A DNA stretch of 64,000 nt from the NCBI GenBank assembly GCA_947499125.1, contig CANMMP010000001.1, positions 1,302,001 to 1,366,000 of the forward strand. The letters are read 5' to 3'. The translations under genes were made by a program, and so were the position numbers. Below are positions 1 to 64,000 of the stretch, one piece after another. Positions within the stretch are counted from its first letter, which is position 1. Every line of letters begins with the position of its first letter. This stretch comes from an uncultured Pontibacter sp. Lineage in GTDB: Bacteria; Bacteroidota; Bacteroidia; Cytophagales; Hymenobacteraceae. Under the pieces are notes generated by a model. It was given only the letters and a program-made list of their open reading frames with translations, did not search any database and had not been told where the DNA came from.

Positions 1-1
1 A

Positions 2-2236
2 GTAGTGGTGCAGGAGGCAGAGAAGAATGAAACTGTTAGAACTACCCTTTCACAACAAGACGGATCGTTTGTGATACCGGGAGTAAACTACAGAGAAAAG
101 CTTCAACTTACTCTCTCCTACGTTGGCTATAAAACGAAGAGTATTCCCTTCCCAACCTTGTCTTCCTCTTCCATAAGCTTTGGCACCATAACTCTTACAC
201 CAAACGCCACTCATCTTGAAGAAGTAGAGGTAATAACACTCAGACCGCTTATAGAGCAACAATTTGACAGGACCATTTACAACGTGGAAGCCGATCCCGA
301 AGCAAACAGCCTGAACACGCTGGATATGCTGCGCAAAGTACCGCTGCTAACAGTAGATGTAAATGATAACCTGCAACTAAACGGAGTTAACAGTTACCAG
401 ATACTGGTAAATGGTAAGCGTTCTGCGCTTTTTGCCGGAAACCCAAGTGCAATACTTAAAACCTTGCCAGCAAGTGCTATTAAAAAAGTGGAGATTATCA
501 CCAACCCATCTGCCAGGTATGAAGCTTCTGGTGTTGGGGGTGTCATCAATATCATCACTAACAAAAAAAGCATTAGCGGTTATAATGGCTCTATTAACCT
601 GGGAGCAGAAAACCCTGATGCTTACACCGCAGGCTCATTCTTAACAACCTCTGCCGGCAAATTCTCTGCTTCTGGCCGCTATAACTACAGGTACTCTGAA
701 AGCCCTACTAATAAAAGTGTTCTTTTTCGGGAGGATCTGGTTAACAGGAACAGGCTGGAGCAAACAGGTAAGAGAAGCAGCAAAGACAGGTCCCAGAATA
801 TAAATGGAGAGGTAAGCTATCAGCTAAGTTCTCAGGACATGGTTACTGCCAGTTACAGTCAACATAACAGTAAGTATACAAACAACTATAACCAGCTAGT
901 GAAGCAACAAAACGCTTATGGTGAATTGTATGGATCTTACCTGAACCTGAACAATGATAAAGATGAAACAGTTGGTCACGATTTATCACTGGACTACGAG
1001 CACAGCTTTAAGAAGAACGATCAGCAGCTACTTTCTTTTTCGTTTAACACCACTAACAGCAATAGTAGCGGCTACAGCGACATTATACTGCAGCCTGTGC
1101 TAAACTATAAAGGCAGAGAGAGCACAACCAATAATAAAGACAAAACCAAGGAGCATACAATACAGGCAGACTATGTACAGCCCATTGGCAAGCAGGAATT
1201 GGAAATAGGGTTTAAGTCTATACTCGAAAAAAGCACCAGCAACTACTACTTTAAAACCCGCGACGACGAGACCGGTGTATTTATACCAGACCCTGAAATG
1301 AGTAACAGCTATAGTTACAACCAAAACATTCACGCAGCTTATGTTTCACTAAACTTAACTATGGGCAAATGGGGACTCAGGACAGGAGCCCGACTGGAGC
1401 ACACAAACCTGGATGCAGCATTCAGGTCATCTGGCACCAATGTTACTACAGAATATCTTAACCTTTTTCCTAACATTACACTAACGCGCTTGCTTACAGA
1501 AACCAGCAGAATCAACCTCTCTTACAGCCAGCGTATAGACAGGCCCGGTTTATACTCCCTTGATCCTTATGCAGACCAAACCGACCCTCTCAACATTAGC
1601 TTTGGTAATCCTGATCTGGAGCCGGCTACCAGTCATGCATTGCAGCTCGAGTACAGCACCTTTATTAACACTACCTCCATCAATGTCAATGCCTCCCATA
1701 GTTTTACCAGTAACGCTATTGAGTTATTTACCACGCTTGGCACTGACTCGGTGGCACGCACCACATTTGGCAACATTGGGCAGAGTAGGAACTATAACTT
1801 TACACTTTCCGGTAATACTACGCTGTTTAAAAAGTTAACCTTAAACCTGAATGCAGCCACTAACTATGTATCCTATACCAGCATGCTGGAAGGGTTACCA
1901 CAGACAAACGAGGGGTTTACTTATTATGTAAGAGGATCAGCAAATCTGCGGTTTGCCAAAACCTGGAGATTAAGTGGTAACATGAGTTATAACTCCCCTA
2001 ACATAATTTTGCAAGGTAAAAGTGGCGGTTATACCTGGAGTAGTTTAGCTTTAAATAAAGAGTTCCTGAAGAACAACAAAGCCAGTCTAAGCCTGTCAGT
2101 CAGAAGTCCGTTCCAGAAAACCCGCCGCATTACAAATGAAACAGTTAACCCAACATTTTACCAGTTCCGGGAGTCTTATTCAGTTATCCGCCAGTTCAGC
2201 CTGTCTTTCAACTACCGCTTCGGCAAGCTGAAGTAG
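2..2236 (+). CDS. TonB-dependent outer membrane receptor, 5' partial
   Basis: The reading frame is open from the window edge, so the true start and signal peptide lie upstream. The visible part begins inside a carboxypeptidase-D-like regulatory fold (DGSFVIPGV, YVGYKTKSIPF). A plug-like region follows at about residues 85-190 (LDMLRKVPLL, LVNGKRSALF, IKKVEIITNPSARYEASGVG, GVINIITNKK). The remaining ~550 residues are rich in alternating aromatic and polar strands and finish YRFGKLK, as expected of an outer membrane beta-barrel of the OMP_b-brl_3 type common in Bacteroidota. Such proteins take up substrates across the outer membrane using TonB energy. No SusD-like partner follows, so the substrate cannot be inferred. 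The family call is secure; the ligand is unknown. Confidence 0.9.
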   Translation, partial: VVVQEAEKNETVRTTLSQQDGSFVIPGVNYREKLQLTLSYVGYKTKSIPFPTLSSSSISFGTITLTPNATHLEEVEVITLRPLIEQQFDRTIYNVEADPEANSLNTLDMLRKVPLLTVDVNDNLQLNGVNSYQILVNGKRSALFAGNPSAILKTLPASAIKKVEIITNPSARYEASGVGGVINIITNKKSISGYNGSINLGAENPDAYTAGSFLTTSAGKFSASGRYNYRYSESPTNKSVLFREDLVNRNRLEQTGKRSSKDRSQNINGEVSYQLSSQDMVTASYSQHNSKYTNNYNQLVKQQNAYGELYGSYLNLNNDKDETVGHDLSLDYEHSFKKNDQQLLSFSFNTTNSNSSGYSDIILQPVLNYKGRESTTNNKDKTKEHTIQADYVQPIGKQELEIGFKSILEKSTSNYYFKTRDDETGVFIPDPEMSNSYSYNQNIHAAYVSLNLTMGKWGLRTGARLEHTNLDAAFRSSGTNVTTEYLNLFPNITLTRLLTETSRINLSYSQRIDRPGLYSLDPYADQTDPLNISFGNPDLEPATSHALQLEYSTFINTTSINVNASHSFTSNAIELFTTLGTDSVARTTFGNIGQSRNYNFTLSGNTTLFKKLTLNLNAATNYVSYTSMLEGLPQTNEGFTYYVRGSANLRFAKTWRLSGNMSYNSPNIILQGKSGGYTWSSLALNKEFLKNNKASLSLSVRSPFQKTRRITNETVNPTFYQFRESYSVIRQFSLSFNYRFGKLK

Positions 2237-2373
2237 AACTATAGTTTACAAAGCGACTTTATCAATGCCTTCAGTCCGCACATCCTGGCTGTTTTCAATC
2301 TTAACTTATAATATGGGTTAGAGTATAAGGCAACATACAGCCGTTACTATTACAGAATTCTTTTTAACCAGCT

Positions 2374-2754
2374 ATGCTAAAATACCTCCTATTCTGGTTC
2401 CCGATGATCGTGATTGCTGTACTGAACGGTACTGTAAGGGATTTTGTGTATAAGACTTATCTAGGTGAATTACCTGCCCGGCAGTTATCAACTATAACGC
2501 TGATTTTACTTTTTGCGGCTTATATCTGGTTTGTTATTAGCAGGTATCCTCCCGCATCACCTACACAGGCAATTTACATTGGGGCACTCTGGTTGGTTTT
2601 AACACTTATCTTTGAGTTTGGAATGGGGTACATGACAGGTAAAACATGGCCGCAAATGTTCGAAGACTATAATCTCTTAAAAGGGCGCATATGGGTACTG
2701 GTCCCGATCTGGGTTGCCATTGCACCCTACTTCTTTTACAGGATACTGATATAA
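2374..2754 (+). CDS. Small four-helix membrane protein, function unknown
   Basis: A 126-residue hydrophobic protein with about four predicted membrane segments (LLFWFPMIVIAVL near residue 5, ITLILLFAAYIWFVI near 41, IYIGALWLVLTLIFEF near 67, WVLVPIWVAIAPYFFY near 107). The loop FEFGMGYMTGKTWPQMFEDY, followed by NLLKGRIW, looks conserved in character and faces one side. I recognise it only as a conserved hypothetical membrane protein type seen in Bacteroidota and give no function. It starts with ATG 137 bases after the TonB receptor stop on the same strand and converges with endonuclease III, whose stop lies 18 bases beyond. Confidence 0.75.
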   Translation: MLKYLLFWFPMIVIAVLNGTVRDFVYKTYLGELPARQLSTITLILLFAAYIWFVISRYPPASPTQAIYIGALWLVLTLIFEFGMGYMTGKTWPQMFEDYNLLKGRIWVLVPIWVAIAPYFFYRILI

Positions 2755-2772
2755 ACGGTACCAAACAGCTTT

Positions 2773-3480
2773 CTAGGCCGCTTTATCTATACTTTTTGCC
2801 CGCACATCCTGGTAATAATTGCAGATATTCTGAAGCACGCACACTTCGCATTTAGGAGTATAGTAAGTACAAACCCGCTGGCCGTGGCGCAGCATGTGTA
2901 TATGGAAATTATACAGCTCTACAGGCTCGGGTGGAAGCAGCTGCAACAGCAGGTCGTGGGCTTTGTTAGGAGTCACCTTCGCCCCTATCAGGCCGACTCG
3001 CTGGCTTATCCGGAACACGTGCGTATCTACGGGCATTACCGGCTTTTTGAAGTTAAAGAGCAAAACTAACGTGGCGGTTTTAATACCTACACCCGGCAGC
3101 TTTGTAAGCCAGGCCAGCGCCTCCTCTACCGGCATCTCCTCCAGGAAATCTATCGAAAACTCGCCTCTCTCCTCTTTTATAAGGCGTAAAGTCTGCTGTA
3201 TTTGCGGCGCTTTCTGGTCTGGGTAACGAGTGGTTTGTATAGCATCGGCCAGTTCATCAAAGTCCGCACTCATTACTCCCTCCCAATCCCCGAAACGCTC
3301 CAGCATAGTATAAAAAGCCTTTTCTTCGTCTTTGTGGTTGGTGCGGTGAGAAAGCATTGTTGAGATAAGCTCGTGCATGTGGCTACGGCGAGGCTCCAGT
3401 TTAAGGGGCTTATACTCTTTGTTAAGCAGCTCGTGTGTTAGTAGCGCCTTTTCGCGGGCTGGTAGTTCGTGCGTATCCAT
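2773..3480 (-). CDS. nth: Endonuclease III, base-excision repair glycosylase/AP lyase
   Basis: Removes oxidised pyrimidines from DNA and cleaves the abasic site. The helix-hairpin-helix LPGVGIKTA carries the catalytic lysine, and the following PVDTHVFRISQRVG carries the catalytic aspartate. The C-terminus has the [4Fe-4S] ligand pattern C-X6-C-X2-C-X5-C (CTYYTPKCEVCVLQNIC). I chose the ATG giving 235 residues; an in-frame GTG 39 bases upstream (position 3519) would add 13 residues (WLLRKKVQ...), but neither start has a clear ribosome binding site. Standalone gene, transcribed opposite to its neighbours. Family assignment is firm. Confidence 0.93.
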   Translation of the reverse strand: MDTHELPAREKALLTHELLNKEYKPLKLEPRRSHMHELISTMLSHRTNHKDEEKAFYTMLERFGDWEGVMSADFDELADAIQTTRYPDQKAPQIQQTLRLIKEERGEFSIDFLEEMPVEEALAWLTKLPGVGIKTATLVLLFNFKKPVMPVDTHVFRISQRVGLIGAKVTPNKAHDLLLQLLPPEPVELYNFHIHMLRHGQRVCTYYTPKCEVCVLQNICNYYQDVRAKSIDKAA

Positions 3481-3661
3481 AGGCAGTAGGTTTTGCACTT
3501 TTTTACGCAAGAGCCACACACCTGTTTATCCGGAAGTATAATAATCTACCTCAAAAAGTTATACCCTGCTTTCTGAAACCGGACATTATACACAACCATT
3601 TGCGGCCTTGTCCGCTATATGCTTAGGTATTTTTTCAGCAGGTGAGCAACATAGCATTTTT

Positions 3662-4354
3662 ATGGAGATAAAATTTTTAGGTACCGGTGGCGCTTTTGAT
3701 GTAGATTATCTGAACTCCGCGGCCATACTACGTTTCCGGGAAAAGCACATTCTGATAGATTGCGGGTTTACCGTTTTCCCGGCACTACTGCACAAAAATA
3801 TGGTATCCCGGGTAGAGTATATTCTCATCACCCACCTGCATAACGACCACATCGGTAGTTTACCAACCCTGTTACTGTACAAGAACATTATAGAGAAAAG
3901 CGAACCGCCCGTTATACTTTACCCTACCGAGCAGTTTAAGCAGCAACTCCTGGCTATACTTCAGCCGCAGGTAAGAGAGCCTGAAAAGTATGTCCGATTT
4001 TTACCTTTAGAGCAGTTTGCAGGCATAACCGCGGTTGATACATTCGGGCAGCACTCGGAGGGCATGCAAACGTATGCGTTTATTTTTGAGGAGGACGAAA
4101 AACGCATTGCCTACTCCGGCGACCTGGCAAAGCCCGAAGCCCTTTTTAACCGCCTCGATAAGATGGCGCCTCTGCCCACCTGCGTTTACCACGACATCAC
4201 CTTTAACCCCGAAAACACCGGCCATACTTACTATAAAAAGCTACTACCCTACCTTACCAACTACGACATTTTCGGCTACCATTGCGACCCAACCAAAAAA
4301 CCATCAGACAACACCATCAGGCTCGTTTTCTACGACCCGGATTTAATGGCGTAG
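3662..4354 (+). CDS. MBL-fold metallo-hydrolase
   Basis: A 230-residue metallo-beta-lactamase-fold protein. It opens MEIKFLGTGGAFD, then has the metal-binding motif THLHNDHIGS at about residue 57 (HxHxDH), a further histidine in GQHSEGMQ, YSGDLAKPE supplying the bridging aspartate, and GYHCDP near the end supplying the last histidine. This layout is that of RNase Z-like, PhnP-like or cyclic-nucleotide phosphodiesterase hydrolases; which substrate is used cannot be told. A longer frame from 3608 exists, but the ATG at 3662 begins exactly at the conserved first strand, so I use it. Confidence 0.85.
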   Translation: MEIKFLGTGGAFDVDYLNSAAILRFREKHILIDCGFTVFPALLHKNMVSRVEYILITHLHNDHIGSLPTLLLYKNIIEKSEPPVILYPTEQFKQQLLAILQPQVREPEKYVRFLPLEQFAGITAVDTFGQHSEGMQTYAFIFEEDEKRIAYSGDLAKPEALFNRLDKMAPLPTCVYHDITFNPENTGHTYYKKLLPYLTNYDIFGYHCDPTKKPSDNTIRLVFYDPDLMA

Positions 4355-4401
4355 ATTTAGTCTGAAGTATAATCAGCAGCTAACTATAAGTATAATTAAG
4401 C

Positions 4402-5724
4402 TTATTTCAACTCAGATGCTTTCAGTTCTTTCTTCCAGATCTCGTTGCCCTGTACGCCGTAAATGGTAACTATAAAACGGCGATCGGTTGCGGGGCCTGT
4501 TACGTTTATCAACCCGAAATTATGCTCGCGTACCAGTGTACCCGGCACACGTAACGTATTCGGCTCATCTCTAGGGTTCGATACACCGGCAGTCAGCGGC
4601 GAAATAGTGAAGTCGTACAGCGGGTATGTGCCCTCACGATCTAGTTTGTTAAGTTCTGTAAAGTGGCGGTCACCATCCATAAAGATCACACCTTTTATGT
4701 TTGCTTTGCGGATGGCATCCAGCAGTTTCTGGCGCTCTTCGGGGTGGTTGCTATAGTTCTCCTTTTCGGCAGCGGGATTAAGTACTTGGCCGCCCACACA
4801 AATCACCTTAAAAGTAGCATTGCTTGCATGCAGGGCATCTATCAGCCAGTTCAATTGATTCTCGCCTAAATAAGCTTTATTATCCTGGCGGGTATTTGGG
4901 CTTTTAAACCAGCGGTCATCGGTCATAAAAAACTGCACATCGTTCCACTGAAAAGTGCCGGTTATACCTTCATCCTCGAAAATATAGTTCGGGTTAGCCC
5001 AGAATGTTTTAAAAGCTTCAAGTGTCAGGTCTTTCTCCCAGAAGCTGCGATCGGAGTTGTTAGGGCCGTAGTCGTGATCGTCCCAGATGGCATAGTTATG
5101 TACCGAAGCCAGCAGCGGCTGTAGTTCCGGCACCGAACGGGTATGGGTGTAGCGGTACTGTATACCTGTTTTAGTGTTCCAGTCAGGTTCGCGCAGGTAA
5201 GTATTATCACCTATCCAAAGCATAAAGTCCGGCTTTTTCTGGTGTATGGTTGTTAAAATGCCAAAATCGGTGCTGCCGTATGGTTTGCCCGGTCGGTCGT
5301 AAGGAGTATCGTTCACATAAAAGCAACTGCCCACGGCAAACGAGAAATCGGGCGCATCTTTGCGGTGCTGCCATAGTTCCTGTGTCTGAAACTCGAGCGG
5401 GTAACTGCGCTTTACTTTTTTGTTGTTGATGTACAGTTCATAGCTATACTTTTTACCAGGCTCTACTTTATCAGCAATAAGGTGGGTAGCGTGGGCATTG
5501 GCTGATGCTGTTTTTACTTCGGCTGTGGTGTATACTTTACCAGGTTCGGTCTTGTCCCAGTACTTTATTTTTACTTTGGCCGGTTCTTTTGTCTGTACCC
5601 ATAGTTTCACTTCGCGCATATCGCTGTAGCCCAGCATCGGGCCCGACTGCAACAGTTTTTCCTGGGCAACAGCGGCCAGGCTCAGGAACACAAAGTATAA
5701 AACGGCAAGTAAACGAAGCTTCAT
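4402..5724 (-). CDS. PhoD-like alkaline phosphatase, exported
   Basis: A 440-residue secreted metallophosphatase. The signal peptide is MKLRLLAVLYFVFLSLAAVA followed by Q. An N-terminal fibronectin-like domain (residues ~25-115) precedes the phosphatase domain: GSCFYVNDTPYD, DFMLWIGDNTYLREPDW, AIWDDHDYGPNNSD, MTDDRWFKSP and FMDGDRHFTELN are the usual PhoD metal and active-site motifs. Such enzymes hydrolyse phosphomonoesters or diesters in the periplasm. An upstream in-frame Met would put 21 residues before the signal peptide and is rejected. It converges with the MBL hydrolase gene and is divergent from the DUF2238 gene. Confidence 0.88.
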   Translation of the reverse strand: MKLRLLAVLYFVFLSLAAVAQEKLLQSGPMLGYSDMREVKLWVQTKEPAKVKIKYWDKTEPGKVYTTAEVKTASANAHATHLIADKVEPGKKYSYELYINNKKVKRSYPLEFQTQELWQHRKDAPDFSFAVGSCFYVNDTPYDRPGKPYGSTDFGILTTIHQKKPDFMLWIGDNTYLREPDWNTKTGIQYRYTHTRSVPELQPLLASVHNYAIWDDHDYGPNNSDRSFWEKDLTLEAFKTFWANPNYIFEDEGITGTFQWNDVQFFMTDDRWFKSPNTRQDNKAYLGENQLNWLIDALHASNATFKVICVGGQVLNPAAEKENYSNHPEERQKLLDAIRKANIKGVIFMDGDRHFTELNKLDREGTYPLYDFTISPLTAGVSNPRDEPNTLRVPGTLVREHNFGLINVTGPATDRRFIVTIYGVQGNEIWKKELKASELK

Positions 5725-5838
5725 AAGGCAGGTATTTATAGGTTGAGCTATAGTTTGTACGTCCCAAAGATACAGGGCTTGCATCAAAATTGTAAAAACA
5801 GCGGTATTAGTTTTAACCAGATCGTAATTTATAGTTAT

Positions 5839-6498
5839 ATGCCAGCAACCAGTCTAAGGCAAGCCGCCAAAACCCAGAAGCCCTTCCTAAAGCAGCCATT
5901 GCATATATTTTATAGTTTGCTGTTCCTTGTCTTCTGGGTATATACTGCTTCTACCACCCCCGACCTGCAGAACTGGGCCACTGAGAATATTTTAACTTTA
6001 TCTGTGCTTATTTGCCTGGCAGCATTTTACAATATCTTCCGCTTTTCAGATACCAGTTATACTTTGATCCTGCTTTTCCTGCTGTTGCATGTATACGGCA
6101 GCCAGTACCAGTACTCCGAAAATCCCTTTGGCTATTGGGTAAAGGCTACGCTAAACCAGGACCGGAATAACTACGACAGGCTGGTGCATTTCTGCTTTGG
6201 CCTGTTACTGGCTTATCCGGCGCACGAGCTGTTGTTGCGGGCTTTTAAGGTAAAGCGCATTTATAGTTATCTGTTACCTTTAGAGCTTATACTTTCGTTT
6301 GGCGCAATCTACGAACTGGCCGAATGGCTGGTGGCAGATGTTTTTTATAATGGTAGCACACAAGGTATGACATATGTAGGCACGCAAGGAGACGAATGGG
6401 ATGCACACAAAGATATAGCCTTAGGACTTGCAGGAGGTATAATCGCTATCAGTATAACTTTTATACTTTACAGGTTAAGAAGGTCGGGAAACTTATAG
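5839..6498 (+). CDS. DUF2238 (YjdF-like) inner membrane protein
   Basis: A 219-residue polytopic membrane protein with about five hydrophobic segments. The signature YDRLVHFCFGLLLAYPAHELLLR in the middle and the acidic helix GAIYELAEWLVAD, then GTQGDEWDAHKD, match the DUF2238 family (E. coli YjdF is the familiar member), whose biochemical role is unknown. I start at the ATG of MPATSLRQAAK; the frame extends 32 codons upstream but that part overlaps the promoter region of the divergent phosphatase gene and lacks membrane-protein character. Confidence 0.82.
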   Translation: MPATSLRQAAKTQKPFLKQPLHIFYSLLFLVFWVYTASTTPDLQNWATENILTLSVLICLAAFYNIFRFSDTSYTLILLFLLLHVYGSQYQYSENPFGYWVKATLNQDRNNYDRLVHFCFGLLLAYPAHELLLRAFKVKRIYSYLLPLELILSFGAIYELAEWLVADVFYNGSTQGMTYVGTQGDEWDAHKDIALGLAGGIIAISITFILYRLRRSGNL

Positions 6499-6575
6499 TT
6501 TTATACTTCACAGGTATAAATTCGGCACACTACCAGCCTTTATACTTACTTTGCGCTCAGAACAGACTATCACAA

Positions 6576-7115
6576 ATGGCAGAAGCGCAGATCATACATG
6601 TACCTGGTTTAGGAAACTCAGGGTCCGAGCATTGGCAAACCTACTGGCAGCAACAAGACTCGCAAAGTATTCGCGTGCACCAGGAAGACTGGGATAACCC
6701 TGTTTGTTTTGATTGGGTTGAACAGCTACAGAACACAATATCAGCAGTAAAAGACAAAGAAATTATACTAATAGCGCACAGCCTTGGCTGTATGACCGTA
6801 GCACACTGGGCAAAAAAGTATAAAGTTACTATTAAGGCAGCTTTTCTGGTAGCTCCTCCCGAGGTGGAACAGGATGTTGAGTTAACTGAAGTACTGGATT
6901 TTGCTCCGTTTCCCAGATTCAAATTACCGTTTAAAAGCATGCTGGTAGCTAGTTCCGACGACGATTACTTAACTATAAAACGTGCTGAGTGGCTGGCAAA
7001 CCTATGGGGCAGCAAGTTTGTAAACATCGGTCCGAAAGGTCATATCAACTCTTATTCCAACATCGGCGATTGGCCCGAAGGAAAAATGCTGCTTAACCAA
7101 TTACTCTCTTCTTAA
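6576..7115 (+). CDS. RBBP9/YdeN-type serine hydrolase
   Basis: A 179-residue alpha/beta hydrolase. HVPGLGNSGSEHWQTYWQ is the typical N-terminus of the RBBP9/YdeN family, IAHSLGCMTVAHWA holds the nucleophile serine, ASSDDDYL the acid and GPKGHINSYSNIGDWPEG the catalytic histidine. The frame is open for a further 60 codons upstream, overlapping the DUF2238 gene, but the ATG at 6576 starts at the first conserved strand. Family members hydrolyse small esters in vitro; physiological substrates are poorly known. It is followed by a strong bidirectional terminator shared with the convergent ompA-like gene. Confidence 0.87.
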   Translation: MAEAQIIHVPGLGNSGSEHWQTYWQQQDSQSIRVHQEDWDNPVCFDWVEQLQNTISAVKDKEIILIAHSLGCMTVAHWAKKYKVTIKAAFLVAPPEVEQDVELTEVLDFAPFPRFKLPFKSMLVASSDDDYLTIKRAEWLANLWGSKFVNIGPKGHINSYSNIGDWPEGKMLLNQLLSS

Positions 7116-7137
7116 ATTTTATAATCACCAAAGTATA

Positions 7138-7172
7138 AAAAAAGCGCCCCGACGTATGCCGGGGCGCTTTTC
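7138..7172. terminator. Bidirectional rho-independent terminator
   Basis: Arms AGCGCCCCG and CGGGGCGCT enclose an 8-base loop, with an A run on the left and T-rich tail on the right. It serves both convergent genes, the hydrolase ending at 7115 and the OmpA-like gene ending at 7193. Confidence 0.9.
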
Positions 7173-7192
7173 TTTATTCAGTTAATTAACTT

Positions 7193-8653
7193 TTATTCCA
7201 TGTTCAGTTGCATGTCCGGGGTGTTAAGCTCAAAGCCTACCCTTCTGTTTCTGGCTCTCGCGCTTTCTGTTCTACGCTTCGACAGTCGCTCGTTCACTTT
7301 TACAAGTGGCTGTGTCTCACCGTAACCGCGTGTTACCAGTCTGTCAGGGTTTTGTACACCACGCTCGATCAGGTAATCTTTAACGGCCTGCGCTCTTTGC
7401 TCAGATAGTGCCTGGTTGTACTCAGCAGAACCAATGTGGTCAGCGTGACCTTTGATTAGCAGTACGTGGTTAGGATATTTCTCAAGTACAACTACAATGC
7501 TATCAAGCAGTTGTTTGTAACCTTCCTGCACACGTGCCTGGTCAAACTCGAAGCGTACTTTCTCTTCCATCAGTTTCAGCGTAGCTGCATCAAGCTCAGG
7601 GCAACCACCTTTGTCGGCAGGGCCTGCAGAATCAGGGCAAAGGTCTTCGTTATCCGGAACACCGTCGCCGTCAGCGTCAGTTGGGCATCCGTCCGGACCT
7701 GTCTGTACACCAGCTGGAGTATCAGGGCAGTTGTCATCTTTGTCAGCAACACCGTCACCGTCAGCGTCAGGGCAACCTTGTGTAGCAGTTGTACCTGCTT
7801 CATCAGGGCACTGGTCGTCTTTATCAGCTACGCCGTCACCATCTTTGTCAGGGCAACCCTGCAGGTTCTGAACACCAGCTTCGGTAGGGCACTGATCCTG
7901 GTAATCGGCTACGCCGTCACCATCCGTATCGATAGGGCAACCATCCTTGTCAACCTGTACGCCGGTCGGAGTGTCAGGGCACTTGTCTCTGCGGTCGCCA
8001 ACACCGTCCATGTCAGTATCAACAGCTTTGCCTAAGTTAAAGCCAAGGCCAATGTTGTGCTGCAGGAAACGGTCGTTGTCACCATTGTCTTCTGTGCCGT
8101 CAAATCCGTCGTTACCCATAAACAGGTAACCCGTCTGTACAAAAGCACTAACAGCATCCGAGAAACGGAAACGAATACCAGCACCACCCATCAGGGCGCT
8201 TGTGGTAAAGTTATCATCAAACGAGTTACCGTCAGCTAAAGTACCATCAGCTTTCACAAATGCAGCACCACCACCTACTGTTAAGTAAGGGCCGATCAAA
8301 GCATCTTCGTTCAGGATAGTACCATACATTTTAAGACGAACGCCCAGCATGGCAGTACCAATGTTGGTGTCCATTTTGCTTAACCCGTTCGTGGCATCTG
8401 CGCCACCGTAGGTCAGGTGTAAGCCGGCATCAAACGATGGGCTCAGATAACGGTTAAGCGAGATACCCCCGCCCCATTCCATATCTCCTTTAAAGAACTG
8501 GTTGTCGAGCTCACCTTTGTACTGGAGCGCGCTACCATATATCTGGAGGTTGGTCCGTCTATCAGCATTTTGTGCAAAGAGGGCTGTATTTGCTGAAAGC
8601 AGGAATACAAGCACAAAAGCTATTGCACTAAATTTTGTTAATTGTGTTCGCAT
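7193..8653 (-). CDS. OmpA-family outer membrane protein with TSP3 calcium-binding repeats
   Basis: A 486-residue envelope protein. Signal peptide MRTQLTKFSAIAFVLVFLLS...ALFAQ; residues ~30-210 form a small outer membrane beta-barrel (YGSALQYKGELD, GGGISLNRYLSPSFDAG, HNIGLGFNLGK). Residues ~213-355 carry five thrombospondin type 3 repeats of the form DxDGDGVxDxxDxCP, likely calcium-binding. The C-terminal ~115 residues are an OmpA peptidoglycan-binding domain (VRFEFDQARVQEGYKQLL, IKGHADHIGSAEYN, LSEQRAQAVKDYL, RARNRRVGFEL). It probably links the outer membrane to peptidoglycan. I start at the signal-peptide ATG; an upstream Met would add 13 non-signal residues. Confidence 0.92.
   Translation of the reverse strand: MRTQLTKFSAIAFVLVFLLSANTALFAQNADRRTNLQIYGSALQYKGELDNQFFKGDMEWGGGISLNRYLSPSFDAGLHLTYGGADATNGLSKMDTNIGTAMLGVRLKMYGTILNEDALIGPYLTVGGGAAFVKADGTLADGNSFDDNFTTSALMGGAGIRFRFSDAVSAFVQTGYLFMGNDGFDGTEDNGDNDRFLQHNIGLGFNLGKAVDTDMDGVGDRRDKCPDTPTGVQVDKDGCPIDTDGDGVADYQDQCPTEAGVQNLQGCPDKDGDGVADKDDQCPDEAGTTATQGCPDADGDGVADKDDNCPDTPAGVQTGPDGCPTDADGDGVPDNEDLCPDSAGPADKGGCPELDAATLKLMEEKVRFEFDQARVQEGYKQLLDSIVVVLEKYPNHVLLIKGHADHIGSAEYNQALSEQRAQAVKDYLIERGVQNPDRLVTRGYGETQPLVKVNERLSKRRTESARARNRRVGFELNTPDMQLNME
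7596..8025 (-). repeat. TSP3 repeat-coding tract
   Basis: Five successive 27-30-codon units encoding D-x-D-G-D-G-V-x-D-x-x-D-x-CP and ending in a GCP motif. The middle units are nearly identical at the DNA level (GTCACCGTCAGCGTCAGGGC on the plus strand recurs), so unit number could vary between strains by recombination. Confidence 0.85.
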
Positions 8654-9031
8654 AGTTTTACAAAGTATATTTTGATATGTCAATACGTACATATTTGTAT
8701 GAGGTTTATACGTACCCTAATAATAAATTGCACAGCAGAAATAAATTCAGATTTGACCGGAAGATGAGATGTATGTCGTAAAGTTATTTCCATAAGCAAA
8801 AGGTATAGTTAAAACCTCTACTACCTGCCTCATTTACAGCAAGTACACGTGGCTCGTTTTTCCTTTGGCATTCTAAAAATTGTACCCAATCTCTCAAACT
8901 GAAACTACAGTACAAGGTTTTGGTTTTGCCTGTTTATTTAAGCTACACGAGTTATCTTATAGTAAATGGCACAAAAAAAGTGGCTACCCGTGCATACCAG
9001 GCAGCCACTTTTGCAATGTATAGCGCAGGTT
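8654..9031. other. Intergenic region upstream of the OmpA-like gene
   Basis: About 380 bases between the OmpA-like gene and the end of the aminopeptidase gene, both on the minus strand. It is AT-rich near the OmpA start, must hold that gene's promoter, and contains the terminator described at 8972-9013. I see no gene, tRNA or long repeat here. Confidence 0.6.
8972..9013 (-). terminator. Rho-independent terminator after the aminopeptidase gene
   Basis: Read on the minus strand, AAAGTGGCTGCC pairs with GGTAGCCACTTT (one short internal mismatch) and is followed by a run of T. It lies 18 bases past the stop of the M24 aminopeptidase gene. Confidence 0.85.
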
Positions 9032-10321
9032 TTACTTCTGCATCAGGCGCTCAATGTCGTCGGCTTCCAGCGGAATGTCCTTCATCAGGTCTACAGGTCC
9101 GTTCTTGGTTACCAGAATATCATTCTCTAAACGTATGCCTATACCTTCGTCCCAGATGTAAATGCCCGGCTCGCAGGTAAACACCATACCTTCTTCAAAC
9201 GGACGGTATTTATTTGCTACGTCGTGCACATCAAGGCCCAGGTGGTGCGAGGTGCCGTGCATAAAGTATTTCTTGTAAAGCGGCTTATCAGGGTCCTGGT
9301 TCTTCACGTCGTTCTCGTTCAAGAGGCCAAGCCCGATCAGTTCGTTCTCCATTAAAGTACCTACAAAAGCATGATACTGATCGAGGGTGTTGCCCGGAAC
9401 CAGCATTTGGATTGAAGCTTTCATTACACGTAGCACTGCATCGTATACTTCGCGCTGGCGTGGCGAAAACTTGCCATTAACCGGTATAGTACGGCTCAGG
9501 TCAGAGGCGTAGTTACCATACTCAGCACCAAAGTCCATTAATATAAGGTCGCCGTCTTTACACTCGCGGTTATTATCTACATAATGTAGTATGCAGGCAT
9601 TGGTTCCCGATGCTATAATAGAACCATAAGCCGGACCGCGCGAACGGTTACGTATAAACTCATGGAAGATCTCAGCCTCAATTTCGTATTCCATCACGCC
9701 TGGCTTCACAAAATCAAGCACTCTTCTAAAGCCTTTTTCAGTGATGTTACAGGCCTGTTTGATCATAGCAATTTCGAGCTCTGACTTAATGGCACGCAGG
9801 TAATGCATAATTGGGGCGCTGCGCTCGTACTTATGCAGTGGGTAACGCTCCTGCACCCATTTAATGAAGCGGGCATCGCGGGTCTCTACTTCTACAACGG
9901 CGCGCAGGTGCTCGTTGCTGTTAAGGTATACATGCTCGGCTTCGGCCATAAGCGTGTTCAGCACCGAGTTAAATTCGTGCGTCCAGAAAACGGTTTTGAT
10001 GCCTGATACTTCAGTAGCCTGCTGTTTTGTAAGTTTATAGCCTTCCCAGGTAAGAATATGGTCGTTGGTTTCGCGCACAAAAAGCACCTCTTTCATGCGC
10101 TGGTCTTTTGCATCCGGGAACACAACAAGTATACTTTCCTCCTGGTCCACGCCCGACAGGTAAAACAGGTCGTTGTTCTGGCGGAATGCCATTGTGCCAT
10201 CGGCGTTGGTTGGCATTACATCGTTGGAGTGGAAAATAGCGATAGAAGAAGGTTTCAGCTCTTTAACAAATTTGTTGCGGTTGTGCACAAACAGTTCCTG
10301 GCTGATAGGCAGGTATCTCAT
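9032..10321 (-). CDS. pepP: Xaa-Pro aminopeptidase (M24B metallopeptidase)
   Basis: A 429-residue enzyme that removes N-terminal residues preceding proline. The N-terminal creatinase-like domain (SSIAIFHSNDVMPTNADG, FRQNNDLFYLSGVDQEES) matches aminopeptidase P. The C-terminal pita-bread domain has all five metal ligands: LMDFGAEYGNYASDLSRT (two Asp), HGTSHHLGLDVHD (His), FTCEPGIYIWDEGIG (Glu) and IRLENDILV (Glu). Length and motif order are normal for PepP. Cytoplasmic, no signal peptide. ATG start. It lies downstream of the glycosyltransferase gene on the same strand, separated by 138 bases, and is probably transcribed separately. Confidence 0.93.
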   Translation of the reverse strand: MRYLPISQELFVHNRNKFVKELKPSSIAIFHSNDVMPTNADGTMAFRQNNDLFYLSGVDQEESILVVFPDAKDQRMKEVLFVRETNDHILTWEGYKLTKQQATEVSGIKTVFWTHEFNSVLNTLMAEAEHVYLNSNEHLRAVVEVETRDARFIKWVQERYPLHKYERSAPIMHYLRAIKSELEIAMIKQACNITEKGFRRVLDFVKPGVMEYEIEAEIFHEFIRNRSRGPAYGSIIASGTNACILHYVDNNRECKDGDLILMDFGAEYGNYASDLSRTIPVNGKFSPRQREVYDAVLRVMKASIQMLVPGNTLDQYHAFVGTLMENELIGLGLLNENDVKNQDPDKPLYKKYFMHGTSHHLGLDVHDVANKYRPFEEGMVFTCEPGIYIWDEGIGIRLENDILVTKNGPVDLMKDIPLEADDIERLMQK

Positions 10322-10414
10322 GTTTACAGGTTTCAGGGTATAACATTACAGGCACATCCGGCCTGCATCAGATCACACGAAGTTAAAACTTATATGCTAA
10401 AGATGCAGGAGAAA

Positions 10415-10438
10415 GAGCGATTTTATAGTTTGTCGCTC
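10415..10438 (-). terminator. Possible weak terminator after the GT9 gene
   Basis: On the minus strand GAGCGA and TCGCTC pair around a 12-base loop and are followed by TTTCTCC. The stem is short and the U-run is interrupted, so this is only a candidate. Confidence 0.35.
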
Positions 10439-10459
10439 ACATCAGTAAAAAGTACAGAC

Positions 10460-11488
10460 CTATAAATTGCTTTGTCTTACTTCTGCCAGTTGCAGCACTT
10501 CCAGCAGTTGCTCGTTCCGGATGTCGTGGGCGCATTTAAAATGACCTTCGGGGCAGGCGCGGTAGCCGTGCAAACCACATGGGCGGCAATAAAGCGGCTC
10601 TTCTTTCTCTACTACTTGTGCAAGATCTGCCAAAGGCCCATAGCCAAAACGCGGAACCGTAGAGCAATACACAGCACAGGTAGGCCCGTTTACAGAGCTC
10701 GCCAGGTGCATCGGCCCCGAATCGTTTACATAGTTCAGCACGGCATCCTGCATCAGCGCAGCCGACTGCAGTAAGTTAAGTTGCCCGCACAGGTTCTCCA
10801 TATTGGGGTGCTGCGCCTTTTCTATGATCGCTTCGGCATGTACTTTATCGGCGGGTGCGCCCAGCAGGTATACTTTATAGTTGGCAGGTAGGCTATTCAG
10901 CAGGTCCACCCATTTTTCGGCGGGGTATTGTTTTGTGAACCAGACCGAGGTCGGGGCTATCGTTATATAAGGTATAGCTTTTAGCGGCTGCACTTTTTCG
11001 TAATCCTGCGCAGATGGGTATAGTTTTGGTTTGGCGGCCGGGCCTTCGGTTATACTACTTATTAGTAACTGGTTGCGCTCTACTTCGTGGCTACCGTTCT
11101 CCATGTTGTGGGTATAGCTGCGCGAAAAGAGACGTGAAAAAGGGTTTTTATCGAATCCGAAGGTTTGTTTTGCCCCTGAAAAAGCTGTGAGCAGGCCGGT
11201 TGCACCAAAACGCTGCACATTTATTACTACATCATACTTTTCGGCACGTACCTGGCGTAGCAGTTGCCAAAGGCTTTTATACTTGCCTTCCTGTTTGTTC
11301 CAGATAAGTACCTGGCGCAGCAACGGATGGCCTTTCAACAGGCTTTCGTTTCCTTTTCGAAGCAAAAAATCGAGTTGGGCATTAGGGTAAGCGGCGTGTA
11401 GCTTCTCAACCATAGCAGTTGCCAGCACCACATCGCCCAGGAAAGCGGTTTGTATAATAAGTATCTTACGGATATCAGATGGCTGCAT
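10460..11488 (-). CDS. Glycosyltransferase family 9 (heptosyltransferase-like)
   Basis: A 342-residue cytoplasmic glycosyltransferase. The N-terminus KILIIQTAFLGDVVLATAMV is the classic GT9 opening, and VNDSGPMHLASSVNGPTCAV is the conserved nucleotide-sugar site with its His. A Cys-rich C-terminus (LYCRPCGLHGYRACPEGHFKC) is also usual in this family. GT9 enzymes add heptose-type sugars to the lipopolysaccharide core; Bacteroidota members may use other sugars, so I do not assign waaF or waaC. ATG start. The gene is isolated from other LPS genes in this window. Confidence 0.85.
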   Translation of the reverse strand: MQPSDIRKILIIQTAFLGDVVLATAMVEKLHAAYPNAQLDFLLRKGNESLLKGHPLLRQVLIWNKQEGKYKSLWQLLRQVRAEKYDVVINVQRFGATGLLTAFSGAKQTFGFDKNPFSRLFSRSYTHNMENGSHEVERNQLLISSITEGPAAKPKLYPSAQDYEKVQPLKAIPYITIAPTSVWFTKQYPAEKWVDLLNSLPANYKVYLLGAPADKVHAEAIIEKAQHPNMENLCGQLNLLQSAALMQDAVLNYVNDSGPMHLASSVNGPTCAVYCSTVPRFGYGPLADLAQVVEKEEPLYCRPCGLHGYRACPEGHFKCAHDIRNEQLLEVLQLAEVRQSNL

Positions 11489-11699
11489 AAGGCAAAGCTA
11501 CGGCATAAAGCCAACAATGGAAACAGCATTTTTATACTTTACCTATGATGAACTATAAATCAGATTCCGTTCACTAAATTTTACAGAAATGAAGTATAGC
11601 TATACTTAATATTTTGTAAAATGCAGCGTTGTGAGTCTTAACACCCGGAACAGCAAACGAAAAGAACTGCGCTGTGGAGTTCCGGTTTATACTATTTTC

Positions 11700-12443
11700 A
11701 TGAAGAAATTTATACTGCTTTTCAGCTTAGCCGCTATTATACTTTTGTCAGGTTGCGTGTCTACGTACATGCCCAATGTGCCCAATGTGCCCATGTTCAC
11801 TCAAAAAGGCGAATTAAGCGCTGGTGGTCACATCACGCCAAAAGGCAACATTACATTTAATACCGCTTATGCCGTCTCCGACCACTTTGCTGTAGTTTTA
11901 AATGGCTCTATGCTGAACAGCGAGCGCCGTAAACGTGATTTCAGGCATAACCTGCTGGAGGCTGGCGCGGGCTACTTTACCACATTCGGCCCGGACAATA
12001 ACCGCATACTGGAAGTTTATGCCGGCTACGGTGGCGGCTCCAGCGACCGCAACGAGAAAGAGGAAGACAAGGAAACCGGCGAAATGACCTATAACCGTCA
12101 CGAAGCCGATTTCAGCAAATACTTTGTGCAGGTAAACTTCACCTCTAAAAAGAAGAAGTCGCTGCAGCTGTTCAGCCGTGAGTTTCCGTTGAACTATGGC
12201 ACTGCCCTGCGCGCCAGCTACGTAAACATGCACGATTATAAACTTAACAACGAGCCTGCCGCTGAGGAAGACAATATTTTCCTGGAGCCGATATTTTACA
12301 CGCGCCTTACGCTTAATCCATCGGTGCAACTGCAATACACAACAGGCACAACCTTTGGCTTGAAAAACCGCGAAACGCTTACAGCCGCCTATTCGGTGTT
12401 CTCAGTTGGGTTTGTAATAAATGTTGGCGGCCGCAATCCGTAG
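11700..12443 (+). CDS. Outer membrane lipoprotein, probable small beta-barrel, unknown function
   Basis: A 247-residue lipoprotein with signal peptide MKKFILLFSLAAIILLSGC (lipobox LSGC). After a short repeat in YMPNVPNVPMFTQ the chain shows alternating strands (ELSAGGHITPKGNITFN, FAVVLNGSML, LEAGAGYFTTF, LEVYAGYGGG) and ends FSVGFVINVGGRNP, resembling a small outer membrane barrel. An acidic/basic loop (NEKEEDKETGEMTYNRHEAD) sits in the middle. A longer frame from a GTG at 11631 adds 23 residues before the signal peptide and is rejected. I do not recognise a named family. Confidence 0.75.
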   Translation: MKKFILLFSLAAIILLSGCVSTYMPNVPNVPMFTQKGELSAGGHITPKGNITFNTAYAVSDHFAVVLNGSMLNSERRKRDFRHNLLEAGAGYFTTFGPDNNRILEVYAGYGGGSSDRNEKEEDKETGEMTYNRHEADFSKYFVQVNFTSKKKKSLQLFSREFPLNYGTALRASYVNMHDYKLNNEPAAEEDNIFLEPIFYTRLTLNPSVQLQYTTGTTFGLKNRETLTAAYSVFSVGFVINVGGRNP

Positions 12444-12474
12444 TTTTTAACTATTTGCGGAGCCAGATCTGTAC

Positions 12475-13191
12475 TTACAACATACCTTCGTCGGCAAAAC
12501 TATAGTAGTCGTTGTCGGTAAATATAATATGGTCCAGTATCGGCAGATCTAAAAACTGACCTGCTTCCTTCATTTTTTTGGTTAGCGCAATATCGGCAGC
12601 ACTTGGCTTTGTGTTGCCGCTTGGGTGGTTGTGCACCAGTATAACAGAGCTCGCCAGTTGTTCCAGCGCTTTCTTGAAAATGATCTTCGGGTCGGCAACG
12701 GTACCGGCTACACCGCCTGCACTTATACTTTCCTTTTTCATTACAATATTGGCCCGGTTCAGAAGTATGATCCAGAACTCCTCGTGCGGCAGGTCCAGCA
12801 GTTGCGGTTTTATGTAGTTGTAGATATCCGTAGAGCAGGTAATTTGCGTGCGGGCAGCGGCAGCTGTCTCTTTGCGGCGGCGGCCAAGTTCAAGTGCGCT
12901 CACAATCGTAATTGCTTTTGCCTCGCCTATGCCTTTGTGCTTCATCAGGTCTTTCACCGATAAACGTGCCAGCTCGTTCAGGTCGTTGTTAACGGCGCCA
13001 AGTATAAGTTTTGCTACATCTACAGCGGTTAGTTTAGGCGTACCGGAACCTATCAGTATGGCTATCAGTTCTGCATCACTCAGAGCCGACTTGCCTTTAA
13101 GTAGCAATTTTTCGCGCGGGCGGTCTTCTTCGGCCCAGGTTTTTATATTAAGTGCTGGCTGATAAGCAGAAAGAATGTCAGTGTCCTTCAT
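12475..13191 (-). CDS. radC: RadC-family JAB1/MPN-domain protein
   Basis: A 238-residue protein. The N-terminal half has a UPF0758-type helix-hairpin-helix region (PREKLLLKGKSALSDAELI, LIGSGTPKLTAVDVAK, HKGIGEAKAITIVSALELG). The C-terminal half is a JAMM/MPN domain with the metal motif HNHPSGNTKPSAAD preceded by the glutamate in MKKESISAGG. It is called a DNA repair protein historically, but its biochemical role is unsettled. A TTG three codons earlier is an alternative start; I use the ATG (MKDTDILSA). It converges with the lipoprotein gene at 11700-12443. Confidence 0.9.
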   Translation of the reverse strand: MKDTDILSAYQPALNIKTWAEEDRPREKLLLKGKSALSDAELIAILIGSGTPKLTAVDVAKLILGAVNNDLNELARLSVKDLMKHKGIGEAKAITIVSALELGRRRKETAAAARTQITCSTDIYNYIKPQLLDLPHEEFWIILLNRANIVMKKESISAGGVAGTVADPKIIFKKALEQLASSVILVHNHPSGNTKPSAADIALTKKMKEAGQFLDLPILDHIIFTDNDYYSFADEGML

Positions 13192-13329
13192 ACGGTACAA
13201 TATTTGATAATAAAAGCTGTGTCTGCTTAAGTATTTAAAAGCTTTTTTAGTTCAGCAGATAACATTTTAATCCAACTCTGAGTTATACTTTGCCTTTGCT
13301 GCAACAATGCGCAGTCGGGGATATTTTTT

Positions 13330-14565
13330 ATGATACAACGCATGACCTCTTTATTGATATTGATACTTCTGCTTTTCCTGGTGGACCTTTATGTTTTCCA
13401 GGCACTTAAAACGGTTATATCCGGTTTGGCACCCGCTACCCAGAAGTATATTAAAATTGGCTACTGGCTCCTGTTTGTGGCAGCTATTATAGTTTTTGCC
13501 ATCTTCGCCAATACGCCAAGGCACCCTGTTCTTCCGGTTAAGCTATACCTGACCAACATCTTTTTTATACTTTATGCAAGCAAGTTACTTATCGTGCTGT
13601 TCCTGCTTGTGGATGATGTGTTCCGGATAGGCAAGCTGGCCTTAAACAGTATGAGCACCGAACCTACTTTTGATCCGTCGCGCAGCAAATTCCTTTTGCA
13701 GATGGGTTTCCTGGTGGCGGCTGTTCCGTTCTCAGCTTTTGTGTATGGCATGGTAAAAGGCGCTTACGACTATCGTGTAAAACGTATAAAAATAAAGGTC
13801 CCTAACCTGCCTGCCGCTTTCGAAGGCTTTAAAATGCTCCAGATCTCGGATCTTCACACAGGTAGTTTCCAGTCTCAGGAGCCGCTGCGCGAAGCTGTAC
13901 GCCTGATTAACAAGCAGGAGGCTGATGTCGTGTTCTTTACCGGCGACCTGGTGAACAATGTGGTAACCGAACTATACCCGCACGTTGATACGCTTAAAGC
14001 TATTCAGGCAAAGCATGGTGTGTTCTCGGTGCTGGGCAACCACGATTATGGCGATTATGTAAGCTGGAGTAGCCCGGAGGCGAAGCGCTCTAACTTGCAA
14101 AACCTGATGGAAACGCAGCAGAAAATGGGTTGGCAACTACTCATGAACGAACATCGCCTGCTGGAGAAAGACGGTGAAAGTATAGCTATACTTGGCGTAG
14201 AGAACTGGGGTAACCGGGCTAATTTCCCGAAATACGGAGACCTGGAGAAAGCTTACTCCGGTTCAGAAAAAGCACCATTTAAAGTATTGTTATCGCACGA
14301 CCCTTCGCACTGGGATGGCGAGATAAATCAGACCTATAAGGATATCGACCTGACGCTAGCGGGGCATACGCATGGCATGCAGTTTGGCGTAAACATACCC
14401 GGCCTTAAATGGAGCCCGGTGCAATATGTTTATAAACAATGGGCCGGCCTGTACCAGAAGGGACAGCAATACCTTTACGTGAACACCGGCCTTGGCTTTA
14501 TAGGTTACCCGGGGCGTGTAGGTTTTCTGCCGGAGATAACAGTTTTTGAGCTACAGAAAGCTTAA
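13330..14565 (+). CDS. Membrane-anchored metallophosphoesterase (YkuE/YaeI-like)
   Basis: A 411-residue protein with about four N-terminal membrane segments (LLILILLLFLVDLYVF, YWLLFVAAIIVFAIFA, LTNIFFILYASKLLIVLFLL, FLVAAVPFSAFVYGM) followed by a calcineurin-like phosphoesterase domain: LQISDLHTGSF, FTGDLVNN, LGNHDYGDY, LLSHDPSHWDGE and LAGHTHGMQFG are the five metal-binding blocks. The domain probably faces the periplasm. Related proteins act on lipid or nucleotide phosphoesters; substrate unknown here. The gene ends before a clear terminator at 14586. Confidence 0.87.
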   Translation: MIQRMTSLLILILLLFLVDLYVFQALKTVISGLAPATQKYIKIGYWLLFVAAIIVFAIFANTPRHPVLPVKLYLTNIFFILYASKLLIVLFLLVDDVFRIGKLALNSMSTEPTFDPSRSKFLLQMGFLVAAVPFSAFVYGMVKGAYDYRVKRIKIKVPNLPAAFEGFKMLQISDLHTGSFQSQEPLREAVRLINKQEADVVFFTGDLVNNVVTELYPHVDTLKAIQAKHGVFSVLGNHDYGDYVSWSSPEAKRSNLQNLMETQQKMGWQLLMNEHRLLEKDGESIAILGVENWGNRANFPKYGDLEKAYSGSEKAPFKVLLSHDPSHWDGEINQTYKDIDLTLAGHTHGMQFGVNIPGLKWSPVQYVYKQWAGLYQKGQQYLYVNTGLGFIGYPGRVGFLPEITVFELQKA

Positions 14566-14585
14566 CCTAAAGTATAAATAGCAGC

Positions 14586-14620
14586 ACGGACCAGCCTTTT
14601 CAGGTTGGTCCGTTTTGTTT
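14586..14620 (+). terminator. Rho-independent terminator
   Basis: ACGGACCAGCCT pairs (with G-U) with AGGTTGGTCCGT around a 4-base loop, followed by TTTTGTTTT. It ends the phosphoesterase gene. Confidence 0.85.
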
Positions 14621-14721
14621 TAAGGCACAGACTTGCATCAACCTTCGCCACCTCCTCACGTACAAAATCAGGCACACCCCTATGTGTGTCAATCAATTGT
14701 AAAACTCAAGCGAAACAAACT

Positions 14722-15198
14722 ATGAAGAAGATATTATTACCGTTAAGTATGGCTGTAGCTATGCTTTTCACGGCCTGCGATAACGAATACGGCACATCAA
14801 CAGAGGTTGTAGACTCGAATGCTAACGACAATGTGAACCCAGCTCACCTGAACGACTACAAAAAACCGGGCACTGCAGGTTACAAGGAAGTTTCCACAGC
14901 AACACCGCAACAGGATATGCCAGCTGACCGAATTGTAGTAGCTTATTATACCGAGAATAAGCCTGAGGAATTTTATAAATCAGAACGCTATACTTTCTCA
15001 TCTACCCAGCAAATGGGCGGGCGGGCAGCAGATACAACGATGCAGAACAGCAATACGGTTGAAAACAATACGCAGGCAACAGGTATGGCACCGGGCGCCC
15101 CGGCAAGCGGAGAATCTGTTGGAGCTACAAAAAAGGAGACAACCACAAAGGCTGAGAAAAGCAAAAAAGAACGAAAGACACCTTACGAAGAACAGTAA
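14722..15198 (+). CDS. Small lipoprotein with Lys/Glu-rich tail, unknown function
   Basis: A 158-residue lipoprotein: MKKILLPLSMAVAMLFTAC is a lipoprotein signal with lipobox FTAC. The mature chain is polar and low in hydrophobics, with a central DRIVVAYYTENKPEEFY and YTFSSTQQMGGRAADT, then a Thr/Asn/Gly-rich linker and a highly charged end (KAEKSKKERKTPYEEQ). The frame extends 39 codons upstream through the preceding terminator, so the signal-peptide ATG is the right start. No family recognised. A probable terminator follows at 15219. Confidence 0.72.
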   Translation: MKKILLPLSMAVAMLFTACDNEYGTSTEVVDSNANDNVNPAHLNDYKKPGTAGYKEVSTATPQQDMPADRIVVAYYTENKPEEFYKSERYTFSSTQQMGGRAADTTMQNSNTVENNTQATGMAPGAPASGESVGATKKETTTKAEKSKKERKTPYEEQ

Positions 15199-15218
15199 GC
15201 GCTTTAACTATACTATAG

Positions 15219-15253
15219 ACCGGAGTTTGCGCATAGCAGGCTTCGGTTTTTTT
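15219..15253 (+). terminator. Probable rho-independent terminator
   Basis: ACCGGAG pairs with CTTCGGT (one G-U) and is followed by seven T. It lies 20 bases after the lipoprotein gene stop. Confidence 0.65.
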
Positions 15254-15368
15254 GTGCAGCGTAACCGGGGCAACTATAACCTGCCTGAACTATAAAATTT
15301 TGCTGCCGGATACTTTTTAACCATATTTGGCGTAATACATACAAAACCCCGAAAACCTGACACACCCT

Positions 15369-16034
15369 TTGCCACGCTTATCGAAATACCTGCCGGCATT
15401 TTGCCTGGTTCTGTTGCTGGTGCTACTTTGCCAGGTGCAGGCTACAGCGCAGCGCAATGTACGTATAAGCGGCACTATACTTGGCCCCGACAAAAAATCG
15501 CCGGTACCGGGTGCAGGTATTATCCGGTATGGCACAACCCGTGCAGTTATCTCGGATACAGAAGGTAAATTCCTGATCGATATCGCTCCATCTGATACCC
15601 TGTTAATTCGTGCTGTCGGGTATAAGCCGCTTTTATACCTGCCGCAACGCTTGCCGGTGTCGGAGATGCGTGTAACCATTGTGCTGCAGGAAGATAGTGT
15701 GATGCTTGGCGAAGTGGAAGTAACAAACCGGCCATCGGAAGAAATGATACAACGTGCCCTGCGCAACATGAACCGCCCCGACCCAAACTATGTAAAAAAC
15801 CCGACCTATCAACCTGCTCCCGAGCCTTTGCCAACCGTGGCGCCACCGCCCCCTACCCCACTACAGCCTTTATCCTTGTTATATGATCTTTTTTCGAGGG
15901 AAGGTAAGGAGATGAAGAAAATGCAGGAATTGCTGCTGATGCAGGAACTGAACCGTTTGCAGAAGGAGCACGATAACTATAACCGTTTTTTTAAAGACAA
16001 TACCGGGTACGAAGACCTGGAACTGTACCGTTAG
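15369..16034 (+). CDS. Exported protein with carboxypeptidase-D-like regulatory domain, TTG start
   Basis: A 221-residue exported protein. Signal peptide PRLSKYLPAFCLVLLLVLL...QATAQ, then a carboxypeptidase regulatory-like (CarbopepD_reg_2) fold at residues ~30-115 (VRISGTILGPDKKSPVPGAG, DTEGKFLIDI, AVGYKPLLY, VTIVLQEDSVMLGEVEV). A Pro-rich linker (PAPEPLPTVAPPPPTPLQ) leads to a charged, probably coiled-coil C-terminus (REGKEMKKMQELLLMQELN). No ATG or GTG is available in frame before the signal peptide and an in-frame stop (TAA, 15333-15335) lies upstream, so TTG at 15369 is the likely start. Similar short proteins without a barrel occur in Bacteroidota; role unknown. Confidence 0.78.
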   Translation: MPRLSKYLPAFCLVLLLVLLCQVQATAQRNVRISGTILGPDKKSPVPGAGIIRYGTTRAVISDTEGKFLIDIAPSDTLLIRAVGYKPLLYLPQRLPVSEMRVTIVLQEDSVMLGEVEVTNRPSEEMIQRALRNMNRPDPNYVKNPTYQPAPEPLPTVAPPPPTPLQPLSLLYDLFSREGKEMKKMQELLLMQELNRLQKEHDNYNRFFKDNTGYEDLELYR

Positions 16035-16090
16035 CAGCAAAACATTATTGCACTGCGTAAGTTTAAAGGTAAAAACAAGCGCTTTGTGCC

Positions 16091-16984
16091 ATGAAAATAG
16101 GTTACCCCTGCATTAACGAAACCCTGGACTGTAGTTCCGGCCGCACCTTCAGGCTGGCATCTTACTCCGACGAACGACTGATAGAAACAGTAACGGCTAA
16201 CCTGGCTTGCCTGCAGCGTATACTTGCGTTTAATGTACAGCACGGCTTCAACTTTTTCCGGCTTACCTCGGGGCTGGTGCCTTTTGCCTCGCACGAAGTA
16301 AATACCTATAACTGGCAGGATCATTTTAAAGCTGACCTTAAAAAGCTGGGCGATTATATAAAGGAGCATAACCTGCGCATCTCGATGCACCCCGACCAGT
16401 TTGTAGTGCTCAACTCACCTAACCCTAACACAGTAAAAAACAGCATTGCAGAACTTGTTTACCAGGGATCTATACTTGACCTGATGGAACTGGATGCTAC
16501 GGCCAAACTGCAGATACACGGTGGCGGCGGCTACGGCGATAAGCCTACAGCCCTGGGCAGATTTGCCGAAGTATACCACAACCAATTACCCGATGCTGTT
16601 AAAGCCCGCCTTTGCGTTGAGAACGACGACCGCACCTATAGTTTGCAGGATTGCCTGTACCTGCACGAGCTCACAGGTATCCCTATCATTTTTGATAACC
16701 TGCACCACGAATGTATAAATAATGGCGAACCGATGCGCGAAGCAGTGGAAATGGCGGCCGCTACCTGGAAACCCGAACGCGACGGGATATTGATGATGGA
16801 TTATAGCGCGCAGGCACCCGGCGAGCGCAAAGGCAAACATGTGCAAAGTATACCCGAACAGCTTTTCCACGATTTCCTGGTAGAAACTGAAGGCCTTGAT
16901 ATGGATATTATGCTGGAGATAAAAGACAAGGAAGCCAGCGCTTACAAAGCAGTAGCCTTGGCAAAGGAACTAGGTCGTTTATAG
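16091..16984 (+). CDS. uvsE: UV DNA damage endonuclease
   Basis: A 297-residue TIM-barrel nuclease of the UVDE family, which nicks DNA 5' to UV photoproducts and other lesions. The N-terminus MKIGYPCINETLDCSS and the metal-site segments FFRLTSGLVPFASHE, LRISMHPDQFVVLNSPN, LQIHGGGGYGDK, LCVENDDRTYS, IIFDNLHHECIN and DIMLEIKDKE match the family throughout. Length is normal. ATG start; 56 bases separate it from the upstream gene on the same strand. Converges with the DUF4112 gene with only 1 base between stops. Confidence 0.93.
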   Translation: MKIGYPCINETLDCSSGRTFRLASYSDERLIETVTANLACLQRILAFNVQHGFNFFRLTSGLVPFASHEVNTYNWQDHFKADLKKLGDYIKEHNLRISMHPDQFVVLNSPNPNTVKNSIAELVYQGSILDLMELDATAKLQIHGGGGYGDKPTALGRFAEVYHNQLPDAVKARLCVENDDRTYSLQDCLYLHELTGIPIIFDNLHHECINNGEPMREAVEMAAATWKPERDGILMMDYSAQAPGERKGKHVQSIPEQLFHDFLVETEGLDMDIMLEIKDKEASAYKAVALAKELGRL

Positions 16985-16985
16985 T

Positions 16986-17486
16986 TTAAAATAAGCCGGC
17001 CAGTATGCCATATATCCATTCGGCCAGTTCCCAAAGCACCCAGATAAGCAGTATAAACAATAACACAACACCGATCAGGACACCAATAAGTACGCCTTTG
17101 CCGCTGCCCTGGTACTTGCCTTGCTCATAATGCTTGGTTAGCAGGCGCACATTACGCTCGTTGGCTTTAAAAAAGAAGTCGAAGAGATTGCCTAATACCG
17201 GGATGCTGCCAATTACAGTATCGAGGGCAATATTTAAAAGCATTAAGGTAACCAGTTTGCCGCTTGCACCGTGGCGGGCCATAGTAAGAACCAACATAGC
17301 CGATACGCCAAACGAAGCCAGGTCGCCGGCCACAGGTAAAAAACCAAGTATAGGATCCAGGCCAAACCGGAAATTGGTTCCCGGTATCTTGAACTGGTTA
17401 TCCATTAACTTCACCACGTGGTTAATCCACTTCAGCTTTTCGGATTGCGGGGTGCGGCTATATCGCGTGTTTCCTGGTTCTATCAT
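16986..17486 (-). CDS. DUF4112 membrane protein
   Basis: A 166-residue protein. The segment FRFGLDPILGFLPVAGDLAS followed by a hydrophobic helix, then LDTVIGSIPVLGNLFDFFFKANERNVRLL, is the DUF4112 signature. A long C-terminal hydrophobic segment (VLIGVLIGVVLLFILLIWVL) anchors it in the membrane. Function is unknown. ATG start. Confidence 0.85.
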   Translation of the reverse strand: MIEPGNTRYSRTPQSEKLKWINHVVKLMDNQFKIPGTNFRFGLDPILGFLPVAGDLASFGVSAMLVLTMARHGASGKLVTLMLLNIALDTVIGSIPVLGNLFDFFFKANERNVRLLTKHYEQGKYQGSGKGVLIGVLIGVVLLFILLIWVLWELAEWIYGILAGLF

Positions 17487-17537
17487 AAGCGCTTGTACGC
17501 ATATATAGCCATAAAGTATACCTTAACCGGCAACTGC

Positions 17538-17762
17538 TTAGTTGCGGCGTTTGCTGCGCTTCGCCTTATAGGTGTTGTTTTTCCAGTTGCTTTTCTTGCG
17601 GCCATTCCATCTTTCGTTCTTGCTTTCCTGGCGGTTGCGGTCGAAACGCATGCTACGCCCGTCATCGTCCACAACTATAGCTTTTCGGCCTTTCATGGGG
17701 TTGCAGGCAGCAGAAAACAAACAGATCAAAGTATAAAATAAGAGGAGTCGAAGTACACGCAT
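17538..17762 (-). CDS. Short lipoprotein with highly basic tail
   Basis: A 74-residue lipoprotein: MRVLRLLLFYTLICLFSAAC is a lipoprotein signal (lipobox FSAAC), followed by NPMKGRKAIVVDDDGRSM and a Lys/Arg/Asn-rich tail ending KRSKRRN. The frame runs 15 codons further upstream but the signal-peptide ATG is the natural start. No family recognised; the basic tail could bind LPS, nucleic acid or peptidoglycan. It lies 51 bases from the DUF4112 gene on the same strand and may be its upstream operon partner. Confidence 0.65.
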   Translation of the reverse strand: MRVLRLLLFYTLICLFSAACNPMKGRKAIVVDDDGRSMRFDRNRQESKNERWNGRKKSNWKNNTYKAKRSKRRN

Positions 17763-17966
17763 AATAAAAAGGAAACATAAATTAGGATTATAACAAAGGC
17801 TGGACACCAGACTTCATTATACTTTATATTTTTATATTGGTTTTGTTCTAATTCATTTTCTTTAATATCCTACCCCTATTGCCTCTATACCTGCTTTTTT
17901 TGAAATATGCCTTTAATGAATGTAGTAATTTATATATAGTGCGCTTTTAATATTGTTTAAATTAGT

Positions 17967-17974
17967 TAGATTTG
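17967..17974 (+). promoter_or_regulatory. Candidate Bacteroidota -7 element (TAGATTTG)
   Basis: TAGATTTG fits the Bacteroidota primary sigma -7 consensus TAnnTTTG exactly and lies 45 bases before the WG-repeat gene start in an AT-rich spacer. No good TTTG -33 element is seen at the usual distance. Confidence 0.4.
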
Positions 17975-18019
17975 CACCCATAATACAACTGCGCCATACT
18001 AACATCAGAAACAAACTAT

Positions 18020-18631
18020 ATGCAAAGAGCTATACTTGCTTTGCTGCTTATCTTATGCTGCTGCCAGGCAGCTGACGCCCAGAAGTTTGGGAAGAGAGAC
18101 CAGAAGTATGCCGAAAAGGCAGCTAAAAAAGAACCCAAGAAAGTAGAACGGAAAAAGTACGATACCCGCGACCGTTACTTCTACAATGGCATGCTGCTGG
18201 TAGAACTGGGTGGCAAATTTGGCTACCTGAACCAGGACCTGCAGGAAGTTATACCGCCACGCTACGACGATGCCCAGACCTTTTATAAAGGCGTTGCTAT
18301 CGTGAAAACTGAGAACAGGTATGGACTAATTAACACCGAAGGGGAAGAAGTAATACCTCCCCGCTACGAGCAGATCAGCTATCTTAAAGAAAATTTACTG
18401 GCTGTAAAGATGGATGGGAAGTATGGCCTTGCCGATATGACCGGCACCGAGCTTGTAACTCCTGAGTATGAGCACATCCGCATCACCCCATCGGGTTTAA
18501 TAGAGACCAGGCAGAACAACCGCTGGGTTATTATAGACCGCATTGGCCAGCAAATTATACCGCTACAGTATGTGCCTTCCCTGAAAACAAGTTACAAATG
18601 GTTCTTTAAAACTCTGTCGTGGGCGAAGTAA
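18020..18631 (+). CDS. Exported WG-repeat protein
   Basis: A 203-residue exported protein with signal peptide MQRAILALLLILCCCQAADA. A Lys-rich stretch (YAEKAAKKEPKKVERKK) precedes four WG/KWG beta-repeats at residues ~55-185, with units such as GKFGYLNQDLQEVIPPRYDD, NRYGLINTEGEEVIPPRYE, GKYGLADMTGTELVTPEYE and NRWVIIDRIGQQIIPLQY. WG repeats are thought to form beta-propeller-like scaffolds; no enzymatic role is implied. It ends before a strong terminator shared with the convergent tmRNA gene. Confidence 0.85.
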   Translation: MQRAILALLLILCCCQAADAQKFGKRDQKYAEKAAKKEPKKVERKKYDTRDRYFYNGMLLVELGGKFGYLNQDLQEVIPPRYDDAQTFYKGVAIVKTENRYGLINTEGEEVIPPRYEQISYLKENLLAVKMDGKYGLADMTGTELVTPEYEHIRITPSGLIETRQNNRWVIIDRIGQQIIPLQYVPSLKTSYKWFFKTLSWAK

Positions 18632-18650
18632 CACTTGACCTATAAAACAC

Positions 18651-18687
18651 AAAAAGCCCGCAACTGATCTCTCAGTTGCGGGCTTTT
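18651..18687. terminator. Bidirectional terminator between WG-repeat gene and tmRNA
   Basis: AAAGCCCGCAACTGA and TCAGTTGCGGGCTTT form a perfect 15-bp stem with a 4-base loop, with A and T runs on the two sides. It can end both the plus-strand gene and the minus-strand tmRNA. Confidence 0.92.
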
Positions 18688-18699
18688 ATACTTATTAAG

Positions 18700-19066
18700 T
18701 GGAGATGCAGGGATTCGAACCCTGGTCCAGACAAGGAAATCAACGGGCCTTCTACATGCTTAGGTTTATTCGGATTGTCGGGAGCTTGCAAGTATAAACC
18801 AAACTTATGCGCACTCCTTAGATGCTTAATTTCGCCTGTGCACCACACCCTTACACAAGCTAGTAAATCGGATCGAAGCCTCTGATATGCAAGCAGATTT
18901 ACGAAACCTGCACGAGACTATGGCTAGTGCTTAGTACCTAGACTAGGCAGCCATGGCGTAGTTATATTCGCCAGTTATTGTTCGAACGGATTTTTAACAG
19001 GTGGTACGTTCATCACCCGACATGCTTACACGCAATCTGCACAAGCTGTCAATTCCGGTCATCCCC
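18700..19066 (-). ncRNA. ssrA: Transfer-messenger RNA (tmRNA)
   Basis: About 367 bases on the minus strand. The 5' end GGGGATGACCGGAATTGACA is the classic tmRNA start, and the 3' end has the T-arm GGGTTCGAATCCC and acceptor strand CATCTCC, which pairs with the 5' GGGGATG (one G-U). The discriminator A is followed by CTT, so the CCA end is not encoded and must be added. The tag frame at 18943-18972 reads GEYNYAMAA then TAG, a typical Bacteroidota-style tag ending in AA. It rescues stalled ribosomes with SmpB and marks the product for proteolysis; ftsH elsewhere in this window is one protease that can act on tagged proteins in other bacteria. Confidence 0.97.
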
Positions 19067-19083
19067 ATAAGTTAAAGAACGAA

Positions 19084-19107
19084 TTCTTGACATTTATACT
19101 TCAAGAA
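19084..19107. repeat. Inverted repeat just upstream of tmRNA
   Basis: TTCTTGA and TCAAGAA, perfect 7-bp arms with a 10-base spacer, lie 18 bases before the tmRNA 5' end. It may be an operator or part of the promoter region; the function is not known. Confidence 0.4.
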
Positions 19108-19237
19108 GTATGCCACAAACATACGCATTTTTATCTGCTTTGATGCCTGTCAGCTATAATTTAAACACATTTATACTTCCTTAAGTTTCCGGCTCAGCTT
19201 ATACTTATCTATACTTCAAGGATAAGAATTAAAGCGA

Positions 19238-19281
19238 AAACCCTTCCTCGGCATGCCTGGTTGCACACCTCGGAAGGGTTT
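19238..19281 (-). terminator. Rho-independent terminator after the transglutaminase gene
   Basis: AAACCCTTCC and GGAAGGGTTT form a 10-bp stem with a long loop; read on the minus strand it is followed by TTCGCTTT. It lies 33 bases beyond the gene stop. Confidence 0.75.
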
Positions 19282-19314
19282 GGGTCAAACATTTACTAAT
19301 CTATCTTTACTAAC

Positions 19315-20448
19315 TTAATTCTGAGCTGTGCGTGGCTTGGCAGTTATTACCGGTGCCTGGTATAGGTCAACTATAGAGTTGGTATACTTCAGGTAATTCA
19401 TCGGCCTGACCTTCTGGAAAATGGTAGGGGCTTTAGCTCCCACCGGCACCAGCATCAGCGATTGTTTTGAGTCTACGGTCTCACGCTTAAGAGCTATACC
19501 TTCGCGGTTATCAAACTTCACATCGAAGTAGTACAGGTAAGGATATACCCAGTTTACATACTGTGCCTTGTTTGCACCGGAAAGGCTTCTTATCTCCAGT
19601 TTGTCGTAGTTATTGGCAATAGCCTGCTGAAACTCAACGGCATTAAGCGGCACATTATTCAGCACCGGCATTACGTCAAACTGTCCGTCCAGCAATACCC
19701 ATTTCTGCAGGTCTGGCAGGTATACTTCCAGCAGCACATGGCCGGCACCAAACTCAGTTGTTTCTACATCTTTGGTTTTAAGGCCCATAGTTCGGGCAGG
19801 TAAGCCTATCGCATTTAAGCAGGCTGTAGTAACTATACCATACTCTACACAACGGAACTGCTTACCCTCTTTCGCTTCGGCAAGTATGGTCAGGGCGTCG
19901 TTTCGGCTTGGCTCGTTCATGCCGTCGTGGTTCCATTGCTTGTGCACCCAGTTTACCATGCGCAGCGCTTTTTCGGTATCGTTTTGGGCACCGGCTACAA
20001 TTTCATCCAGGTTATAGGCTGCACGCAGCGAAGCCAGGTAGCTGTTGTCAGGGTCCTGCTCATACAGTAAAGTATAGGCCGGTATCTTGTTTGTTTCGTT
20101 GAACTTTACAGCCTTAAAGCCCACGCCCTGCAGCTCGGTTAAAGCATATTGGTTGTTAATGCGCACATAAAACGGGTACGATTTCCCTTCCTTCACTTTA
20201 AAGCTGATCGAATCGCGGTCGGTATAAAAGGTAACGTTCACCTTTTTGCTGTGTACTGGTATCTTCAGCACATCAGGCGCATATTCCGGCATAATGTTCC
20301 AGTTTCCTTTTACCCATTCCGAACCAACTTTATAGTCAGCTACAGGCGCGCTTGCTTCAATTACGGGCAGGCCTTTATAGGTTTTCTGAGCAACAGCCGG
20401 GGCTACCAGCACCAGCATCGCAAGTAAAAATGATAATGATTTTTTCAT
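19315..20448 (-). CDS. Exported transglutaminase-like protein
   Basis: A 377-residue exported protein: signal peptide MKKSLSFLLAMLVLVAPAVA then Q. The transglutaminase-like core is at residues ~150-260, with KQFRCVEYGIVTTACLNAIG (catalytic Cys), FGAGHVLLEVYLPDLQKW (His) and VLLDGQFDVMP (Asp). An N-terminal beta-rich domain of ~120 residues precedes it. Such proteins are usually periplasmic or surface thiol peptidases or cross-linkers. The gene follows the FtsX-type permease on the same strand with 37 bases between, so the two are probably co-transcribed. Confidence 0.85.
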   Translation of the reverse strand: MKKSLSFLLAMLVLVAPAVAQKTYKGLPVIEASAPVADYKVGSEWVKGNWNIMPEYAPDVLKIPVHSKKVNVTFYTDRDSISFKVKEGKSYPFYVRINNQYALTELQGVGFKAVKFNETNKIPAYTLLYEQDPDNSYLASLRAAYNLDEIVAGAQNDTEKALRMVNWVHKQWNHDGMNEPSRNDALTILAEAKEGKQFRCVEYGIVTTACLNAIGLPARTMGLKTKDVETTEFGAGHVLLEVYLPDLQKWVLLDGQFDVMPVLNNVPLNAVEFQQAIANNYDKLEIRSLSGANKAQYVNWVYPYLYYFDVKFDNREGIALKRETVDSKQSLMLVPVGAKAPTIFQKVRPMNYLKYTNSIVDLYQAPVITAKPRTAQN

Positions 20449-20485
20449 GGTTTTAGATTGTACTGAGGATTGGTTATATTTTTAT

Positions 20486-22837
20486 TTATTCTGACCGGAG
20501 CGAGGATACAGGGTTTGCCAATGCCGTTCTGATGGCATGGAAGCTAAGGGTAAGTATGGCTATAATAATAGTGGCCGCAAAAGCTGATGCAAATACCCAC
20601 CAGCTAACTTCGGTGCGGTGCGCATAATCGTTCAGCCAGGTCGACATCAGGTACCAGCCTAAAGGCAGCGCAATTATGTTGGCTATCAGCACGAGCTTTA
20701 AAAAGTCTTTGCTTAGCATAAACACGATGCTTGCTACCGATGCGCCTAACACCTTCCGGATGCCGATCTCTTTCGTGCGTTGCTCTGCCGTGAACAGGGC
20801 TAGACCAAACAGACCCAGGCACGAGATAAAGATGGCGATGCTGGCAAAAGCCGATGTAAGTTTCCCCATCATGGTCTCGTTCCTGTACATTTGCTCATAT
20901 ACATCATCCAAAAAGATATATTGAAACGGATAGGCCGGGTTATGCTGCTTTACGATACCTTCAATTTCGGCGAGTGCCTGCTCTGTTTGAGGTCCGTTTA
21001 CCCGTATCAACAACGACGATGTATTACCAGGGCGCACACGCATGGCCATTGGTTTGGTTTTACTATGCATCGAGTTAGAATGAAAATCATTGACCACCCC
21101 AACTATATGGCCCTCGTTCCAGATGCTGAGCCACTGCCCTATTGGTTCTTCCATGTTCATCTGGCGGGCAGCCTCTTCGTTAATGATAAATGCGGCAGTA
21201 TCAGTACCAAATCTTTTATCAAAAAAGCGGCCTTCTTTAAGCTCCATGCCCATCAGCTCTTCAAAGCCAAAGTCCACATCCATCACATCTACTAGGATAT
21301 CAGCATTGGGGTCTTTGCCTTTCCAGGTTACATCGCCGGTATTATTGCCCATACTTAGCGGGTTCTGGTTAGCTGATGACACAGCTACTACACCCGGAGC
21401 ATCCATCAACTCGCGTTTTAACACATCGTATTTCCTCAGCAGGTTACCTTCCAGCTCCATGGCAATCACATTTTCACGGTCTACCCCTATGTTGCGGTTC
21501 CGGATGTAATGCAACTGCAAGGCTACTACCAGGGTACAAACTATAAGAAGCGCTGACAACGAGAACTGGAAAACAACTAAGCCTCTGCGAAAATTAGCAA
21601 CACCTTTGTTCAGTTTTACTGTTCCTTTTAGCACAAGCGCCGGGTTAAACGACGACAGGAAAAAAGCCGGGTAACTACCTGATACAAGTCCGGTAAATAT
21701 TGTTACACCTAACAGCAGCAACAACATAGCAGGGTCAGTGAGGTCGAACTGGATGGCCTTGCCGGTAAAGTCGTTAAAGTAGGGCAATAACATGCCGGTT
21801 AAGTTCATAGCTACGAAAAGCGCAATAAAAGCCACCAGCATCGACTCAATAATAAACTGAGAGATAAGCGAGGATTTGTGTGCTCCTATTGCTTTGCGAA
21901 CACCTACTTCTTTGGCTCGTTTAGCAGAGCGCGCTGTTGCTAGGTTCATAAAATTGATGCATGCAATAACCAGCAGAAAAATAGCTATCACAGCAAACAA
22001 TCGAACATATAATATCTTACCCGGGTTACTACCCGACTTCTGAAAACTATAAAGATGATAATCCTTGAAAGCGTGCAGGAACAGATCTACGCGTGCATCG
22101 TGCCGTTGCTTTATAAATGGACTGATCTTTATATCGAAGGCAGCCACATCGGTGCCTGGTTTCAGGAGCAGGTAAGTTAAGATACCATTATTCCCCCAGT
22201 GCTTCATCCATTCACTCTCAGGCTTGCGCTCATAATCACCGACAGGCAACAGAAAGTCGAACTGCATGGTTGAGTTTTGAGGCAGATGCTCCATTACAGC
22301 AGATACTTTATAGCTTTCCGTGTTATTTAGCTTTAACAGCTTACCTACTACATTGGTGCTTCCGAAAAGCTTATAGGCCATACTATCAGTAATTACCACA
22401 CTATTAGGCTGTTTAAGAGCTTGCGCAGCATTGCCAGCTATAACCGGAAAAGAGAACACCTCGAAAAAAGCAGCATCGGTATAAACGCCACGACCTTTAA
22501 AACCCTGCTCACCCTGCGATAACAGCATTGACATTGGCCATGAATACCTAACGGCATGTTCTACTTCCGGCAGTTCCTGTTCCATAGTTGGTGCCAGTTG
22601 CCCTGGCGTAGCAAACGTTTCGAAATTACCAGCCCCTGGGTAGGTTTGGGTCTCTATTACCTGGTAGATGCGGTCAATCTTATCATGAAATCGATTGACA
22701 CTCAGCTCATCCTTCACCCACAGCAGAATAAGTATACTACAGGTCATACCCAGCGCCAGTCCCGATACATTTATCAGGGAAAAAACTTTGTGGCGCATCA
22801 GGTTGCGGTAAGCCATTTTCAGGTAGTTCTTGATCAT
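20486..22837 (-). CDS. MacB/FtsX-type ABC transporter permease
   Basis: A 783-residue permease. It has the layout of Bacteroidota MacB-like permeases: N-terminal MIKNYLKMAYRNLMRHKVFS and a first membrane helix, a MacB periplasmic domain, three helices forming a first FtsX domain (residues ~280-430, with EVGVRKAIGAHKSSLISQF), a second periplasmic domain, and a C-terminal FtsX domain (TKEIGIRKVLGASVASIVFM and three helices). No ATPase subunit is adjacent. Such permeases act in mechanotransmission, exporting lipoproteins, peptides or drugs. It is divergent from a sigma-54-type regulator gene; that pairing is common in Bacteroidota and suggests regulation. Confidence 0.88.
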   Translation of the reverse strand: MIKNYLKMAYRNLMRHKVFSLINVSGLALGMTCSILILLWVKDELSVNRFHDKIDRIYQVIETQTYPGAGNFETFATPGQLAPTMEQELPEVEHAVRYSWPMSMLLSQGEQGFKGRGVYTDAAFFEVFSFPVIAGNAAQALKQPNSVVITDSMAYKLFGSTNVVGKLLKLNNTESYKVSAVMEHLPQNSTMQFDFLLPVGDYERKPESEWMKHWGNNGILTYLLLKPGTDVAAFDIKISPFIKQRHDARVDLFLHAFKDYHLYSFQKSGSNPGKILYVRLFAVIAIFLLVIACINFMNLATARSAKRAKEVGVRKAIGAHKSSLISQFIIESMLVAFIALFVAMNLTGMLLPYFNDFTGKAIQFDLTDPAMLLLLLGVTIFTGLVSGSYPAFFLSSFNPALVLKGTVKLNKGVANFRRGLVVFQFSLSALLIVCTLVVALQLHYIRNRNIGVDRENVIAMELEGNLLRKYDVLKRELMDAPGVVAVSSANQNPLSMGNNTGDVTWKGKDPNADILVDVMDVDFGFEELMGMELKEGRFFDKRFGTDTAAFIINEEAARQMNMEEPIGQWLSIWNEGHIVGVVNDFHSNSMHSKTKPMAMRVRPGNTSSLLIRVNGPQTEQALAEIEGIVKQHNPAYPFQYIFLDDVYEQMYRNETMMGKLTSAFASIAIFISCLGLFGLALFTAEQRTKEIGIRKVLGASVASIVFMLSKDFLKLVLIANIIALPLGWYLMSTWLNDYAHRTEVSWWVFASAFAATIIIAILTLSFHAIRTALANPVSSLRSE

Positions 22838-23158
22838 AGTTTTTGTGGCTCAGAGATAAATCTTTTTTTGAACTGCAGCAAGTATAAGCTACCCGCTGCA
22901 CTATCACCTAAGAAAACAGAATGCCAGTTTTATATATTATTGATTTACTTGCAGTTACAAAACAACCACAGATACAGAGTGTACGCTTCCGATACACATT
23001 TTAAGAGAACACCTGTGCGGTTGTGTTACAGCTTTTGTGTGAGCCAAAACAGCCAAATAGTACTATGTTAATTTTAGCAAAAGAGCAGCAAATTATAGAA
23101 GTATAAATCTCAGATAAATTAGTTACATTCGAATATCAAAACCAGAATTGCTTGCACT
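22838..23158. other. Divergent intergenic region between permease and regulator genes
   Basis: About 320 AT-rich bases that must hold promoters in both directions. It contains the sigma-54-like site noted at 22911-22926 on the minus strand. I see no gene or repeat. Confidence 0.55.
22911..22926 (-). promoter_or_regulatory. Candidate sigma-54 promoter for the permease gene
   Basis: On the minus strand TGGCATTCTGTTTTCT aligns with the -24/-12 consensus TGGCAC-N5-TTGCW at correct spacing, with GG intact but TC in place of the -12 GC. It lies 74 bases before the permease start and beside an NtrC-type activator gene. Confidence 0.35.
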
Positions 23159-24529
23159 ATGGCTACAGGAAAAACCGGCAGTGTTTTAATTGTTGATGAC
23201 GAATCGGATGTGCTTTTTGCGCTAAAGATGCTGCTGAAAACAGAAGTAAAAGAAGTAGTTACCGAAAAGAACCCGGATAACCTGCTCAGCCTTTTATCGA
23301 AGCAGAAGTTTAATGTTATTTTCCTGGACATGAACTTCAAGAGCGCCTTGAACACCGGCAACGAAGGGCTGTATTGGCTGCGACAAATTCTGGAGAAAGA
23401 TAAAGATGCCACCGTTATACTTATAACTGCTTACGGCGATGTGGAGCTGGCCGTAAAATCGTTGAAACAAGGTGCTTACGATTTTATAGTTAAGCCCTGG
23501 CACAACGACAAATTGCTGGAAACGCTGCACAACGCACTGCAAGCCAAAACCAGTAAAAAGTCTGCTAAAACTACTTCAACGGCACAACAACATACATCTA
23601 TACTTGGTCAGTCCGAAGCCTTACAGGATACACTTCATAAAGTGGAAAAAATTGCCCCAACCGAGGCGAACGTGCTTATATTGGGTGAGAACGGAACAGG
23701 CAAAGAACTGGTAGCACGCGCCCTGCACGAAAAATCGTTCAGAGCAAACAAGCCTTTTATAAGTGTAGACGTAGCCGCCCTGACTGATACCTTGTTTGAG
23801 AGTGAGCTTTTTGGGTACAAAAAAGGTGCCTTTACCGATGCCCGCGAAGACCGTCCCGGTCGTTTCGAAGCTGCTAATGGCGGCACGCTGTTTTTAGACG
23901 AGATCGGAAACATATCACCGGCCATGCAGGCTAAACTGCTTACCGTGCTGCAAAACCGGCAGGTAACGCCATTGGGCTCCAACACACCTATTCCGGTTGA
24001 TATCCGGTTGATATCTGCTACCAACGAACCTATTTACGAACTGGCAGCCAAGAACCTGTTTCGCAAGGACCTGATCTACCGCATTAACACTGTAGAGATA
24101 ACACTGCCCCCACTGCGCCAGCGCCACGGCGATGTGGAATTACTGGCAAAACACTTCGCGAAAATATACGCTGAGAAGAACCATAAACCTGTACCTGCGT
24201 TTGCGCCTGCAACCCTCCAAAAGCTAAACCAGCACAGCTGGCCGGGCAACGTGCGTGAGTTGCAACATGCAGTGGAGCGCGCCATTATTTTAGCAGAAGA
24301 CAACGTGCTGCAACCCCAGGATTTTAGTTTCTCGGCCATGGAACTTAGCCCTGCAACACAAACTGCCCCGGCTTTTGCTACCGAAACTTCGATGCCGTTG
24401 AGCGAAATAGAGCGCGAAACCATACGCCGTGTGATAGAGAAGAACAAAGGCAATATTTCGAAAGCTGCCAAAGAGCTTGGCCTTACCCGCACCGCCCTTT
24501 ACCGCCGCCTGAACAAGTATGATATCTAA
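23159..24529 (+). CDS. NtrC-family sigma-54-dependent response regulator
   Basis: A 456-residue transcription activator with receiver, AAA+ and DNA-binding parts. Receiver: VLIVDDESDVLFAL, phospho-acceptor Asp in FLDMNF, Thr in LITAYG, Lys in IVKPW. AAA+: Walker A GENGTGKELVARAL (~residue 176), GYKKGAFTDA at ~220 (a GAFTDA form of the sigma-54 contact loop instead of GAFTGA), Walker B GGTLFLDEIG and the arginine segment LFRKDLIYR. C-terminal Fis-type helix-turn-helix: IEKNKGNISKAAKELGLTRT. It overlaps the downstream kinase gene by 11 bases, so the two form a two-component system, probably controlling the divergent permease operon. Confidence 0.93.
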   Translation: MATGKTGSVLIVDDESDVLFALKMLLKTEVKEVVTEKNPDNLLSLLSKQKFNVIFLDMNFKSALNTGNEGLYWLRQILEKDKDATVILITAYGDVELAVKSLKQGAYDFIVKPWHNDKLLETLHNALQAKTSKKSAKTTSTAQQHTSILGQSEALQDTLHKVEKIAPTEANVLILGENGTGKELVARALHEKSFRANKPFISVDVAALTDTLFESELFGYKKGAFTDAREDRPGRFEAANGGTLFLDEIGNISPAMQAKLLTVLQNRQVTPLGSNTPIPVDIRLISATNEPIYELAAKNLFRKDLIYRINTVEITLPPLRQRHGDVELLAKHFAKIYAEKNHKPVPAFAPATLQKLNQHSWPGNVRELQHAVERAIILAEDNVLQPQDFSFSAMELSPATQTAPAFATETSMPLSEIERETIRRVIEKNKGNISKAAKELGLTRTALYRRLNKYDI

Positions 24530-25880
24530 GCGACTGGAGTTCGGGCTGTTTGTCCGGTTTATACTTTTGCTGGGCATGATGTACATCACGCTCGAATACC
24601 TGACGCAATACACGTGGTTGCAGGTAACATCGGGTATACTTATTATGCTGGCGCAGGTATGGGAAATGGCACGTTATGTAACCCGCAGCAATAACGAACT
24701 GGCCAAGTTCCTGGAAGCCGTAAAGCACCGCGATTTCTCCCAACGATTTAACGAAAACACCAACTCATCGCTGCAGCAGCTGCACCATACTTTTAACCTC
24801 ATCAATAACACTTTTAAGCAGCTGCACATCGAGCGCGAAGCACAGTTTCAGTACATGCAAACTATACTGCAATTGGTAGATACCGGGATTTTAGCAGTTG
24901 ACCGGGAGACCGGCGAAGTAGAATGGGTGAATGACGCTTTTAAAAAGATATTAGGTATACCCTACCTGAAAAGTATAAATAGCTTAGAGAACCGCTACCC
25001 TGCCCTGCACGAGTCGCTGCGAAGTATAAAGCCCGGCGAAAGTATACAAGTAAAACTCAGGTTGCCAGCCGGCCAGTCGCAGTTACTTGTATCTGCTACG
25101 CCTTTCACCATGCAGCACCGCAACCTGCAGCTTATAGTTCTCAAAAACGTGAGTGCTACCGTAGATGCCACCGAAACTGAGGCTTGGCAAAAGCTGCTCC
25201 GCGTAATGACGCACGAGATCATGAATTCTGTTGCTCCTATAGCATCGCTGGCAGATACGCTTGGCAAACACCTGCACAACGAGCGCGAGCGCTATACTTC
25301 GGACCCCGAAACTCCCCTGGATGTAGAGCTTTTAGAAGACACTGAAGAAGGTATTGGTATCATAAAAAAGCGCAGCGAAGGACTTTTACGTTTCACCCAG
25401 TTTTACCGCAATTTAAATAAGCAGCAGCAACTAAACCTGACCACCATTTATGTGCAGGAACTGTTTAAAAGTATAGATGCCCTGATGCGCCCTCGCCTGG
25501 AAGAGCAGAGTATAGAATTTATCTGCAAAACAGCCTCTCCGGAGCTAACTATAAACGGTGATGTAAATCTGCTGGAGCAAGTACTCATAAACCTGATAAC
25601 GAATGCAGAACGTGCTGTTAAGGACAGGCCAAACCCGCAAATTATACTTACAGGGCAGCAAAAGGACGGCAAATTAACCATTGAACTATACGACAACGGC
25701 TCCGGCATACCCGAAGAGATCCTGGAAAGTATTTTTATACCTTTCTTTACTTCGCATAAAGACGGCTCAGGTATCGGGCTTAGTTTATCGAAGCACATTA
25801 TGCACCTGCACAAAGGCAGCATTCAGGTAGAGAGCCAGGAAGATGTTGGCACCACTTTTATACTTACTTTCTCCTCATAA
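24519..25880 (+). CDS. Membrane sensor histidine kinase
   Basis: A 453-residue kinase. Two N-terminal membrane segments (residues ~8-27 and ~33-53) with a very short loop, so little periplasmic sensing is possible. A PAS-like domain (ILQLVDTGILAVDRETGEVE, VNDAFKKILGIPYL) follows at ~115-215. The H-box VMTHEIMNSVAPI has the phospho-acceptor His near residue 232; the N box LITNAERAV, the G1 box YDNGSGIPEEI and the G2 box GSGIGLSLSKHIM are all intact. ATG lies inside the end of the regulator gene (11-base overlap), implying translational coupling. The cognate regulator is the NtrC-type protein upstream. Confidence 0.92.
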   Translation: MISKRLEFGLFVRFILLLGMMYITLEYLTQYTWLQVTSGILIMLAQVWEMARYVTRSNNELAKFLEAVKHRDFSQRFNENTNSSLQQLHHTFNLINNTFKQLHIEREAQFQYMQTILQLVDTGILAVDRETGEVEWVNDAFKKILGIPYLKSINSLENRYPALHESLRSIKPGESIQVKLRLPAGQSQLLVSATPFTMQHRNLQLIVLKNVSATVDATETEAWQKLLRVMTHEIMNSVAPIASLADTLGKHLHNERERYTSDPETPLDVELLEDTEEGIGIIKKRSEGLLRFTQFYRNLNKQQQLNLTTIYVQELFKSIDALMRPRLEEQSIEFICKTASPELTINGDVNLLEQVLINLITNAERAVKDRPNPQIILTGQQKDGKLTIELYDNGSGIPEEILESIFIPFFTSHKDGSGIGLSLSKHIMHLHKGSIQVESQEDVGTTFILTFSS

Positions 25881-25946
25881 GCTCAGTTCAGCAGCCCTGT
25901 CATAATTTTAATTAAATCATCTTTTTATAGATTATTCAAAGCCACA

Positions 25947-25963
25947 CATAGATAAAATCTATG
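25947..25963. promoter_or_regulatory. Inverted repeat CATAGAT-AAA-ATCTATG upstream of catalase
   Basis: Perfect 7-bp arms with a 3-base centre, about 68 bases before the catalase start. The size and symmetry suit a dimeric regulator's operator. The identity of the regulator cannot be told from sequence. Confidence 0.45.
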
Positions 25964-25986
25964 AACAATACTTATTAAGATAGAGT

Positions 25987-26024
25987 ATACCGGTTAAGTT
26001 AACTTATTTATAATCAACCGGTAT
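25987..26024. repeat. Long inverted repeat ending 6 bases before catalase ATG
   Basis: Arms ATACCGGTT and AACCGGTAT (perfect 9 bp) enclose 20 bases that begin with the palindrome AAGTTAACTT. The right arm ends 6 bases before the ATG, covering the expected ribosome binding region. It could be an operator or a translational control hairpin. Confidence 0.5.
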
Positions 26025-26030
26025 CGCGCT

Positions 26031-27671
26031 ATGAACGAAAACAAAAAGTATCGTACTGCTAACTCAGGCAATGGCCAGAAAGGCAAAGGCAAAACACTTA
26101 CCACCCGCCAGGGGCACCCCGTAACAGACAATCAAAACATCAGAACGGTAGGCAACCGTGGTCCTGCGACTATGGAGAACTACCACTTCATCGAGAAGAT
26201 CTCGCACTTCGACCGTGAGCGTGTGCCGGAGCGTGTAGTGCATGCCCGTGGTGCCGGTGCGCATGGCGTTTTCGAATCGTATGGTAAGGTAGGCAACGAC
26301 TCTGTTGAGAAATTTACCCGGGCCAAGGTATTTAAAAAAGGAAAAGAGACTCCTGTTTTCGTGCGCTTCTCTACAGTTGGCCATGGCACGCACTCACCGG
26401 AAACACTGCGCGACCCGCGTGGTTTTGCCGTTAAGTTTTATACTGAAGATGGCAACTGGGACCTGGTTGGTAATAACCTGAAGATCTTTTTCATACGCGA
26501 TGCCATGAAATTCCCGGACCTGATCCACTCGCAGAAGCCCGATCCGGTAACCAACATCCAAAGTGCAGAGCGCATTTTCGACTTTTTCTCCGGCACGCCT
26601 GAAGCCACTCATATGGTTACCTTCCTGTACTCGCCATGGGGCATTCCGGCAAACTATAGGCAAATGCAGGGCTCGGGTGTAAACACCTATAAATGGGTGA
26701 ATGCTGATGGCGAAGCCGTACTGGTGAAATACCATTGGGAGCCAATGAAGCAGGGCATCCGCAACCTGACACAAAAAGAAGCCCAGGAAGTACAGGGCAA
26801 AAACTTTAATCATGCTACCCAGGATCTGTATGAAGCTATTGAGCGCGGCAATTTTCCGGAGTGGGAACTGAATGTGCAGATCATGAGCGACGACGACCAT
26901 CCGGATCTGGACTTTGACCCGCTGGACGATACCAAACTTTGGCCTCAGGATAAATTCCCGTGGCACCCGGTTGGCAAAATGACCCTGAACCGCAACCCTG
27001 TCGATTACTTTAACGAGGTAGAACTTTCTGCTTTCGGTACCGGTGTGCTGGTAGACGGACTTGATTTTTCGGATGATAAAATGCTGCAGGGCCGTACCTT
27101 CTCTTACTCTGATACACAGCGTTACCGGGTAGGTGCCAACTACCTGCAACTGCCTATAAATGCAGCCAAAACACATGTGGCAACAAACCAACGCGGCGGC
27201 CAGATGGCTTTTGATACCGATTTTGCCGAGGGCCAGAACATCCATGTAAACTATGAGCCATCTATACTTGGTGGCCTCGAAGAAGCACCAAAACCGGGCA
27301 AAGATTATACACCACGCTACGAAGCAAACCTTGTACGCCAGCACATCGACCGCACCAACCATTTCGGGCAGGCCGGCGAAACATACCGCAACTTCGAAGA
27401 CTGGGAGCGTGACGAACTGATTAACAACCTGGGTAACGACCTGGCCAAATGCGACTCCCGCATACAGGATAAAATGCTGAGCTACTTTACACAAGCCGAT
27501 GAGGACTATGGCCGCAGAGTAAAAGAAAGCATTGAGCGTGCTGCTAAAGAGATGAAGAAAATGATGAAGCACGATACCTTAGAAGGTACAGATGGTCCGT
27601 TGGGTAATGTTTCCGGGGAAGAAGGTGTGGAAGATGCGCAGTCTAAATCACATTCTGCCAAGCCTTACTAA
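26031..27671 (+). CDS. Monofunctional heme catalase
   Basis: A 546-residue catalase converting hydrogen peroxide to water and oxygen. The catalytic His lies in [19 protein letters not shown] (~residue 70), the catalytic Asn in [18 protein letters not shown] (~147) and the heme-ligand Tyr in [18 protein letters not shown] (~357). The mid-section ([14 protein letters not shown]-like [23 protein letters not shown]) resembles clade 1 small-subunit catalases. An extra basic N-terminus ([18 protein letters not shown]) and a charged C-terminal tail of ~60 residues are longer than in minimal catalases. No signal peptide. Two inverted repeats upstream suggest specific regulation, and a terminator follows. 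Confidence 0.95.
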
Positions 27672-27721
27672 TTTACTGAAGCTTAATTAAAAGCAAGTAT
27701 ACTTATACTTGCTACCTATAC

Positions 27722-27759
27722 CAAAGGCAGTTGCTACCAGCGGCTGCCTTTGTTTTTTA
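27722..27759 (+). terminator. Rho-independent terminator after catalase
   Basis: CAAAGGCAG and CTGCCTTTG pair around a 13-base loop, followed by TTTTTT. Confidence 0.88.
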
Positions 27760-27936
27760 TAGTTCAGTACGGTTGCCAACACTAGGCATAAATCTACAAC
27801 TATAACCTTATTCAGCTTTAGGTTTTCCAGATGTATTAAACTCCTGCTTCACATTAACAAAATTTAACTATTATCAACCCGCTCACGTTCATAGGAAAAC
27901 AAATATATAACTACATATCAACAACTTACACTAAAC

Positions 27937-29058
27937 ATGAGCGCCCCGGATTTACAGCAACAGGTTAGAGCCATTTTAGCCACCGCCGATGTAAAGATAA
28001 ACGGCCCCGACCCGTGGGACCTGCAGGTGCACGACGAACGATTTTACAAGCGCATACTTAGCGAAGGAACACTTGGGCTCGGTGAGTCTTACATGGATGG
28101 CTGGTGGGATTGCGAAAGTATAGACCAGTTTGTGTTTAAAGTATTGCGGGCCGATCTGTATAAGCAGGCTAAACTTGGCTGGCGGTCGGTGTTACAGGTG
28201 TTGCTGGCAAAATTACTGAACCTGCAGCGCAAAGGGAAAGCCGCCCGAAACGCCCAGCGCCACTACGACATCGGCAACAAACTATACCAGCTGATGCTCG
28301 ACAAACGCATGATCTATAGTTGCGGCTACTGGCAAAATGCTGACAACCTCGACAAGGCCCAGGAAAACAAACTCGACCTTATCTGCCGGAAACTATACCT
28401 GCAGCCCGGCCAGCGTGTGCTCGATATTGGTTGTGGCTGGGGTGGCTTTGCCAGGTATGCAGCAGAGAAGTATGGTGTGGAAGTGGTAGGCGTTACAGTA
28501 TCAAAAGAGCAGGCCGCACTTGCCCGTGAAGTATGCAAAGGGTTGCCTGTCGAGATCCGGTTGCAGGATTACCGCGACGTGAACGAGCAATTTGACCATG
28601 TAGTATCGGTAGGAATGGTGGAGCATGTGGGCTATCGCAACCACCGCACATTTATGCAAACTGCTGCCCGCTGCCTGAAAGATGATGGCCTTTTCCTGTT
28701 ACATACCATAGGCGTTAACTTCTCCAGAACATCTGCCGATCCGTTTACAGATACCTACATTTTTCCAAACTGCCTTATACCTTCTATAAAACAACTGGGA
28801 GCCGCCATGGAGCATCTTTTTGTAGTGGAAGACTGGCACAACTTCGGCCCTTACTACGACCTGACCTTAATGGCCTGGTTCCGCAACTTTGATAATAACT
28901 GGGAGCAACTACAAGGCGAGTACGGCGATCGGTTTTACCGCATGTGGAAGTATTACCTGCTATCCAGCGCAGGCTCGTTCAGGGCTCGAAACAACCAACT
29001 ATGGCAACTTGTGCTTTCTAAAAAAGGAGTGGTAGATGGCTATACTGCAGTAAGGTAA
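27937..29058 (+). CDS. cfa: Cyclopropane-fatty-acyl-phospholipid synthase
   Basis: A 373-residue S-adenosylmethionine-dependent enzyme that adds a methylene bridge to unsaturated phospholipid acyl chains. The N-terminal region has LGLGESYMDGWWDCESID, then HYDIGNKLYQLMLDKRMIYSCGYW (bicarbonate/substrate region), the SAM site VLDIGCGWGGFARYAAEKYG, and VSVGMVEHVGYRN, FPNCLIPSI and FGPYYDLTLMAWF. Length matches E. coli Cfa. It modifies membranes in acid or stationary stress, consistent with the catalase neighbour. ATG start; no operon partner, converging with a T9SS-domain gene 9 bases beyond. Confidence 0.94.
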   Translation: MSAPDLQQQVRAILATADVKINGPDPWDLQVHDERFYKRILSEGTLGLGESYMDGWWDCESIDQFVFKVLRADLYKQAKLGWRSVLQVLLAKLLNLQRKGKAARNAQRHYDIGNKLYQLMLDKRMIYSCGYWQNADNLDKAQENKLDLICRKLYLQPGQRVLDIGCGWGGFARYAAEKYGVEVVGVTVSKEQAALAREVCKGLPVEIRLQDYRDVNEQFDHVVSVGMVEHVGYRNHRTFMQTAARCLKDDGLFLLHTIGVNFSRTSADPFTDTYIFPNCLIPSIKQLGAAMEHLFVVEDWHNFGPYYDLTLMAWFRNFDNNWEQLQGEYGDRFYRMWKYYLLSSAGSFRARNNQLWQLVLSKKGVVDGYTAVR

Positions 29059-29067
29059 AAGTATAAG

Positions 29068-29544
29068 CTACTGTAAAATAAACCTCGATGATGTTACTTC
29101 ATTAGCAGTTATAAGTCTCCCGATATAGGTGCCTGCAGGCTGGTTCTCCCCTTTAAACTGAAATGTCAGTTCCTCTCCCTTTTTGCCAAAACCTTCAGCC
29201 AACACGGCTACAACAGTTCCCTGCATGTTAAGCACTTCCAGTTTATAGTTGCCACTTTGCTTCAGAGTAAATCCTAATACCTTTTTAGAGCTGAATGTTT
29301 TGTGCGTTACCCATAGTTTTAGCCGTTCCGTTTCTGTGGCATTGCCAAGTGTAGTAGGTTGCTTAGCTTTCTCTTCTGAAATAACATTACCACCATTCTC
29401 TTTTGTAACTATAGTATAACCCGGAGCTGCTACATGAGGCGGATTATTTGATCTAGCTATCTCCTGCCCTGTTGCCAGATCAACTTTTAACACGATGAGC
29501 GTGAACAACACAAGTCTTAGGGTAAGGTTGAAATAACTTTTCAT
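29068..29544 (-). CDS. Short exported protein with T9SS-like C-terminal domain
   Basis: A 158-residue exported protein. Signal peptide MKSYFNLTLRLVLFTLIVLK...LATGQ, a polar ~70-residue middle, then an ~80-residue C-terminal beta-domain (NYKLEVLNMQGTVVAVLAEG, NQPAGTYIGRLITANEV, SSRFILQ) resembling T9SS type A sorting or FlgD-like domains. The usual YPNP motif at the domain start is absent, so surface secretion is likely but not certain. An upstream Met adds 10 residues and is not used. Confidence 0.65.
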   Translation of the reverse strand: MKSYFNLTLRLVLFTLIVLKVDLATGQEIARSNNPPHVAAPGYTIVTKENGGNVISEEKAKQPTTLGNATETERLKLWVTHKTFSSKKVLGFTLKQSGNYKLEVLNMQGTVVAVLAEGFGKKGEELTFQFKGENQPAGTYIGRLITANEVTSSRFILQ

Positions 29545-29960
29545 GGGCTGTGCTTTTAAAGTATAAACTGGCATCTATGTATAGCTGATAATGAAAGCTA
29601 CTACCTAACTAAACTATAATACAGGAATAAAAAAGCTTTCAGGTAACATGTATCTTATAGAGAGGAAAACTAACGTATAAGCTCCTGTCTTTTTATACTT
29701 ACATCTGCGCACCAGCATAATGCAATAAAGCCAGGTATAACCATTTCCAGAAAGCTGATTTAGTAACATTAAAAGCGCACAAACCCGGCAATAAGTTCTC
29801 TGTAAGCCGCTAACCTACCTTACTAAAGTGCTATTCAAGCTGTTCTCTACATTTGCAGTTCATCTCTTGTTATAGCCATACAAAAAGTGGATAACTCTAT
29901 GGAAAACTGCTGGATAAAAAGCCGTCGCATCTGAGCTTCAGATTGATTATCTTTGTAGTA
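29545..29960. other. Intergenic region upstream of dnaX
   Basis: About 415 bases between divergent genes. It contains several copies of the TATASTT/AASTATA word, two DnaA-box-like sites on the minus strand (TTATCCACT at 29886-29894, TTATCCAGC at 29909-29917) and a perfect -7-like TATCTTTG at 29948-29955 immediately before dnaX. No gene is apparent. Confidence 0.5.
29948..29955 (+). promoter_or_regulatory. Candidate -7 element (TATCTTTG) directly before dnaX
   Basis: It matches TAnnTTTG exactly and ends 5 bases before the dnaX ATG, which would start transcription at or very near the start codon (a leaderless message). No matching -33 TTTG is seen, so this is tentative. Confidence 0.35.
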
Positions 29961-31862
29961 ATGGAAAATTTTGTAGTATCAGCGCGTAAATACCGTCCGG
30001 CCACGTTCGATAGCGTGGTGGGGCAGCACCATATAACCAACACCCTTAAAAACGCCATCAGCAGCAAGCATTTGGCGCAGGCCTTTCTTTTCTGCGGTCC
30101 GCGTGGGGTGGGTAAAACTACTTGTGCCCGTATCCTGGCCAAAACTATAAACTGCGAGAACATCACTCCGGAAACCGAAGCCTGTAACGAGTGCGAATCG
30201 TGCAAAAGCTTTAACAGCAACAGCTCGTTCAATATCCATGAGCTCGATGCGGCTTCCAATAACTCCGTAGAGGACATCCGGAACCTGGTGGAGCAGGTGC
30301 GTTATGCGCCGCAAACCGGCAAGTATAAGATCTATATCATAGATGAGGTGCACATGCTCTCGAACCAGGCCTTCAACGCATTCTTGAAGACCCTGGAAGA
30401 GCCGCCATCCTATGCCATATTTATATTGGCTACAACCGAGCGCCACAAGATCATCCCGACTATACTTTCGCGTTGCCAGATATTTGACTTTAACCGTATC
30501 CGGATAGAGGATATGGTAAGCCATTTAGGCAATATCGCCCAGAAAGAAAGTATAAAGGCCGAGCCGGATGCCCTGCACCTGATCTCTCAGAAAGCTGACG
30601 GCGCCTTGCGCGATGCCCTGTCTATTTTCGACCAGATGGTGACCTTTTCGGGTAGCAATGTAACCTATAAAGCTACCGTCGAGAACCTGCACATACTGGA
30701 CTACGATTACTATTTCCGGTTAACAGACCACCTGCTGGATCAGAATTTATCAGGCGCACTGCTGTTGTTTGATGAGATATTGAAGAACGGTTTTGATGCC
30801 CACAATTTTATAGTTGGCATTGCCGAGCACTTCCGTAGTTTACTGGTGTGCAAAGATGTACAGACAGTGCAGTTACTGGAAGTTTCTGATAACATCAAAG
30901 CTAAGTATGCGGAGCAATCTCAGAAGTCTACGGTTTCGTTTTTGTTATCGGGACTGAATGTGGTGAGTACCTGTGATACCAACTATAAAAGCAGCAAAAA
31001 CCAACGCCTGCATGTGGAGCTGTGCCTGATGAAACTGGCACACCTGAACGCGGCATTGAGTTTCGCTAACGAAGGAGCAGAAGCAAAAAAAGCTAAGGTA
31101 GCAGCGCCGGCACCCGCCTCTACCGCATCTTCAGGTGCCATTCCATCTGCTGCCATGCAGCCTGCCCACACCCCGGACACGGTTCCATCGCAGCAAATGC
31201 AGCAGCCAACACCCGGCAGCGTACCATCGGAGCGCATCCAACAGCCACACGCACCTAACCAGGTGCCTTCGGAGGGTTTGCAGCAGCCGCCAAAGCCACA
31301 ACACGTTACACCCGACGCGCATCTGAGTCCGCCACAAGCAACAGCTGCGCCGGAACCAACGCGGGCTAAAGCACAGTTGCCGCCTCCTAAAAAGCTAAGC
31401 AAAATACCAAGCCTGAAAGACATGGCAACTGCCCAGGCTGCCGTAGCAAATGTAGCAGTAGCTGCCGAGGAAGAGGATACAAACTATGGTGCTGTGGTGC
31501 CAGTAGATGAGGCCAAACTGAAAACGACCTGGCATGCCATTCTGCGCCGTAAAAAATCGGAGAACATGATGGAGTATACGCTCCTGAACCGCCAGTACCA
31601 TATCGGCCCGGATAACGAGATCATACTTCACCTGGAAAATCACGTAATGATGGACCAGTTCACAACTATTCGCCCGGAAATACTGCGCGAGCTGAAGAAA
31701 GAAACAGGTAACCGAAGTATAAAACTGACGGCAGAAGTAGTGGAAGTACAGGACGATAGTCGTAAACTTTATACTTCGCAGGATAAGTTTAACTACCTGG
31801 CCGAGAAGTACCCCTTTATAGTTGACATGAAACAGCGCTTCGGTCTGGATACTGATTTTTAG
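29961..31862 (+). CDS. dnaX: DNA polymerase III subunit gamma/tau
   Basis: A 633-residue clamp-loader subunit. VSARKYRPATFDSVVGQHHI is the standard opening; Walker A GPRGVGKTTCARIL is at ~residue 45, the zinc-binding cysteines in CENITPETEACNECESC, Walker B IIDEVHMLS and sensor 1 ATTERHKIIPTILSRCQ. Domain III follows to ~residue 365. A ~130-residue Ala/Pro/Gln linker with 13-14-residue imperfect repeats (VPSxxxQQPxxP) precedes a C-terminal tau-like domain (TWHAILRRKKSENMMEYTLL, DKFNYLAEKYPFIVDMKQRF). No frameshift signal for a short gamma form was recognised. ATG at 29961 used; an upstream TTG frame extension is ignored. Confidence 0.95.
   Translation: MENFVVSARKYRPATFDSVVGQHHITNTLKNAISSKHLAQAFLFCGPRGVGKTTCARILAKTINCENITPETEACNECESCKSFNSNSSFNIHELDAASNNSVEDIRNLVEQVRYAPQTGKYKIYIIDEVHMLSNQAFNAFLKTLEEPPSYAIFILATTERHKIIPTILSRCQIFDFNRIRIEDMVSHLGNIAQKESIKAEPDALHLISQKADGALRDALSIFDQMVTFSGSNVTYKATVENLHILDYDYYFRLTDHLLDQNLSGALLLFDEILKNGFDAHNFIVGIAEHFRSLLVCKDVQTVQLLEVSDNIKAKYAEQSQKSTVSFLLSGLNVVSTCDTNYKSSKNQRLHVELCLMKLAHLNAALSFANEGAEAKKAKVAAPAPASTASSGAIPSAAMQPAHTPDTVPSQQMQQPTPGSVPSERIQQPHAPNQVPSEGLQQPPKPQHVTPDAHLSPPQATAAPEPTRAKAQLPPPKKLSKIPSLKDMATAQAAVANVAVAAEEEDTNYGAVVPVDEAKLKTTWHAILRRKKSENMMEYTLLNRQYHIGPDNEIILHLENHVMMDQFTTIRPEILRELKKETGNRSIKLTAEVVEVQDDSRKLYTSQDKFNYLAEKYPFIVDMKQRFGLDTDF
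31140..31304 (+). repeat. Imperfect tandem repeat in dnaX linker
   Basis: Four 13-14-codon units, beginning IPSAAMQ, VPSQQMQQP, VPSERIQQP and VPSEGLQQP. They encode a flexible Pro/Gln linker between the clamp-loader core and the tau tail. Confidence 0.75.
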
Positions 31863-31912
31863 GCCTCGCAAGGCTGCATATTTATAGTTAGAACTTCACA
31901 TAAACAAAAACT

Positions 31913-34864
31913 ATGACCACAAGAAAAGGATTATCGCTTTTCCTGGTAGCCCTTGGCCTTACGTTTACACAATGTAAGAATGAGATCAACCAGACACAGT
32001 CAACTACCGACACGGCTGCTGTTGCTACCGAAAAGGAGTATACTTACGAAACAGCGCCAAATGATCCGCTGAACGCCCGCATCTATACGTTGGATAACGG
32101 TCTGAAAGTATACCTGACAGATTACGAAGAAGCACCACGCATCCAAACCTATATTGCTGTGCGTGCCGGTGCTAAGAACGACCCTGCCGATGCTACCGGC
32201 CTTGCCCACTACCTGGAGCACATGGTGTTTAAAGGCACCAGCGAATTAGGTACTCAGAACTGGGAAAAAGAAAAAGTAGAGCTGGATAAAATTGAAGGCC
32301 TTTACGAAAAGTACAGAGCTACGAAAGACGAAGCAGCCCGCAAAAAGATCTATGCCCAGATCGACTCTGTTTCGGGTGTAGCGGCTACTTACGCTATTGC
32401 CAACGAGTATGATAAGATCTTAGGTGCTATTGGAGCCAAAGGAACGAACGCTTATACCTGGGTAGACCAGACCGTGTATGTGAACGACATCCCGAGCAAC
32501 CAACTGGAGCGTTGGATTGAACTGGAAGCAGACCGTTTTGCTGACATGGTGCCACGTATTTTCCATACGGAGCTGGAGGCAGTTTACGAAGAGAAAAACC
32601 GTACCCTGGATAACGATGGCTGGAAAGTTCAGGAAGCGATCAGCGCTGCCCTATTCCCGACACACCAGTATGGTTCGCAGTCAACTATAGGAACTATAGA
32701 TCACCTGAAAAACCCATCTATCACTGAGATCAAGAAGTACTATAACAAGTACTACATCCCGAACAACATGGCTATAGCTATGAGCGGCGACATTGATTTC
32801 GACCAGACTATTAAACTGATTGACAAGTACTGGGGAACGATGGAAAAGCAGCCCGAGCCTGCGTTTGAAGTTGCCCAGGAAAAGCCGATCCAGAAGCCAA
32901 TTGTAAAAGAAATTTTAGGACCGGATGCTGAGAACGTATCCATCGCTTTCCGTACACCGGACATCAACTCAAAAGATGCGCTGGTTATTCAGATGATCAG
33001 CAATCTGCTTTATAACGGTCAGGCCGGTTTAGTAGACCTCAACCTGAACCAACAGCAAAAAGTATTGCAGGCTTATGCTTACGATACCCCGATGAAAGAT
33101 TACGGTATGTTCCGGATGACGGGTATGCCACGCCAGGGCCAGACACTGGACCAGGTGCGCGACCTGCTGTTACAGCAGCTTGACCTGATCAAGAAAGGAC
33201 AGTTTGACGAGTCGTTGATACAGGCGGTTGTGAATAACGACAAGATAAACACCATGCAGGCTTACGAAGACAACAGCAACCGTGCTGATGCTTTTGTAAC
33301 TGCCTTTATTTATGGAATGCCCTGGGAGAGATTTGTTAGTCGCCCTGCTGAATATGCGCAGATCACGAAGCAGGATGTGATGGATGTGGCTAACAAGTAC
33401 TTCAATAACAACAACTATGTGCTGATCTACAAAAAGACTGGCAAAGACCCTAACGCACAGAAAGTAGAGAAGCCTGCTATTACTCCGGTTGCCGTTAACC
33501 GCGATGCGCAGTCTGATTACTATAAGCAATTTATGGCGAAGGAAGTACAGCCACTACAGCCAGTATTCCTCGACTATACAAAAGACATTACCGAAGCTAA
33601 ACTGAAGCAGAACATTCCGCTGCTTTATACCAAGAATAAGGATAACAGCCTGTTCCAGCTATACTACATCCTGGACATGGGCACGAACAACGACCAGAAA
33701 CTGGGCATGGCTGTTAACTACCTGAAGTACCTGGGCACCGACAAATACACTGCCGAACAACTACAGAAGGAGTTTTACCAGTTAGGTACTTCGTTTGATG
33801 TTTTCTCTTCCGGCGACCAGGTGTATGTAAGCCTTACTGGCTTGGATGAGAACTTTGAGAAAGGCCTTAACCTGTTCGAAAGTGTTTTAGCTAACCCTAA
33901 AGCTGATCAGCAGGCCCTGAACGACATGGTTGCCGGTATGCTGAAAGCCCGTGATGATGCCAAGAAAAACAAAGGCGTTATTCTGCAGCAGGCCATGATG
34001 AACTATGCTAAGTATGGCCCTAAGAACCCGTTCAACACGGTACTAAGCGAGAAAGAGCTGAAGGCTGTGAAGCCACAGGAACTGGTAAGCATCATCAAAA
34101 GTATTCCGACGTACGAGCACCGTGTACTATACTATGGTCCACGTGAAACGGATAACCTGGTAGCTGCCCTCAACACAGGCCACAACGTACCTGCTACGCT
34201 TAAGCCGGTGCCAGCCGAAAAAGTATACAAGGAAATAGAGTTTACGCAGCCAACTGTTTACTGGGCAGACTATAACATGGTGCAGGCCGAGATGATGTTC
34301 CTGAGCAAGTCTATACCTTACAGCAAAGACATTATCCCGGTAGTGCGTTTATACAATGAGTACATGGGTGGCATCGTGTTCCAGGACCTCCGTGAGTCTA
34401 AAGCCCTTGCTTACTCTACTTACTCCTACTATGGCACTGCCTCTAAAAAGGACCGCGCGAACTACCTGGTTTCGTACATCGGGGCGCAGGCGGATAAATT
34501 ATCAGAAGCGATGGCTGGCATGCAGGCGTTGCTAACGGATATGCCATTGGCTGATGCAAACTTCCAGAATGCGCAGGCTGCCTTACGTAACAGCATCTCT
34601 ACAGAACGCATCACGAAGTCAAGTATCCTATTCGATTATGAGCGCGCCAAGAAGTTAGGCCTGAACTACGACATCCGACAGGACGTGTACCAGAGTGCCA
34701 ACTCCATGACCTTTGACCAGTTGAAGGAGTTCCAGCAGAAGTATGTAAAAGCCCAACCTCAGGCTATACTTGTGATTGGTGCTAAAGACAAGCTGAACTT
34801 TAAAGAACTGGAGAAGTACGGCAAAGTGAAGCAGTTGACACTGAAGGAGCTGTTTGGGTATTAA
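31913..34864 (+). CDS. M16-family zinc metalloprotease lipoprotein
   Basis: A 983-residue pitrilysin/insulinase-family protease with two M16 halves. The N-terminus is a lipoprotein signal (GLSLFLVALGLTFTQC). The inverted zinc motif HYLEHMVFKG (HxxEH) is at ~residue 99 and the third ligand Glu in FHTELEAVYEEKNR. The C-terminal half (residues ~540-983) is a catalytically inactive M16C repeat with SLTGLDENFEKGLNLF and LRESKALAYSTYSYYGTAS. It probably degrades peptides in the periplasm or at the cell surface. ATG start, 50 bases after dnaX, followed by a strong terminator. Confidence 0.93.
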   Translation: MTTRKGLSLFLVALGLTFTQCKNEINQTQSTTDTAAVATEKEYTYETAPNDPLNARIYTLDNGLKVYLTDYEEAPRIQTYIAVRAGAKNDPADATGLAHYLEHMVFKGTSELGTQNWEKEKVELDKIEGLYEKYRATKDEAARKKIYAQIDSVSGVAATYAIANEYDKILGAIGAKGTNAYTWVDQTVYVNDIPSNQLERWIELEADRFADMVPRIFHTELEAVYEEKNRTLDNDGWKVQEAISAALFPTHQYGSQSTIGTIDHLKNPSITEIKKYYNKYYIPNNMAIAMSGDIDFDQTIKLIDKYWGTMEKQPEPAFEVAQEKPIQKPIVKEILGPDAENVSIAFRTPDINSKDALVIQMISNLLYNGQAGLVDLNLNQQQKVLQAYAYDTPMKDYGMFRMTGMPRQGQTLDQVRDLLLQQLDLIKKGQFDESLIQAVVNNDKINTMQAYEDNSNRADAFVTAFIYGMPWERFVSRPAEYAQITKQDVMDVANKYFNNNNYVLIYKKTGKDPNAQKVEKPAITPVAVNRDAQSDYYKQFMAKEVQPLQPVFLDYTKDITEAKLKQNIPLLYTKNKDNSLFQLYYILDMGTNNDQKLGMAVNYLKYLGTDKYTAEQLQKEFYQLGTSFDVFSSGDQVYVSLTGLDENFEKGLNLFESVLANPKADQQALNDMVAGMLKARDDAKKNKGVILQQAMMNYAKYGPKNPFNTVLSEKELKAVKPQELVSIIKSIPTYEHRVLYYGPRETDNLVAALNTGHNVPATLKPVPAEKVYKEIEFTQPTVYWADYNMVQAEMMFLSKSIPYSKDIIPVVRLYNEYMGGIVFQDLRESKALAYSTYSYYGTASKKDRANYLVSYIGAQADKLSEAMAGMQALLTDMPLADANFQNAQAALRNSISTERITKSSILFDYERAKKLGLNYDIRQDVYQSANSMTFDQLKEFQQKYVKAQPQAILVIGAKDKLNFKELEKYGKVKQLTLKELFGY

Positions 34865-34905
34865 TAGCCTGATCTATAACGCAACATACTGCGTTTCTAC
34901 AATAG

Positions 34906-34944
34906 CAAAAGCGGCAGCCGTAGTTGGTTGCCGCTTTTGTTTTA
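34906..34944 (+). terminator. Rho-independent terminator after M16 protease
   Basis: CAAAAGCGGCA and TGCCGCTTTTG pair (11 bp), followed by TTTT. Confidence 0.88.
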
Positions 34945-34972
34945 TAGTAGGTTTATAGTTACCGCCTTAGCT

Positions 34973-35023
34973 TTGCGGATTGCAAATCCGCAATTAGTAT
35001 ATTTTCGGATTACAAATCCGAAA
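34973..35023. repeat. Twin REP-like hairpins
   Basis: Hairpin 1 is TTGCGGATT-GCA-AATCCGCAA (34973-34993) and hairpin 2 is TTTCGGATT-ACA-AATCCGAAA (35003-35023), each with perfect 9-bp arms and a 3-base loop, 9 bases apart. The shared core CGGATT-N3-AATCCG and paired layout resemble bacterial REP/BIME elements mobilised by RAYT transposases. No such transposase is in the window. Confidence 0.7.
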
Positions 35024-35220
35024 GAGCGGGGCGAAATAGTGGGGCAGAAATTTTAAAATTCTAGAAAAGCGGGCTTCAAGATGAAGTATAGACAAAAGCT
35101 TTGTTTATCCATTTAATTCTCGTGTTGGTCTAATAGTATAAACGGGTATTGATGCTTTTACTATATTAGTTTAAATATTAATCTCTAAAACAACCAGTTT
35201 CAAACATAACTATACCGCTC

Positions 35221-35430
35221 ATGGAAAATAAGATGAACTATACCAAAGCGACACTATTTCTGTTAACGGGAATTATCTCAGTTGTTGTTTCGCTCTTTCT
35301 TGGCACTGAAAGTGAGGCTTATGGTTTCCTGATCGGCTATGGTTATACAGCTCTGGCAGGTGGCCTCGGGGGAATGTTATACACCTATATCAATAACCGA
35401 AAGATCAGGCAGCAACATAGAGCACAGTAG
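35221..35430 (+). CDS. Small two-helix membrane protein
   Basis: A 69-residue protein with two hydrophobic segments (ATLFLLTGIISVVVSLFLG and FLIGYGYTALAGGLGGMLYTY) and a basic tail (NNRKIRQQHRAQ), so the C-terminus is probably cytoplasmic. No family recognised. ATG start with an AT-rich upstream region; it stands alone between the REP-like element and rlmB. Confidence 0.65.
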   Translation: MENKMNYTKATLFLLTGIISVVVSLFLGTESEAYGFLIGYGYTALAGGLGGMLYTYINNRKIRQQHRAQ

Positions 35431-35503
35431 ATACAAAGCTTAACATTACTTAAAACTATACATCTCAGAAATTATAGTTTACAGCTATCTTCTAATTATA
35501 TAA

Positions 35504-35539
35504 AACAAAAATGCCACCCGATCGCTCAGGTGGCATTTC
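35504..35539 (-). terminator. Rho-independent terminator after rlmB
   Basis: AAATGCCACC and GGTGGCATTT pair around a 10-base loop; on the minus strand the stem is followed by TTGTTTT. Confidence 0.85.
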
Positions 35540-35560
35540 TTATTTATACTTTATACTTTA

Positions 35561-36406
35561 TTATCTTGGTTCCAGAGTTCCTAAATTGGAGTAACCGCTA
35601 TCTTTCAGGCGCTGGCTCATGGCTTCGTAAAGTATAATGCCTGTTGCTACCGACACGTTAAGCGACCCTATTTTACCAAGCAGCGGAATACGTACTTTTG
35701 CGTCAGCTCTTTTCAGGTACTCCGGCGAAATACCGTCTTCCTCGCTACCCATCAGTATAGCAGTAGGGCCAACCATATCCAGGGTATGCTCATTAAGGTT
35801 CTGCTCTGTTTTCTCCGTACAGGCCACAATCTGCACACCGTAATCTTTCAGGTAATCAATGGTTTCTTTCAGGTTAGGCTCACGGCAAACCGGCACCACG
35901 TTAAGCGCACCCGCCGATGTTTTCATGGCATCTGCATTTATCTGGGCACCGCCACGGCTTGGAATCACAATGGCATCTACCCCCATACATTCAGCATTTC
36001 GGGCAATAGAGCCAAAGTTACGCACGTCGGTTATCCTGTCAAGTATAAGCAGCAATGGATTTTTGCCACTTTCAAACAACGAGGTCACAATCTCGGCAAG
36101 CGGTTGGTAACTGATCGGCGAAATAAACGCTACAGCTCCCTGGTGGTTCTTGCGGGTCAGGTTATTCAGCTTTTCGATCGGCACGGTAACTACCGGCACA
36201 TCAAACTTTCTGGCTTCTGCTACAATCTCGTCGGTGGTCGGGTTTTTGGTGCCGCGCAGTAAAAATATCTTTTCCAGCGTTTTACCTGCCAGCATAGCTT
36301 CTAATATTGGGCGGGAGCCGAATATCATTTCTAATTTATCTTCGCGTGGCGCTCTTGGGCTGCCATAGCGGCCACCGCTCACATATCTGTTATTCCTGCT
36401 CTCCAT
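35561..36406 (-). CDS. rlmB: 23S rRNA 2'-O-ribose methyltransferase (SpoU/TrmH family, RlmB)
   Basis: A 281-residue SPOUT enzyme. An RNA-binding N-terminal domain (EMIFGSRPILEAMLAGKTLE, KNHQGAVAF) is followed by the knotted methyltransferase with motif 1 LDRITDVRNFGSIARNAECM, motif 2 ILMGSEEDGIS and motif 3 IPLLGKIGSLNVSVATGIIL. This is the pattern of RlmB, which methylates G2251 of 23S rRNA; other TrmH-type targets cannot be excluded. Its start overlaps the end of the upstream GWxTD gene by 28 bases, so they are probably co-transcribed and translationally coupled. Confidence 0.88.
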   Translation of the reverse strand: MESRNNRYVSGGRYGSPRAPREDKLEMIFGSRPILEAMLAGKTLEKIFLLRGTKNPTTDEIVAEARKFDVPVVTVPIEKLNNLTRKNHQGAVAFISPISYQPLAEIVTSLFESGKNPLLLILDRITDVRNFGSIARNAECMGVDAIVIPSRGGAQINADAMKTSAGALNVVPVCREPNLKETIDYLKDYGVQIVACTEKTEQNLNEHTLDMVGPTAILMGSEEDGISPEYLKRADAKVRIPLLGKIGSLNVSVATGIILYEAMSQRLKDSGYSNLGTLEPR

Positions 36407-37620
36407 TTTGCTACTGCACTGTACCAGCCTTCTTCGTACTCACGACGCCGTATCAGTTCATAATGATTTTCGGTAAAGTTATTCTGTTTTTTCGTAAAAA
36501 CGAATTTGGTGTAGGGCTGCAGGTCCGATTCACGGTATATCCAGGTCTCGGTGTTACCTACTTTGCTAATATCGCTCGGCGGACCGTAAATAAGATAGAT
36601 CATACCCCGGTCGGTGGTCCAGCCGGCTTTATGCGAAGTATAAAGTTTGTTGGCATGCTCTACACGGCCATAATAAGTCCGGATCAGTTCGCGGGCCAGG
36701 TGCCGCTCGCCTGCCACTCCTATCCAGAAATCATCTACCGCTTTTTTAGGATCCACTGCATTAAAAAGTTTTTCGCGCTCCGCAGATGTGGTCAGGTAAA
36801 TTAATGGCTGCAGCATTTCTTTGGCCATCGTTATTTTAGGGAAGTGCCATGGCTCTACCAGCAAACCTGTGGGGTACGAAGTGCCGGCCCAAAGCAAGTA
36901 TAAACCCTCCCGGTTAAAAGTTACCGTATCGCCGGGAGCAAACATAACTGAATCGGTTGGACTTATAGTTTTAGCCTGAGCCACATTCCGCTGCGACATA
37001 GGTGGTATAGCCGGGGCAAACTCCTGCGTAAAATAATACACCGTCATGTTTTCTATCGAATCCGGGTTTTGCAGCACCAGCGAGTCGGAGGTAGTTATAT
37101 AGTTATAGATGATCGGCCTGTCGTTTTTTATACTTGTCAGTACACCGGTCTTCTCCAACATCAGCGATTGTAGTTGCACATTAAAGACAGAGTACATGGT
37201 AGCTTCGCCGGCAAACTTCTGCCAAAGCCTTAGCTGCGCTGTATTATTCCCTGTCGCTAAGGAGGCAGGCAATGCTACTTCTACCCATATCTCTTCACCG
37301 CTATCCGGCACGGCAGGCTTGGTTATCTGTAGTGTATCTCTATATAAAGTAGTCTTGTTCTCGTTTGTGATATGTATGGTAAGCTTATCGGCAGTGCGCT
37401 GTAGTTCCATTAGCCTGCTTACATCATAAAACAGCAGATGCAGGTACAGGCTATCGGGGCTGCTATGCCACGAATACTGCATCCTTACTTCCGGGTCGGG
37501 AGTAGAGATGGCACCTTGTGTGGTCGATACTGGTCTACGCAAAACCGGCTCTGGCCTCTGGCGGCAGCCCGCAGCTATACCAAGTATAAGCAAACTATAA
37601 ATTACCGCTATCCGGACCAT
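36379..37620 (-). CDS. GWxTD-domain lipoprotein
   Basis: A 413-residue protein. MVRIAVIYSLLILGIAAGC is a lipoprotein signal (lipobox IAAGC). The C-terminal ~130 residues carry the GWxTD domain: VDDFWIGVAGERHLARELIR, HKAGWTTDRGMIYLIYGPPS and TETWIYRESD. The first ~260 residues are beta-rich. GWxTD proteins are widespread in Bacteroidota and some other phyla with no established biochemistry. The 28-base overlap with rlmB is unusual in length. ATG start, following the terminator of the DUF2723 gene. Confidence 0.87.
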   Translation of the reverse strand: MVRIAVIYSLLILGIAAGCRQRPEPVLRRPVSTTQGAISTPDPEVRMQYSWHSSPDSLYLHLLFYDVSRLMELQRTADKLTIHITNENKTTLYRDTLQITKPAVPDSGEEIWVEVALPASLATGNNTAQLRLWQKFAGEATMYSVFNVQLQSLMLEKTGVLTSIKNDRPIIYNYITTSDSLVLQNPDSIENMTVYYFTQEFAPAIPPMSQRNVAQAKTISPTDSVMFAPGDTVTFNREGLYLLWAGTSYPTGLLVEPWHFPKITMAKEMLQPLIYLTTSAEREKLFNAVDPKKAVDDFWIGVAGERHLARELIRTYYGRVEHANKLYTSHKAGWTTDRGMIYLIYGPPSDISKVGNTETWIYRESDLQPYTKFVFTKKQNNFTENHYELIRRREYEEGWYSAVAKWRAGITDM

Positions 37621-37651
37621 ACCTAAAGTATAAATGGTGTAGAGTGCCCTG

Positions 37652-37688
37652 CAAAAAAACAGGCCGGACTTATACTTAAGCCCGGCCT
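37652..37688 (-). terminator. Rho-independent terminator after DUF2723 gene
   Basis: AGGCCGG and CCGGCCT pair around the central bases; on the minus strand the stem is followed by GTTTTTTTGC. It separates the DUF2723 and GWxTD transcription units. Confidence 0.82.
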
Positions 37689-37716
37689 ATTTCTACTGAA
37701 AATAATCCTTTTTTGT

Positions 37717-40689
37717 TTAACGACGCATGCCGCGCAGGTATTGCGTAAACTGTTGTTCCAGTTGGGTAGCTTTTTCCTGCCAGCCTAAATCCTGGGCTGC
37801 AAACACCAATTGCTGCATTATAAGCAGGTTGGTCTGTATCTCCATCTCAAACAGAGAGCCTTTAGCCAGGTAATAGCTCAGGTTATTATTTGCGCTTTCT
37901 GCCATCTCGTTCAGCATTTGCTGTGCCTTCTCTTCCTCGCCAAGTGCCGCATATAAGGTTATGAACTGAGGCGAATAGTAGTCGTAAGGTACAGTTTCCG
38001 GCGGGAACACAGTAAAGCAACGCTCTATCAGTTCTTTAGCACGGGCAGTGTTTCCATCTTCTATGTATGCTGCAGCCAGTTTGCCAAATTTATCCCGGGC
38101 ATTGGCGGTAAAGCGGTAATAGTTCTCGTCGTAGAAAATGTCCGGATCATCGAAGTTACGGAACTCAAACTCCTTCATCAGGTTGGTATACAGCACCTCT
38201 TTGTTCAGGTAACCCGGCGAGTTCAGGAAGCTTTCGTTCTTATCAACCGGAGTTCTAACAGGCACTACGCGGTACGCAAGGCCATCCAGCTGGAAGTACT
38301 CCGACAATCCTATAAAGTCAGCACTGTTTACAGTAGTAGAGAAGTATACAGGGCGTTCCCAGTTGTTTGTAGCCAGCAGGTCCAGCATTACCAGGTGCTT
38401 TTTCTCTAACAGTGATTTGTTTACCACCCACTTCATCTGGCTTACCACTTCACCCTGCTTTTCGGCAGGTATAAAGCCCATCTGCTGTACTTTATTTTTA
38501 TCTACATCCAGTACAAAGGTTTTGGTCGGAAAGGTCATGAGTGTGTTGCCTGCACCATATTGCGCCTGTAGGGCCGGGTGGTTTTGCTTCACCAGCGTAA
38601 TAAACTGCTTCAGATCTATACCTGCCGCTACCTGAGGCTTCTCGTCGTATGGCAGGTAATCGTTCGTGCCCTGGCGGTAATTCTCTACACCAAGCGTTAA
38701 AGGCCACGGCTCCGACTCGTAAGAAGGACGCATCATCTGCTCTACATACCAGTCGGTGTTCAGGTAACTAAGTACGGCTACGCGTACATCGGTTCGGTAA
38801 CCTTCAACTTCCTGGGCATACCATAGCGGGAACGTGTCGTTATCACCGTTTGTGAAAAGTATACCATTCGGCGCTACAGAGTCAAGCAGGTTCTTGGCAG
38901 AGTCAACTGACTGGTAACGGTTCGAACGGTCGTGGTCGTCCCAGCCTTCGGCAGCCATAATGCCAGGCACCAGCAAACAGATAGCTGTGGCAACTGCAGC
39001 ACGCATCTGAGCATTTTTAAGCACTTTCTCCAGTAAAGCTGCCAGGCCTATTACGCCCAGGCCAATCCAGATACTGAATGCGTAGTAAGAGCCTGCAAAA
39101 GTATAATCACGTTCGCGTGGCTCGGTTGGTGGCTGGTTCAGGTAAATAGCAATGGCCAAACCGGTAAAGAAGAACAATAAGCCAACTATAAAAGCATTCT
39201 TATCATCTTTACGAAGCTGGTAGATAAGGCCAAGTATACCTATAATTAAAGGCAACGCTAAAAAGTTGTTCCGGGCTTTGCTTTTAGCTACTTCGGCAGG
39301 CAGACCAGGCTCATCACTTGTAAACCATACCACACCGGCATTCTGCACATCGCTTTCGCGGCCCACAAAATTCCAGCCGAAATAACGCCAGTACATGTGG
39401 CCCAGCTGGTAATTAAGCAGGAAGCTCATGTTCTGTCCAAAACTTGGCTTCTGCCCTTCCTGTATGTCTACCCACTTACTATATTCATCTATATGCTGCG
39501 GCGCGTCACTATAGATACGTGGTAGCAAGGCAATGTCGCGGTCATCATAAACAGGCTCTACTTTACGGCCCATCGGAATGTATTTGTCTTCTCCTTTAAT
39601 GTAGCGCTGCGCACCTTCTTCCTGGCCTATTGGCTGGGCATTAAACTGCGGTCCGAATAGTAAAGGTCTGTCGCCGTACTGCTCACGCTTCAGGTACGAT
39701 ACCACACTCATAATATCATCCGGGTCGTTCTCATCTATAGTTGGTTCATAAGAAGAGCGGATCGGGATCATCATATAAGAAGAATACCCAATGAGCACAA
39801 AAACCAGGCTCAGCAATGCTGTATTTAAAATTCGCTTGTTATGCTTGATAGAATAGATGATACCGTAAACTATAGCACCTATAAACAGGGCTACAAACAC
39901 CAGAAGTCCGGAGCCGAACGGCATGCCAAGCGAGTTAACAAAGAACACTTCGAATTTACCTGCAACCGATGGCAGGCCAGGTATAACGCCCCACAGGATC
40001 GTCATTACAATAACGGCACTGATAGCAAAGGCAATTAAAGCACCCACCCAGGTAGGTTTGTAAAGGCGGTAATAATATATAAATGCCAGCGCAGGTATAG
40101 TTACCAGGTTTAGTAAGTGCACCCCTATAGAAAGGCCAACCAGGTAAGCGATCAGCACAAGCCACTTATCAGAATGCGGCTCGCCCACTTTCTCTTCCCA
40201 GCGCAGCATAGCCCAGAAAACGATAGCTGTAAAGAATGATGACATCGCGTATACTTCGGCCTCAACCGCAGAGAACCACGCCGAATCGGAGAAAGTATAA
40301 GCAAGCGCGCCTACAACACCGGCACCCATTACCAATATAATGTTGCCAGTCGTTGGCACTTCGCCTTGTTTTACCAATAGCTTTTTAGCAAAAATGGTGA
40401 TCGTCCAGAACAGGAACAATACCGTAAATGAGCTGCTTAAAGCAGATAACAGGTTTACCCACCATGCTACCTGGCTTGGCTCAAAAGCAAACATCGAGAA
40501 CAGGCGGCCCACCATTAAGTATAAAGGCGCCCCTGGAGGGTGCGGTACCAGTAGCTTATAAGAACAGGCAATAAACTCGCCGGCGTCCCAGAAACTGGCA
40601 GTTGGCTCAAGTGTTAACACATACACAGCAGTCGCGATCAGAAATACGACCCAGCCTACAATGTTATTTATCTTCCGATAGTTTGTCAT
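37717..40689 (-). CDS. DUF2723 polytopic membrane protein (glycosyltransferase-like)
   Basis: A 990-residue protein with about a dozen membrane helices in the first ~580 residues and a soluble C-terminal region with TPR-like helices (ARAKELIERCFTVFPPET, ALGEEEKAQQMLNEMAES). LEPTASFWDAGEFIACSYKL near residue 27, then HPPGAPLYLMVGRLF, is the DUF2723 signature and contains the acidic residue expected of GT-C-type (protein O-mannosyltransferase-like) enzymes. In Bacteroidota such proteins have been linked to protein O-glycosylation; direct evidence here is absent. ATG start. Single-gene unit with its own terminator. Confidence 0.87.
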   Translation of the reverse strand: MTNYRKINNIVGWVVFLIATAVYVLTLEPTASFWDAGEFIACSYKLLVPHPPGAPLYLMVGRLFSMFAFEPSQVAWWVNLLSALSSSFTVLFLFWTITIFAKKLLVKQGEVPTTGNIILVMGAGVVGALAYTFSDSAWFSAVEAEVYAMSSFFTAIVFWAMLRWEEKVGEPHSDKWLVLIAYLVGLSIGVHLLNLVTIPALAFIYYYRLYKPTWVGALIAFAISAVIVMTILWGVIPGLPSVAGKFEVFFVNSLGMPFGSGLLVFVALFIGAIVYGIIYSIKHNKRILNTALLSLVFVLIGYSSYMMIPIRSSYEPTIDENDPDDIMSVVSYLKREQYGDRPLLFGPQFNAQPIGQEEGAQRYIKGEDKYIPMGRKVEPVYDDRDIALLPRIYSDAPQHIDEYSKWVDIQEGQKPSFGQNMSFLLNYQLGHMYWRYFGWNFVGRESDVQNAGVVWFTSDEPGLPAEVAKSKARNNFLALPLIIGILGLIYQLRKDDKNAFIVGLLFFFTGLAIAIYLNQPPTEPRERDYTFAGSYYAFSIWIGLGVIGLAALLEKVLKNAQMRAAVATAICLLVPGIMAAEGWDDHDRSNRYQSVDSAKNLLDSVAPNGILFTNGDNDTFPLWYAQEVEGYRTDVRVAVLSYLNTDWYVEQMMRPSYESEPWPLTLGVENYRQGTNDYLPYDEKPQVAAGIDLKQFITLVKQNHPALQAQYGAGNTLMTFPTKTFVLDVDKNKVQQMGFIPAEKQGEVVSQMKWVVNKSLLEKKHLVMLDLLATNNWERPVYFSTTVNSADFIGLSEYFQLDGLAYRVVPVRTPVDKNESFLNSPGYLNKEVLYTNLMKEFEFRNFDDPDIFYDENYYRFTANARDKFGKLAAAYIEDGNTARAKELIERCFTVFPPETVPYDYYSPQFITLYAALGEEEKAQQMLNEMAESANNNLSYYLAKGSLFEMEIQTNLLIMQQLVFAAQDLGWQEKATQLEQQFTQYLRGMRR

Positions 40690-40765
40690 GGTAATTTTTA
40701 GGATTGCGCCCCGAAAATACTAAAATATGCGAAGCGAATATTTAAAAATATGAGGCATTACACAT

Positions 40766-40790
40766 AAAAAGCCGACCATGGGCCGGCTTT
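40766..40790 (-). terminator. Rho-independent terminator
   Basis: AAAGCCG and CGGCTTT pair around a 9-base loop, followed on the minus strand by TTTATG. It ends the T9SS-domain gene at 40816. Confidence 0.75.
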
Positions 40791-40815
40791 GAATATTTTT
40801 ATACTTGGTAAGCGG

Positions 40816-41409
40816 TTACTTTTGAAGCACTAATCGCTTGGTTTCTACAGTCTTATCATTTACAAGCAAACTATAGAAGTATACACCAGAAGGATACGGA
40901 CTCATATCCAGTGTAATTTCTTTTGCTTCGGTAGCAGCCAGGTCTTTCGTAAAGATAACACGGCCAATTGTATTCGATATCCTGATCTTATAGTTATCGC
41001 CACCGGATTGAGTTAAGGTAAGGCGTGTAAACCCTTTCGATGGATTAGGATAAGCGTTAATAGATGGTACAGGCTTAACATCGCGGCCAGGAGTAAACGC
41101 GGCCACCATTACAGATGCGTACAGGCTCTTGCTAACTTTAGGCACTTCCAGGTGAAACGATGGCGCCACAGCTGCTGCATATATCTGCGAACAGGTATGC
41201 TCATCGTCGGAGGCAACAAATACCGGACGGGCATTGTGCGCCGACACTACAAGGGCTTTTTTATTTTCCTGCTTCAGCTTCCAGATCTTGGTGCCACCAT
41301 TGTGTGTAGGCGAAACCCCGGCTTCGAGGCCAACAGCCATAGCTGTTAAACCCAGCAGATGCGAGCTTATTAAGGTGGTTATAAATAATGCTTTAGTAAA
41401 AATCTTCAT
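40816..41409 (-). CDS. Exported protein with T9SS type A sorting domain
   Basis: A 197-residue exported protein: signal peptide MKIFTKALFITTLISSHLLG, a ~95-residue middle of low conservation, and a C-terminal T9SS type A domain starting INAYPNPSKGFTRLTLTQSG and ending PSGVYFYSLLVN...RLVLQK. The domain directs transport through the type IX system and attachment to the cell surface. The passenger is very short, so it may be a small surface structural protein or a remnant. No enzymatic motif seen. Confidence 0.82.
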   Translation of the reverse strand: MKIFTKALFITTLISSHLLGLTAMAVGLEAGVSPTHNGGTKIWKLKQENKKALVVSAHNARPVFVASDDEHTCSQIYAAAVAPSFHLEVPKVSKSLYASVMVAAFTPGRDVKPVPSINAYPNPSKGFTRLTLTQSGGDNYKIRISNTIGRVIFTKDLAATEAKEITLDMSPYPSGVYFYSLLVNDKTVETKRLVLQK

Positions 41410-41865
41410 AAGGGTGCGTGTGGTTAGTAGGCTTTACTTTACCAGAAAATCAAATATAGTATAAATGCCTGAATATATAAATTTTATAGTAAAGTTTTCC
41501 GGCAACTATGGCTCTCAGGCTTCTCCCTTTCGCTATGGCAAATACAATGCCTATTCTCTTCAACCTCAGCAACTATAAGATTTTTATCGCTGCACGCCCA
41601 AACTATTTTATAACTATTCCAAGCCACTCTGTTTGCAACAAGTATAATTTCATATTAATTAAATACAACACACCTCTATCACTATTCATACTCAACTATA
41701 TATAAATTAAACTATACTAATCACAAATTGCAATTTTTATAATACTTTATCAAGAACATGATTGCACTGCAGCTATAATACCATACAAAAGTGCAACTAC
41801 CTAAAAATAGCTCCGTTAGAATAAATATTAAATTTATTTAAGATTACCCTATGCACTAGATTTAC
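41410..41865. other. AT-rich divergent intergenic region
   Basis: About 455 bases between two divergent T9SS-domain genes. It contains several TATASTT/AASTATA words and the inverted repeat at 41762-41796. A 65-codon frame at 41508-41705 has no signal, domain or ribosome binding site and is not called. Confidence 0.55.
41762..41796. repeat. Inverted repeat TTGCACT/AGTGCAA
   Basis: Perfect 7-bp arms with a 21-base spacer, about 70 bases before the start of the T9SS cargo gene. A possible operator; weak evidence. Confidence 0.3.
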
Positions 41866-43371
41866 ATGAAACCCTATATTTTTTCTTTCCTCATGATTTT
41901 CCTGGCGATGCAGACTGCCCTCGCTCAGGAAGACGGACAACCCTCCGGATGCAGCATCACAGACGGTTGTTTAACTTACCAGATTAATGGCGCCACCCGA
42001 TACGATTCAGATACCTACATCGTAAACTATACACTAACAGTAAACTGTGATACAAGACTTGAGTATGTAGCTTTTGAACTGCCAGCAGGTGCCGAAGCCG
42101 ACCAACCATCCAGCTTTTTTGCCGCACAGCCGGATTTTACTGTTCAGGATGGCCAGAGAGGCAACAAAAACGGACTTAACACCGATTTTAACGCAATTCA
42201 ATTTACAGCAAAACAACAAACAGATATAAGCAATGGAGCGAGCTATACTTTTGAGTACCCAATATCTATTGAAGACTATAATGCACTTGGTTCGGCCTTA
42301 AGAGTACAGGCCAAAGTAGCAGGCAGCGAACCTAGCCTGGTAACTTTCACCAACTTCACCGATTGTGCCCCTATCAACCAGATGCCGGCTTGCCGCATCG
42401 AGATCGACAATGCTGTATTTGGCCTTACCGGCGTAACAGATAATGGCGACGGCACAACCCAGGTAAGCTTTGCCATACAGAATAACCTGCCAGATAACGC
42501 AGAAGTAATTACAATTGAAGTACCGGGAGCTCCGGAAGGCGTAACAGTTAACGGCGCTAACAACGGAGGAGTTTATACTTCTAACTACCAGTACAAAACA
42601 ACTTATGAGGGTGGCGTGATCACTTTTGATGCCCAGAACAATAACGGGTACGCAAACGGCGCTATTGACTATTTTGTATTTAACATACCAACGGCATCTT
42701 ATAACCCTGAAGCCAACTTTATGCTTTCGTTAGATACAGGAACCGGTTTTGCAGCCACCAGCTTCAACCCGACAACCTGTTCTGAAGACGGAGATATTAC
42801 TCCATTACCTGTTGAGCTATTGTCGTTCAAAGGCAAAGCTACTCCATCGGGAGTAAACCTGGAATGGGAAACAGCCTCAGAAATAAACAACGACCGCTTT
42901 GAAGTAGAGCGCAGCCAGGATGGCCGCAATTTCCAGAAGATCGGTACAGTAGATGGCGCAGGCTCGAGCAGCGTATCGCACAACTATAGTTACTTAGATT
43001 ATGTAGCCATAACAGGCATTTTATACTATCGCTTACGCCAGGTAGATTTTGACGGCACCGACAGTTATAGCAAAACTATAGCCATTAAACTGAAAGCCGG
43101 ACCAGGCAGCGGAAAATTTGCTGTATACCCTAACCCGGCCAATGGCACTAAAGTAACGGTATCGGTTGCAGGCACAGGCGCCGACACGAACGGCGGCATT
43201 ATACAGGTAACCGATATGAGTGGCCGCGTAGTATTTAACTACAAGTTAACGGCAGGCAACCCGTTAGTGGAAGTACCGGTGCAGGACATGAACCTGGCTA
43301 AAGGAATGTATGTGGTAAACCTGCTGCAAACCTCCGGCGATAAGCAAACCCAGAAACTTGTTATACACTAA
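41866..43371 (+). CDS. Secreted T9SS cargo protein with beta-sandwich domains
   Basis: A 501-residue secreted protein. Signal peptide MKPYIFSFLMIFLAMQTALA then Q. Residues ~30-310 are two similar cysteine-containing beta-domains (GCLTYQINGATRYDSDTYIV; ACRIEIDNAVFGLTGVTDNG) of unknown family. LPVELLSFKGKATPSGVNLE, then WETASEINNDRFEVERSQDG, is the fibronectin-like segment that typically precedes the sorting domain in Cytophagales. The C-terminal type A domain begins FAVYPNPANGTKVTVSVAG and ends MYVVNLLQTSG...KLVIH. Probably surface-attached. A strong terminator follows. Confidence 0.85.
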   Translation: MKPYIFSFLMIFLAMQTALAQEDGQPSGCSITDGCLTYQINGATRYDSDTYIVNYTLTVNCDTRLEYVAFELPAGAEADQPSSFFAAQPDFTVQDGQRGNKNGLNTDFNAIQFTAKQQTDISNGASYTFEYPISIEDYNALGSALRVQAKVAGSEPSLVTFTNFTDCAPINQMPACRIEIDNAVFGLTGVTDNGDGTTQVSFAIQNNLPDNAEVITIEVPGAPEGVTVNGANNGGVYTSNYQYKTTYEGGVITFDAQNNNGYANGAIDYFVFNIPTASYNPEANFMLSLDTGTGFAATSFNPTTCSEDGDITPLPVELLSFKGKATPSGVNLEWETASEINNDRFEVERSQDGRNFQKIGTVDGAGSSSVSHNYSYLDYVAITGILYYRLRQVDFDGTDSYSKTIAIKLKAGPGSGKFAVYPNPANGTKVTVSVAGTGADTNGGIIQVTDMSGRVVFNYKLTAGNPLVEVPVQDMNLAKGMYVVNLLQTSGDKQTQKLVIH

Positions 43372-43390
43372 GTTATACCTGACATAAATA

Positions 43391-43427
43391 AAAAAGGGAA
43401 GCAATCCATTACGTTGCTTCCCTTTTT
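43391..43427. terminator. Bidirectional terminator
   Basis: AAAAAGGGAAGCAA and TTGCTTCCCTTTTT form a perfect 14-bp stem with a 9-base loop, shared by the convergent T9SS cargo and birA genes. Confidence 0.92.
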
Positions 43428-43452
43428 ATGTGTCGTCGTTGATAAAGCAAAA

Positions 43453-44202
43453 TCAAATAATGTAGGCAATCTCTTTAAACCCGAAAAAGCGCAGCTCACC
43501 GCTAACATCTACTCCCAGCCTGCCGTCTTCGTCAACGCCAACTATACTGCCTTCGGTTTGCTTCCCGTCAATTATAAATGTATGTTGCTCCTGGTAACGG
43601 TAAAGTACCCGCAGGTATTCGTATTTTAATTTGGCATGCTTAACACTACGCAGTTCCAGGTAACGTTTTTCAAGTAATTCAAGTAAGCGGTTTGTCAGGG
43701 TTTGCAGATCGGCGGTTTGGCCGGTAAGTGCAGCCACCGAAGTAGCCGTATCTACACCAAAACTGAGTTGATTAATATTTAAACCAATCCCGATGATACT
43801 GTGTTGTAAAGAGTGACTGTTGATAGTATTTTCTATCAGGATCCCGCCCAGTTTTTTATCTCTGATGTACAGATCGTTAGGCCACTTTACCTGGGCATCG
43901 GCAAGACCTTGCTCGTGTAGCAGGTCCAGCACCGCCAGCGATACGGCCATGTTTAGATAGAACTGCTGCCTGACAGGTAGAAAAACAGGTGACAGAATAA
44001 CAGATAATGTAATATTTTTACCCGGCTCGGCTTCCCAGTTATTACCTCGCTGCCCACGGCCTTTTGTCTGTTGCGCTGTTACTACAGTACAGCCTTCTGT
44101 GGCTTCATTTTTGATAAGAAGCTGTTGAGCCTCTGAGTTAGTAGATTCACAAACCGGCAGATAGAAGAGCTGCTGGCCAACAAACAGCGTATTAGGCAAC
44201 AT
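43453..44202 (-). CDS. birA: Biotin--[acetyl-CoA-carboxylase] ligase, no repressor domain
   Basis: A 249-residue biotin protein ligase. CESTNSEAQQLL, TKGRGQRGNNWEAEPGKNIT (biotinoyl-AMP loop GRGQRGNNW), QVKWPNDLYIRDKKLGGILI and IGIGLNIN are the catalytic motifs, and a short C-terminal SH3-like domain follows (GSIVGVDEDGRLGVDVSG). There is no N-terminal helix-turn-helix, so it is a class I enzyme without repressor function. A Met 11 codons upstream lies in the divergent promoter region; I use MLPNTLFVG. Divergent from rsfS with 48 bases between starts. Confidence 0.92.
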   Translation of the reverse strand: MLPNTLFVGQQLFYLPVCESTNSEAQQLLIKNEATEGCTVVTAQQTKGRGQRGNNWEAEPGKNITLSVILSPVFLPVRQQFYLNMAVSLAVLDLLHEQGLADAQVKWPNDLYIRDKKLGGILIENTINSHSLQHSIIGIGLNINQLSFGVDTATSVAALTGQTADLQTLTNRLLELLEKRYLELRSVKHAKLKYEYLRVLYRYQEQHTFIIDGKQTEGSIVGVDEDGRLGVDVSGELRFFGFKEIAYII

Positions 44203-44250
44203 ATTTCGGCAAAATTTAATATTTTTGTACTTCAAATTTAATCAGCACAA

Positions 44251-44628
44251 ATGAAAAATAGTAAGATTGAGGCTAATTCAGACATATTGGCAGAGCTTGT
44301 TGTAAAAGGCATGCAGGAAAAAAAAGCAGCTGATATTGTCGTAATGGACCTTAAATCACTAAAGAATGCCGTTTCGGATTACTTTATCATAGCATCAGCT
44401 ACCTCTGATACACAACTTGATGCCATTGCAACTGCCGTAGAAGAAGAGGTTTTTAAAGCTACCCAGCAAAACCCCTGGCAGAGCGAAGGCCGCATGAACA
44501 AGGAATGGGTGTTGCTTGACTACGTAGATGTAGTGGTGCACGTATTCCTGAGAGACAAACGCGAGTTTTATGCCCTGGAAGAACTTTGGGGCGATGCCCA
44601 GATAAAACACGTAGAATCGGTTAACTAA
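44251..44628 (+). CDS. rsfS: Ribosome silencing factor RsfS
   Basis: A 125-residue Iojap/RsfS protein that binds ribosomal protein L14 and blocks subunit joining under starvation. KKAADIVVMDLKSLKNAVSD, YFIIASATSDTQLDAIA, EGRMNKEWVLLDYVDVVVHV and REFYALEELWGDA are the family motifs. Normal length. First gene of an apparent operon with ftsH, a LUD protein, lpxH and a propeller gene; 60 bases containing a strong inverted repeat separate it from ftsH. Confidence 0.94.
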   Translation: MKNSKIEANSDILAELVVKGMQEKKAADIVVMDLKSLKNAVSDYFIIASATSDTQLDAIATAVEEEVFKATQQNPWQSEGRMNKEWVLLDYVDVVVHVFLRDKREFYALEELWGDAQIKHVESVN

Positions 44629-44635
44629 CACGGGC

Positions 44636-44670
44636 TGTAAAAACAATTTAATGTAGCTGGTGTTTTTACA
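44636..44670. repeat. AT-rich inverted repeat between rsfS and ftsH
   Basis: TGTAAAAACA and TGTTTTTACA, perfect 10-bp arms with a 15-base loop. The right arm contains TTTTT. It could be an attenuator, an mRNA processing site or an operator controlling ftsH; a normal GC-rich terminator stem is lacking. Confidence 0.5.
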
Positions 44671-44688
44671 TCATCTGATAACTAAATC

Positions 44689-46821
44689 ATGGCAGAAAAG
44701 AATAATAAAGGCAATAACAAAAAGAAAAAGCCTCTGATCCCGAACACGCCGCCCCGCCCAACCATGCAACTATGGATGCTGGCCGTGCTGATACTCGTGA
44801 TCTTTGGTATCACCTACCTCAATAACAGCAACGCCTCTGTCGAAACATCTCAACGCGATTTCGAAGAAATGCTGCTAAGCGGCGATGTAAGCAAAGTGCA
44901 CATCGTTAACAAAAAAACGGTTGAAATATACCTGAAACAGGAAGCGTTAGAGAACGAAAAGTATAAGCAGGAACTGGAAGACCGTGGCAGCATTGCTCTC
45001 GATAAAGGCCCGCAATACCATTTCCCTATTATTTCTCCGGAGATATTTAATGAAGACCTGGGCGAGCTGGAGAAAGACCTGCCGCGCGAACAACGCGTAC
45101 CGGTTATACCGGAAGAGCGTACTGGCTTCATGGATTTCTTCGCAACATGGGGTTTCCTGCTACTATTGTTATTTGGTTTCTGGTTCCTGATGCGCCGCGT
45201 TACAGCCGGTGGCTCTGGTGGCCAGATCTTTAACATCGGCAAATCTAAAGCTGCTTTATTTGATGCGGAGAACAAGGTAAAGATCACATTTAAGGATGTG
45301 GCCGGCCTTGAAGAAGCAAAAGAAGAAGTACAGGAGATCGTGGAATTCCTGAAGAACCCAAGCAAATTTACTGTGCTGGGTGGTAAAATACCGAAAGGTG
45401 CGTTACTTGTAGGCCCTCCGGGTACAGGTAAAACCTTATTGGCAAAAGCAGTTGCCGGCGAAGCCGACGTTCCGTTCTTCTCCCTGTCAGGTTCTGACTT
45501 TGTAGAGATGTTTGTGGGTGTAGGTGCTGCCCGTGTGCGTGACTTGTTCAAGCAGGCAAAAGCCAAAGCGCCGTGTATCATTTTTATAGATGAGATCGAT
45601 GCGATTGGCCGTCACCGTAGCCGTGGCCAGGTGCCTGGCGGTAACGATGAGCGTGAGAACACCCTGAACTCCCTGCTTGTGGAGATGGATGGTTTCGCTA
45701 CTGACTCAGGTGTAATTATACTTGCAGCAACCAACCGCCCTGATACACTGGATTCTGCCTTACTTCGCCCGGGCCGTTTCGACCGCCAGGTAAGTATAGA
45801 TAAGCCGGATATTAACGGCCGTACCGAGATATTTGATGTACACTTAAAGCCGCTTACACTTGCCCCTGATGTGGATGCAAGAAAGTTAGCTGCCCAGACA
45901 CCTGGTTTTGCCGGTGCCGAAATAGCAAACGTTTGTAATGAGGCTGCCCTTATCGCTGCCCGTCGTAACAAAAAGGCTGTAGAAATGCAGGACTTTAACG
46001 ATGCTGTTGACCGTGTGATTGGTGGTCTAGAGAAAAAGAACAAGATCATCTCTCCGGGAGAAAAGAAAATCGTAGCTTACCACGAAGCTGGTCACGCTGT
46101 AGCAGGCTGGTTCCTGGAGCACACCGACCCATTGGTAAAAGTAAGTATAGTTCCGCGTGGCGTGGCTGCGTTGGGTTATGCCCAGTATTTACCAAAAGAA
46201 CAGTTCCTGTATACTACAGAGCAGTTAATTGATGAGATGTGTATGGCTTTAGGTGGCCGTGCCGCTGAAGATATCGTTTTCGGTAAGATCTCGACTGGTG
46301 CCCTGAGTGACCTGGAGCGAATCACTAAAATGGCTTACAGCATTGTAACTATGTATGGTATGAATGCGAAGATCGGTAATGTTTCGTTCTACGATTCGAA
46401 GCAGTCTGATATGCAGTTTAACAAACCGTACTCAGAAGCCACTGCCGAAACTATAGACAACGAAGTTCGCATTATCATCGATACTGCTTACCAGCGTACT
46501 ATTCAGTTATTAACTGAGAAGCGTGCTGAGCTAGAGATCATTGCAAAAGAGCTTCTGGAAAAAGAAATACTATTCCAGAGTGACCTGGAGCGCTTGGTTG
46601 GTCCGCGCCCGTTTGAAGCGCTGACTACTTACCAGGCACATACAGCAGGTACAGACAGAAGCCAGACCAAAAGCGAAGTAGAGCAGAATCATCCTGTTGA
46701 CTTTGACGAAACCAACAATGCTGCCCCGCAGGAAAATGAAGTGAATGGCACTCCGTCAAATAACGGAAACGGACACACTACTGCTGAGCAGGAGGACAAT
46801 ATCAATTCCAGAACAGCTTGA
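44689..46821 (+). CDS. ftsH: ATP-dependent zinc metalloprotease FtsH
   Basis: A 710-residue membrane AAA+ protease that removes damaged or regulatory membrane proteins. A Lys-rich N-terminus precedes TM1 ([17 protein letters not shown]), then a ~100-residue periplasmic domain and TM2 ([16 protein letters not shown], ~residue 150). AAA+: Walker A GPPGTGKT (~242), Walker [12 protein letters not shown], pore loop MFVGVG, second-region-of-homology segment [20 protein letters not shown]. Zinc site HEAGH (~465). The last ~60 residues are an Asn/Glu-rich low-complexity tail longer than in E. coli. It is followed after 11 bases by the LUD gene, so they are co-transcribed. Confidence 0.96.
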
Positions 46822-46832
46822 TATAAACAGGC

Positions 46833-47483
46833 ATGTACGAAGCAAAAACCAAAGAAATAGTATTAAGAAGAGTAAGAGAGGCGCTGGCTAAGCCAGCGCC
46901 TTTTCTGCCTCCTACTCCCGATTTCACATCGCCACTACACCACGCCTCTACCGAAGACCTTTCGGTTATTTTTGTAGAGAGCTTCCTGAAAAACAGTGGC
47001 ACCTTTTTTTATTGCGAAACAGAGGAAGCCTTCTTCGATCAGCTTTATACTTTTAAAAAGGAGCATAACCTGGAGCACCTGTTTGTTTGGGAGCCTAACC
47101 TGCAACAAGCGCTGCAGCACGCCGGCATAACCTATAACGATACCGTACAGGACTTTGTGAAGAACGGAGATGCCAGCCTGACCACCTGTGAGTCGCTGAT
47201 TGCACGCACCGGCAGTTTGCTGGTAAGCTCAGCTAATGCTGGTGGCCGCCGCTTAAGCATCTACCCTACTATACATATAGTAGTTGCCAAAGCCAGCCAG
47301 TTAGTACCCGATATTAAAGACGGCCTGCAAAAGCTGCGCGACAAGTATAAAACCAATTTCCCATCGATGGTAAGCCTTGTTAGTGGCCCGAGCCGCACCG
47401 CCGACATCGAGAAAACCCTTGTAATGGGCGCACACGGCCCAAAGCAATTAGTACTTTTCCTTATAGATGACCTTCCGCATTGA
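46833..47483 (+). CDS. LUD-domain protein (LutC/YkgG family)
   Basis: A 216-residue protein of the LutC family. TTCESLIARTGSLLVSSANA and VSGPSRTADIEKTLVMGAHG are the LUD signatures. LutC normally works with LutA and LutB in lactate oxidation, but neither is near, and a solitary LUD gene after ftsH appears typical of Bacteroidota; a lactate role is therefore not assumed. ATG start 11 bases after ftsH; its end overlaps the start of lpxH by 17 bases, indicating tight translational coupling. Confidence 0.87.
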   Translation: MYEAKTKEIVLRRVREALAKPAPFLPPTPDFTSPLHHASTEDLSVIFVESFLKNSGTFFYCETEEAFFDQLYTFKKEHNLEHLFVWEPNLQQALQHAGITYNDTVQDFVKNGDASLTTCESLIARTGSLLVSSANAGGRRLSIYPTIHIVVAKASQLVPDIKDGLQKLRDKYKTNFPSMVSLVSGPSRTADIEKTLVMGAHGPKQLVLFLIDDLPH

Positions 47484-48237
47484 TAAATTAGCGCCAGGCC
47501 AGAAAGTATACTTTGCATCTGATTTCCATCTGGGCGTGCCCGATGCGGAAACCAGCAGAGCCCGCGAGCTTAAAATTGTGCGCTGGCTGGACGAAGCAAA
47601 GAAAGACGCCGCTGCTATACTTTTGCTCGGCGATATTTTCGATTTCTGGTTTGAGTACCGCCATACTATACCGAAAGGCTTTATAAGGCTGCAAGGCAAA
47701 CTGGCTGAAATAACCGATGCCGGAATACCGGTACTTTTCTTCACGGGCAACCACGATATGTGGATGTTTGATTACTTCCCGAAAGAACTGAACATACCGG
47801 TCCTGCGCCATCCGATCTCTACAACTATAAACGGCCATACTTTTTACATTGGCCACGGCGATGGACTCGGCCCCGGCGACCATACTTATAAGATCATTAA
47901 AAAAGTATTTGCGAACAAAGCCTGCCAATGGGCCTTTGCACGTTTGCACCCAAACTTAGGTATAGGTTTAGCCAATATGTGGTCGCGTAAAAGCCGCATC
48001 AGCAACGTTAAAAAAGATGAAGCTTTTTTAGGGGAAGATGAATGGCTGCTACAATACTGCAGAGAGGTTGAAGAGAAGCAACACCACGACTATTACTTGT
48101 TCGGACACCGCCACCTGCCCCTTGACTTACCTATAGGTGATAAAAGCCGTTATGTGAATCTGGGAGAATGGGTCAATTTTTGCTCTTATGCCGTATACGA
48201 TGGCAATACATTAACCTTAGAGCATTTTGAAGCTTAG
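47467..48237 (+). CDS. lpxH: UDP-2,3-diacylglucosamine diphosphatase (LpxH-type)
   Basis: A 256-residue calcineurin-like phosphoesterase. VYFASDFHLGVPD, LLLGDIFDFWFEYR, FFTGNHDMWMFDYF, IGHGDGLGPGDHTYKIIKKV and YYLFGHRHLPLDLP match the LpxH-like family of Bacteroidota that hydrolyses UDP-2,3-diacylglucosamine to lipid X in lipid A synthesis. The metal-binding Asp, Asn and His residues are all present. ATG overlaps the LUD gene by 17 bases; the stop overlaps the next gene by 11 bases. FtsH degrades the lipid A enzyme LpxC in E. coli, so operon linkage with ftsH may be meaningful, though this is inference. Confidence 0.87.
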   Translation: MTFRIDKLAPGQKVYFASDFHLGVPDAETSRARELKIVRWLDEAKKDAAAILLLGDIFDFWFEYRHTIPKGFIRLQGKLAEITDAGIPVLFFTGNHDMWMFDYFPKELNIPVLRHPISTTINGHTFYIGHGDGLGPGDHTYKIIKKVFANKACQWAFARLHPNLGIGLANMWSRKSRISNVKKDEAFLGEDEWLLQYCREVEEKQHHDYYLFGHRHLPLDLPIGDKSRYVNLGEWVNFCSYAVYDGNTLTLEHFEA

Positions 48238-49042
48238 CAACTACATAGTTATACTTTTACTCTTGCTCTGCACCTTACCTGCAGTTGCTCAAACCGACTC
48301 TACGGGCACTTACCTGCGCACGATACCGGTTAGCTCGCCAACGGCAGTTTCCGTGGACCGCAATGGAGCTGTATACTTCCTGAACCCACGCCGCAACCTG
48401 GTTCAACTCGACTCGCTTGGCCGGGCTGTTGCTGTGTATTCGCCGTCTGGTAGCGGTAGTATTAAAACGGTAGATGCCTGGAATGCGATGGAGATCATGG
48501 TCTTTTATGAAGATCAGCAGGAAATTTTGCTACTCGACAGGTTCTTCAGCCTTATAACACAAATACCTTTAACTGATTTTGGCCTGAACAGCACCGTAAC
48601 GGCTGCTGCCGTAGCATCGTCGGATGGATTCTGGCTTTTTGATGAAACTGATTTTAAGCTGAGCAAATTAGACAGTCGCTTGAGAAGGTTAACTGTTGAG
48701 ACCCCGCTTAACCTGATCCTGGACCGGGAACGGTTTGACATCAGGATGCTGCGCGAATACCAGAACCATGTGTACCTGCTGGACTATAATGCCGGCATTT
48801 ATGTATTCGATAACCTGGGCAACTATAAACAGAAGATACCAGTAACCGGTGTGCAATACATCAATTTTATCGGTAACGAGCTATACTTTGTGAAAGAGGA
48901 TAAGCTACACTTTACAGACCTTTATACCGGCAAACAATACACGTTAAACCTACCTGAAACGAAGGATTACCAGTCTGCTTTGGTTACCGGGAACCGTTTG
49001 TACCTGTTCCGGAATAAAACGGCCGATATTTTTGAACGCTAG
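48227..49042 (+). CDS. Exported beta-propeller-like protein, TTG start
   Basis: A 271-residue exported protein with signal peptide KLSNYIVILLLLLCTLPAVA then Q. The mature part has repeated strands typical of an NHL/YVTN-like propeller (PTAVSVDRNGAVYFLNPRRN, LVQLDSLGRAVAVYSPSGSG, NHVYLLDYNAGIYVFDNLGN). No catalytic motif seen. No ATG is available before the signal peptide in this frame; TTG at 48227, inside the last codons of lpxH, is the evident start and suggests translational coupling. It ends the rsfS-ftsH operon and converges with the SMR gene with one base between stops. Confidence 0.78.
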   Translation: MKLSNYIVILLLLLCTLPAVAQTDSTGTYLRTIPVSSPTAVSVDRNGAVYFLNPRRNLVQLDSLGRAVAVYSPSGSGSIKTVDAWNAMEIMVFYEDQQEILLLDRFFSLITQIPLTDFGLNSTVTAAAVASSDGFWLFDETDFKLSKLDSRLRRLTVETPLNLILDRERFDIRMLREYQNHVYLLDYNAGIYVFDNLGNYKQKIPVTGVQYINFIGNELYFVKEDKLHFTDLYTGKQYTLNLPETKDYQSALVTGNRLYLFRNKTADIFER

Positions 49043-49043
49043 T

Positions 49044-49370
49044 TTATTTAGCCTCTCCTGAGAAAACCTTCAGGCCTACCACACCAGCAACTATCAACAG
49101 AATACAGAATATCCTGATAAAGTCCCGCGGTTCGTTCAGAAAAACAATGCCAAGTATAGCGGTGCCTGCGGCTCCAATTCCCGTCCAGATGCCATAAGCT
49201 GTTCCTAAAGGCAGTTCTTTCATGGCCTGCGCTAAAAGTATAAAACTCAGGATCATGACGGCAACTGTAACCACACTGATAACAGGTTTTGTAAAACCTT
49301 CGCTATATTTCAGGCCAAACGCCCATCCTATTTCGCATATTCCAGCCAGTATCAGGTATACCCAAGCCAT
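49044..49370 (-). CDS. Small multidrug resistance family exporter (SugE/Gdx-like)
   Basis: A 108-residue four-helix transporter. The essential Glu lies in the first helix (VYLILAGICEIGWAFGLKYS). WAFGLKYSEGFTKP and the second-helix pattern are closer to the SugE/Gdx guanidinium exporter subgroup than to EmrE/QacE. ELPLGTAYGIWTGIGAAGTA is the conserved third-helix start. It works as a dimer exporting small cations by proton exchange. I see no guanidine riboswitch in the ~100 bases upstream. Confidence is high for the family, moderate for the subgroup. Confidence 0.88.
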   Translation of the reverse strand: MAWVYLILAGICEIGWAFGLKYSEGFTKPVISVVTVAVMILSFILLAQAMKELPLGTAYGIWTGIGAAGTAILGIVFLNEPRDFIRIFCILLIVAGVVGLKVFSGEAK

Positions 49371-49475
49371 AATTTCTCAGTTTTGTAGTAGCTACAAAGT
49401 TAAGTGTTTATACTTTCTTTTTTGTTGATAAGCTTGACCATGGCAAGTTTATTGTTAATGCTACACTCACGATAA

Positions 49476-50345
49476 CTATAAAGTTAATATCATCTCGTAT
49501 TGCCCCAGGAAACGGGAGAAATGTTTTCGCTTCAAAAACTCTTTAAAACTTATGGCATTGGTATCTATATTAATAAAGAGCAAGGCCTGCGCTGTAGTAT
49601 GTTGTGCTATCTCCTGTAAAAGCATATTACCAACTCCCCGGTTGCGGGCTTCCTTAGATACTGCAAGTTGTGCCACTGACCCGATCTCGGGGAAGAAAGC
49701 AGCGAAACCAACCAATTCCTGGTGTTCATCGCGGGCTTCGAGGTATAGTTTAGTATCGGGACTATGTTTAATAGCCGTGCCAGAGTTTTGCCAAGTTGGA
49801 ACAACATCACAAAAGCAGTTATTCTGGCGCCAGTCGGGTTTTATAGTTGGTATTATAGTTACATTATCGGGGGCTTCGCGTGGCAGCAATAATTCATCTT
49901 TTAGTGCCCGGAAGCAATCAAGCGAGCGGGTTACTTTAAAGCCAACCTGTTCATAAGACCTTATCGCCGGTTTGTTTTCCTGTATCACCTCCAGCAGGCA
50001 TTGTTCTGTTCCGCTTTCACGTAATTTGGGTAGCAGGAATTCATACATCCGGCGGGTAAGCTGGTGGCCCCTGTACTCCGGAAGTACGCCCGTACCAGCA
50101 TTGTAAGCCGTAGGTTTTCCATCGAATTCGCCGAGCCCGGTAAGTATAAACCCCACCAGTTTAGTACCGGCGTATGCTCCCACACAAAAAGAGGGCTCTA
50201 TACTTTCGCGCTTTAGTTTTGACTGGAACTGGGCAGTGGTTAATTGTATAGGTATAATATAATCGGCAAATGCTTCCACAAAAACCTGGTGCACCTCAGG
50301 CATATCGCGGGCATTTAACAGAGAGAATTCGTAGGCAGCTTCCAT
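49476..50345 (-). CDS. Tandem GNAT acetyltransferase
   Basis: A 289-residue protein with two GNAT-like halves. The first has YNAGTGVLPEYRGHQLTRRM (acetyl-CoA loop) and SYEQVGFKVTRSLDCF; the second has FFPEIGSVAQLAVSKEARNR, then GVGNMLLQEIAQ, and a C-terminal FLKRKHFSRFLGQYEM. Tandem GNATs often have one active and one structural domain. The substrate is unknown. ATG start; same strand as the flippase gene 41 bases upstream, so likely co-transcribed. Confidence 0.85.
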   Translation of the reverse strand: MEAAYEFSLLNARDMPEVHQVFVEAFADYIIPIQLTTAQFQSKLKRESIEPSFCVGAYAGTKLVGFILTGLGEFDGKPTAYNAGTGVLPEYRGHQLTRRMYEFLLPKLRESGTEQCLLEVIQENKPAIRSYEQVGFKVTRSLDCFRALKDELLLPREAPDNVTIIPTIKPDWRQNNCFCDVVPTWQNSGTAIKHSPDTKLYLEARDEHQELVGFAAFFPEIGSVAQLAVSKEARNRGVGNMLLQEIAQHTTAQALLFINIDTNAISFKEFLKRKHFSRFLGQYEMILTL

Positions 50346-50386
50346 AATTTCAGGCAGATCAGGGTTAACAGGAAAGCAGCAGCAGT

Positions 50387-51811
50387 TTATACCTGCAGCT
50401 TCACCTTATTACGATACGCAATACCTGCTACTAATGCTACCAGGCAAAGTATAGCTGTAATTATGATCTTAACGGAAACAGCAACAGCAGCCAGGTTATA
50501 AACGCCCAGTAACAGCACTATAGTAAGTATAAGCCAAACCATAGGGTAATAGCGCACCAGTTGCGTTTCGCGGAAATAGCGCACATAAAAACCGGCATAC
50601 CCCATATACAACAACGCTGCAAAGGTAGTATAAGCAGCAGCCTGGTAACCAAAGATCGGTACAAGTATAAAATTAAGAATTATGTTGCCTACCCCGGCCA
50701 CAACCGAGATACGCCATAGTTTATCGGAGTGCTCGCGGTAAGTTAATGTATTAAAAACCAGCAGGTACATAGGCCGGTAATTATACCCCATCAGTATTAT
50801 AATTGCCAGCGGGTAAGCCTGTTGCAGGTCATCGTTCTTTATAAGCAGTTCAAATATCTCGCGCATCCAAAGGCAGGCAACCGTGGTCAGGAACAGGAAA
50901 AGCCCCATCAGGGCAAACGTAAGGTACCGTATCTGTATGGCCGCGCTTTTGTCGGTGTTGCGGGCCAGGTTGTGCATATAAAACGGCGATGCAGCCTGCG
51001 AAACCGCCCACGAAGCCATCACAAAGTAAGTACCGAAACTGGAAGCTACATTGTATAAACCTATCTTCCGGACGGGCACATTCAGCACATCGAGTACGAG
51101 CCTGTCGGAGGTATCCATTACAAAAGAGGCCATATGGTGCGGCACAACCGGCAACGATACGCGCAACGACTGCTTTATGCGGCTCCACTTAAACTTAAAT
51201 ATCGGGAAAAGGCGCTGCTGTATATAGATATGGTAGCCATTGAGCAAAAAACCAATGAACACCGAAACAAAACCGGCATAAAACCAGCCCATAAAACCCA
51301 TCCGCAGGTAAGCTATAGTATAAATATTAAGCCCCACGCCTATTGCCCCAACTATAAACGTCCGGATGGCAACCGGCACCGGCTTCTGCGATAACTGGTA
51401 GTAAATATTGCTCTGGATCTCCGTCATGGAGAACAGCATAATAGGCAGGCCAGCCAGTAAGGCAATCTCCAGTTGGTAACCTTCGGCTTCAGCAGGAACC
51501 AGGAAGTATAAAGCCACTATTACCAGCAATCCGTATAAAAGCGACCATAAGCTAACAAAGCCGTTTATTTGTCGCCATATCCAGGTATAGCGTTTAGGCA
51601 ACCGGGCATAACTGTTTACCAGCACAACCGAAAGGCCTAAGCTCTGCAGCATCGAAAACAAAGACACGTACGCCGTTACGATACCTGCCACACCATAGTC
51701 GGCGGGTGTAAGGTAGCGCGTAATAATGGGCAGGGTAACTACTCCGGCCAGGCGGGGTACCTGGGCAGCTAAACCATAAATTGCCGCATGCGATAATAAC
51801 TTTCGAAGCAT
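50387..51811 (-). CDS. Polysaccharide flippase (oligosaccharide/O-antigen translocase)
   Basis: A 474-residue MOP-superfamily membrane protein with about 14 predicted helices. SHAAIYGLAAQVPRLAGVVT and LPIITRYLTPADYGVAGIVT are the typical N-terminal signature of Wzx-like flippases, and LRVSLPVVPHHMASFVMDTS, then DRLVLDVLNV, begins the second half. It would move lipid-linked sugars across the inner membrane. No glycosyltransferase cluster surrounds it here, so the polysaccharide is unknown. ATG start. Confidence 0.87.
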   Translation of the reverse strand: MLRKLLSHAAIYGLAAQVPRLAGVVTLPIITRYLTPADYGVAGIVTAYVSLFSMLQSLGLSVVLVNSYARLPKRYTWIWRQINGFVSLWSLLYGLLVIVALYFLVPAEAEGYQLEIALLAGLPIMLFSMTEIQSNIYYQLSQKPVPVAIRTFIVGAIGVGLNIYTIAYLRMGFMGWFYAGFVSVFIGFLLNGYHIYIQQRLFPIFKFKWSRIKQSLRVSLPVVPHHMASFVMDTSDRLVLDVLNVPVRKIGLYNVASSFGTYFVMASWAVSQAASPFYMHNLARNTDKSAAIQIRYLTFALMGLFLFLTTVACLWMREIFELLIKNDDLQQAYPLAIIILMGYNYRPMYLLVFNTLTYREHSDKLWRISVVAGVGNIILNFILVPIFGYQAAAYTTFAALLYMGYAGFYVRYFRETQLVRYYPMVWLILTIVLLLGVYNLAAVAVSVKIIITAILCLVALVAGIAYRNKVKLQV

Positions 51812-51928
51812 TGCTTAAAATTATAGTTTAAATTTCAGCATCGTGCATAGTGCCGGTAATTTTGTAGCATGTTGGCCGCTGCACAGGCACATTTCGGAGG
51901 GTGCTACACCATTGGCACAAAAAATTAG

Positions 51929-51936
51929 TATATTTG
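51929..51936 (+). promoter_or_regulatory. Candidate -7 element (TATATTTG) upstream of ricT-like gene
   Basis: Exact match to TAnnTTTG, 56 bases before the GTG start. A TTGG at 51912 lies about 14 bases upstream, closer than the usual -33 spacing. Confidence 0.42.
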
Positions 51937-51977
51937 TTACTTACCTGATTAAGAAAACAAGAATTAATAGCTATATA

Positions 51978-51984
51978 AAGGAGA
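51978..51984 (+). promoter_or_regulatory. Strong Shine-Dalgarno fixing a GTG start
   Basis: AAAGGAG lies 7 bases before the GTG at 51992. Good SD sites are uncommon in this window, and this one decides the start of the PSP1 protein. Confidence 0.7.
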
Positions 51985-51991
51985 TTAAAAA

Positions 51992-53554
51992 GTGGGTTGT
52001 AATTCATGTTCCAGTGGCGGATGTGGCACCAAAAAGACCAGTGCTGATGGCACAGAGGTAGTTGGTGGCTGCAAAAGCAACGGCGGCTGCAGCACAGGAG
52101 GCTGTAACCGTTTAAATGTGTTCGACTGGCTCAGCGATATGGAAATACCCGTTTCGTTTGAGGAGTTCGACATTGTAGAAATAAGATTTAAGGGAGGCCG
52201 CAAGGACTTTTACCGTAATAGTAGCAGAATAGACCTGACCACCGGCGATGCCGTGGTAGTAGACGTGCCGAATGGCCACCACATTGGCTTTGTATCCCTG
52301 AAAGGGGAACTTGTGCGCCTGCAGATGCTGAAGAAGAAAGTTGACAACAACGAGGAGATCCGCAGCATTTACCGCATCGCTACCGAGCAGGACATGGAGA
52401 AATTCAACGAGGTCCGTGACCTGGAAGGTGGCGCCATGTACCGCTCGCGCGAGATCATTCAGCAGCTGGGTCTTAAAATGAAGTTGTCGGATGTAGAGTA
52501 CCAGGCTGACAGAAGCAAGGCTACTTTTTATTATTCTGCTGATGACCGTGTTGACTTCCGTGACCTGATAAAGAAGCTGGCTGAAGAGTTTAAGGTGCGA
52601 ATTGAGATGCGCCAGATAAGCCTCCGCCACGAAGCAGGCCGCTTAGGTGGCATTGGCTCGTGCGGCCGCGAACTTTGCTGTTCTACCTGGCTCACCGATT
52701 TCAAGAGCGTATCAACAACAGCAGCGCGTTACCAGAACCTTTCGCTTAACCCAAGCAAGCTTTCGGGCCAGTGCGGCCGTTTGAAGTGCTGCCTGAACTA
52801 TGAACTGGAAACGTACATGGAAGCCCTGAAGGATATTCCAACAGTAAGCCGCCCATTGCAGACCCAGAATGGAGACGCCTTTTTACAGAAGACCGATATC
52901 TTTAAAAAGATGATGTGGTTTGGTTTTAAAGGCGATAATAACTGGTACCCGGTGCCTGTGGAGCGTGTGCATGAAATACTGGAGCTAAATGCTAAAGGAG
53001 TTGCTGTAGATTCGTTGACTGTAGTTGTAGAAGAGGAGCCGAAACAAAACGAATTTGTAGCGCAGGTAGAAGGTAACCTGGAACGTCTGGACGACAAGTA
53101 TAAAGCCAAGAAGAAAAAGAAGAAGAAAAAGAAAAGTGGCTTACCTGGCGGAGATAGTGCAGTTGCAGAATCACAAGATGCGCAGGTAAGGGAAAGCAGG
53201 CCAAGACCAGCTACCGAACAACGCGAAGGCGAACAGCGCCCGAGACGGCAGCGCCCTGACAACAGGAACCGCACCCGCGATGGCCGTGAAGGTGGAGGCC
53301 GTGAACGCGACATCCGCGAAGGTGAGAACAGAGAGCGCGAACCGGGCCGCGAGCGCAGCAGCAACCGCGAACGCGGCGACCGCAGTAATCGTGGGCCAAG
53401 GCCACCGCGCGAAGGCCGGGACAAACCAGCTCAGGTGCCTCCTGCAACACCGCCACAGGCAAACGCCGAAGGGCAACCGCCTAAAAAGCAACGATCCAGA
53501 AAACCGTTCCGGGGCAGAAAACCGGATCAGAATAAACCGAATACTGATGCATAA
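51992..53554 (+). CDS. PSP1-domain (RicT/YaaT-like) protein with Cys-rich head and charged low-complexity tail
   Basis: A 520-residue protein. A Cys/Gly-rich head of ~40 residues (CNSCSSGGCG, CKSNGGCSTGGC) could bind metal. The PSP1 domain spans ~50-290: RRIDLTTG-like SSRIDLTTGDAVVVDV, VEYQADRSKATFYYSADDRV, DFRDLIKKLAEEFKVRIEMR, and the cysteine motifs GSCGRELCCSTWL and SGQCGRLKCCLNYELETYM. From residue ~370 the chain is a Lys tract (nine Lys) and then Arg/Glu/Gly/Pro-rich disorder to the end. B. subtilis RicT binds an Fe-S cluster and directs RNase Y; in Bacteroidota the gene sits beside gldH as here. GTG start with a strong SD. Confidence 0.88.
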   Translation: MGCNSCSSGGCGTKKTSADGTEVVGGCKSNGGCSTGGCNRLNVFDWLSDMEIPVSFEEFDIVEIRFKGGRKDFYRNSSRIDLTTGDAVVVDVPNGHHIGFVSLKGELVRLQMLKKKVDNNEEIRSIYRIATEQDMEKFNEVRDLEGGAMYRSREIIQQLGLKMKLSDVEYQADRSKATFYYSADDRVDFRDLIKKLAEEFKVRIEMRQISLRHEAGRLGGIGSCGRELCCSTWLTDFKSVSTTAARYQNLSLNPSKLSGQCGRLKCCLNYELETYMEALKDIPTVSRPLQTQNGDAFLQKTDIFKKMMWFGFKGDNNWYPVPVERVHEILELNAKGVAVDSLTVVVEEEPKQNEFVAQVEGNLERLDDKYKAKKKKKKKKKSGLPGGDSAVAESQDAQVRESRPRPATEQREGEQRPRRQRPDNRNRTRDGREGGGRERDIREGENREREPGRERSSNRERGDRSNRGPRPPREGRDKPAQVPPATPPQANAEGQPPKKQRSRKPFRGRKPDQNKPNTDA

Positions 53555-54020
53555 GAACCTTTTATGCTGGGCTTCAGCATTACTGCTACTGTTAACTGCC
53601 TGCGACCCGGCCCGTGTGTACGAACAAAACACAGACCTGCCGGAAGGCAACTGGGCGATAGATAATGCTCCGGTATTTGAGTTTGAGATCCAGGATACGG
53701 CACAGCAATATGCGGTGTTCGTGAACCTGCGCTACGACCTCGACTACGAGTTCTATAACCTGTATATGCAGCACGAACTAACCGGCCCCGATGGGAAGCA
53801 GCTATCAGAAAAATTGCACGAAATTACACTGATGGATCCTAAAACTGGTCAGCCGATCGGTAATGGTTCTGCCGGCACTTTTGATTTGCAGCAACCTATG
53901 CTTGAAAGTATAAAGTTTAAACAAGCCGGTACTTATAAGCTTAAAATAACCCAGTATATGCGCCGGGACCCCTTGCCGCATGTGCGGGCCGTAGGAATAC
54001 GGGTAGCAAAAAAAGAATAG
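53547..54020 (+). CDS. gldH: Gliding motility lipoprotein GldH
   Basis: A 157-residue lipoprotein: MHKNLLCWASALLLLLTAC is the signal with lipobox LTAC. NTDLPEGNWAIDNAPVFEFE, VFVNLRYDLDYEFYNLYM, LMDPKTGQPIGNGSAGTFDL and ESIKFKQAGTYKLKITQYMR are the family features. GldH is required for gliding in Flavobacterium johnsoniae and is linked to T9SS function. The ATG overlaps the end of the PSP1 gene by 8 bases. Its presence fits the T9SS sorting domains elsewhere in the window. Confidence 0.9.
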   Translation: MHKNLLCWASALLLLLTACDPARVYEQNTDLPEGNWAIDNAPVFEFEIQDTAQQYAVFVNLRYDLDYEFYNLYMQHELTGPDGKQLSEKLHEITLMDPKTGQPIGNGSAGTFDLQQPMLESIKFKQAGTYKLKITQYMRRDPLPHVRAVGIRVAKKE

Positions 54021-54038
54021 CGAAAAGGTTTAGAATAG

Positions 54039-54074
54039 AGCCCGCATCCCCTCAGGTTGCGGGCTTTGTTTTTA
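54039..54074 (+). terminator. Rho-independent terminator after gldH
   Basis: AGCCCGCA and TGCGGGCT pair around an 11-base loop, followed by TTGTTTTT. Confidence 0.87.
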
Positions 54075-54163
54075 TACTTTAATCAAAAACCGGGTTGCTG
54101 CGTAATATAGGTACCAAACAATTATTAACCAGAAAAAGATACCACTACACCTCGCCATTCTAT

Positions 54164-55252
54164 ATGGAGTCTACCCTTATAATAGCCGGATTTATATTTA
54201 CCCTCTTTTCGTTTCTGCCCTACCTGCAGGTGCCCTGGTGGTGGGTGCGTGTGCTCGATTTTCCGAGGCTGCACGTAGCCGTTATACTTTCAGTTATACT
54301 TGTAGCATATGTGGCCACTTATTATACCTGGTCATGGCAGATAAACGCAATGCTGGCATTATGGGTGTTAGCTATACTTAACGAGGTAAAGTACATCTAT
54401 AATTTTACACCCATTGCCCGCACCGAAGCCCTCCGTTCCGAAAAGCAGAAGCCCGACAATGCATTTACTATCCTGATCGCCAATGTACGGATGGTAAATA
54501 AGAAGCATAAGAAGTTTCAGGCCCTGGTGTTAAAAGAGAACCCCGATATACTGGTAATGAACGAACCTGACGAGGCATGGCATAAAAGCGTGTGCAAAGC
54601 CTTTGATGAGCGTTACCCTTATAGTATAAAGAAGCCACTGGAAAACACCTACGGCATGATGATGTACAGCAAACTAAAACTTTCTGAGAGCGAAGTCAGG
54701 TTTTTGGTGGAAGATGATATACCTTCTTTTTATACTGTGGTGGAATTGCGCAGCGGCAAAAAGTTTGACCTGTATACAGTGCATCCCCAACCGCCACGCC
54801 TGTTGCGCGACACCGAAACCCGTGAAGCGGAGTTGCTGCTGGTTGCCAAAAATGTAAAAAAGACCCGCTACCCTTCGGTAGTGGCCGGCGACCTGAACGA
54901 TGTGGCCTGGTCGAGAACTACGAATTTATTTAAACAGATAAGCGGCCTGCTTGACCCGCGTGTGGGTCGTGGCTTTTACAATACTTACAATGCATTTATC
55001 CCGCTTTTCCGCTACCCTTTAGATCACGTTTTTTACGATCCGTCTTTCCGGTTGCTGCGGCTTAAGCGTCTATCGAAGTTTGGCTCCGACCACTTCCCGA
55101 TAAGTATAAGCCTGAACTATGAACCTGAGCGCGAAGAAGAGCAGGACACACCTGTAGCAGAGCCCGAAGACCACCAGGAAGCGAATGAGCTGATACAGGA
55201 AGGACTTGAAAAAGGCGAGGAACTGAACAACGAGAAAAAGCAGGAAAAATAA
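54164..55252 (+). CDS. Membrane-anchored endonuclease/exonuclease/phosphatase family protein
   Basis: A 362-residue protein with three N-terminal membrane helices (LIIAGFIFTLFSFLPYLQ, VAVILSVILVAYVATYY, INAMLALWVLAILNEV) and an EEP catalytic domain from ~105: ILIANVRMVNKKHKKFQALV, ILVMNEPDEAW, VAGDLNDVAWSRTT and FGSDHFPISISL contain the Asp, Asn and His active-site residues. The last 50 residues are Glu/Lys-rich. Substrates may be nucleic acids or phospholipid-derived phosphates. I use the ATG at 54164; a TTG 23 codons earlier gives a non-hydrophobic extension. Confidence 0.85.
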   Translation: MESTLIIAGFIFTLFSFLPYLQVPWWWVRVLDFPRLHVAVILSVILVAYVATYYTWSWQINAMLALWVLAILNEVKYIYNFTPIARTEALRSEKQKPDNAFTILIANVRMVNKKHKKFQALVLKENPDILVMNEPDEAWHKSVCKAFDERYPYSIKKPLENTYGMMMYSKLKLSESEVRFLVEDDIPSFYTVVELRSGKKFDLYTVHPQPPRLLRDTETREAELLLVAKNVKKTRYPSVVAGDLNDVAWSRTTNLFKQISGLLDPRVGRGFYNTYNAFIPLFRYPLDHVFYDPSFRLLRLKRLSKFGSDHFPISISLNYEPEREEEQDTPVAEPEDHQEANELIQEGLEKGEELNNEKKQEK

Positions 55253-55255
55253 AAA

Positions 55256-55279
55256 ACCCGCTCAGCTAGCTGAGCGGGT
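55256..55279 (-). terminator. Rho-independent terminator of the cold shock gene
   Basis: The 24-base palindrome has arms ACCCGCTCAGC and GCTGAGCGGGT; on the minus strand it is followed by TTTTTTA, so it terminates the cold shock gene, while the plus side has no T-run. Confidence 0.85.
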
Positions 55280-55322
55280 CAAAATAGATGAATGAGCCCG
55301 AGGGCCAATGTATCGTTATAAC

Positions 55323-55514
55323 TTAGATTCTCTCTACGTTAATAGCATTCAATCCTTTTTTGCCATCTTTAACTTCATAAGACACGCGGTCGTTCTCACG
55401 GATCTCGTGAGTTAAGCCTGTCTGGTGAACAAAGATCTCCTGGTTTGTATCGTCAGAGATGATGAAACCGAAACCTTTAGATACGTTAAAGAATTTTACT
55501 TTACCTGTTTGCAT
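55323..55514 (-). CDS. Cold shock protein (CspA family)
   Basis: A 63-residue single cold shock domain. GKVKFFNVSKGFGFIISDD holds RNP1 (KGFGFI) and EIFVHQTGL holds RNP2, both binding single-stranded RNA or DNA. Slightly shorter than E. coli CspA, as usual in Bacteroidota. I use the ATG of MQTGKVKFF; the frame extends 26 codons upstream without a plausible start. It is divergent from the low-complexity protein gene across a 350-base spacer. Confidence 0.95.
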   Translation of the reverse strand: MQTGKVKFFNVSKGFGFIISDDTNQEIFVHQTGLTHEIRENDRVSYEVKDGKKGLNAINVERI

Positions 55515-55865
55515 GATAATGATTTTAATTAATTGCCGTAAAGGTAAGAAACCCTGACAAATACATAGCCCGCCCCTGCATTTTTTTTGCAAAAAAGTTT
55601 TTCCTTACCGGTATTTATCTTTCGCCTGCACTTAAAAACGCACTGCTTAAATCACTTTTAAAACCTCATCTGCTAATTGATACCAAAAACTATGTGCCCT
55701 GAGGTGCGTATAGTTAAAACGTTCTGTTACACTAAAATGGGTCTTTAAAAAACCTTATTTCAGTGTTTGGAATAAAACCAATGCCGTTACCGGAATACAA
55801 ACAATTACCGGTGCGGCAATCAGCGCTCTTATTTTTTAACTATATAAATCCAGGAGATTATAACT
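55515..55865. other. Divergent region between cold shock and low-complexity genes
   Basis: About 350 bases. It holds the likely long 5' leader of the cold shock gene, three copies of TTACCGG (55605, 55787 and 55805), an inverted repeat at 55782-55818 and a good Shine-Dalgarno AGGAG at 55852-55856 before the low-complexity gene. No open frame of note. Confidence 0.55.
55782..55818. repeat. Imperfect inverted repeat upstream of the low-complexity gene
   Basis: TGCCGTTACCGG faces CCGGTGCGGCA (complementary apart from one inserted base) across 14 bases, about 50 bases before the start codon. A candidate operator or leader hairpin. Confidence 0.45.
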
Positions 55866-57692
55866 ATGAAAGACAACGAGAAAAATCAATCATCCGGCAA
55901 CCTGTCGGATAGTACATCAGGGTCATCAGGCTCATCATCGATGGGTAGCAATACCGGAAGCTCAGATCTGACATCAAGATCAGGTTCTTCCAGCTCAAGC
56001 CCGACAGCGTCAAGCTCATCATCAACATCGAAAAGTAATAAATCAACTACAAATGGCAGCGGTACTTCAGCTACCTCATCAAAAGCCAAATCAGGCACTA
56101 AAGCCAAAACATCAACTTCCACTACTTCCAAGTCTGGTAAAGGTTCTTCCTCATCTTCTAAGGGCTCCGATTCGTCAAGCTCACAGAAGGGTTCAGGATC
56201 AGATTCAAGCATGGGCGGCTATGGCTCTATGAGCACAGGCAGCTCGAGCCAGGACAGCTATGGCAGCCAGCAGCAGGGCTCTCAGAACCGTGGTAGCCAG
56301 CAAGGCAACTATGGCTCGCAGCAGGACAGCTACGGCAGCCAGCAAAGCGGAAGCGGCTATGGTTCGCAGGGTGGTTACGGATATGGCAGCCAGCACAGCA
56401 ACTATGGCGGCCAGAGCGGCTATGGTTATCAGGGCGATTATGGTTCGCAGCAACGCGGCGGTAGTTCCGACCAGGATAATTATGGCAGCCGCCAGCAAGG
56501 CTCTCAGAACTGGGGCAGCCAGGGTGGCTATAACTATGGCAACCAGGGCGGCATGGAAGGTAACCGTGTAAGCAGCCAGGACTCTTACAGCCAGGGCTCG
56601 TGGGGTAACCAAGGCGGCATGCAAGGCGGCTACCAGAACCGTGAAGGCGATAACCAGGGCGGCTATGGCGTTATGAACGACCAGGGCGGCATGGGCAGCT
56701 ACAACGCAACCCGCGGCGAAAGCCGGTCTAACTATGGTGGCAGCTCACAAGGCGGCTACGGTAGTTCTTCTCAGGGAAATTACGGCTCGTCTCAGGGCAA
56801 CTACGGTTCATCACAAGGCAACTATGGCAGCCAGGGCTCATCTTCTGGTAACTACGGTGGCCAGAGCAACTATGGCTCATCAGATTATGGCAGAGGCCAG
56901 CAGGACTACGGTTCAGGCTCATCCAGATCTAACTATGGTTCGTCATCAGGCAGAGGCGGAAGCGATTATGGCCAGGGTGGCTATGGTTCTTCATCCAGAA
57001 GCAGCTCACAAGGCAACTATGGCGACTCCGACCGTTATGGCTCTATGGGCTACGGCTCGTCAAGAGGCATGAGCGAGTACGATCGTGATGACTATGGTTC
57101 ATCAAGAGGTTATGATTCGCAGAACAGTATGCGTGGCGGCTATGGTTCGCAGGGCGGATACGGCTCAAGAGGCGGATCTTATAACGACGAGTATCGTTCA
57201 TCGCGTTACGGCTCACAAGGTTCTGATTACGGACAAGGTGGCTATGGCGGATCATCGCGCAGCGGTGGCTCTTACGGCAGCGATCGTGACCAGGGCGGTT
57301 ATGGTTCTTCATCAAGAGGCTCATCGTCGCAGGGCAACTATGGCAGCCAGGGCGGCTACGGCGACAGTAACTATAGCCGTGGCATGAGCGGCGGATATGG
57401 TTATGGTTCAGGCAGCTCAAGCCAGGGTGACTACGGTTCTTCTCAGGGCCGAGGCAGCCAGGGCGGTTACAGCCAGGGTGGTTATGACCAGGGAGGCCGC
57501 GGAGGCGACCAGAGCCGCTATGGTTCCATGGACAGCAACACCTCGTACTACAGCGATAACCGTGGCTCTAATTCCCGCGAAAATTACAGCGGATACGGAA
57601 GCCAGCAAGGTCGTAACTATAACCAGGACGATAATGACTCGTACCAGACGCGCCGTAGCGACCGCTACCGCAACTTAGACTCTGACTATTAA
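55866..57692 (+). CDS. Gly/Ser/Gln/Tyr-rich low-complexity (prion-like) protein
   Basis: A 608-residue protein with no signal peptide, no membrane segment and no recognised folded domain. Residues 1-~116 are Ser/Thr/Lys/Gly-rich with no Tyr. From ~117 to ~580 the chain is built of short units such as NYGSQ, GYGSS, DYGRG and QGNYGSSQ: I count about 62 Tyr, mostly followed by Gly, spaced by Gly, Ser, Gln, Asn and scattered Arg and Asp. It ends TRRSDRYRNLDSDY. The composition closely resembles prion-like domains of eukaryotic FUS/EWS proteins that phase-separate. ATG start with SD AGGAG. The neighbouring cold shock gene is divergent. A secreted or stress-related structural role is an alternative; no function is claimed. 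Confidence 0.85.
   Translation: MKDNEKNQSSGNLSDSTSGSSGSSSMGSNTGSSDLTSRSGSSSSSPTASSSSSTSKSNKSTTNGSGTSATSSKAKSGTKAKTSTSTTSKSGKGSSSSSKGSDSSSSQKGSGSDSSMGGYGSMSTGSSSQDSYGSQQQGSQNRGSQQGNYGSQQDSYGSQQSGSGYGSQGGYGYGSQHSNYGGQSGYGYQGDYGSQQRGGSSDQDNYGSRQQGSQNWGSQGGYNYGNQGGMEGNRVSSQDSYSQGSWGNQGGMQGGYQNREGDNQGGYGVMNDQGGMGSYNATRGESRSNYGGSSQGGYGSSSQGNYGSSQGNYGSSQGNYGSQGSSSGNYGGQSNYGSSDYGRGQQDYGSGSSRSNYGSSSGRGGSDYGQGGYGSSSRSSSQGNYGDSDRYGSMGYGSSRGMSEYDRDDYGSSRGYDSQNSMRGGYGSQGGYGSRGGSYNDEYRSSRYGSQGSDYGQGGYGGSSRSGGSYGSDRDQGGYGSSSRGSSSQGNYGSQGGYGDSNYSRGMSGGYGYGSGSSSQGDYGSSQGRGSQGGYSQGGYDQGGRGGDQSRYGSMDSNTSYYSDNRGSNSRENYSGYGSQQGRNYNQDDNDSYQTRRSDRYRNLDSDY
56214..57600 (+). repeat. Degenerate [G/S/N/D]-Y-G repeat tract
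   Basis: Irregular 5-12-codon units centred on Y-G with Ser/Gln/Gly spacers. Codons vary between units (TAT/TAC, GGC/GGT, TCA/AGC), so the repeat is kept at protein level more than DNA level, arguing against very recent expansion except at 56796-56830, where three near-identical QGNYGSS units occur. Confidence 0.75.
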
Positions 57693-57714
57693 TCAGATAG
57701 ATAACATATAACAG

Positions 57715-57747
57715 AAAGCCACTCCTTTTTTAGGGAGTGGCTTTTTA
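57715..57747. terminator. Bidirectional terminator
   Basis: AAAGCCACTCC and GGAGTGGCTTT pair around a 7-base loop, with T-run to the right and TTCTGTT on the left reading minus. It is shared by the convergent low-complexity and NmrA-type genes. Confidence 0.87.
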
Positions 57748-57771
57748 TTTTTATCTTAAGATAACCTGCCC

Positions 57772-58644
57772 CTACTTAAAGGAGTCTTTGCATTGCTCCA
57801 GGAACTGCCTGATATTATGAGGTTTGCAACCAGTTAGTTCTTCTACAGTTCCATTTGCCTGGCCGCCGTGCCCTGCCCGTTGCACACTGCTAAGCTCCAT
57901 AAAAGCATTGATAAACCACTCAGGTGCCTGCTGTTGTTGCATACCTTGCCGTGCAGCATCATCGGGTACATCCACATAAGTTACAGACTTACCTGTTGCA
58001 TCACTTAAGGCTTCAGCCAGTTCCGTACCGTTCAATGCTTCAGGGCCAGTCAGGTCGTATGCTTTGCCTTCGTGCCCGTTGCCGGTCAGTACTTCTACCG
58101 CTACAGTAGCAATATCGCGGGCATCTATGTAAGGTACTTTTCCATCGCCTATAGGCATATATAATTTGCCTTCCTGTTTTACACTTTGTGCATTATAGTC
58201 TTCTAAATTCTGCATAAAACTTGATGGCCGCAGAAAAGTATAGGGAATGCCACTCTGCTTTATATGATCTTCGATCTCACGGTGCCAGCGCCCCAGTTGT
58301 ATACCTGGCTCTGCATCAGCGCCCATGGCCGATAGTTTTACAATATGTTTTACATCGGTTCGCTTTGCTTCATCTACCAGCTTTTTAGCCATCTCAACCT
58401 GCCCGTCGGTAAACGGTGTGATCAGGAAAACTTTATCGGCGTGTGTAAAGGCAGCGTGCAGCGATTCCGGGTCTGTAAACTCCATTTCTACCAGTTCCAC
58501 ATCGGGGAGGCGGCGCAGGTTTTCGCCTTTAATAAGTGAGTGCACGCCGGCCCTTACCCTTACGCCATCAATCATCGAAAGCTGTTTAACTACCTCGCGG
58601 CCTACGGTACCTGTGGCCCCGGTTATTAATATTGTTTGCTGCAT
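57772..58644 (-). CDS. NmrA-like NAD(P)-binding oxidoreductase
   Basis: A 290-residue atypical short-chain dehydrogenase. ILITGATGTVGREVVKQLS is the NAD(P) Rossmann motif (GxxGxxG). HIVKLSAMGADAEPG, LGRWHREIEDHIKQSGIPYT, FLRPSSFMQNLE and YIDARDIATVAVEVL match the NmrA/HSCARG or quinone-oxidoreductase-2 group. The usual SDR Tyr-x3-Lys is not evident, as in NmrA proteins. It may act as a redox sensor or reduce quinones. ATG start, isolated gene. Confidence 0.87.
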   Translation of the reverse strand: MQQTILITGATGTVGREVVKQLSMIDGVRVRAGVHSLIKGENLRRLPDVELVEMEFTDPESLHAAFTHADKVFLITPFTDGQVEMAKKLVDEAKRTDVKHIVKLSAMGADAEPGIQLGRWHREIEDHIKQSGIPYTFLRPSSFMQNLEDYNAQSVKQEGKLYMPIGDGKVPYIDARDIATVAVEVLTGNGHEGKAYDLTGPEALNGTELAEALSDATGKSVTYVDVPDDAARQGMQQQQAPEWFINAFMELSSVQRAGHGGQANGTVEELTGCKPHNIRQFLEQCKDSFK

Positions 58645-58727
58645 AACTGGTTAAAATTAGGTTTGTAGCTATAGTTACGATAGCAAGCCGCATTAGGGTA
58701 GGCTTAAAAACAGTTTTGGCTTAGACC

Positions 58728-59582
58728 TTACTTAGGCTCTATGGTAACCAGGTATAGCTTGCCTTTTTCGTTTGATAGCAACAGCTGATTTGGAGATAAA
58801 AAAAGTACGGCTTCAGCCTGACCGGTACGGCCAACTGGCAAACAGTAACGCCTGCCTTCAAACCCAATCTGTCCTCCCTCCTGCTCAAACAAGTATAAAC
58901 GCCCGTAGCCCAGCAGGGCAAACCTACTTCCATTTGCAACTATATCGGCAGCTGTGACCGGCGACTTCAGCCTCATCTCTTCTATAGGTTGTAGGTCATG
59001 GTTAGTTCCGGAGGCAGGCAGTTTGTATAGTTTGGTTAGAGGCTTCAGGGCACGGCTTTTCGTGAAAAGGTAAAGCGAGTCGTTATGATGAAAGAATGCT
59101 TCGAGGTCGTAGTGGCGGTTTTTACGAACAGGAGGAAACCCCTGCTGATCGGAGAACTGAAACCGTATCGTATCCTGAATTTGTAGCGAACCTGCGTGTA
59201 ATTTATAGATCCTGAGGTCGCGGCGAAGGTTTGCGTTATTCCCGAAATCCCCGATGTATAGTTCGCCGGTTTTGCTTTGAGCCAGGTCTTCCCAATCCGT
59301 ATTTGGCAGATCCAGCTTTTCGGTTTTCAGCAGTTCTCCGCTTAGGTTAAACTCGTATAGTTCGGGGGCTATGCCGCTATCCGGATTGCTCCAGTACGTG
59401 GTGTCAGTTGCAAATGCAAAGCCTGAGCTTTCTTTTATTCTATCATCTAAACGCCCGATACGCTCGATGCTAACTTTATAGTTTTTCCGGAGACGCTCGA
59501 AATCGCTGTTCCGTTTATCAGACGAACAACCGCACAGGGCACTTTGCAGGTAAATGTAAAAAGTAAAGAGTTTTATAAGCAT
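58728..59582 (-). CDS. Lipoprotein with beta-propeller-like fold
   Basis: A 284-residue lipoprotein: MLIKLFTFYIYLQSALCGC is a signal with lipobox LCGC. The mature chain has repeated blade-like segments (LDDRIKESSGFAFATDTTYW, DWEDLAQSKTGELYIGDFGN, RHYDLEAFFHHNDSLYLFTK). WEDLA and GDFGNN recall SdiA-regulated/phytase-like propellers of Bacteroidota, but the match is only by eye. The gene lies directly downstream of the helicase gene (12 bases), so it is probably co-transcribed. Confidence 0.72.
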   Translation of the reverse strand: MLIKLFTFYIYLQSALCGCSSDKRNSDFERLRKNYKVSIERIGRLDDRIKESSGFAFATDTTYWSNPDSGIAPELYEFNLSGELLKTEKLDLPNTDWEDLAQSKTGELYIGDFGNNANLRRDLRIYKLHAGSLQIQDTIRFQFSDQQGFPPVRKNRHYDLEAFFHHNDSLYLFTKSRALKPLTKLYKLPASGTNHDLQPIEEMRLKSPVTAADIVANGSRFALLGYGRLYLFEQEGGQIGFEGRRYCLPVGRTGQAEAVLFLSPNQLLLSNEKGKLYLVTIEPK

Positions 59583-59594
59583 CCCGGACCAAAG

Positions 59595-62500
59595 TTAAGT
59601 TCTATCTGCCTGCCTGAGCACATCCATTACCTTGTCTTTATCAGCCCAGAACTGCCGGCTGTATACTTTGCGATAAGGCCAGTGGCGTTGCTGCAACAGC
59701 TGCGGCACATCGGCATGTGTATGCTTTACGGATAAGTGGCTATAGTATAGGTCATCGTCGGTAAGAACAGCGGCTTTATACTTTCCGTTTTCTATTAAGG
59801 TGAGGTCAGCGAATGGTACGGCAAGTTGCAGACCTGATAACTGGCTGGCAATACGTTCTTTTAGCAGCGGCACTCTATCGGGCATCGGTTCGCTTTTAGG
59901 CTGATAAGTAAAGTTGCCCTGGCTTACTTGCCTCGCGTAGTGCAGGTATTGTTTCAGTAGCTTCGGGCCGCTGTGCTGGGTATACTCTACGTGCAACTGC
60001 TCCGGTATTATACTTGCCACCACTATAATTTTACGTTTGGCCCGGGTGATAGCAACATTCAACCGGTTCTCGCCGCCGGACTGGTTCAGGCTACCAAACT
60101 GCATGGCAAAACGACCCTTCTCATCAGGCGCATATCCCACCGAAAGTATAATGACATCTTTCTCATCGCCTTGCATGTTCTCGATATTTTTAACCAGTAT
60201 AGTTGGCGGCAGAACTACAGTTTGCTGTTGTGCTCGCTCCTCCAGCAGATCCTGTACCAGCATTTGCTGATTATAGTTGAACGTGATCACGCCTACATCC
60301 TGATGGCCCTGTTGTAGTAAACGCAACACCAATTCCACCACTTTTTCTGCTTCGGGCAGGTTGCTATTGTTTTGCCACAGGCCATTTACTTTTAAATATT
60401 CTATAGCTGGCTTAGCTTTATTTAACTCCTGCAAGTCAGGTATAAACTCGAGTTTGCCGCGGTAAAAATACTGGTTCGAGAATTCGATCAGCTCCGGGAA
60501 ATGGCTGCGGTAATGCTGCGTGAGCATGGTTTGCGGCAAGTATAAACTACACAACTGCAACAACGATTCGGCAGATAGCTCTTCCACTTCTTCGTCGGTG
60601 GCATCGCTCCAGCGGGCACGGTACAGATCCGATGGTTTTAGCTGCTGCTCGTCGCCGGCAACTACTACCTGTGCGCCGCGCAACATGGCCGGTATACCCG
60701 TTTCCGCAAAACACTGCGAGGCCTCGTCAAATATCACCACATCAAAACAACGCTCCAGCGGTAACACTGCCGATACCGTTTCGGGAGAAGCCAGCCAGCA
60801 CGGCACCAGGTTCAGCATCTCATCAGAGAACAGCGAGAACAACTTCCGGATCGGGTATAAGCTTCGTTTTTTACTGACCTGCGCCTGCAGCCTGCGATAG
60901 GTAACAGCATTTCCCAAACGGTTAAATTCCATGTCGGCATAGGTCTGTTCCCGCAACTTTGACAGCACAATTTCCTGGCTCAGGCGTTGCTTTTCGTGTA
61001 ATAGTTGCTGCAATTCAGTTTCCAGGTTTTCCAGTTCGCCACTCGATGCCATGCGCAGTTCCGGGTACTGATTCTCGATCTCGTAGAGCCAGGCCAGGTA
61101 TAAACTGTTCAGGAAAAGGTGTTCGCCTTCGGTGGCAGTAGTTATAGTTTGAGACAGTAATTGGTGCGCAACTTCTCGTTCTGCATCGGTAAAGTTTGCT
61201 ACCAACGCATCGTGCCCTACCAACTGCTCAAAATGCTCCGACAGGTCTTTCAGTAAAGCAGATTTATAGTTTTCGTTTGCCAGTAATTCCCTGACCTGTA
61301 GTTCAGTTAACCATTTCAGCCAGTGGCTATAGTTTGCCTGCAGCTCTGTTATAGTTTGCGTTAAAGTTTGCAGATGTTGCGGCAGGGCTATAGTTCGGAA
61401 AAGCTTTTCGTGAAGCACTTTTTCGCGGTGCAGCTTTTTCAGCAGCTTTTGTGACTGTAGTGCTTTTTCTATAGTTGCTACTTTATCTAAAACCTGGTTC
61501 GGATAAGCTTCAATTTTAAGGTTAGTAACTATAGTTTGGTTGATGGCCTGCATCAGATTTTCGGCTTGCTCGCGTAAGGCGATCCTGCGTTGCAGTTCGC
61601 CTACTCCGCCTTCATTCAGTTCGAGTTTATAGGTTGCCAGCGCCTTCTTTAATGCTTTTTTATCGGATGAAAAGGCCCAGCCTATACTTTTAAACAAGTT
61701 GTTCTGTTGTTGCTCAAATGCTACTATAGCCTGTTTTATAGTTCGCAGATCTTCGGCTGCAAGTGCAGCATCCGGGGCCGGACAAACCAGGTATAGTTCT
61801 TTAAGTTGCTGTCCCTGTTTTGCCAGTTCTTTGGAGTTACTCTTAATAATTCGCACCAGCATACCCGGCACATCATCCTGCTCCAGAAGCCCTTGTATTT
61901 CAGTTATAGTTGGCAGTGCCAGTTTATACTTTTCCAGATCATCCAACCCAAAACCAAAGCCGCTTAGCTCACTTATACTTTGCTGACGCTGCGCAAATTG
62001 CTCCGGAAGTTGAGTTATAGTTTGCTCCAGTTCCTGGCGTTGCGGCCAGCCATAGTTTTTAAAGCTATGCCTGCTTTTCCACGTGAAATCATCCTGAGCA
62101 TAAACTATAGCCTGTTGCAAAAACTGACGTAAGCGTGGCAGAAACTCAGCTGCTGTAGTTGCGGTAAAGAATTTATAGTTTGCTGACAGTGAAATATGCG
62201 GTTGCTGCAGGTTGCTGCGCAGGTATAGTTCCTTAGCCGACCAGCCACATACAGACGTATCAAAAAGGGCAGACTTAAATCCTTCCAGTTTTTCGATGCA
62301 GCGGTTTATGCCGCGGCTCACCTCCAGGAAAGTGCGGTCGGTGTAGATGCTGTTGAGCGCCAGGTTCTGTTTTTTATACTCCGGCAGTTGGTCTATCTGC
62401 AAACCTATCTGCTGAAAAACACTTTTGCGATCGGCGTTAATGTCGTGCACCAATGCGGCAAAAGCTCCAAGGCCTTCTTCAGCCAACCGTTTGTGCACTA

Positions 62501-63530
62501 CATCCAGGGCGGCGCGTTTCTGGCTTACCACCAGCACCTTTTTGCCTCGCGCAGTAAAATCCGAAACCAGGTTACAGATAAGCTGCGACTTACCTGTACC
62601 CGGCGGGCCCTGCACAACTATACTTTTGCCTTGTTTTACCTGTTGCAGGGCAGCTTCCTGGGAGGCATCTATTTTAAAAACAGTAAAGGTGTGTTGTGCC
62701 TGCATGGTCTGTGTTGGTACTACAGGAGTTGCGAACAAATCTTCCATTGTCTGCAGTTCTTCGCGCTCCAGCAAGGCATCGTAATCAGCTAACAAATACG
62801 AGGCTGCCTGTGGGTAAATGCCCAGCACAGCTTCCTGCTCCAGGTATAGTTGCCCCGGTTTCAGGTCTGCTTCGTAGTCTGCTTTTTTATAGTCGCGGAA
62901 AGCCTTTAGTTTGTCGGTAAAAAGATCACGGCCGGCGTGTATAGCCAGCTGCTCAGACTTTAACAGTTCATACACCTGCGTCCGGAATTCTAAGGGATGA
63001 TCTGATAAAGTGCTTACATCCAGCTCCAGTAAATTTTCGGCTAAAGGCGTGTTGTTATAGTGTGCGTAAGCGAGTAAAAAGCTTTGGTTAAAACGGGGCG
63101 GCTGTGCCGTACTTTGCGCTACTTCCCACTCCTGTGCAGCATTTACCTGTAACGCAACCGGAAACAAGAACAGCGGGCAACGCACCACGGTGCCATCCGA
63201 AAACATGCCATGCACAAAGGGCCAGCCAATGTATAGTTCTTCGCTGCCGCGCTCTTCCTGTAGCATGTCGGAGCGGCGTTTTATGTAGCGCAGGCGTTTG
63301 CTAAGGGCTGCAACAAGCTCGTAACGGCTGTCGGTTACCGGGCTTAAAGCTATCTTCTTAGCTCCTGCAATCAACTTCTCAACTATAGTATAAGCCGGCT
63401 GCCCAAGTATAAAATCCAGCGATTCCACATCCAGGTGCAACTCCTTTTGCAGGCGCAGCAACAGCAGGGCTTTGTTGCCGGTGCTCAGGTTCAGTAGCCT
63501 GCGTCGGTAGTTCTTAAGGATGTTTTTCAT
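59595..63530 (-). CDS. Large SF1 (UvrD/Upf1-like) helicase with degenerate VSR-like C-terminal domain
   Basis: A 1311-residue protein. Residues ~1-290 are a DUF4011-like head (RRLLNLSTGNKALLLLRLQK, YIGWPFVHGMFSDGTVVRCP). Helicase motifs: Walker A VQGPPGTGKSQLICNL (~307), motif II VVIFDEASQCFAETGIPAML (~933), motif III AGDEQQLKPSD, motif IV LTQHYRSHFPELIEFSN, and motif VI NVAITRAKRKI (~1155). A ~600-residue coiled insertion lies between motifs Ia and II. The last ~100 residues align by eye with MTES_1575/VSR-type nuclease domains, but the expected ExD is TDD, so nuclease activity is doubtful. ATG chosen; a TTG seven codons upstream is an alternative. The gene is very dense in TATASTT words. 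Confidence 0.85.
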   Translation of the reverse strand: MKNILKNYRRRLLNLSTGNKALLLLRLQKELHLDVESLDFILGQPAYTIVEKLIAGAKKIALSPVTDSRYELVAALSKRLRYIKRRSDMLQEERGSEELYIGWPFVHGMFSDGTVVRCPLFLFPVALQVNAAQEWEVAQSTAQPPRFNQSFLLAYAHYNNTPLAENLLELDVSTLSDHPLEFRTQVYELLKSEQLAIHAGRDLFTDKLKAFRDYKKADYEADLKPGQLYLEQEAVLGIYPQAASYLLADYDALLEREELQTMEDLFATPVVPTQTMQAQHTFTVFKIDASQEAALQQVKQGKSIVVQGPPGTGKSQLICNLVSDFTARGKKVLVVSQKRAALDVVHKRLAEEGLGAFAALVHDINADRKSVFQQIGLQIDQLPEYKKQNLALNSIYTDRTFLEVSRGINRCIEKLEGFKSALFDTSVCGWSAKELYLRSNLQQPHISLSANYKFFTATTAAEFLPRLRQFLQQAIVYAQDDFTWKSRHSFKNYGWPQRQELEQTITQLPEQFAQRQQSISELSGFGFGLDDLEKYKLALPTITEIQGLLEQDDVPGMLVRIIKSNSKELAKQGQQLKELYLVCPAPDAALAAEDLRTIKQAIVAFEQQQNNLFKSIGWAFSSDKKALKKALATYKLELNEGGVGELQRRIALREQAENLMQAINQTIVTNLKIEAYPNQVLDKVATIEKALQSQKLLKKLHREKVLHEKLFRTIALPQHLQTLTQTITELQANYSHWLKWLTELQVRELLANENYKSALLKDLSEHFEQLVGHDALVANFTDAEREVAHQLLSQTITTATEGEHLFLNSLYLAWLYEIENQYPELRMASSGELENLETELQQLLHEKQRLSQEIVLSKLREQTYADMEFNRLGNAVTYRRLQAQVSKKRSLYPIRKLFSLFSDEMLNLVPCWLASPETVSAVLPLERCFDVVIFDEASQCFAETGIPAMLRGAQVVVAGDEQQLKPSDLYRARWSDATDEEVEELSAESLLQLCSLYLPQTMLTQHYRSHFPELIEFSNQYFYRGKLEFIPDLQELNKAKPAIEYLKVNGLWQNNSNLPEAEKVVELVLRLLQQGHQDVGVITFNYNQQMLVQDLLEERAQQQTVVLPPTILVKNIENMQGDEKDVIILSVGYAPDEKGRFAMQFGSLNQSGGENRLNVAITRAKRKIIVVASIIPEQLHVEYTQHSGPKLLKQYLHYARQVSQGNFTYQPKSEPMPDRVPLLKERIASQLSGLQLAVPFADLTLIENGKYKAAVLTDDDLYYSHLSVKHTHADVPQLLQQRHWPYRKVYSRQFWADKDKVMDVLRQADRT

Positions 63531-63722
63531 CGGGAGTATAATTAAAAGCAAGTTAATAGCTTTTAGCTATAGTTCCAGTTAAGGGCGGCCTACCTGCACT
63601 TTAATGGAACGCCCCAGGTCTGAAATTATTTAAAATAGAAGTAACGAATAACCGGTATGCAACAAATAAGCCTGAAATCAGTTTTAAACTTTACCTTCGT
63701 TTAAACATTATATGTTGCCTGC

Positions 63723-64000
63723 ATGCACACCCCGATCTCACCTAAATATAAACCTGTTTACTGGCTGGGCTTTTGCCTTTTTTTACTCTTTTTTACTGCC
63801 TGCGATAAACCTGAAAACAAAAAAGTATACCAGAAAGGCGCCCGCCTCGACCAATACACCACCACCAAACAATACCCCGGTAAAGTAGCCGACGAAAGCC
63901 TGGCCGACTGGAAGAAAAAAATCCCGGAAATAGAAAAGATCGCCATTACATCTACTGCCGACGGCGAAAAACAACCCGCTTTATTTTACGATTCCGGGAC
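63723..64000 (+). CDS. Lipoprotein gene, 3' partial, possible alpha/beta-hydrolase
   Basis: The first 92 codons of a gene cut by the window end. A lipoprotein signal (YWLGFCLFLLFFTAC, lipobox FTAC) is followed by a charged region and KIAITSTADGEKQPALFYDS. That last segment resembles the strand before the catalytic domain in secreted alpha/beta-hydrolases of Bacteroidota, but too little is present to be sure. ATG at 63723; an ATG at 63712 is in another frame. Divergent from the helicase gene across a 192-base spacer. Confidence 0.65.
   Translation, partial: MHTPISPKYKPVYWLGFCLFLLFFTACDKPENKKVYQKGARLDQYTTTKQYPGKVADESLADWKKKIPEIEKIAITSTADGEKQPALFYDSG

What the first reader, a model, noticed from the sequence alone, without database searches (positions are those of the whole stretch)
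61141..62240. Heavily over-represented 7-base word TATASTT/AASTATA throughout the window
Reading both strands I kept meeting TATACTT, TATAGTT and their complements in genes and spacers alike. In this 1,100-base part of the helicase gene I count 17 (starts at 61143, 61265, 61328, 61350, 61389, 61470, 61530, 61683, 61737, 61792, 61905, 61925, 61974, 62016, 62103, 62174 and 62224), against about 0.3 expected at equal base frequencies for the four words together. They fall in different codon frames. By contrast I find only two in the 1.6-kb catalase gene and two in the 1.8-kb low-complexity gene. This resembles HIP1 of cyanobacteria or DNA uptake sequences in being an interspersed word, possibly tied to methylation, repair bias, uptake or nucleoid binding. 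The mechanism is unknown and is my inference.
Basis: partly seen in the sequence, partly recalled or inferred. Interest (0 to 1): 0.8.

Follow-up and report, generated by a model that had tools for sequence, protein, structure and literature searches.

The report
Dialect-forming DNA word in Pontibacter
The genomes of Pontibacter bacteria are peppered with thousands of copies of one short DNA word whose spelling differs between related species, like the self-recognition words of a few transformable bacteria, but its cause here is not yet known.

Summary
Confirmed and extended. The window (Pontibacter) holds 273 AASTATA; its genome holds 15,670 against 1,138 for the reversed pattern. In 464 kb the word far exceeds a synonymous-codon shuffle (1380 vs 237±13), is denser outside genes, and shows no even spacing and no strong strand bias.

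The word is A-NN-TATA-R; NN differs between species: AG (20), GG (one clade of 12), AC or AC+AG (one clade of 7, window included), TA (one); 10 of 50 genomes have little or none. The AG/AC/GG spellings are not enriched in 154 genomes of sister genera or 148 others of the class (one in both). At unchanged amino acids the AG and GG words are kept within their own dialects (0.46 vs 0.19 expected; 0.68 vs 0.23), not in wordless species (AG) or the other dialect; for AC this is unresolved. So a bias acting on the finished word is, or recently was, active. Sampled plasmids are poor in it.

It behaves most like uptake-sequence dialects of Neisseriaceae, yet 23 of 23 Pontibacter genomes searched lack a type IV pilus/T2SS ATPase, and no DNA-methyltransferase family of five tracks it. 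I favour recombination-linked molecular drive by an unidentified recogniser. New variant of a known kind.

The parts
61141..62240 (.). Reported stretch: 18 copies of AASTATA/TATASTT (13 TATAGTT, 3 TATACTT, 2 AACTATA), including the overlapping dyad AACTATAGTT at 61527-61536
59595..63551 (-). Helicase ORF (1318 aa; best NCBIfam hit anti-phage ProA, 528 bits, below the 1500-bit cut-off) holding 31 words (21 AAC-type, 10 AAG-type)
1..64000 (.). Whole window: 150 AAGTATA/TATACTT and 123 AACTATA/TATAGTT, in genes and spacers, both strands (135 forward, 138 reverse)
26031..27671 (+). Catalase HPII-like ORF (below the family cut-off) with only 2 words (example of a low-density gene)
55866..57692 (+).
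24519..25880 (+). Word-rich ORF, 13 words in 1362 bases
44689..46821 (+). ftsH, used as the species marker and as part of the orthologue alignments; 6 words

Best explanation
Pontibacter chromosomes carry an interspersed word A-NN-TATA-R. An unidentified protein that reads this 8-bp word in double-stranded DNA gives word-bearing alleles a small advantage in being kept or copied. I think the most likely route is homologous recombination: word-bearing DNA is preferentially taken in, processed or integrated, so words accumulate by molecular drive, as uptake sequences do. Changes in the recogniser alter the NN dinucleotide, which makes dialects; the old dialect then decays site by site while the new one builds up, partly at new places. 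SHOWN here: the word, its enrichment, the dialects and their fit to a one-gene tree, dialect-specific retention at synonymous sites for the AG and GG spellings, both-strand and coding/non-coding occurrence, and low content of the sampled plasmids. INFERRED: that one recogniser exists, that the bias acts through recombination, and that dialect switches are changes in its specificity. The recogniser gene was not found.
For: Enrichment genome-wide. Four dialects sharing TATA: NN = AG, AC, GG, TA. On the ftsH tree the six labels need 7 changes, against a shuffled mean of 26.4; GG is one clade with support 100. Retention at conserved amino acids, by distinct alignment columns: AAG word within AAG species 0.456 vs 0.188 expected (61 columns; 95% interval of the difference 0.158-0.381); AGG within AGG species 0.678 vs 0.227 (32 columns; 0.307-0.593); AAG word in wordless species 0.103 vs 0.124, in AGG species 0.066 vs 0.167. 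On recent branches the few classifiable gains (10 single-base, 5 multiple, of 37) come from several positions and base changes, so the bias seems to act on the finished word. Both strands are enriched in genes (4.9-7.3x over the codon shuffle); non-coding density 7.9/kb vs coding 3.5/kb, alike in tandem, convergent and divergent spacers. Plasmid stretches of three species O/E 2.5, 2.7, 4.3 vs 16-30 on small chromosome samples. Features shared with DUS dialects in PMC3630211 (passages and section 11 read): fixed core with variable flank, fit to phylogeny, two dialects in one genome, overlapping dyads. Here the dyad AACTATAGTT is 14.9x expectation in AC species and 5.1x in this genome; AAGTATACTT 3.9x in AAG species. 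Two of 21 sampled blocks of this genome, his/trp genes (69 AAC:14 AAG) and surface-polysaccharide genes (79:27), stand out, as expected if imported from an AC-only relative.
Against: No T2SS/T4P ATPase (PF00437) in 23 of 23 Pontibacter genomes searched. Uptake sequences are described as evenly spaced (statement in PMC1939737, passage seen); here pair correlation is at or above 1 at short range and gap CV is 1.16. Maintenance of the AC word in the AC clade is not shown (0.278 vs 0.225, 12 columns, interval includes zero), and AAG words persist between AAG and AC-clade species (0.486 vs 0.111 and 0.546 vs 0.085). A stricter four-taxon test on ~200 kb had little power and did not show extra gains, nor for AAG better retention (AGG loss 0.39 of expectation vs 0.55 for controls, gains 1 vs 2.2 expected; AAG loss 0.82 vs 0.43, gains 1 vs 2.4). 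In the looser test recent gains and losses are about equal (AGG 21 vs 20, AAG 16 vs 23, with 26 and 14 ambiguous losses), and the loss fraction is below controls for AGG (20 of 138 vs 86 of 374) but above them for AAG (23 of 100 vs 55 of 336). No overlapping-dyad excess in GG species (14 vs 11.0). The import reading of the two blocks was not tested by phylogeny.
Confidence: 0.4

Rival explanations
1. Weak selection for genome-wide binding of an abundant sequence-reading chromosomal protein. Each site adds a very small benefit; the protein's specificity drifts, making dialects.
For: Site-autonomous behaviour: no spacing rule, both strands, similar in all spacer types. Graded tolerance, e.g. AAGTATG 6.6x and AGGTATA 3.3x in AAG species, as for a binding protein. 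Enrichment 17.5x and 28x and about 1.6- to 8-fold slower change fit a scaled advantage of roughly 1 to 3 per site (my calculation).
Against: No robust helical phasing: maximal 10-11 bp power 1.97 in this genome and 2.1 in AGG species; 8.4 in the AAG set, but there orthologous pairs from four genomes were counted repeatedly. Plasmids, which share the cytoplasm, are poor in the word. No candidate protein.
Confidence: 0.27
2. HIP1-type cause: sequence- or methylation-directed mismatch repair resolves mismatches towards the word, so the word is a by-product of repair.
For: Elhai's model for HIP1 gives the same signs: over-represented words, alternates in some species, dependence on a recogniser (PMC4390886; abstract, section 2.2 and section 3.4 part 1 read). 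HIP1 counts of 300-2700 per Mb are of the same order as here.
Against: The word is not a palindrome. Of 14 word-rich genomes searched, PF01555 is in 8, PF02086 in 4, PF07669 in 11, PF02384 in 13 and PF00145 in 6; PF02384 is also in 8 of 8 low genomes and 5 of 5 of other genera. The TA dialect ATATATA holds no C or G, so cytosine methylation cannot mark it. Alternates here keep the TATA core rather than being unrelated palindromes. Vsr and MutH were not searched.
Confidence: 0.2
3. Chi-like recombination signal read by a RecBCD/AddAB-type nuclease.
For: 7-8 bp, asymmetric, genus-specific, over-represented; a known route by which a word is favoured through recombination (Chi properties recalled).
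Against: Little strand polarity: in eight 140-200 kb stretches with mostly one-sided GC skew the word lies on the G-rich strand in 1568 of 2955 cases (53%; sums; a slight excess, with orthologous sites counted more than once). Density of about 4 per kb is far above recalled Chi densities for 7-8-mers.
Confidence: 0.08
4. By-product of codon usage, base composition or context mutation only.
For: High ATA and GTA codon use in this genome.
Against: Codon shuffle 237 vs 1380; denser outside genes; order-3 Markov excess; retention depends on dialect for AG and GG; gains by several base changes.
Confidence: 0.03

Closest known systems
DNA uptake sequence (DUS) dialects of Neisseriaceae (PMC3630211)
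   Same: Thousands of copies; species dialects with a conserved core; dialects fit the species tree; two dialects at near-equal numbers in one genome (Simonsiella muelleri; here the window genome); overlapping dyads; permissive in spacers
   Different: Longer word there (10-12-mer, recalled), 7-8-mer here; DUS is read by the pilin ComP, while no T4P/T2SS ATPase was found here; I saw no transformation data for this genus; density here (3.9/kb) exceeds the highest DUS density reported there (5918 in 2.4 Mb); the DUS link to terminators is not seen here
Highly iterated palindromes (HIP1 and alternates) of cyanobacteria (PMC4390886)
   Same: Interspersed, very abundant, replaced by other words in some species
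   Different: Palindromic 8-mers tied to orphan methyltransferases; here non-palindromic, and none of five methyltransferase families tracks it
Uptake signal sequence (USS) of Pasteurellaceae (PMC1939737)
   Same: Genomic word explained there by uptake bias
   Different: Evenly spaced there; T4P-type competence (recalled); no T4P ATPase here
Chi sites (recalled)
   Same: Short asymmetric over-represented word
   Different: Chi is strongly strand-polar; this word is not

Membership tests
DNA uptake sequence (DUS) | Highly over-represented interspersed word in the genome | tested here: met
   15,670 vs 1,138 control
DNA uptake sequence (DUS) | Dialects with conserved core, congruent with species tree | tested here: met
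   ANNTATAR with NN = AG/AC/GG/TA; 7 changes on the ftsH tree vs 26.4 shuffled. One-gene tree only
DNA uptake sequence (DUS) | Type IV pilus with DUS-binding pilin ComP | tested here: not met
   PF00437 absent from 23 of 23 Pontibacter genomes searched while 13 of 14 control genomes ring; pilins themselves not searched
DNA uptake sequence (DUS) | Word raises uptake/transformation | not testable with these tools
   needs an experiment
HIP1 / HIP | Palindromic word | tested here: not met
   AASTATA, AGGTATA are not palindromes; the dyad AACTATAGTT is a minority (43 dyads among 1052 AACTATA in 464 kb)
HIP1 / HIP | Cognate orphan DNA methyltransferase in word-rich genomes | tested here: not met
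   Five MTase families; none in all 14 word-rich genomes of the 28-genome set (nearest PF02384, 13 of 14, but also in 8 of 8 low and 5 of 5 outside genomes). An MTase outside these families, or one lost in an assembly gap, is not excluded
HIP1 / HIP | Methylation of the word | not tested
   no methylome data held; one literature search returned one paper whose title and abstract start do not concern it
Chi site | Strand polarity with replication | tested here: not met
   53% on the G-rich strand over eight stretches (sums); 902:901 forward:reverse on C1 samples without the oddly skewed L001, 954:932 with it (sums)
USS (Pasteurellaceae) | More even spacing than random | tested here: not met
   gap CV 1.16; pair correlation 1.1-1.3 below 300 bases, much as for control words
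Very-short-patch repair product (Vsr) | One mutation type creates the word; precursor depleted | tested here: not met
   Most one-mismatch neighbours not depleted (exception AACTAGA 0.15-0.33); the few classifiable gains use several base changes. Vsr gene not searched

The most novel reading that the evidence does not exclude
Pontibacter has an uptake- or self-recognition-sequence system independent of type IV pili, the first in Bacteroidota that I know of: a new DNA-reading receptor whose specificity changes made at least three dialect switches and thereby partly isolated lineages genetically, with dialect mixtures recording past gene exchange.
Probability: 0.25. Interest if true: 0.92.

Novelty: new variant of a known kind. 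Interest (0 to 1): 0.8.

Why it matters
Only a few groups are known to me to carry genome-wide self-words (DUS, USS, HIP1), and for HIP1 the cause was still a model in the paper read. This genus offers 50 held species genomes with four spellings, mixed genomes and wordless sisters, which makes the cause findable by genetics: the recogniser should be present in word-rich species, lost or inactive in wordless ones, and altered at each dialect switch. The word may also serve as a time stamp: the sampled plasmids are poor in it, and blocks with a shifted dialect mark candidate imports. If it is a DNA-uptake word, it would imply a pilus-independent recognition system.

Tried and rejected

Led nowhere: five DNA-MTase families gave no gene that tracks the word. 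The four-taxon gain/loss test was under-powered; its result is told under evidence against. I looked for foreign origin of low-density genes: the family scan failed on a strand error and was not repeated; reading the first residues suggested ordinary, partly highly conserved genes (recognised by eye, e.g. NADH dehydrogenase subunits), not mobile ones. The his/trp and polysaccharide labels of L001 and L006 are also my reading of N-terminal residues, from no family search. A bin analysis by orthologue identity was mostly uninformative: 292 of 381 genes had no orthologue in the sampled DNA. One script stopped with an error after its main results.

Rows dropped: 3 of 15 gene alignments; 10 of the 41 loci are not Pontibacter and were used only as outside samples. 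Pooled pair counts gave one apparent exception, the AAC word in AAG species (0.445 vs 0.129, 373 comparisons); by distinct columns it vanishes (8 columns, 0.188 vs 0.165). Dialect labels of G201, G192, G021, G022, G196, G187, G193, G206 rest on 5.1 kb each plus whole-genome counts; G202 on 10 kb. Some low genomes keep a weak signal (G007 GG 6.0x and AG 4.9x, G205 GG 6.0x, G200 AG 5.2x), relic or weak activity. The ftsH tree used the quick method, root at the midpoint; that AG is ancestral is inference.

Literature: searches (listings seen; two returned none) showed no report of this word in titles and abstract starts; the library is open-licence PMC only. Papers read: PMC4390886 (abstract, section 2.2, section 3.4 part 1), PMC3630211 (passages, section 11), PMC1939737 (passages). 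Other papers: search listing only.

Full report
1. What was checked. The finding is right. All 17 starts are there, plus one more (18). The window holds 273 copies of AASTATA on either strand. It lies in a 3.98-Mb genome (G000), contig C1:1302001-1366000. The host is Pontibacter: 31 of 41 loci found with a window protein are named Pontibacter records at 74-85% identity, and a T9SS tail marks Bacteroidota. Genome-wide there are 15,670 AASTATA against 1,138 for the reversed pattern. In 464 kb of the genome (21 stretches) AACTATA (1052) and AAGTATA (921) are the two most extreme 7-mers under Markov orders 1 to 3, and 1380 copies in genes stand against 237±13 in 60 synonymous-codon shuffles.

2. 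Anatomy. TATA is constant; the base after it is rarely T (0.11-0.25 of background; 0.37 for AGGTATA in this genome) and A or G is preferred, depending on dialect; the first base is mostly A; the variable part is the two bases before TATA. Hence A-NN-TATA-R. Most one-mismatch neighbours lie at about 0.5-2.8 times expectation, with graded exceptions such as AAGTATG 6.6x and AGGTATA 3.3x in AAG species; AACTAGA is depleted (0.15-0.33). Non-coding density is 7.89/kb and coding 3.49/kb (reversed control 0.43 and 0.26); tandem, convergent and divergent spacers have 8.45, 8.78 and 9.14 per kb. Orientation is even: 902:901 forward:reverse on contig C1 samples without L001, 954:932 with it (sums). There is no even spacing (gap CV 1.16; pair correlation 1.1-1.3 below 300 bases, similar to some control words). 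Overlapping dyads are enriched in the AC dialect (29 vs 2.0 expected in four AC-species stretches; 40 vs 7.9 in this genome without the window) and in AAG species (45 vs 11.4), but not for AAG in this genome (8 vs 6.5) or in GG species (14 vs 11.0).

3. Dialects. Twenty-kb samples of relatives showed at once that the top 7-mer differs between species. Scoring all 16 NN: AG 11-58x in AAG species (10-13x in three with 5-kb samples), AC 19-42x in AC species, GG 23-61x in GG species, AC 18x and AG 16x together in the window genome, TA 33x in G204. Whole-genome counts agree: ARSTATAV is at least 5 times the reversed control in 38 of 50 genus genomes, below 3.6 in 10 (G204 among them), between in 2; ATATATAR is 5,103 in G204 against 1,082 control, while in the other 49 it is near control, except about 2x in its sister G206. 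None of 154 genomes of five other genera of the family exceeds about 1.6, and none of 148 others of the class, one of them in both sets, exceeds 2.5. Those searches cover only these spellings.

4. Fit to the tree. On an ftsH DNA tree of 50 genomes the six labels need 7 changes (shuffled mean 26.4, 0 of 200 as low); the GG species are one clade (support 100), the seven AC and AC+AG species another (99), with the AG species P. arcticus beside it (99). Inference: AG is old; AC, GG and TA are derived; two groups lost the word or never had it strongly. Species with low enrichment tend to have larger genomes (Spearman -0.62 between size and ARSTATAV enrichment, n=50, not corrected for relatedness; G204 counts as low there).

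5. Is it maintained? Twelve orthologous genes (of 15 aligned) were compared at positions where all touched amino acids agree. Counting distinct columns, the AAG word is kept between AAG species in 0.456 of comparisons vs 0.188 for synonymous alternatives, and AGG between AGG species in 0.678 vs 0.227. The AAG word is not kept in wordless species (0.103 vs 0.124), nor in AGG species (0.066 vs 0.167), nor, where AGG species still carry it, among themselves (0.162 vs 0.476). AGG carried by AAG species is likewise not kept (0.092 vs 0.245). AGG words compared in AAG (0.191 vs 0.165) or wordless species (0.281 vs 0.133) show intervals that include zero. For the AC clade the data are too few: AAC 0.278 vs 0.225 (12 columns), AAG 0.344 vs 0.194 (20 columns), both intervals including zero; AAC words are not kept in AAG species (0.038 vs 0.153); AAG words are kept between AAG species and the AC clade (0.486 vs 0.111; 0.546 vs 0.085). 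Pooled pair counts give larger contrasts (0.646 vs 0.141; 0.815 vs 0.183) but reuse sites. In syntenic stretches of four AGG and four AAG species (140-200 kb each), the resident word survives in 47-88% of aligned positions against 30-65% for 7-mers of the same G+C; foreign words mostly behave like controls. On recent branches gains and losses are about balanced; gains are 3.5-4.2 times those of 100 sampled same-composition 7-mers (21 vs 5.0; 16 vs 4.6 per word, not corrected for the number of near-words), while the loss fraction is below controls for AGG (20 of 138 vs 86 of 374) and above them for AAG (23 of 100 vs 55 of 336). The stricter test shows no excess of gains (1 in each set). Taken together the word changes about 1.6 to 8 times more slowly than comparable sequence, and with 17-28x enrichment this corresponds to a scaled advantage of about 1 to 3 per site (my arithmetic; equilibrium assumed).

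6. Switching. Where AAG species have AAGTATA, AC-only species have AACTATA at the same columns in 2.3% and still AAGTATA in 26.7%; GG species have AGGTATA in 12.3% and AAGTATA in 14.3% (pair counts). So AC words arose mostly at new places. The window genome and P. fetidus carry both. In two of 21 sampled blocks of the window genome the ratio is far from even: L001 (his and trp genes by my reading) 69 AAC:14 AAG, L006 (surface polysaccharide genes by my reading) 79:27; heterogeneity chi-square 95, 20 d.f.; without these two 41, 18 d.f., so other blocks differ too. The helicase ORF of the finding is also AAC-rich (21:10 vs 102:140 in the rest of the window, Fisher p 0.012, chosen after the fact). 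I read these as later arrivals from AC relatives or exposure to the AC bias alone; not tested.

7. Mobile DNA. Stretches of plasmids of P. akesuensis, P. kalidii and P. actiniarum (70, 70 and 95 kb) have AAGTATA at 2.5, 2.7 and 4.3 times expectation, chromosome samples of the matching genomes 18, 30 and 16 times (25, 5 and 25 kb; the link of G020 to P. actiniarum is inferred). The word thus seems to mark long-resident chromosomal DNA.

8. Cause. Five DNA-MTase families were searched in 28 genomes (14 word-rich, G204, 8 low, 5 of other genera): PF01555 in 15, PF02086 in 9, PF07669 in 21, PF02384 in 27, PF00145 in 10. PF02384 is missing from word-rich G006 and present in all 8 low genomes and all 5 of other genera; no family follows the word. 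PF00437 is absent from all 23 Pontibacter genomes searched and present in one outgroup and 13 of 14 controls. This argues against an orphan-MTase cause as in HIP1 and against type-IV-pilus uptake as in DUS/USS. The pattern of dialects, mixed genomes and overlapping dyads is nevertheless closest to DUS as described in PMC3630211. I therefore favour molecular drive through recombination by a recogniser not yet known (0.4), with weak selection for a chromosomal DNA-binding protein (0.27) and repair-directed bias (0.2) as serious rivals. The reality of a dialect-forming word I hold at above 0.9.

9. Membership. It is not filed as DUS, USS, HIP or Chi, because at least one defining feature of each was tested and not met. 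It works like DUS dialects. Hence new variant of a known kind.

Noticed in passing
L125, L209, L210, L211 (genome G204): A private fourth dialect, ATATATA[AG], about 23x expectation for ATATATA in 80 kb; weak in one of the four sampled stretches (L210), perhaps an island.
   Followed up: partly
L001 and L006 (G000 C1:1-20000 and 350001-370000): Blocks with mostly the AAC spelling in a genome that otherwise has both; his/trp genes and surface polysaccharide genes by reading of N-termini.
   Followed up: partly
464 kb of the window genome: ATA is the commonest isoleucine codon (40%; 35% outside words) and GTA the commonest valine codon at 45% G+C; low-word relatives of similar G+C have ATA 29%.
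   Followed up: partly
window:59595-63551 (-): 1318-aa helicase matching anti-phage ProA and Hhe models well below cut-off: a possible defence protein relative.
   Followed up: no
window and relatives: CAGGTA/ACCTG words are also enriched about 2-4x, and similar words appear in unrelated Bacteroidota loci (e.g. L073), so probably a general codon/context effect.
   Followed up: partly
window:18699-19066 (-): tmRNA gene with tag GEYNYAMAA.
   Followed up: no
50 genus genomes: Low-enrichment species have larger genomes (Spearman -0.62; not corrected for relatedness).
   Followed up: partly
L172-L208 (AAG species): Peak at 10.8-bp periodicity in distances between words; orthologous pairs counted repeatedly, so significance unknown.
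   Followed up: no
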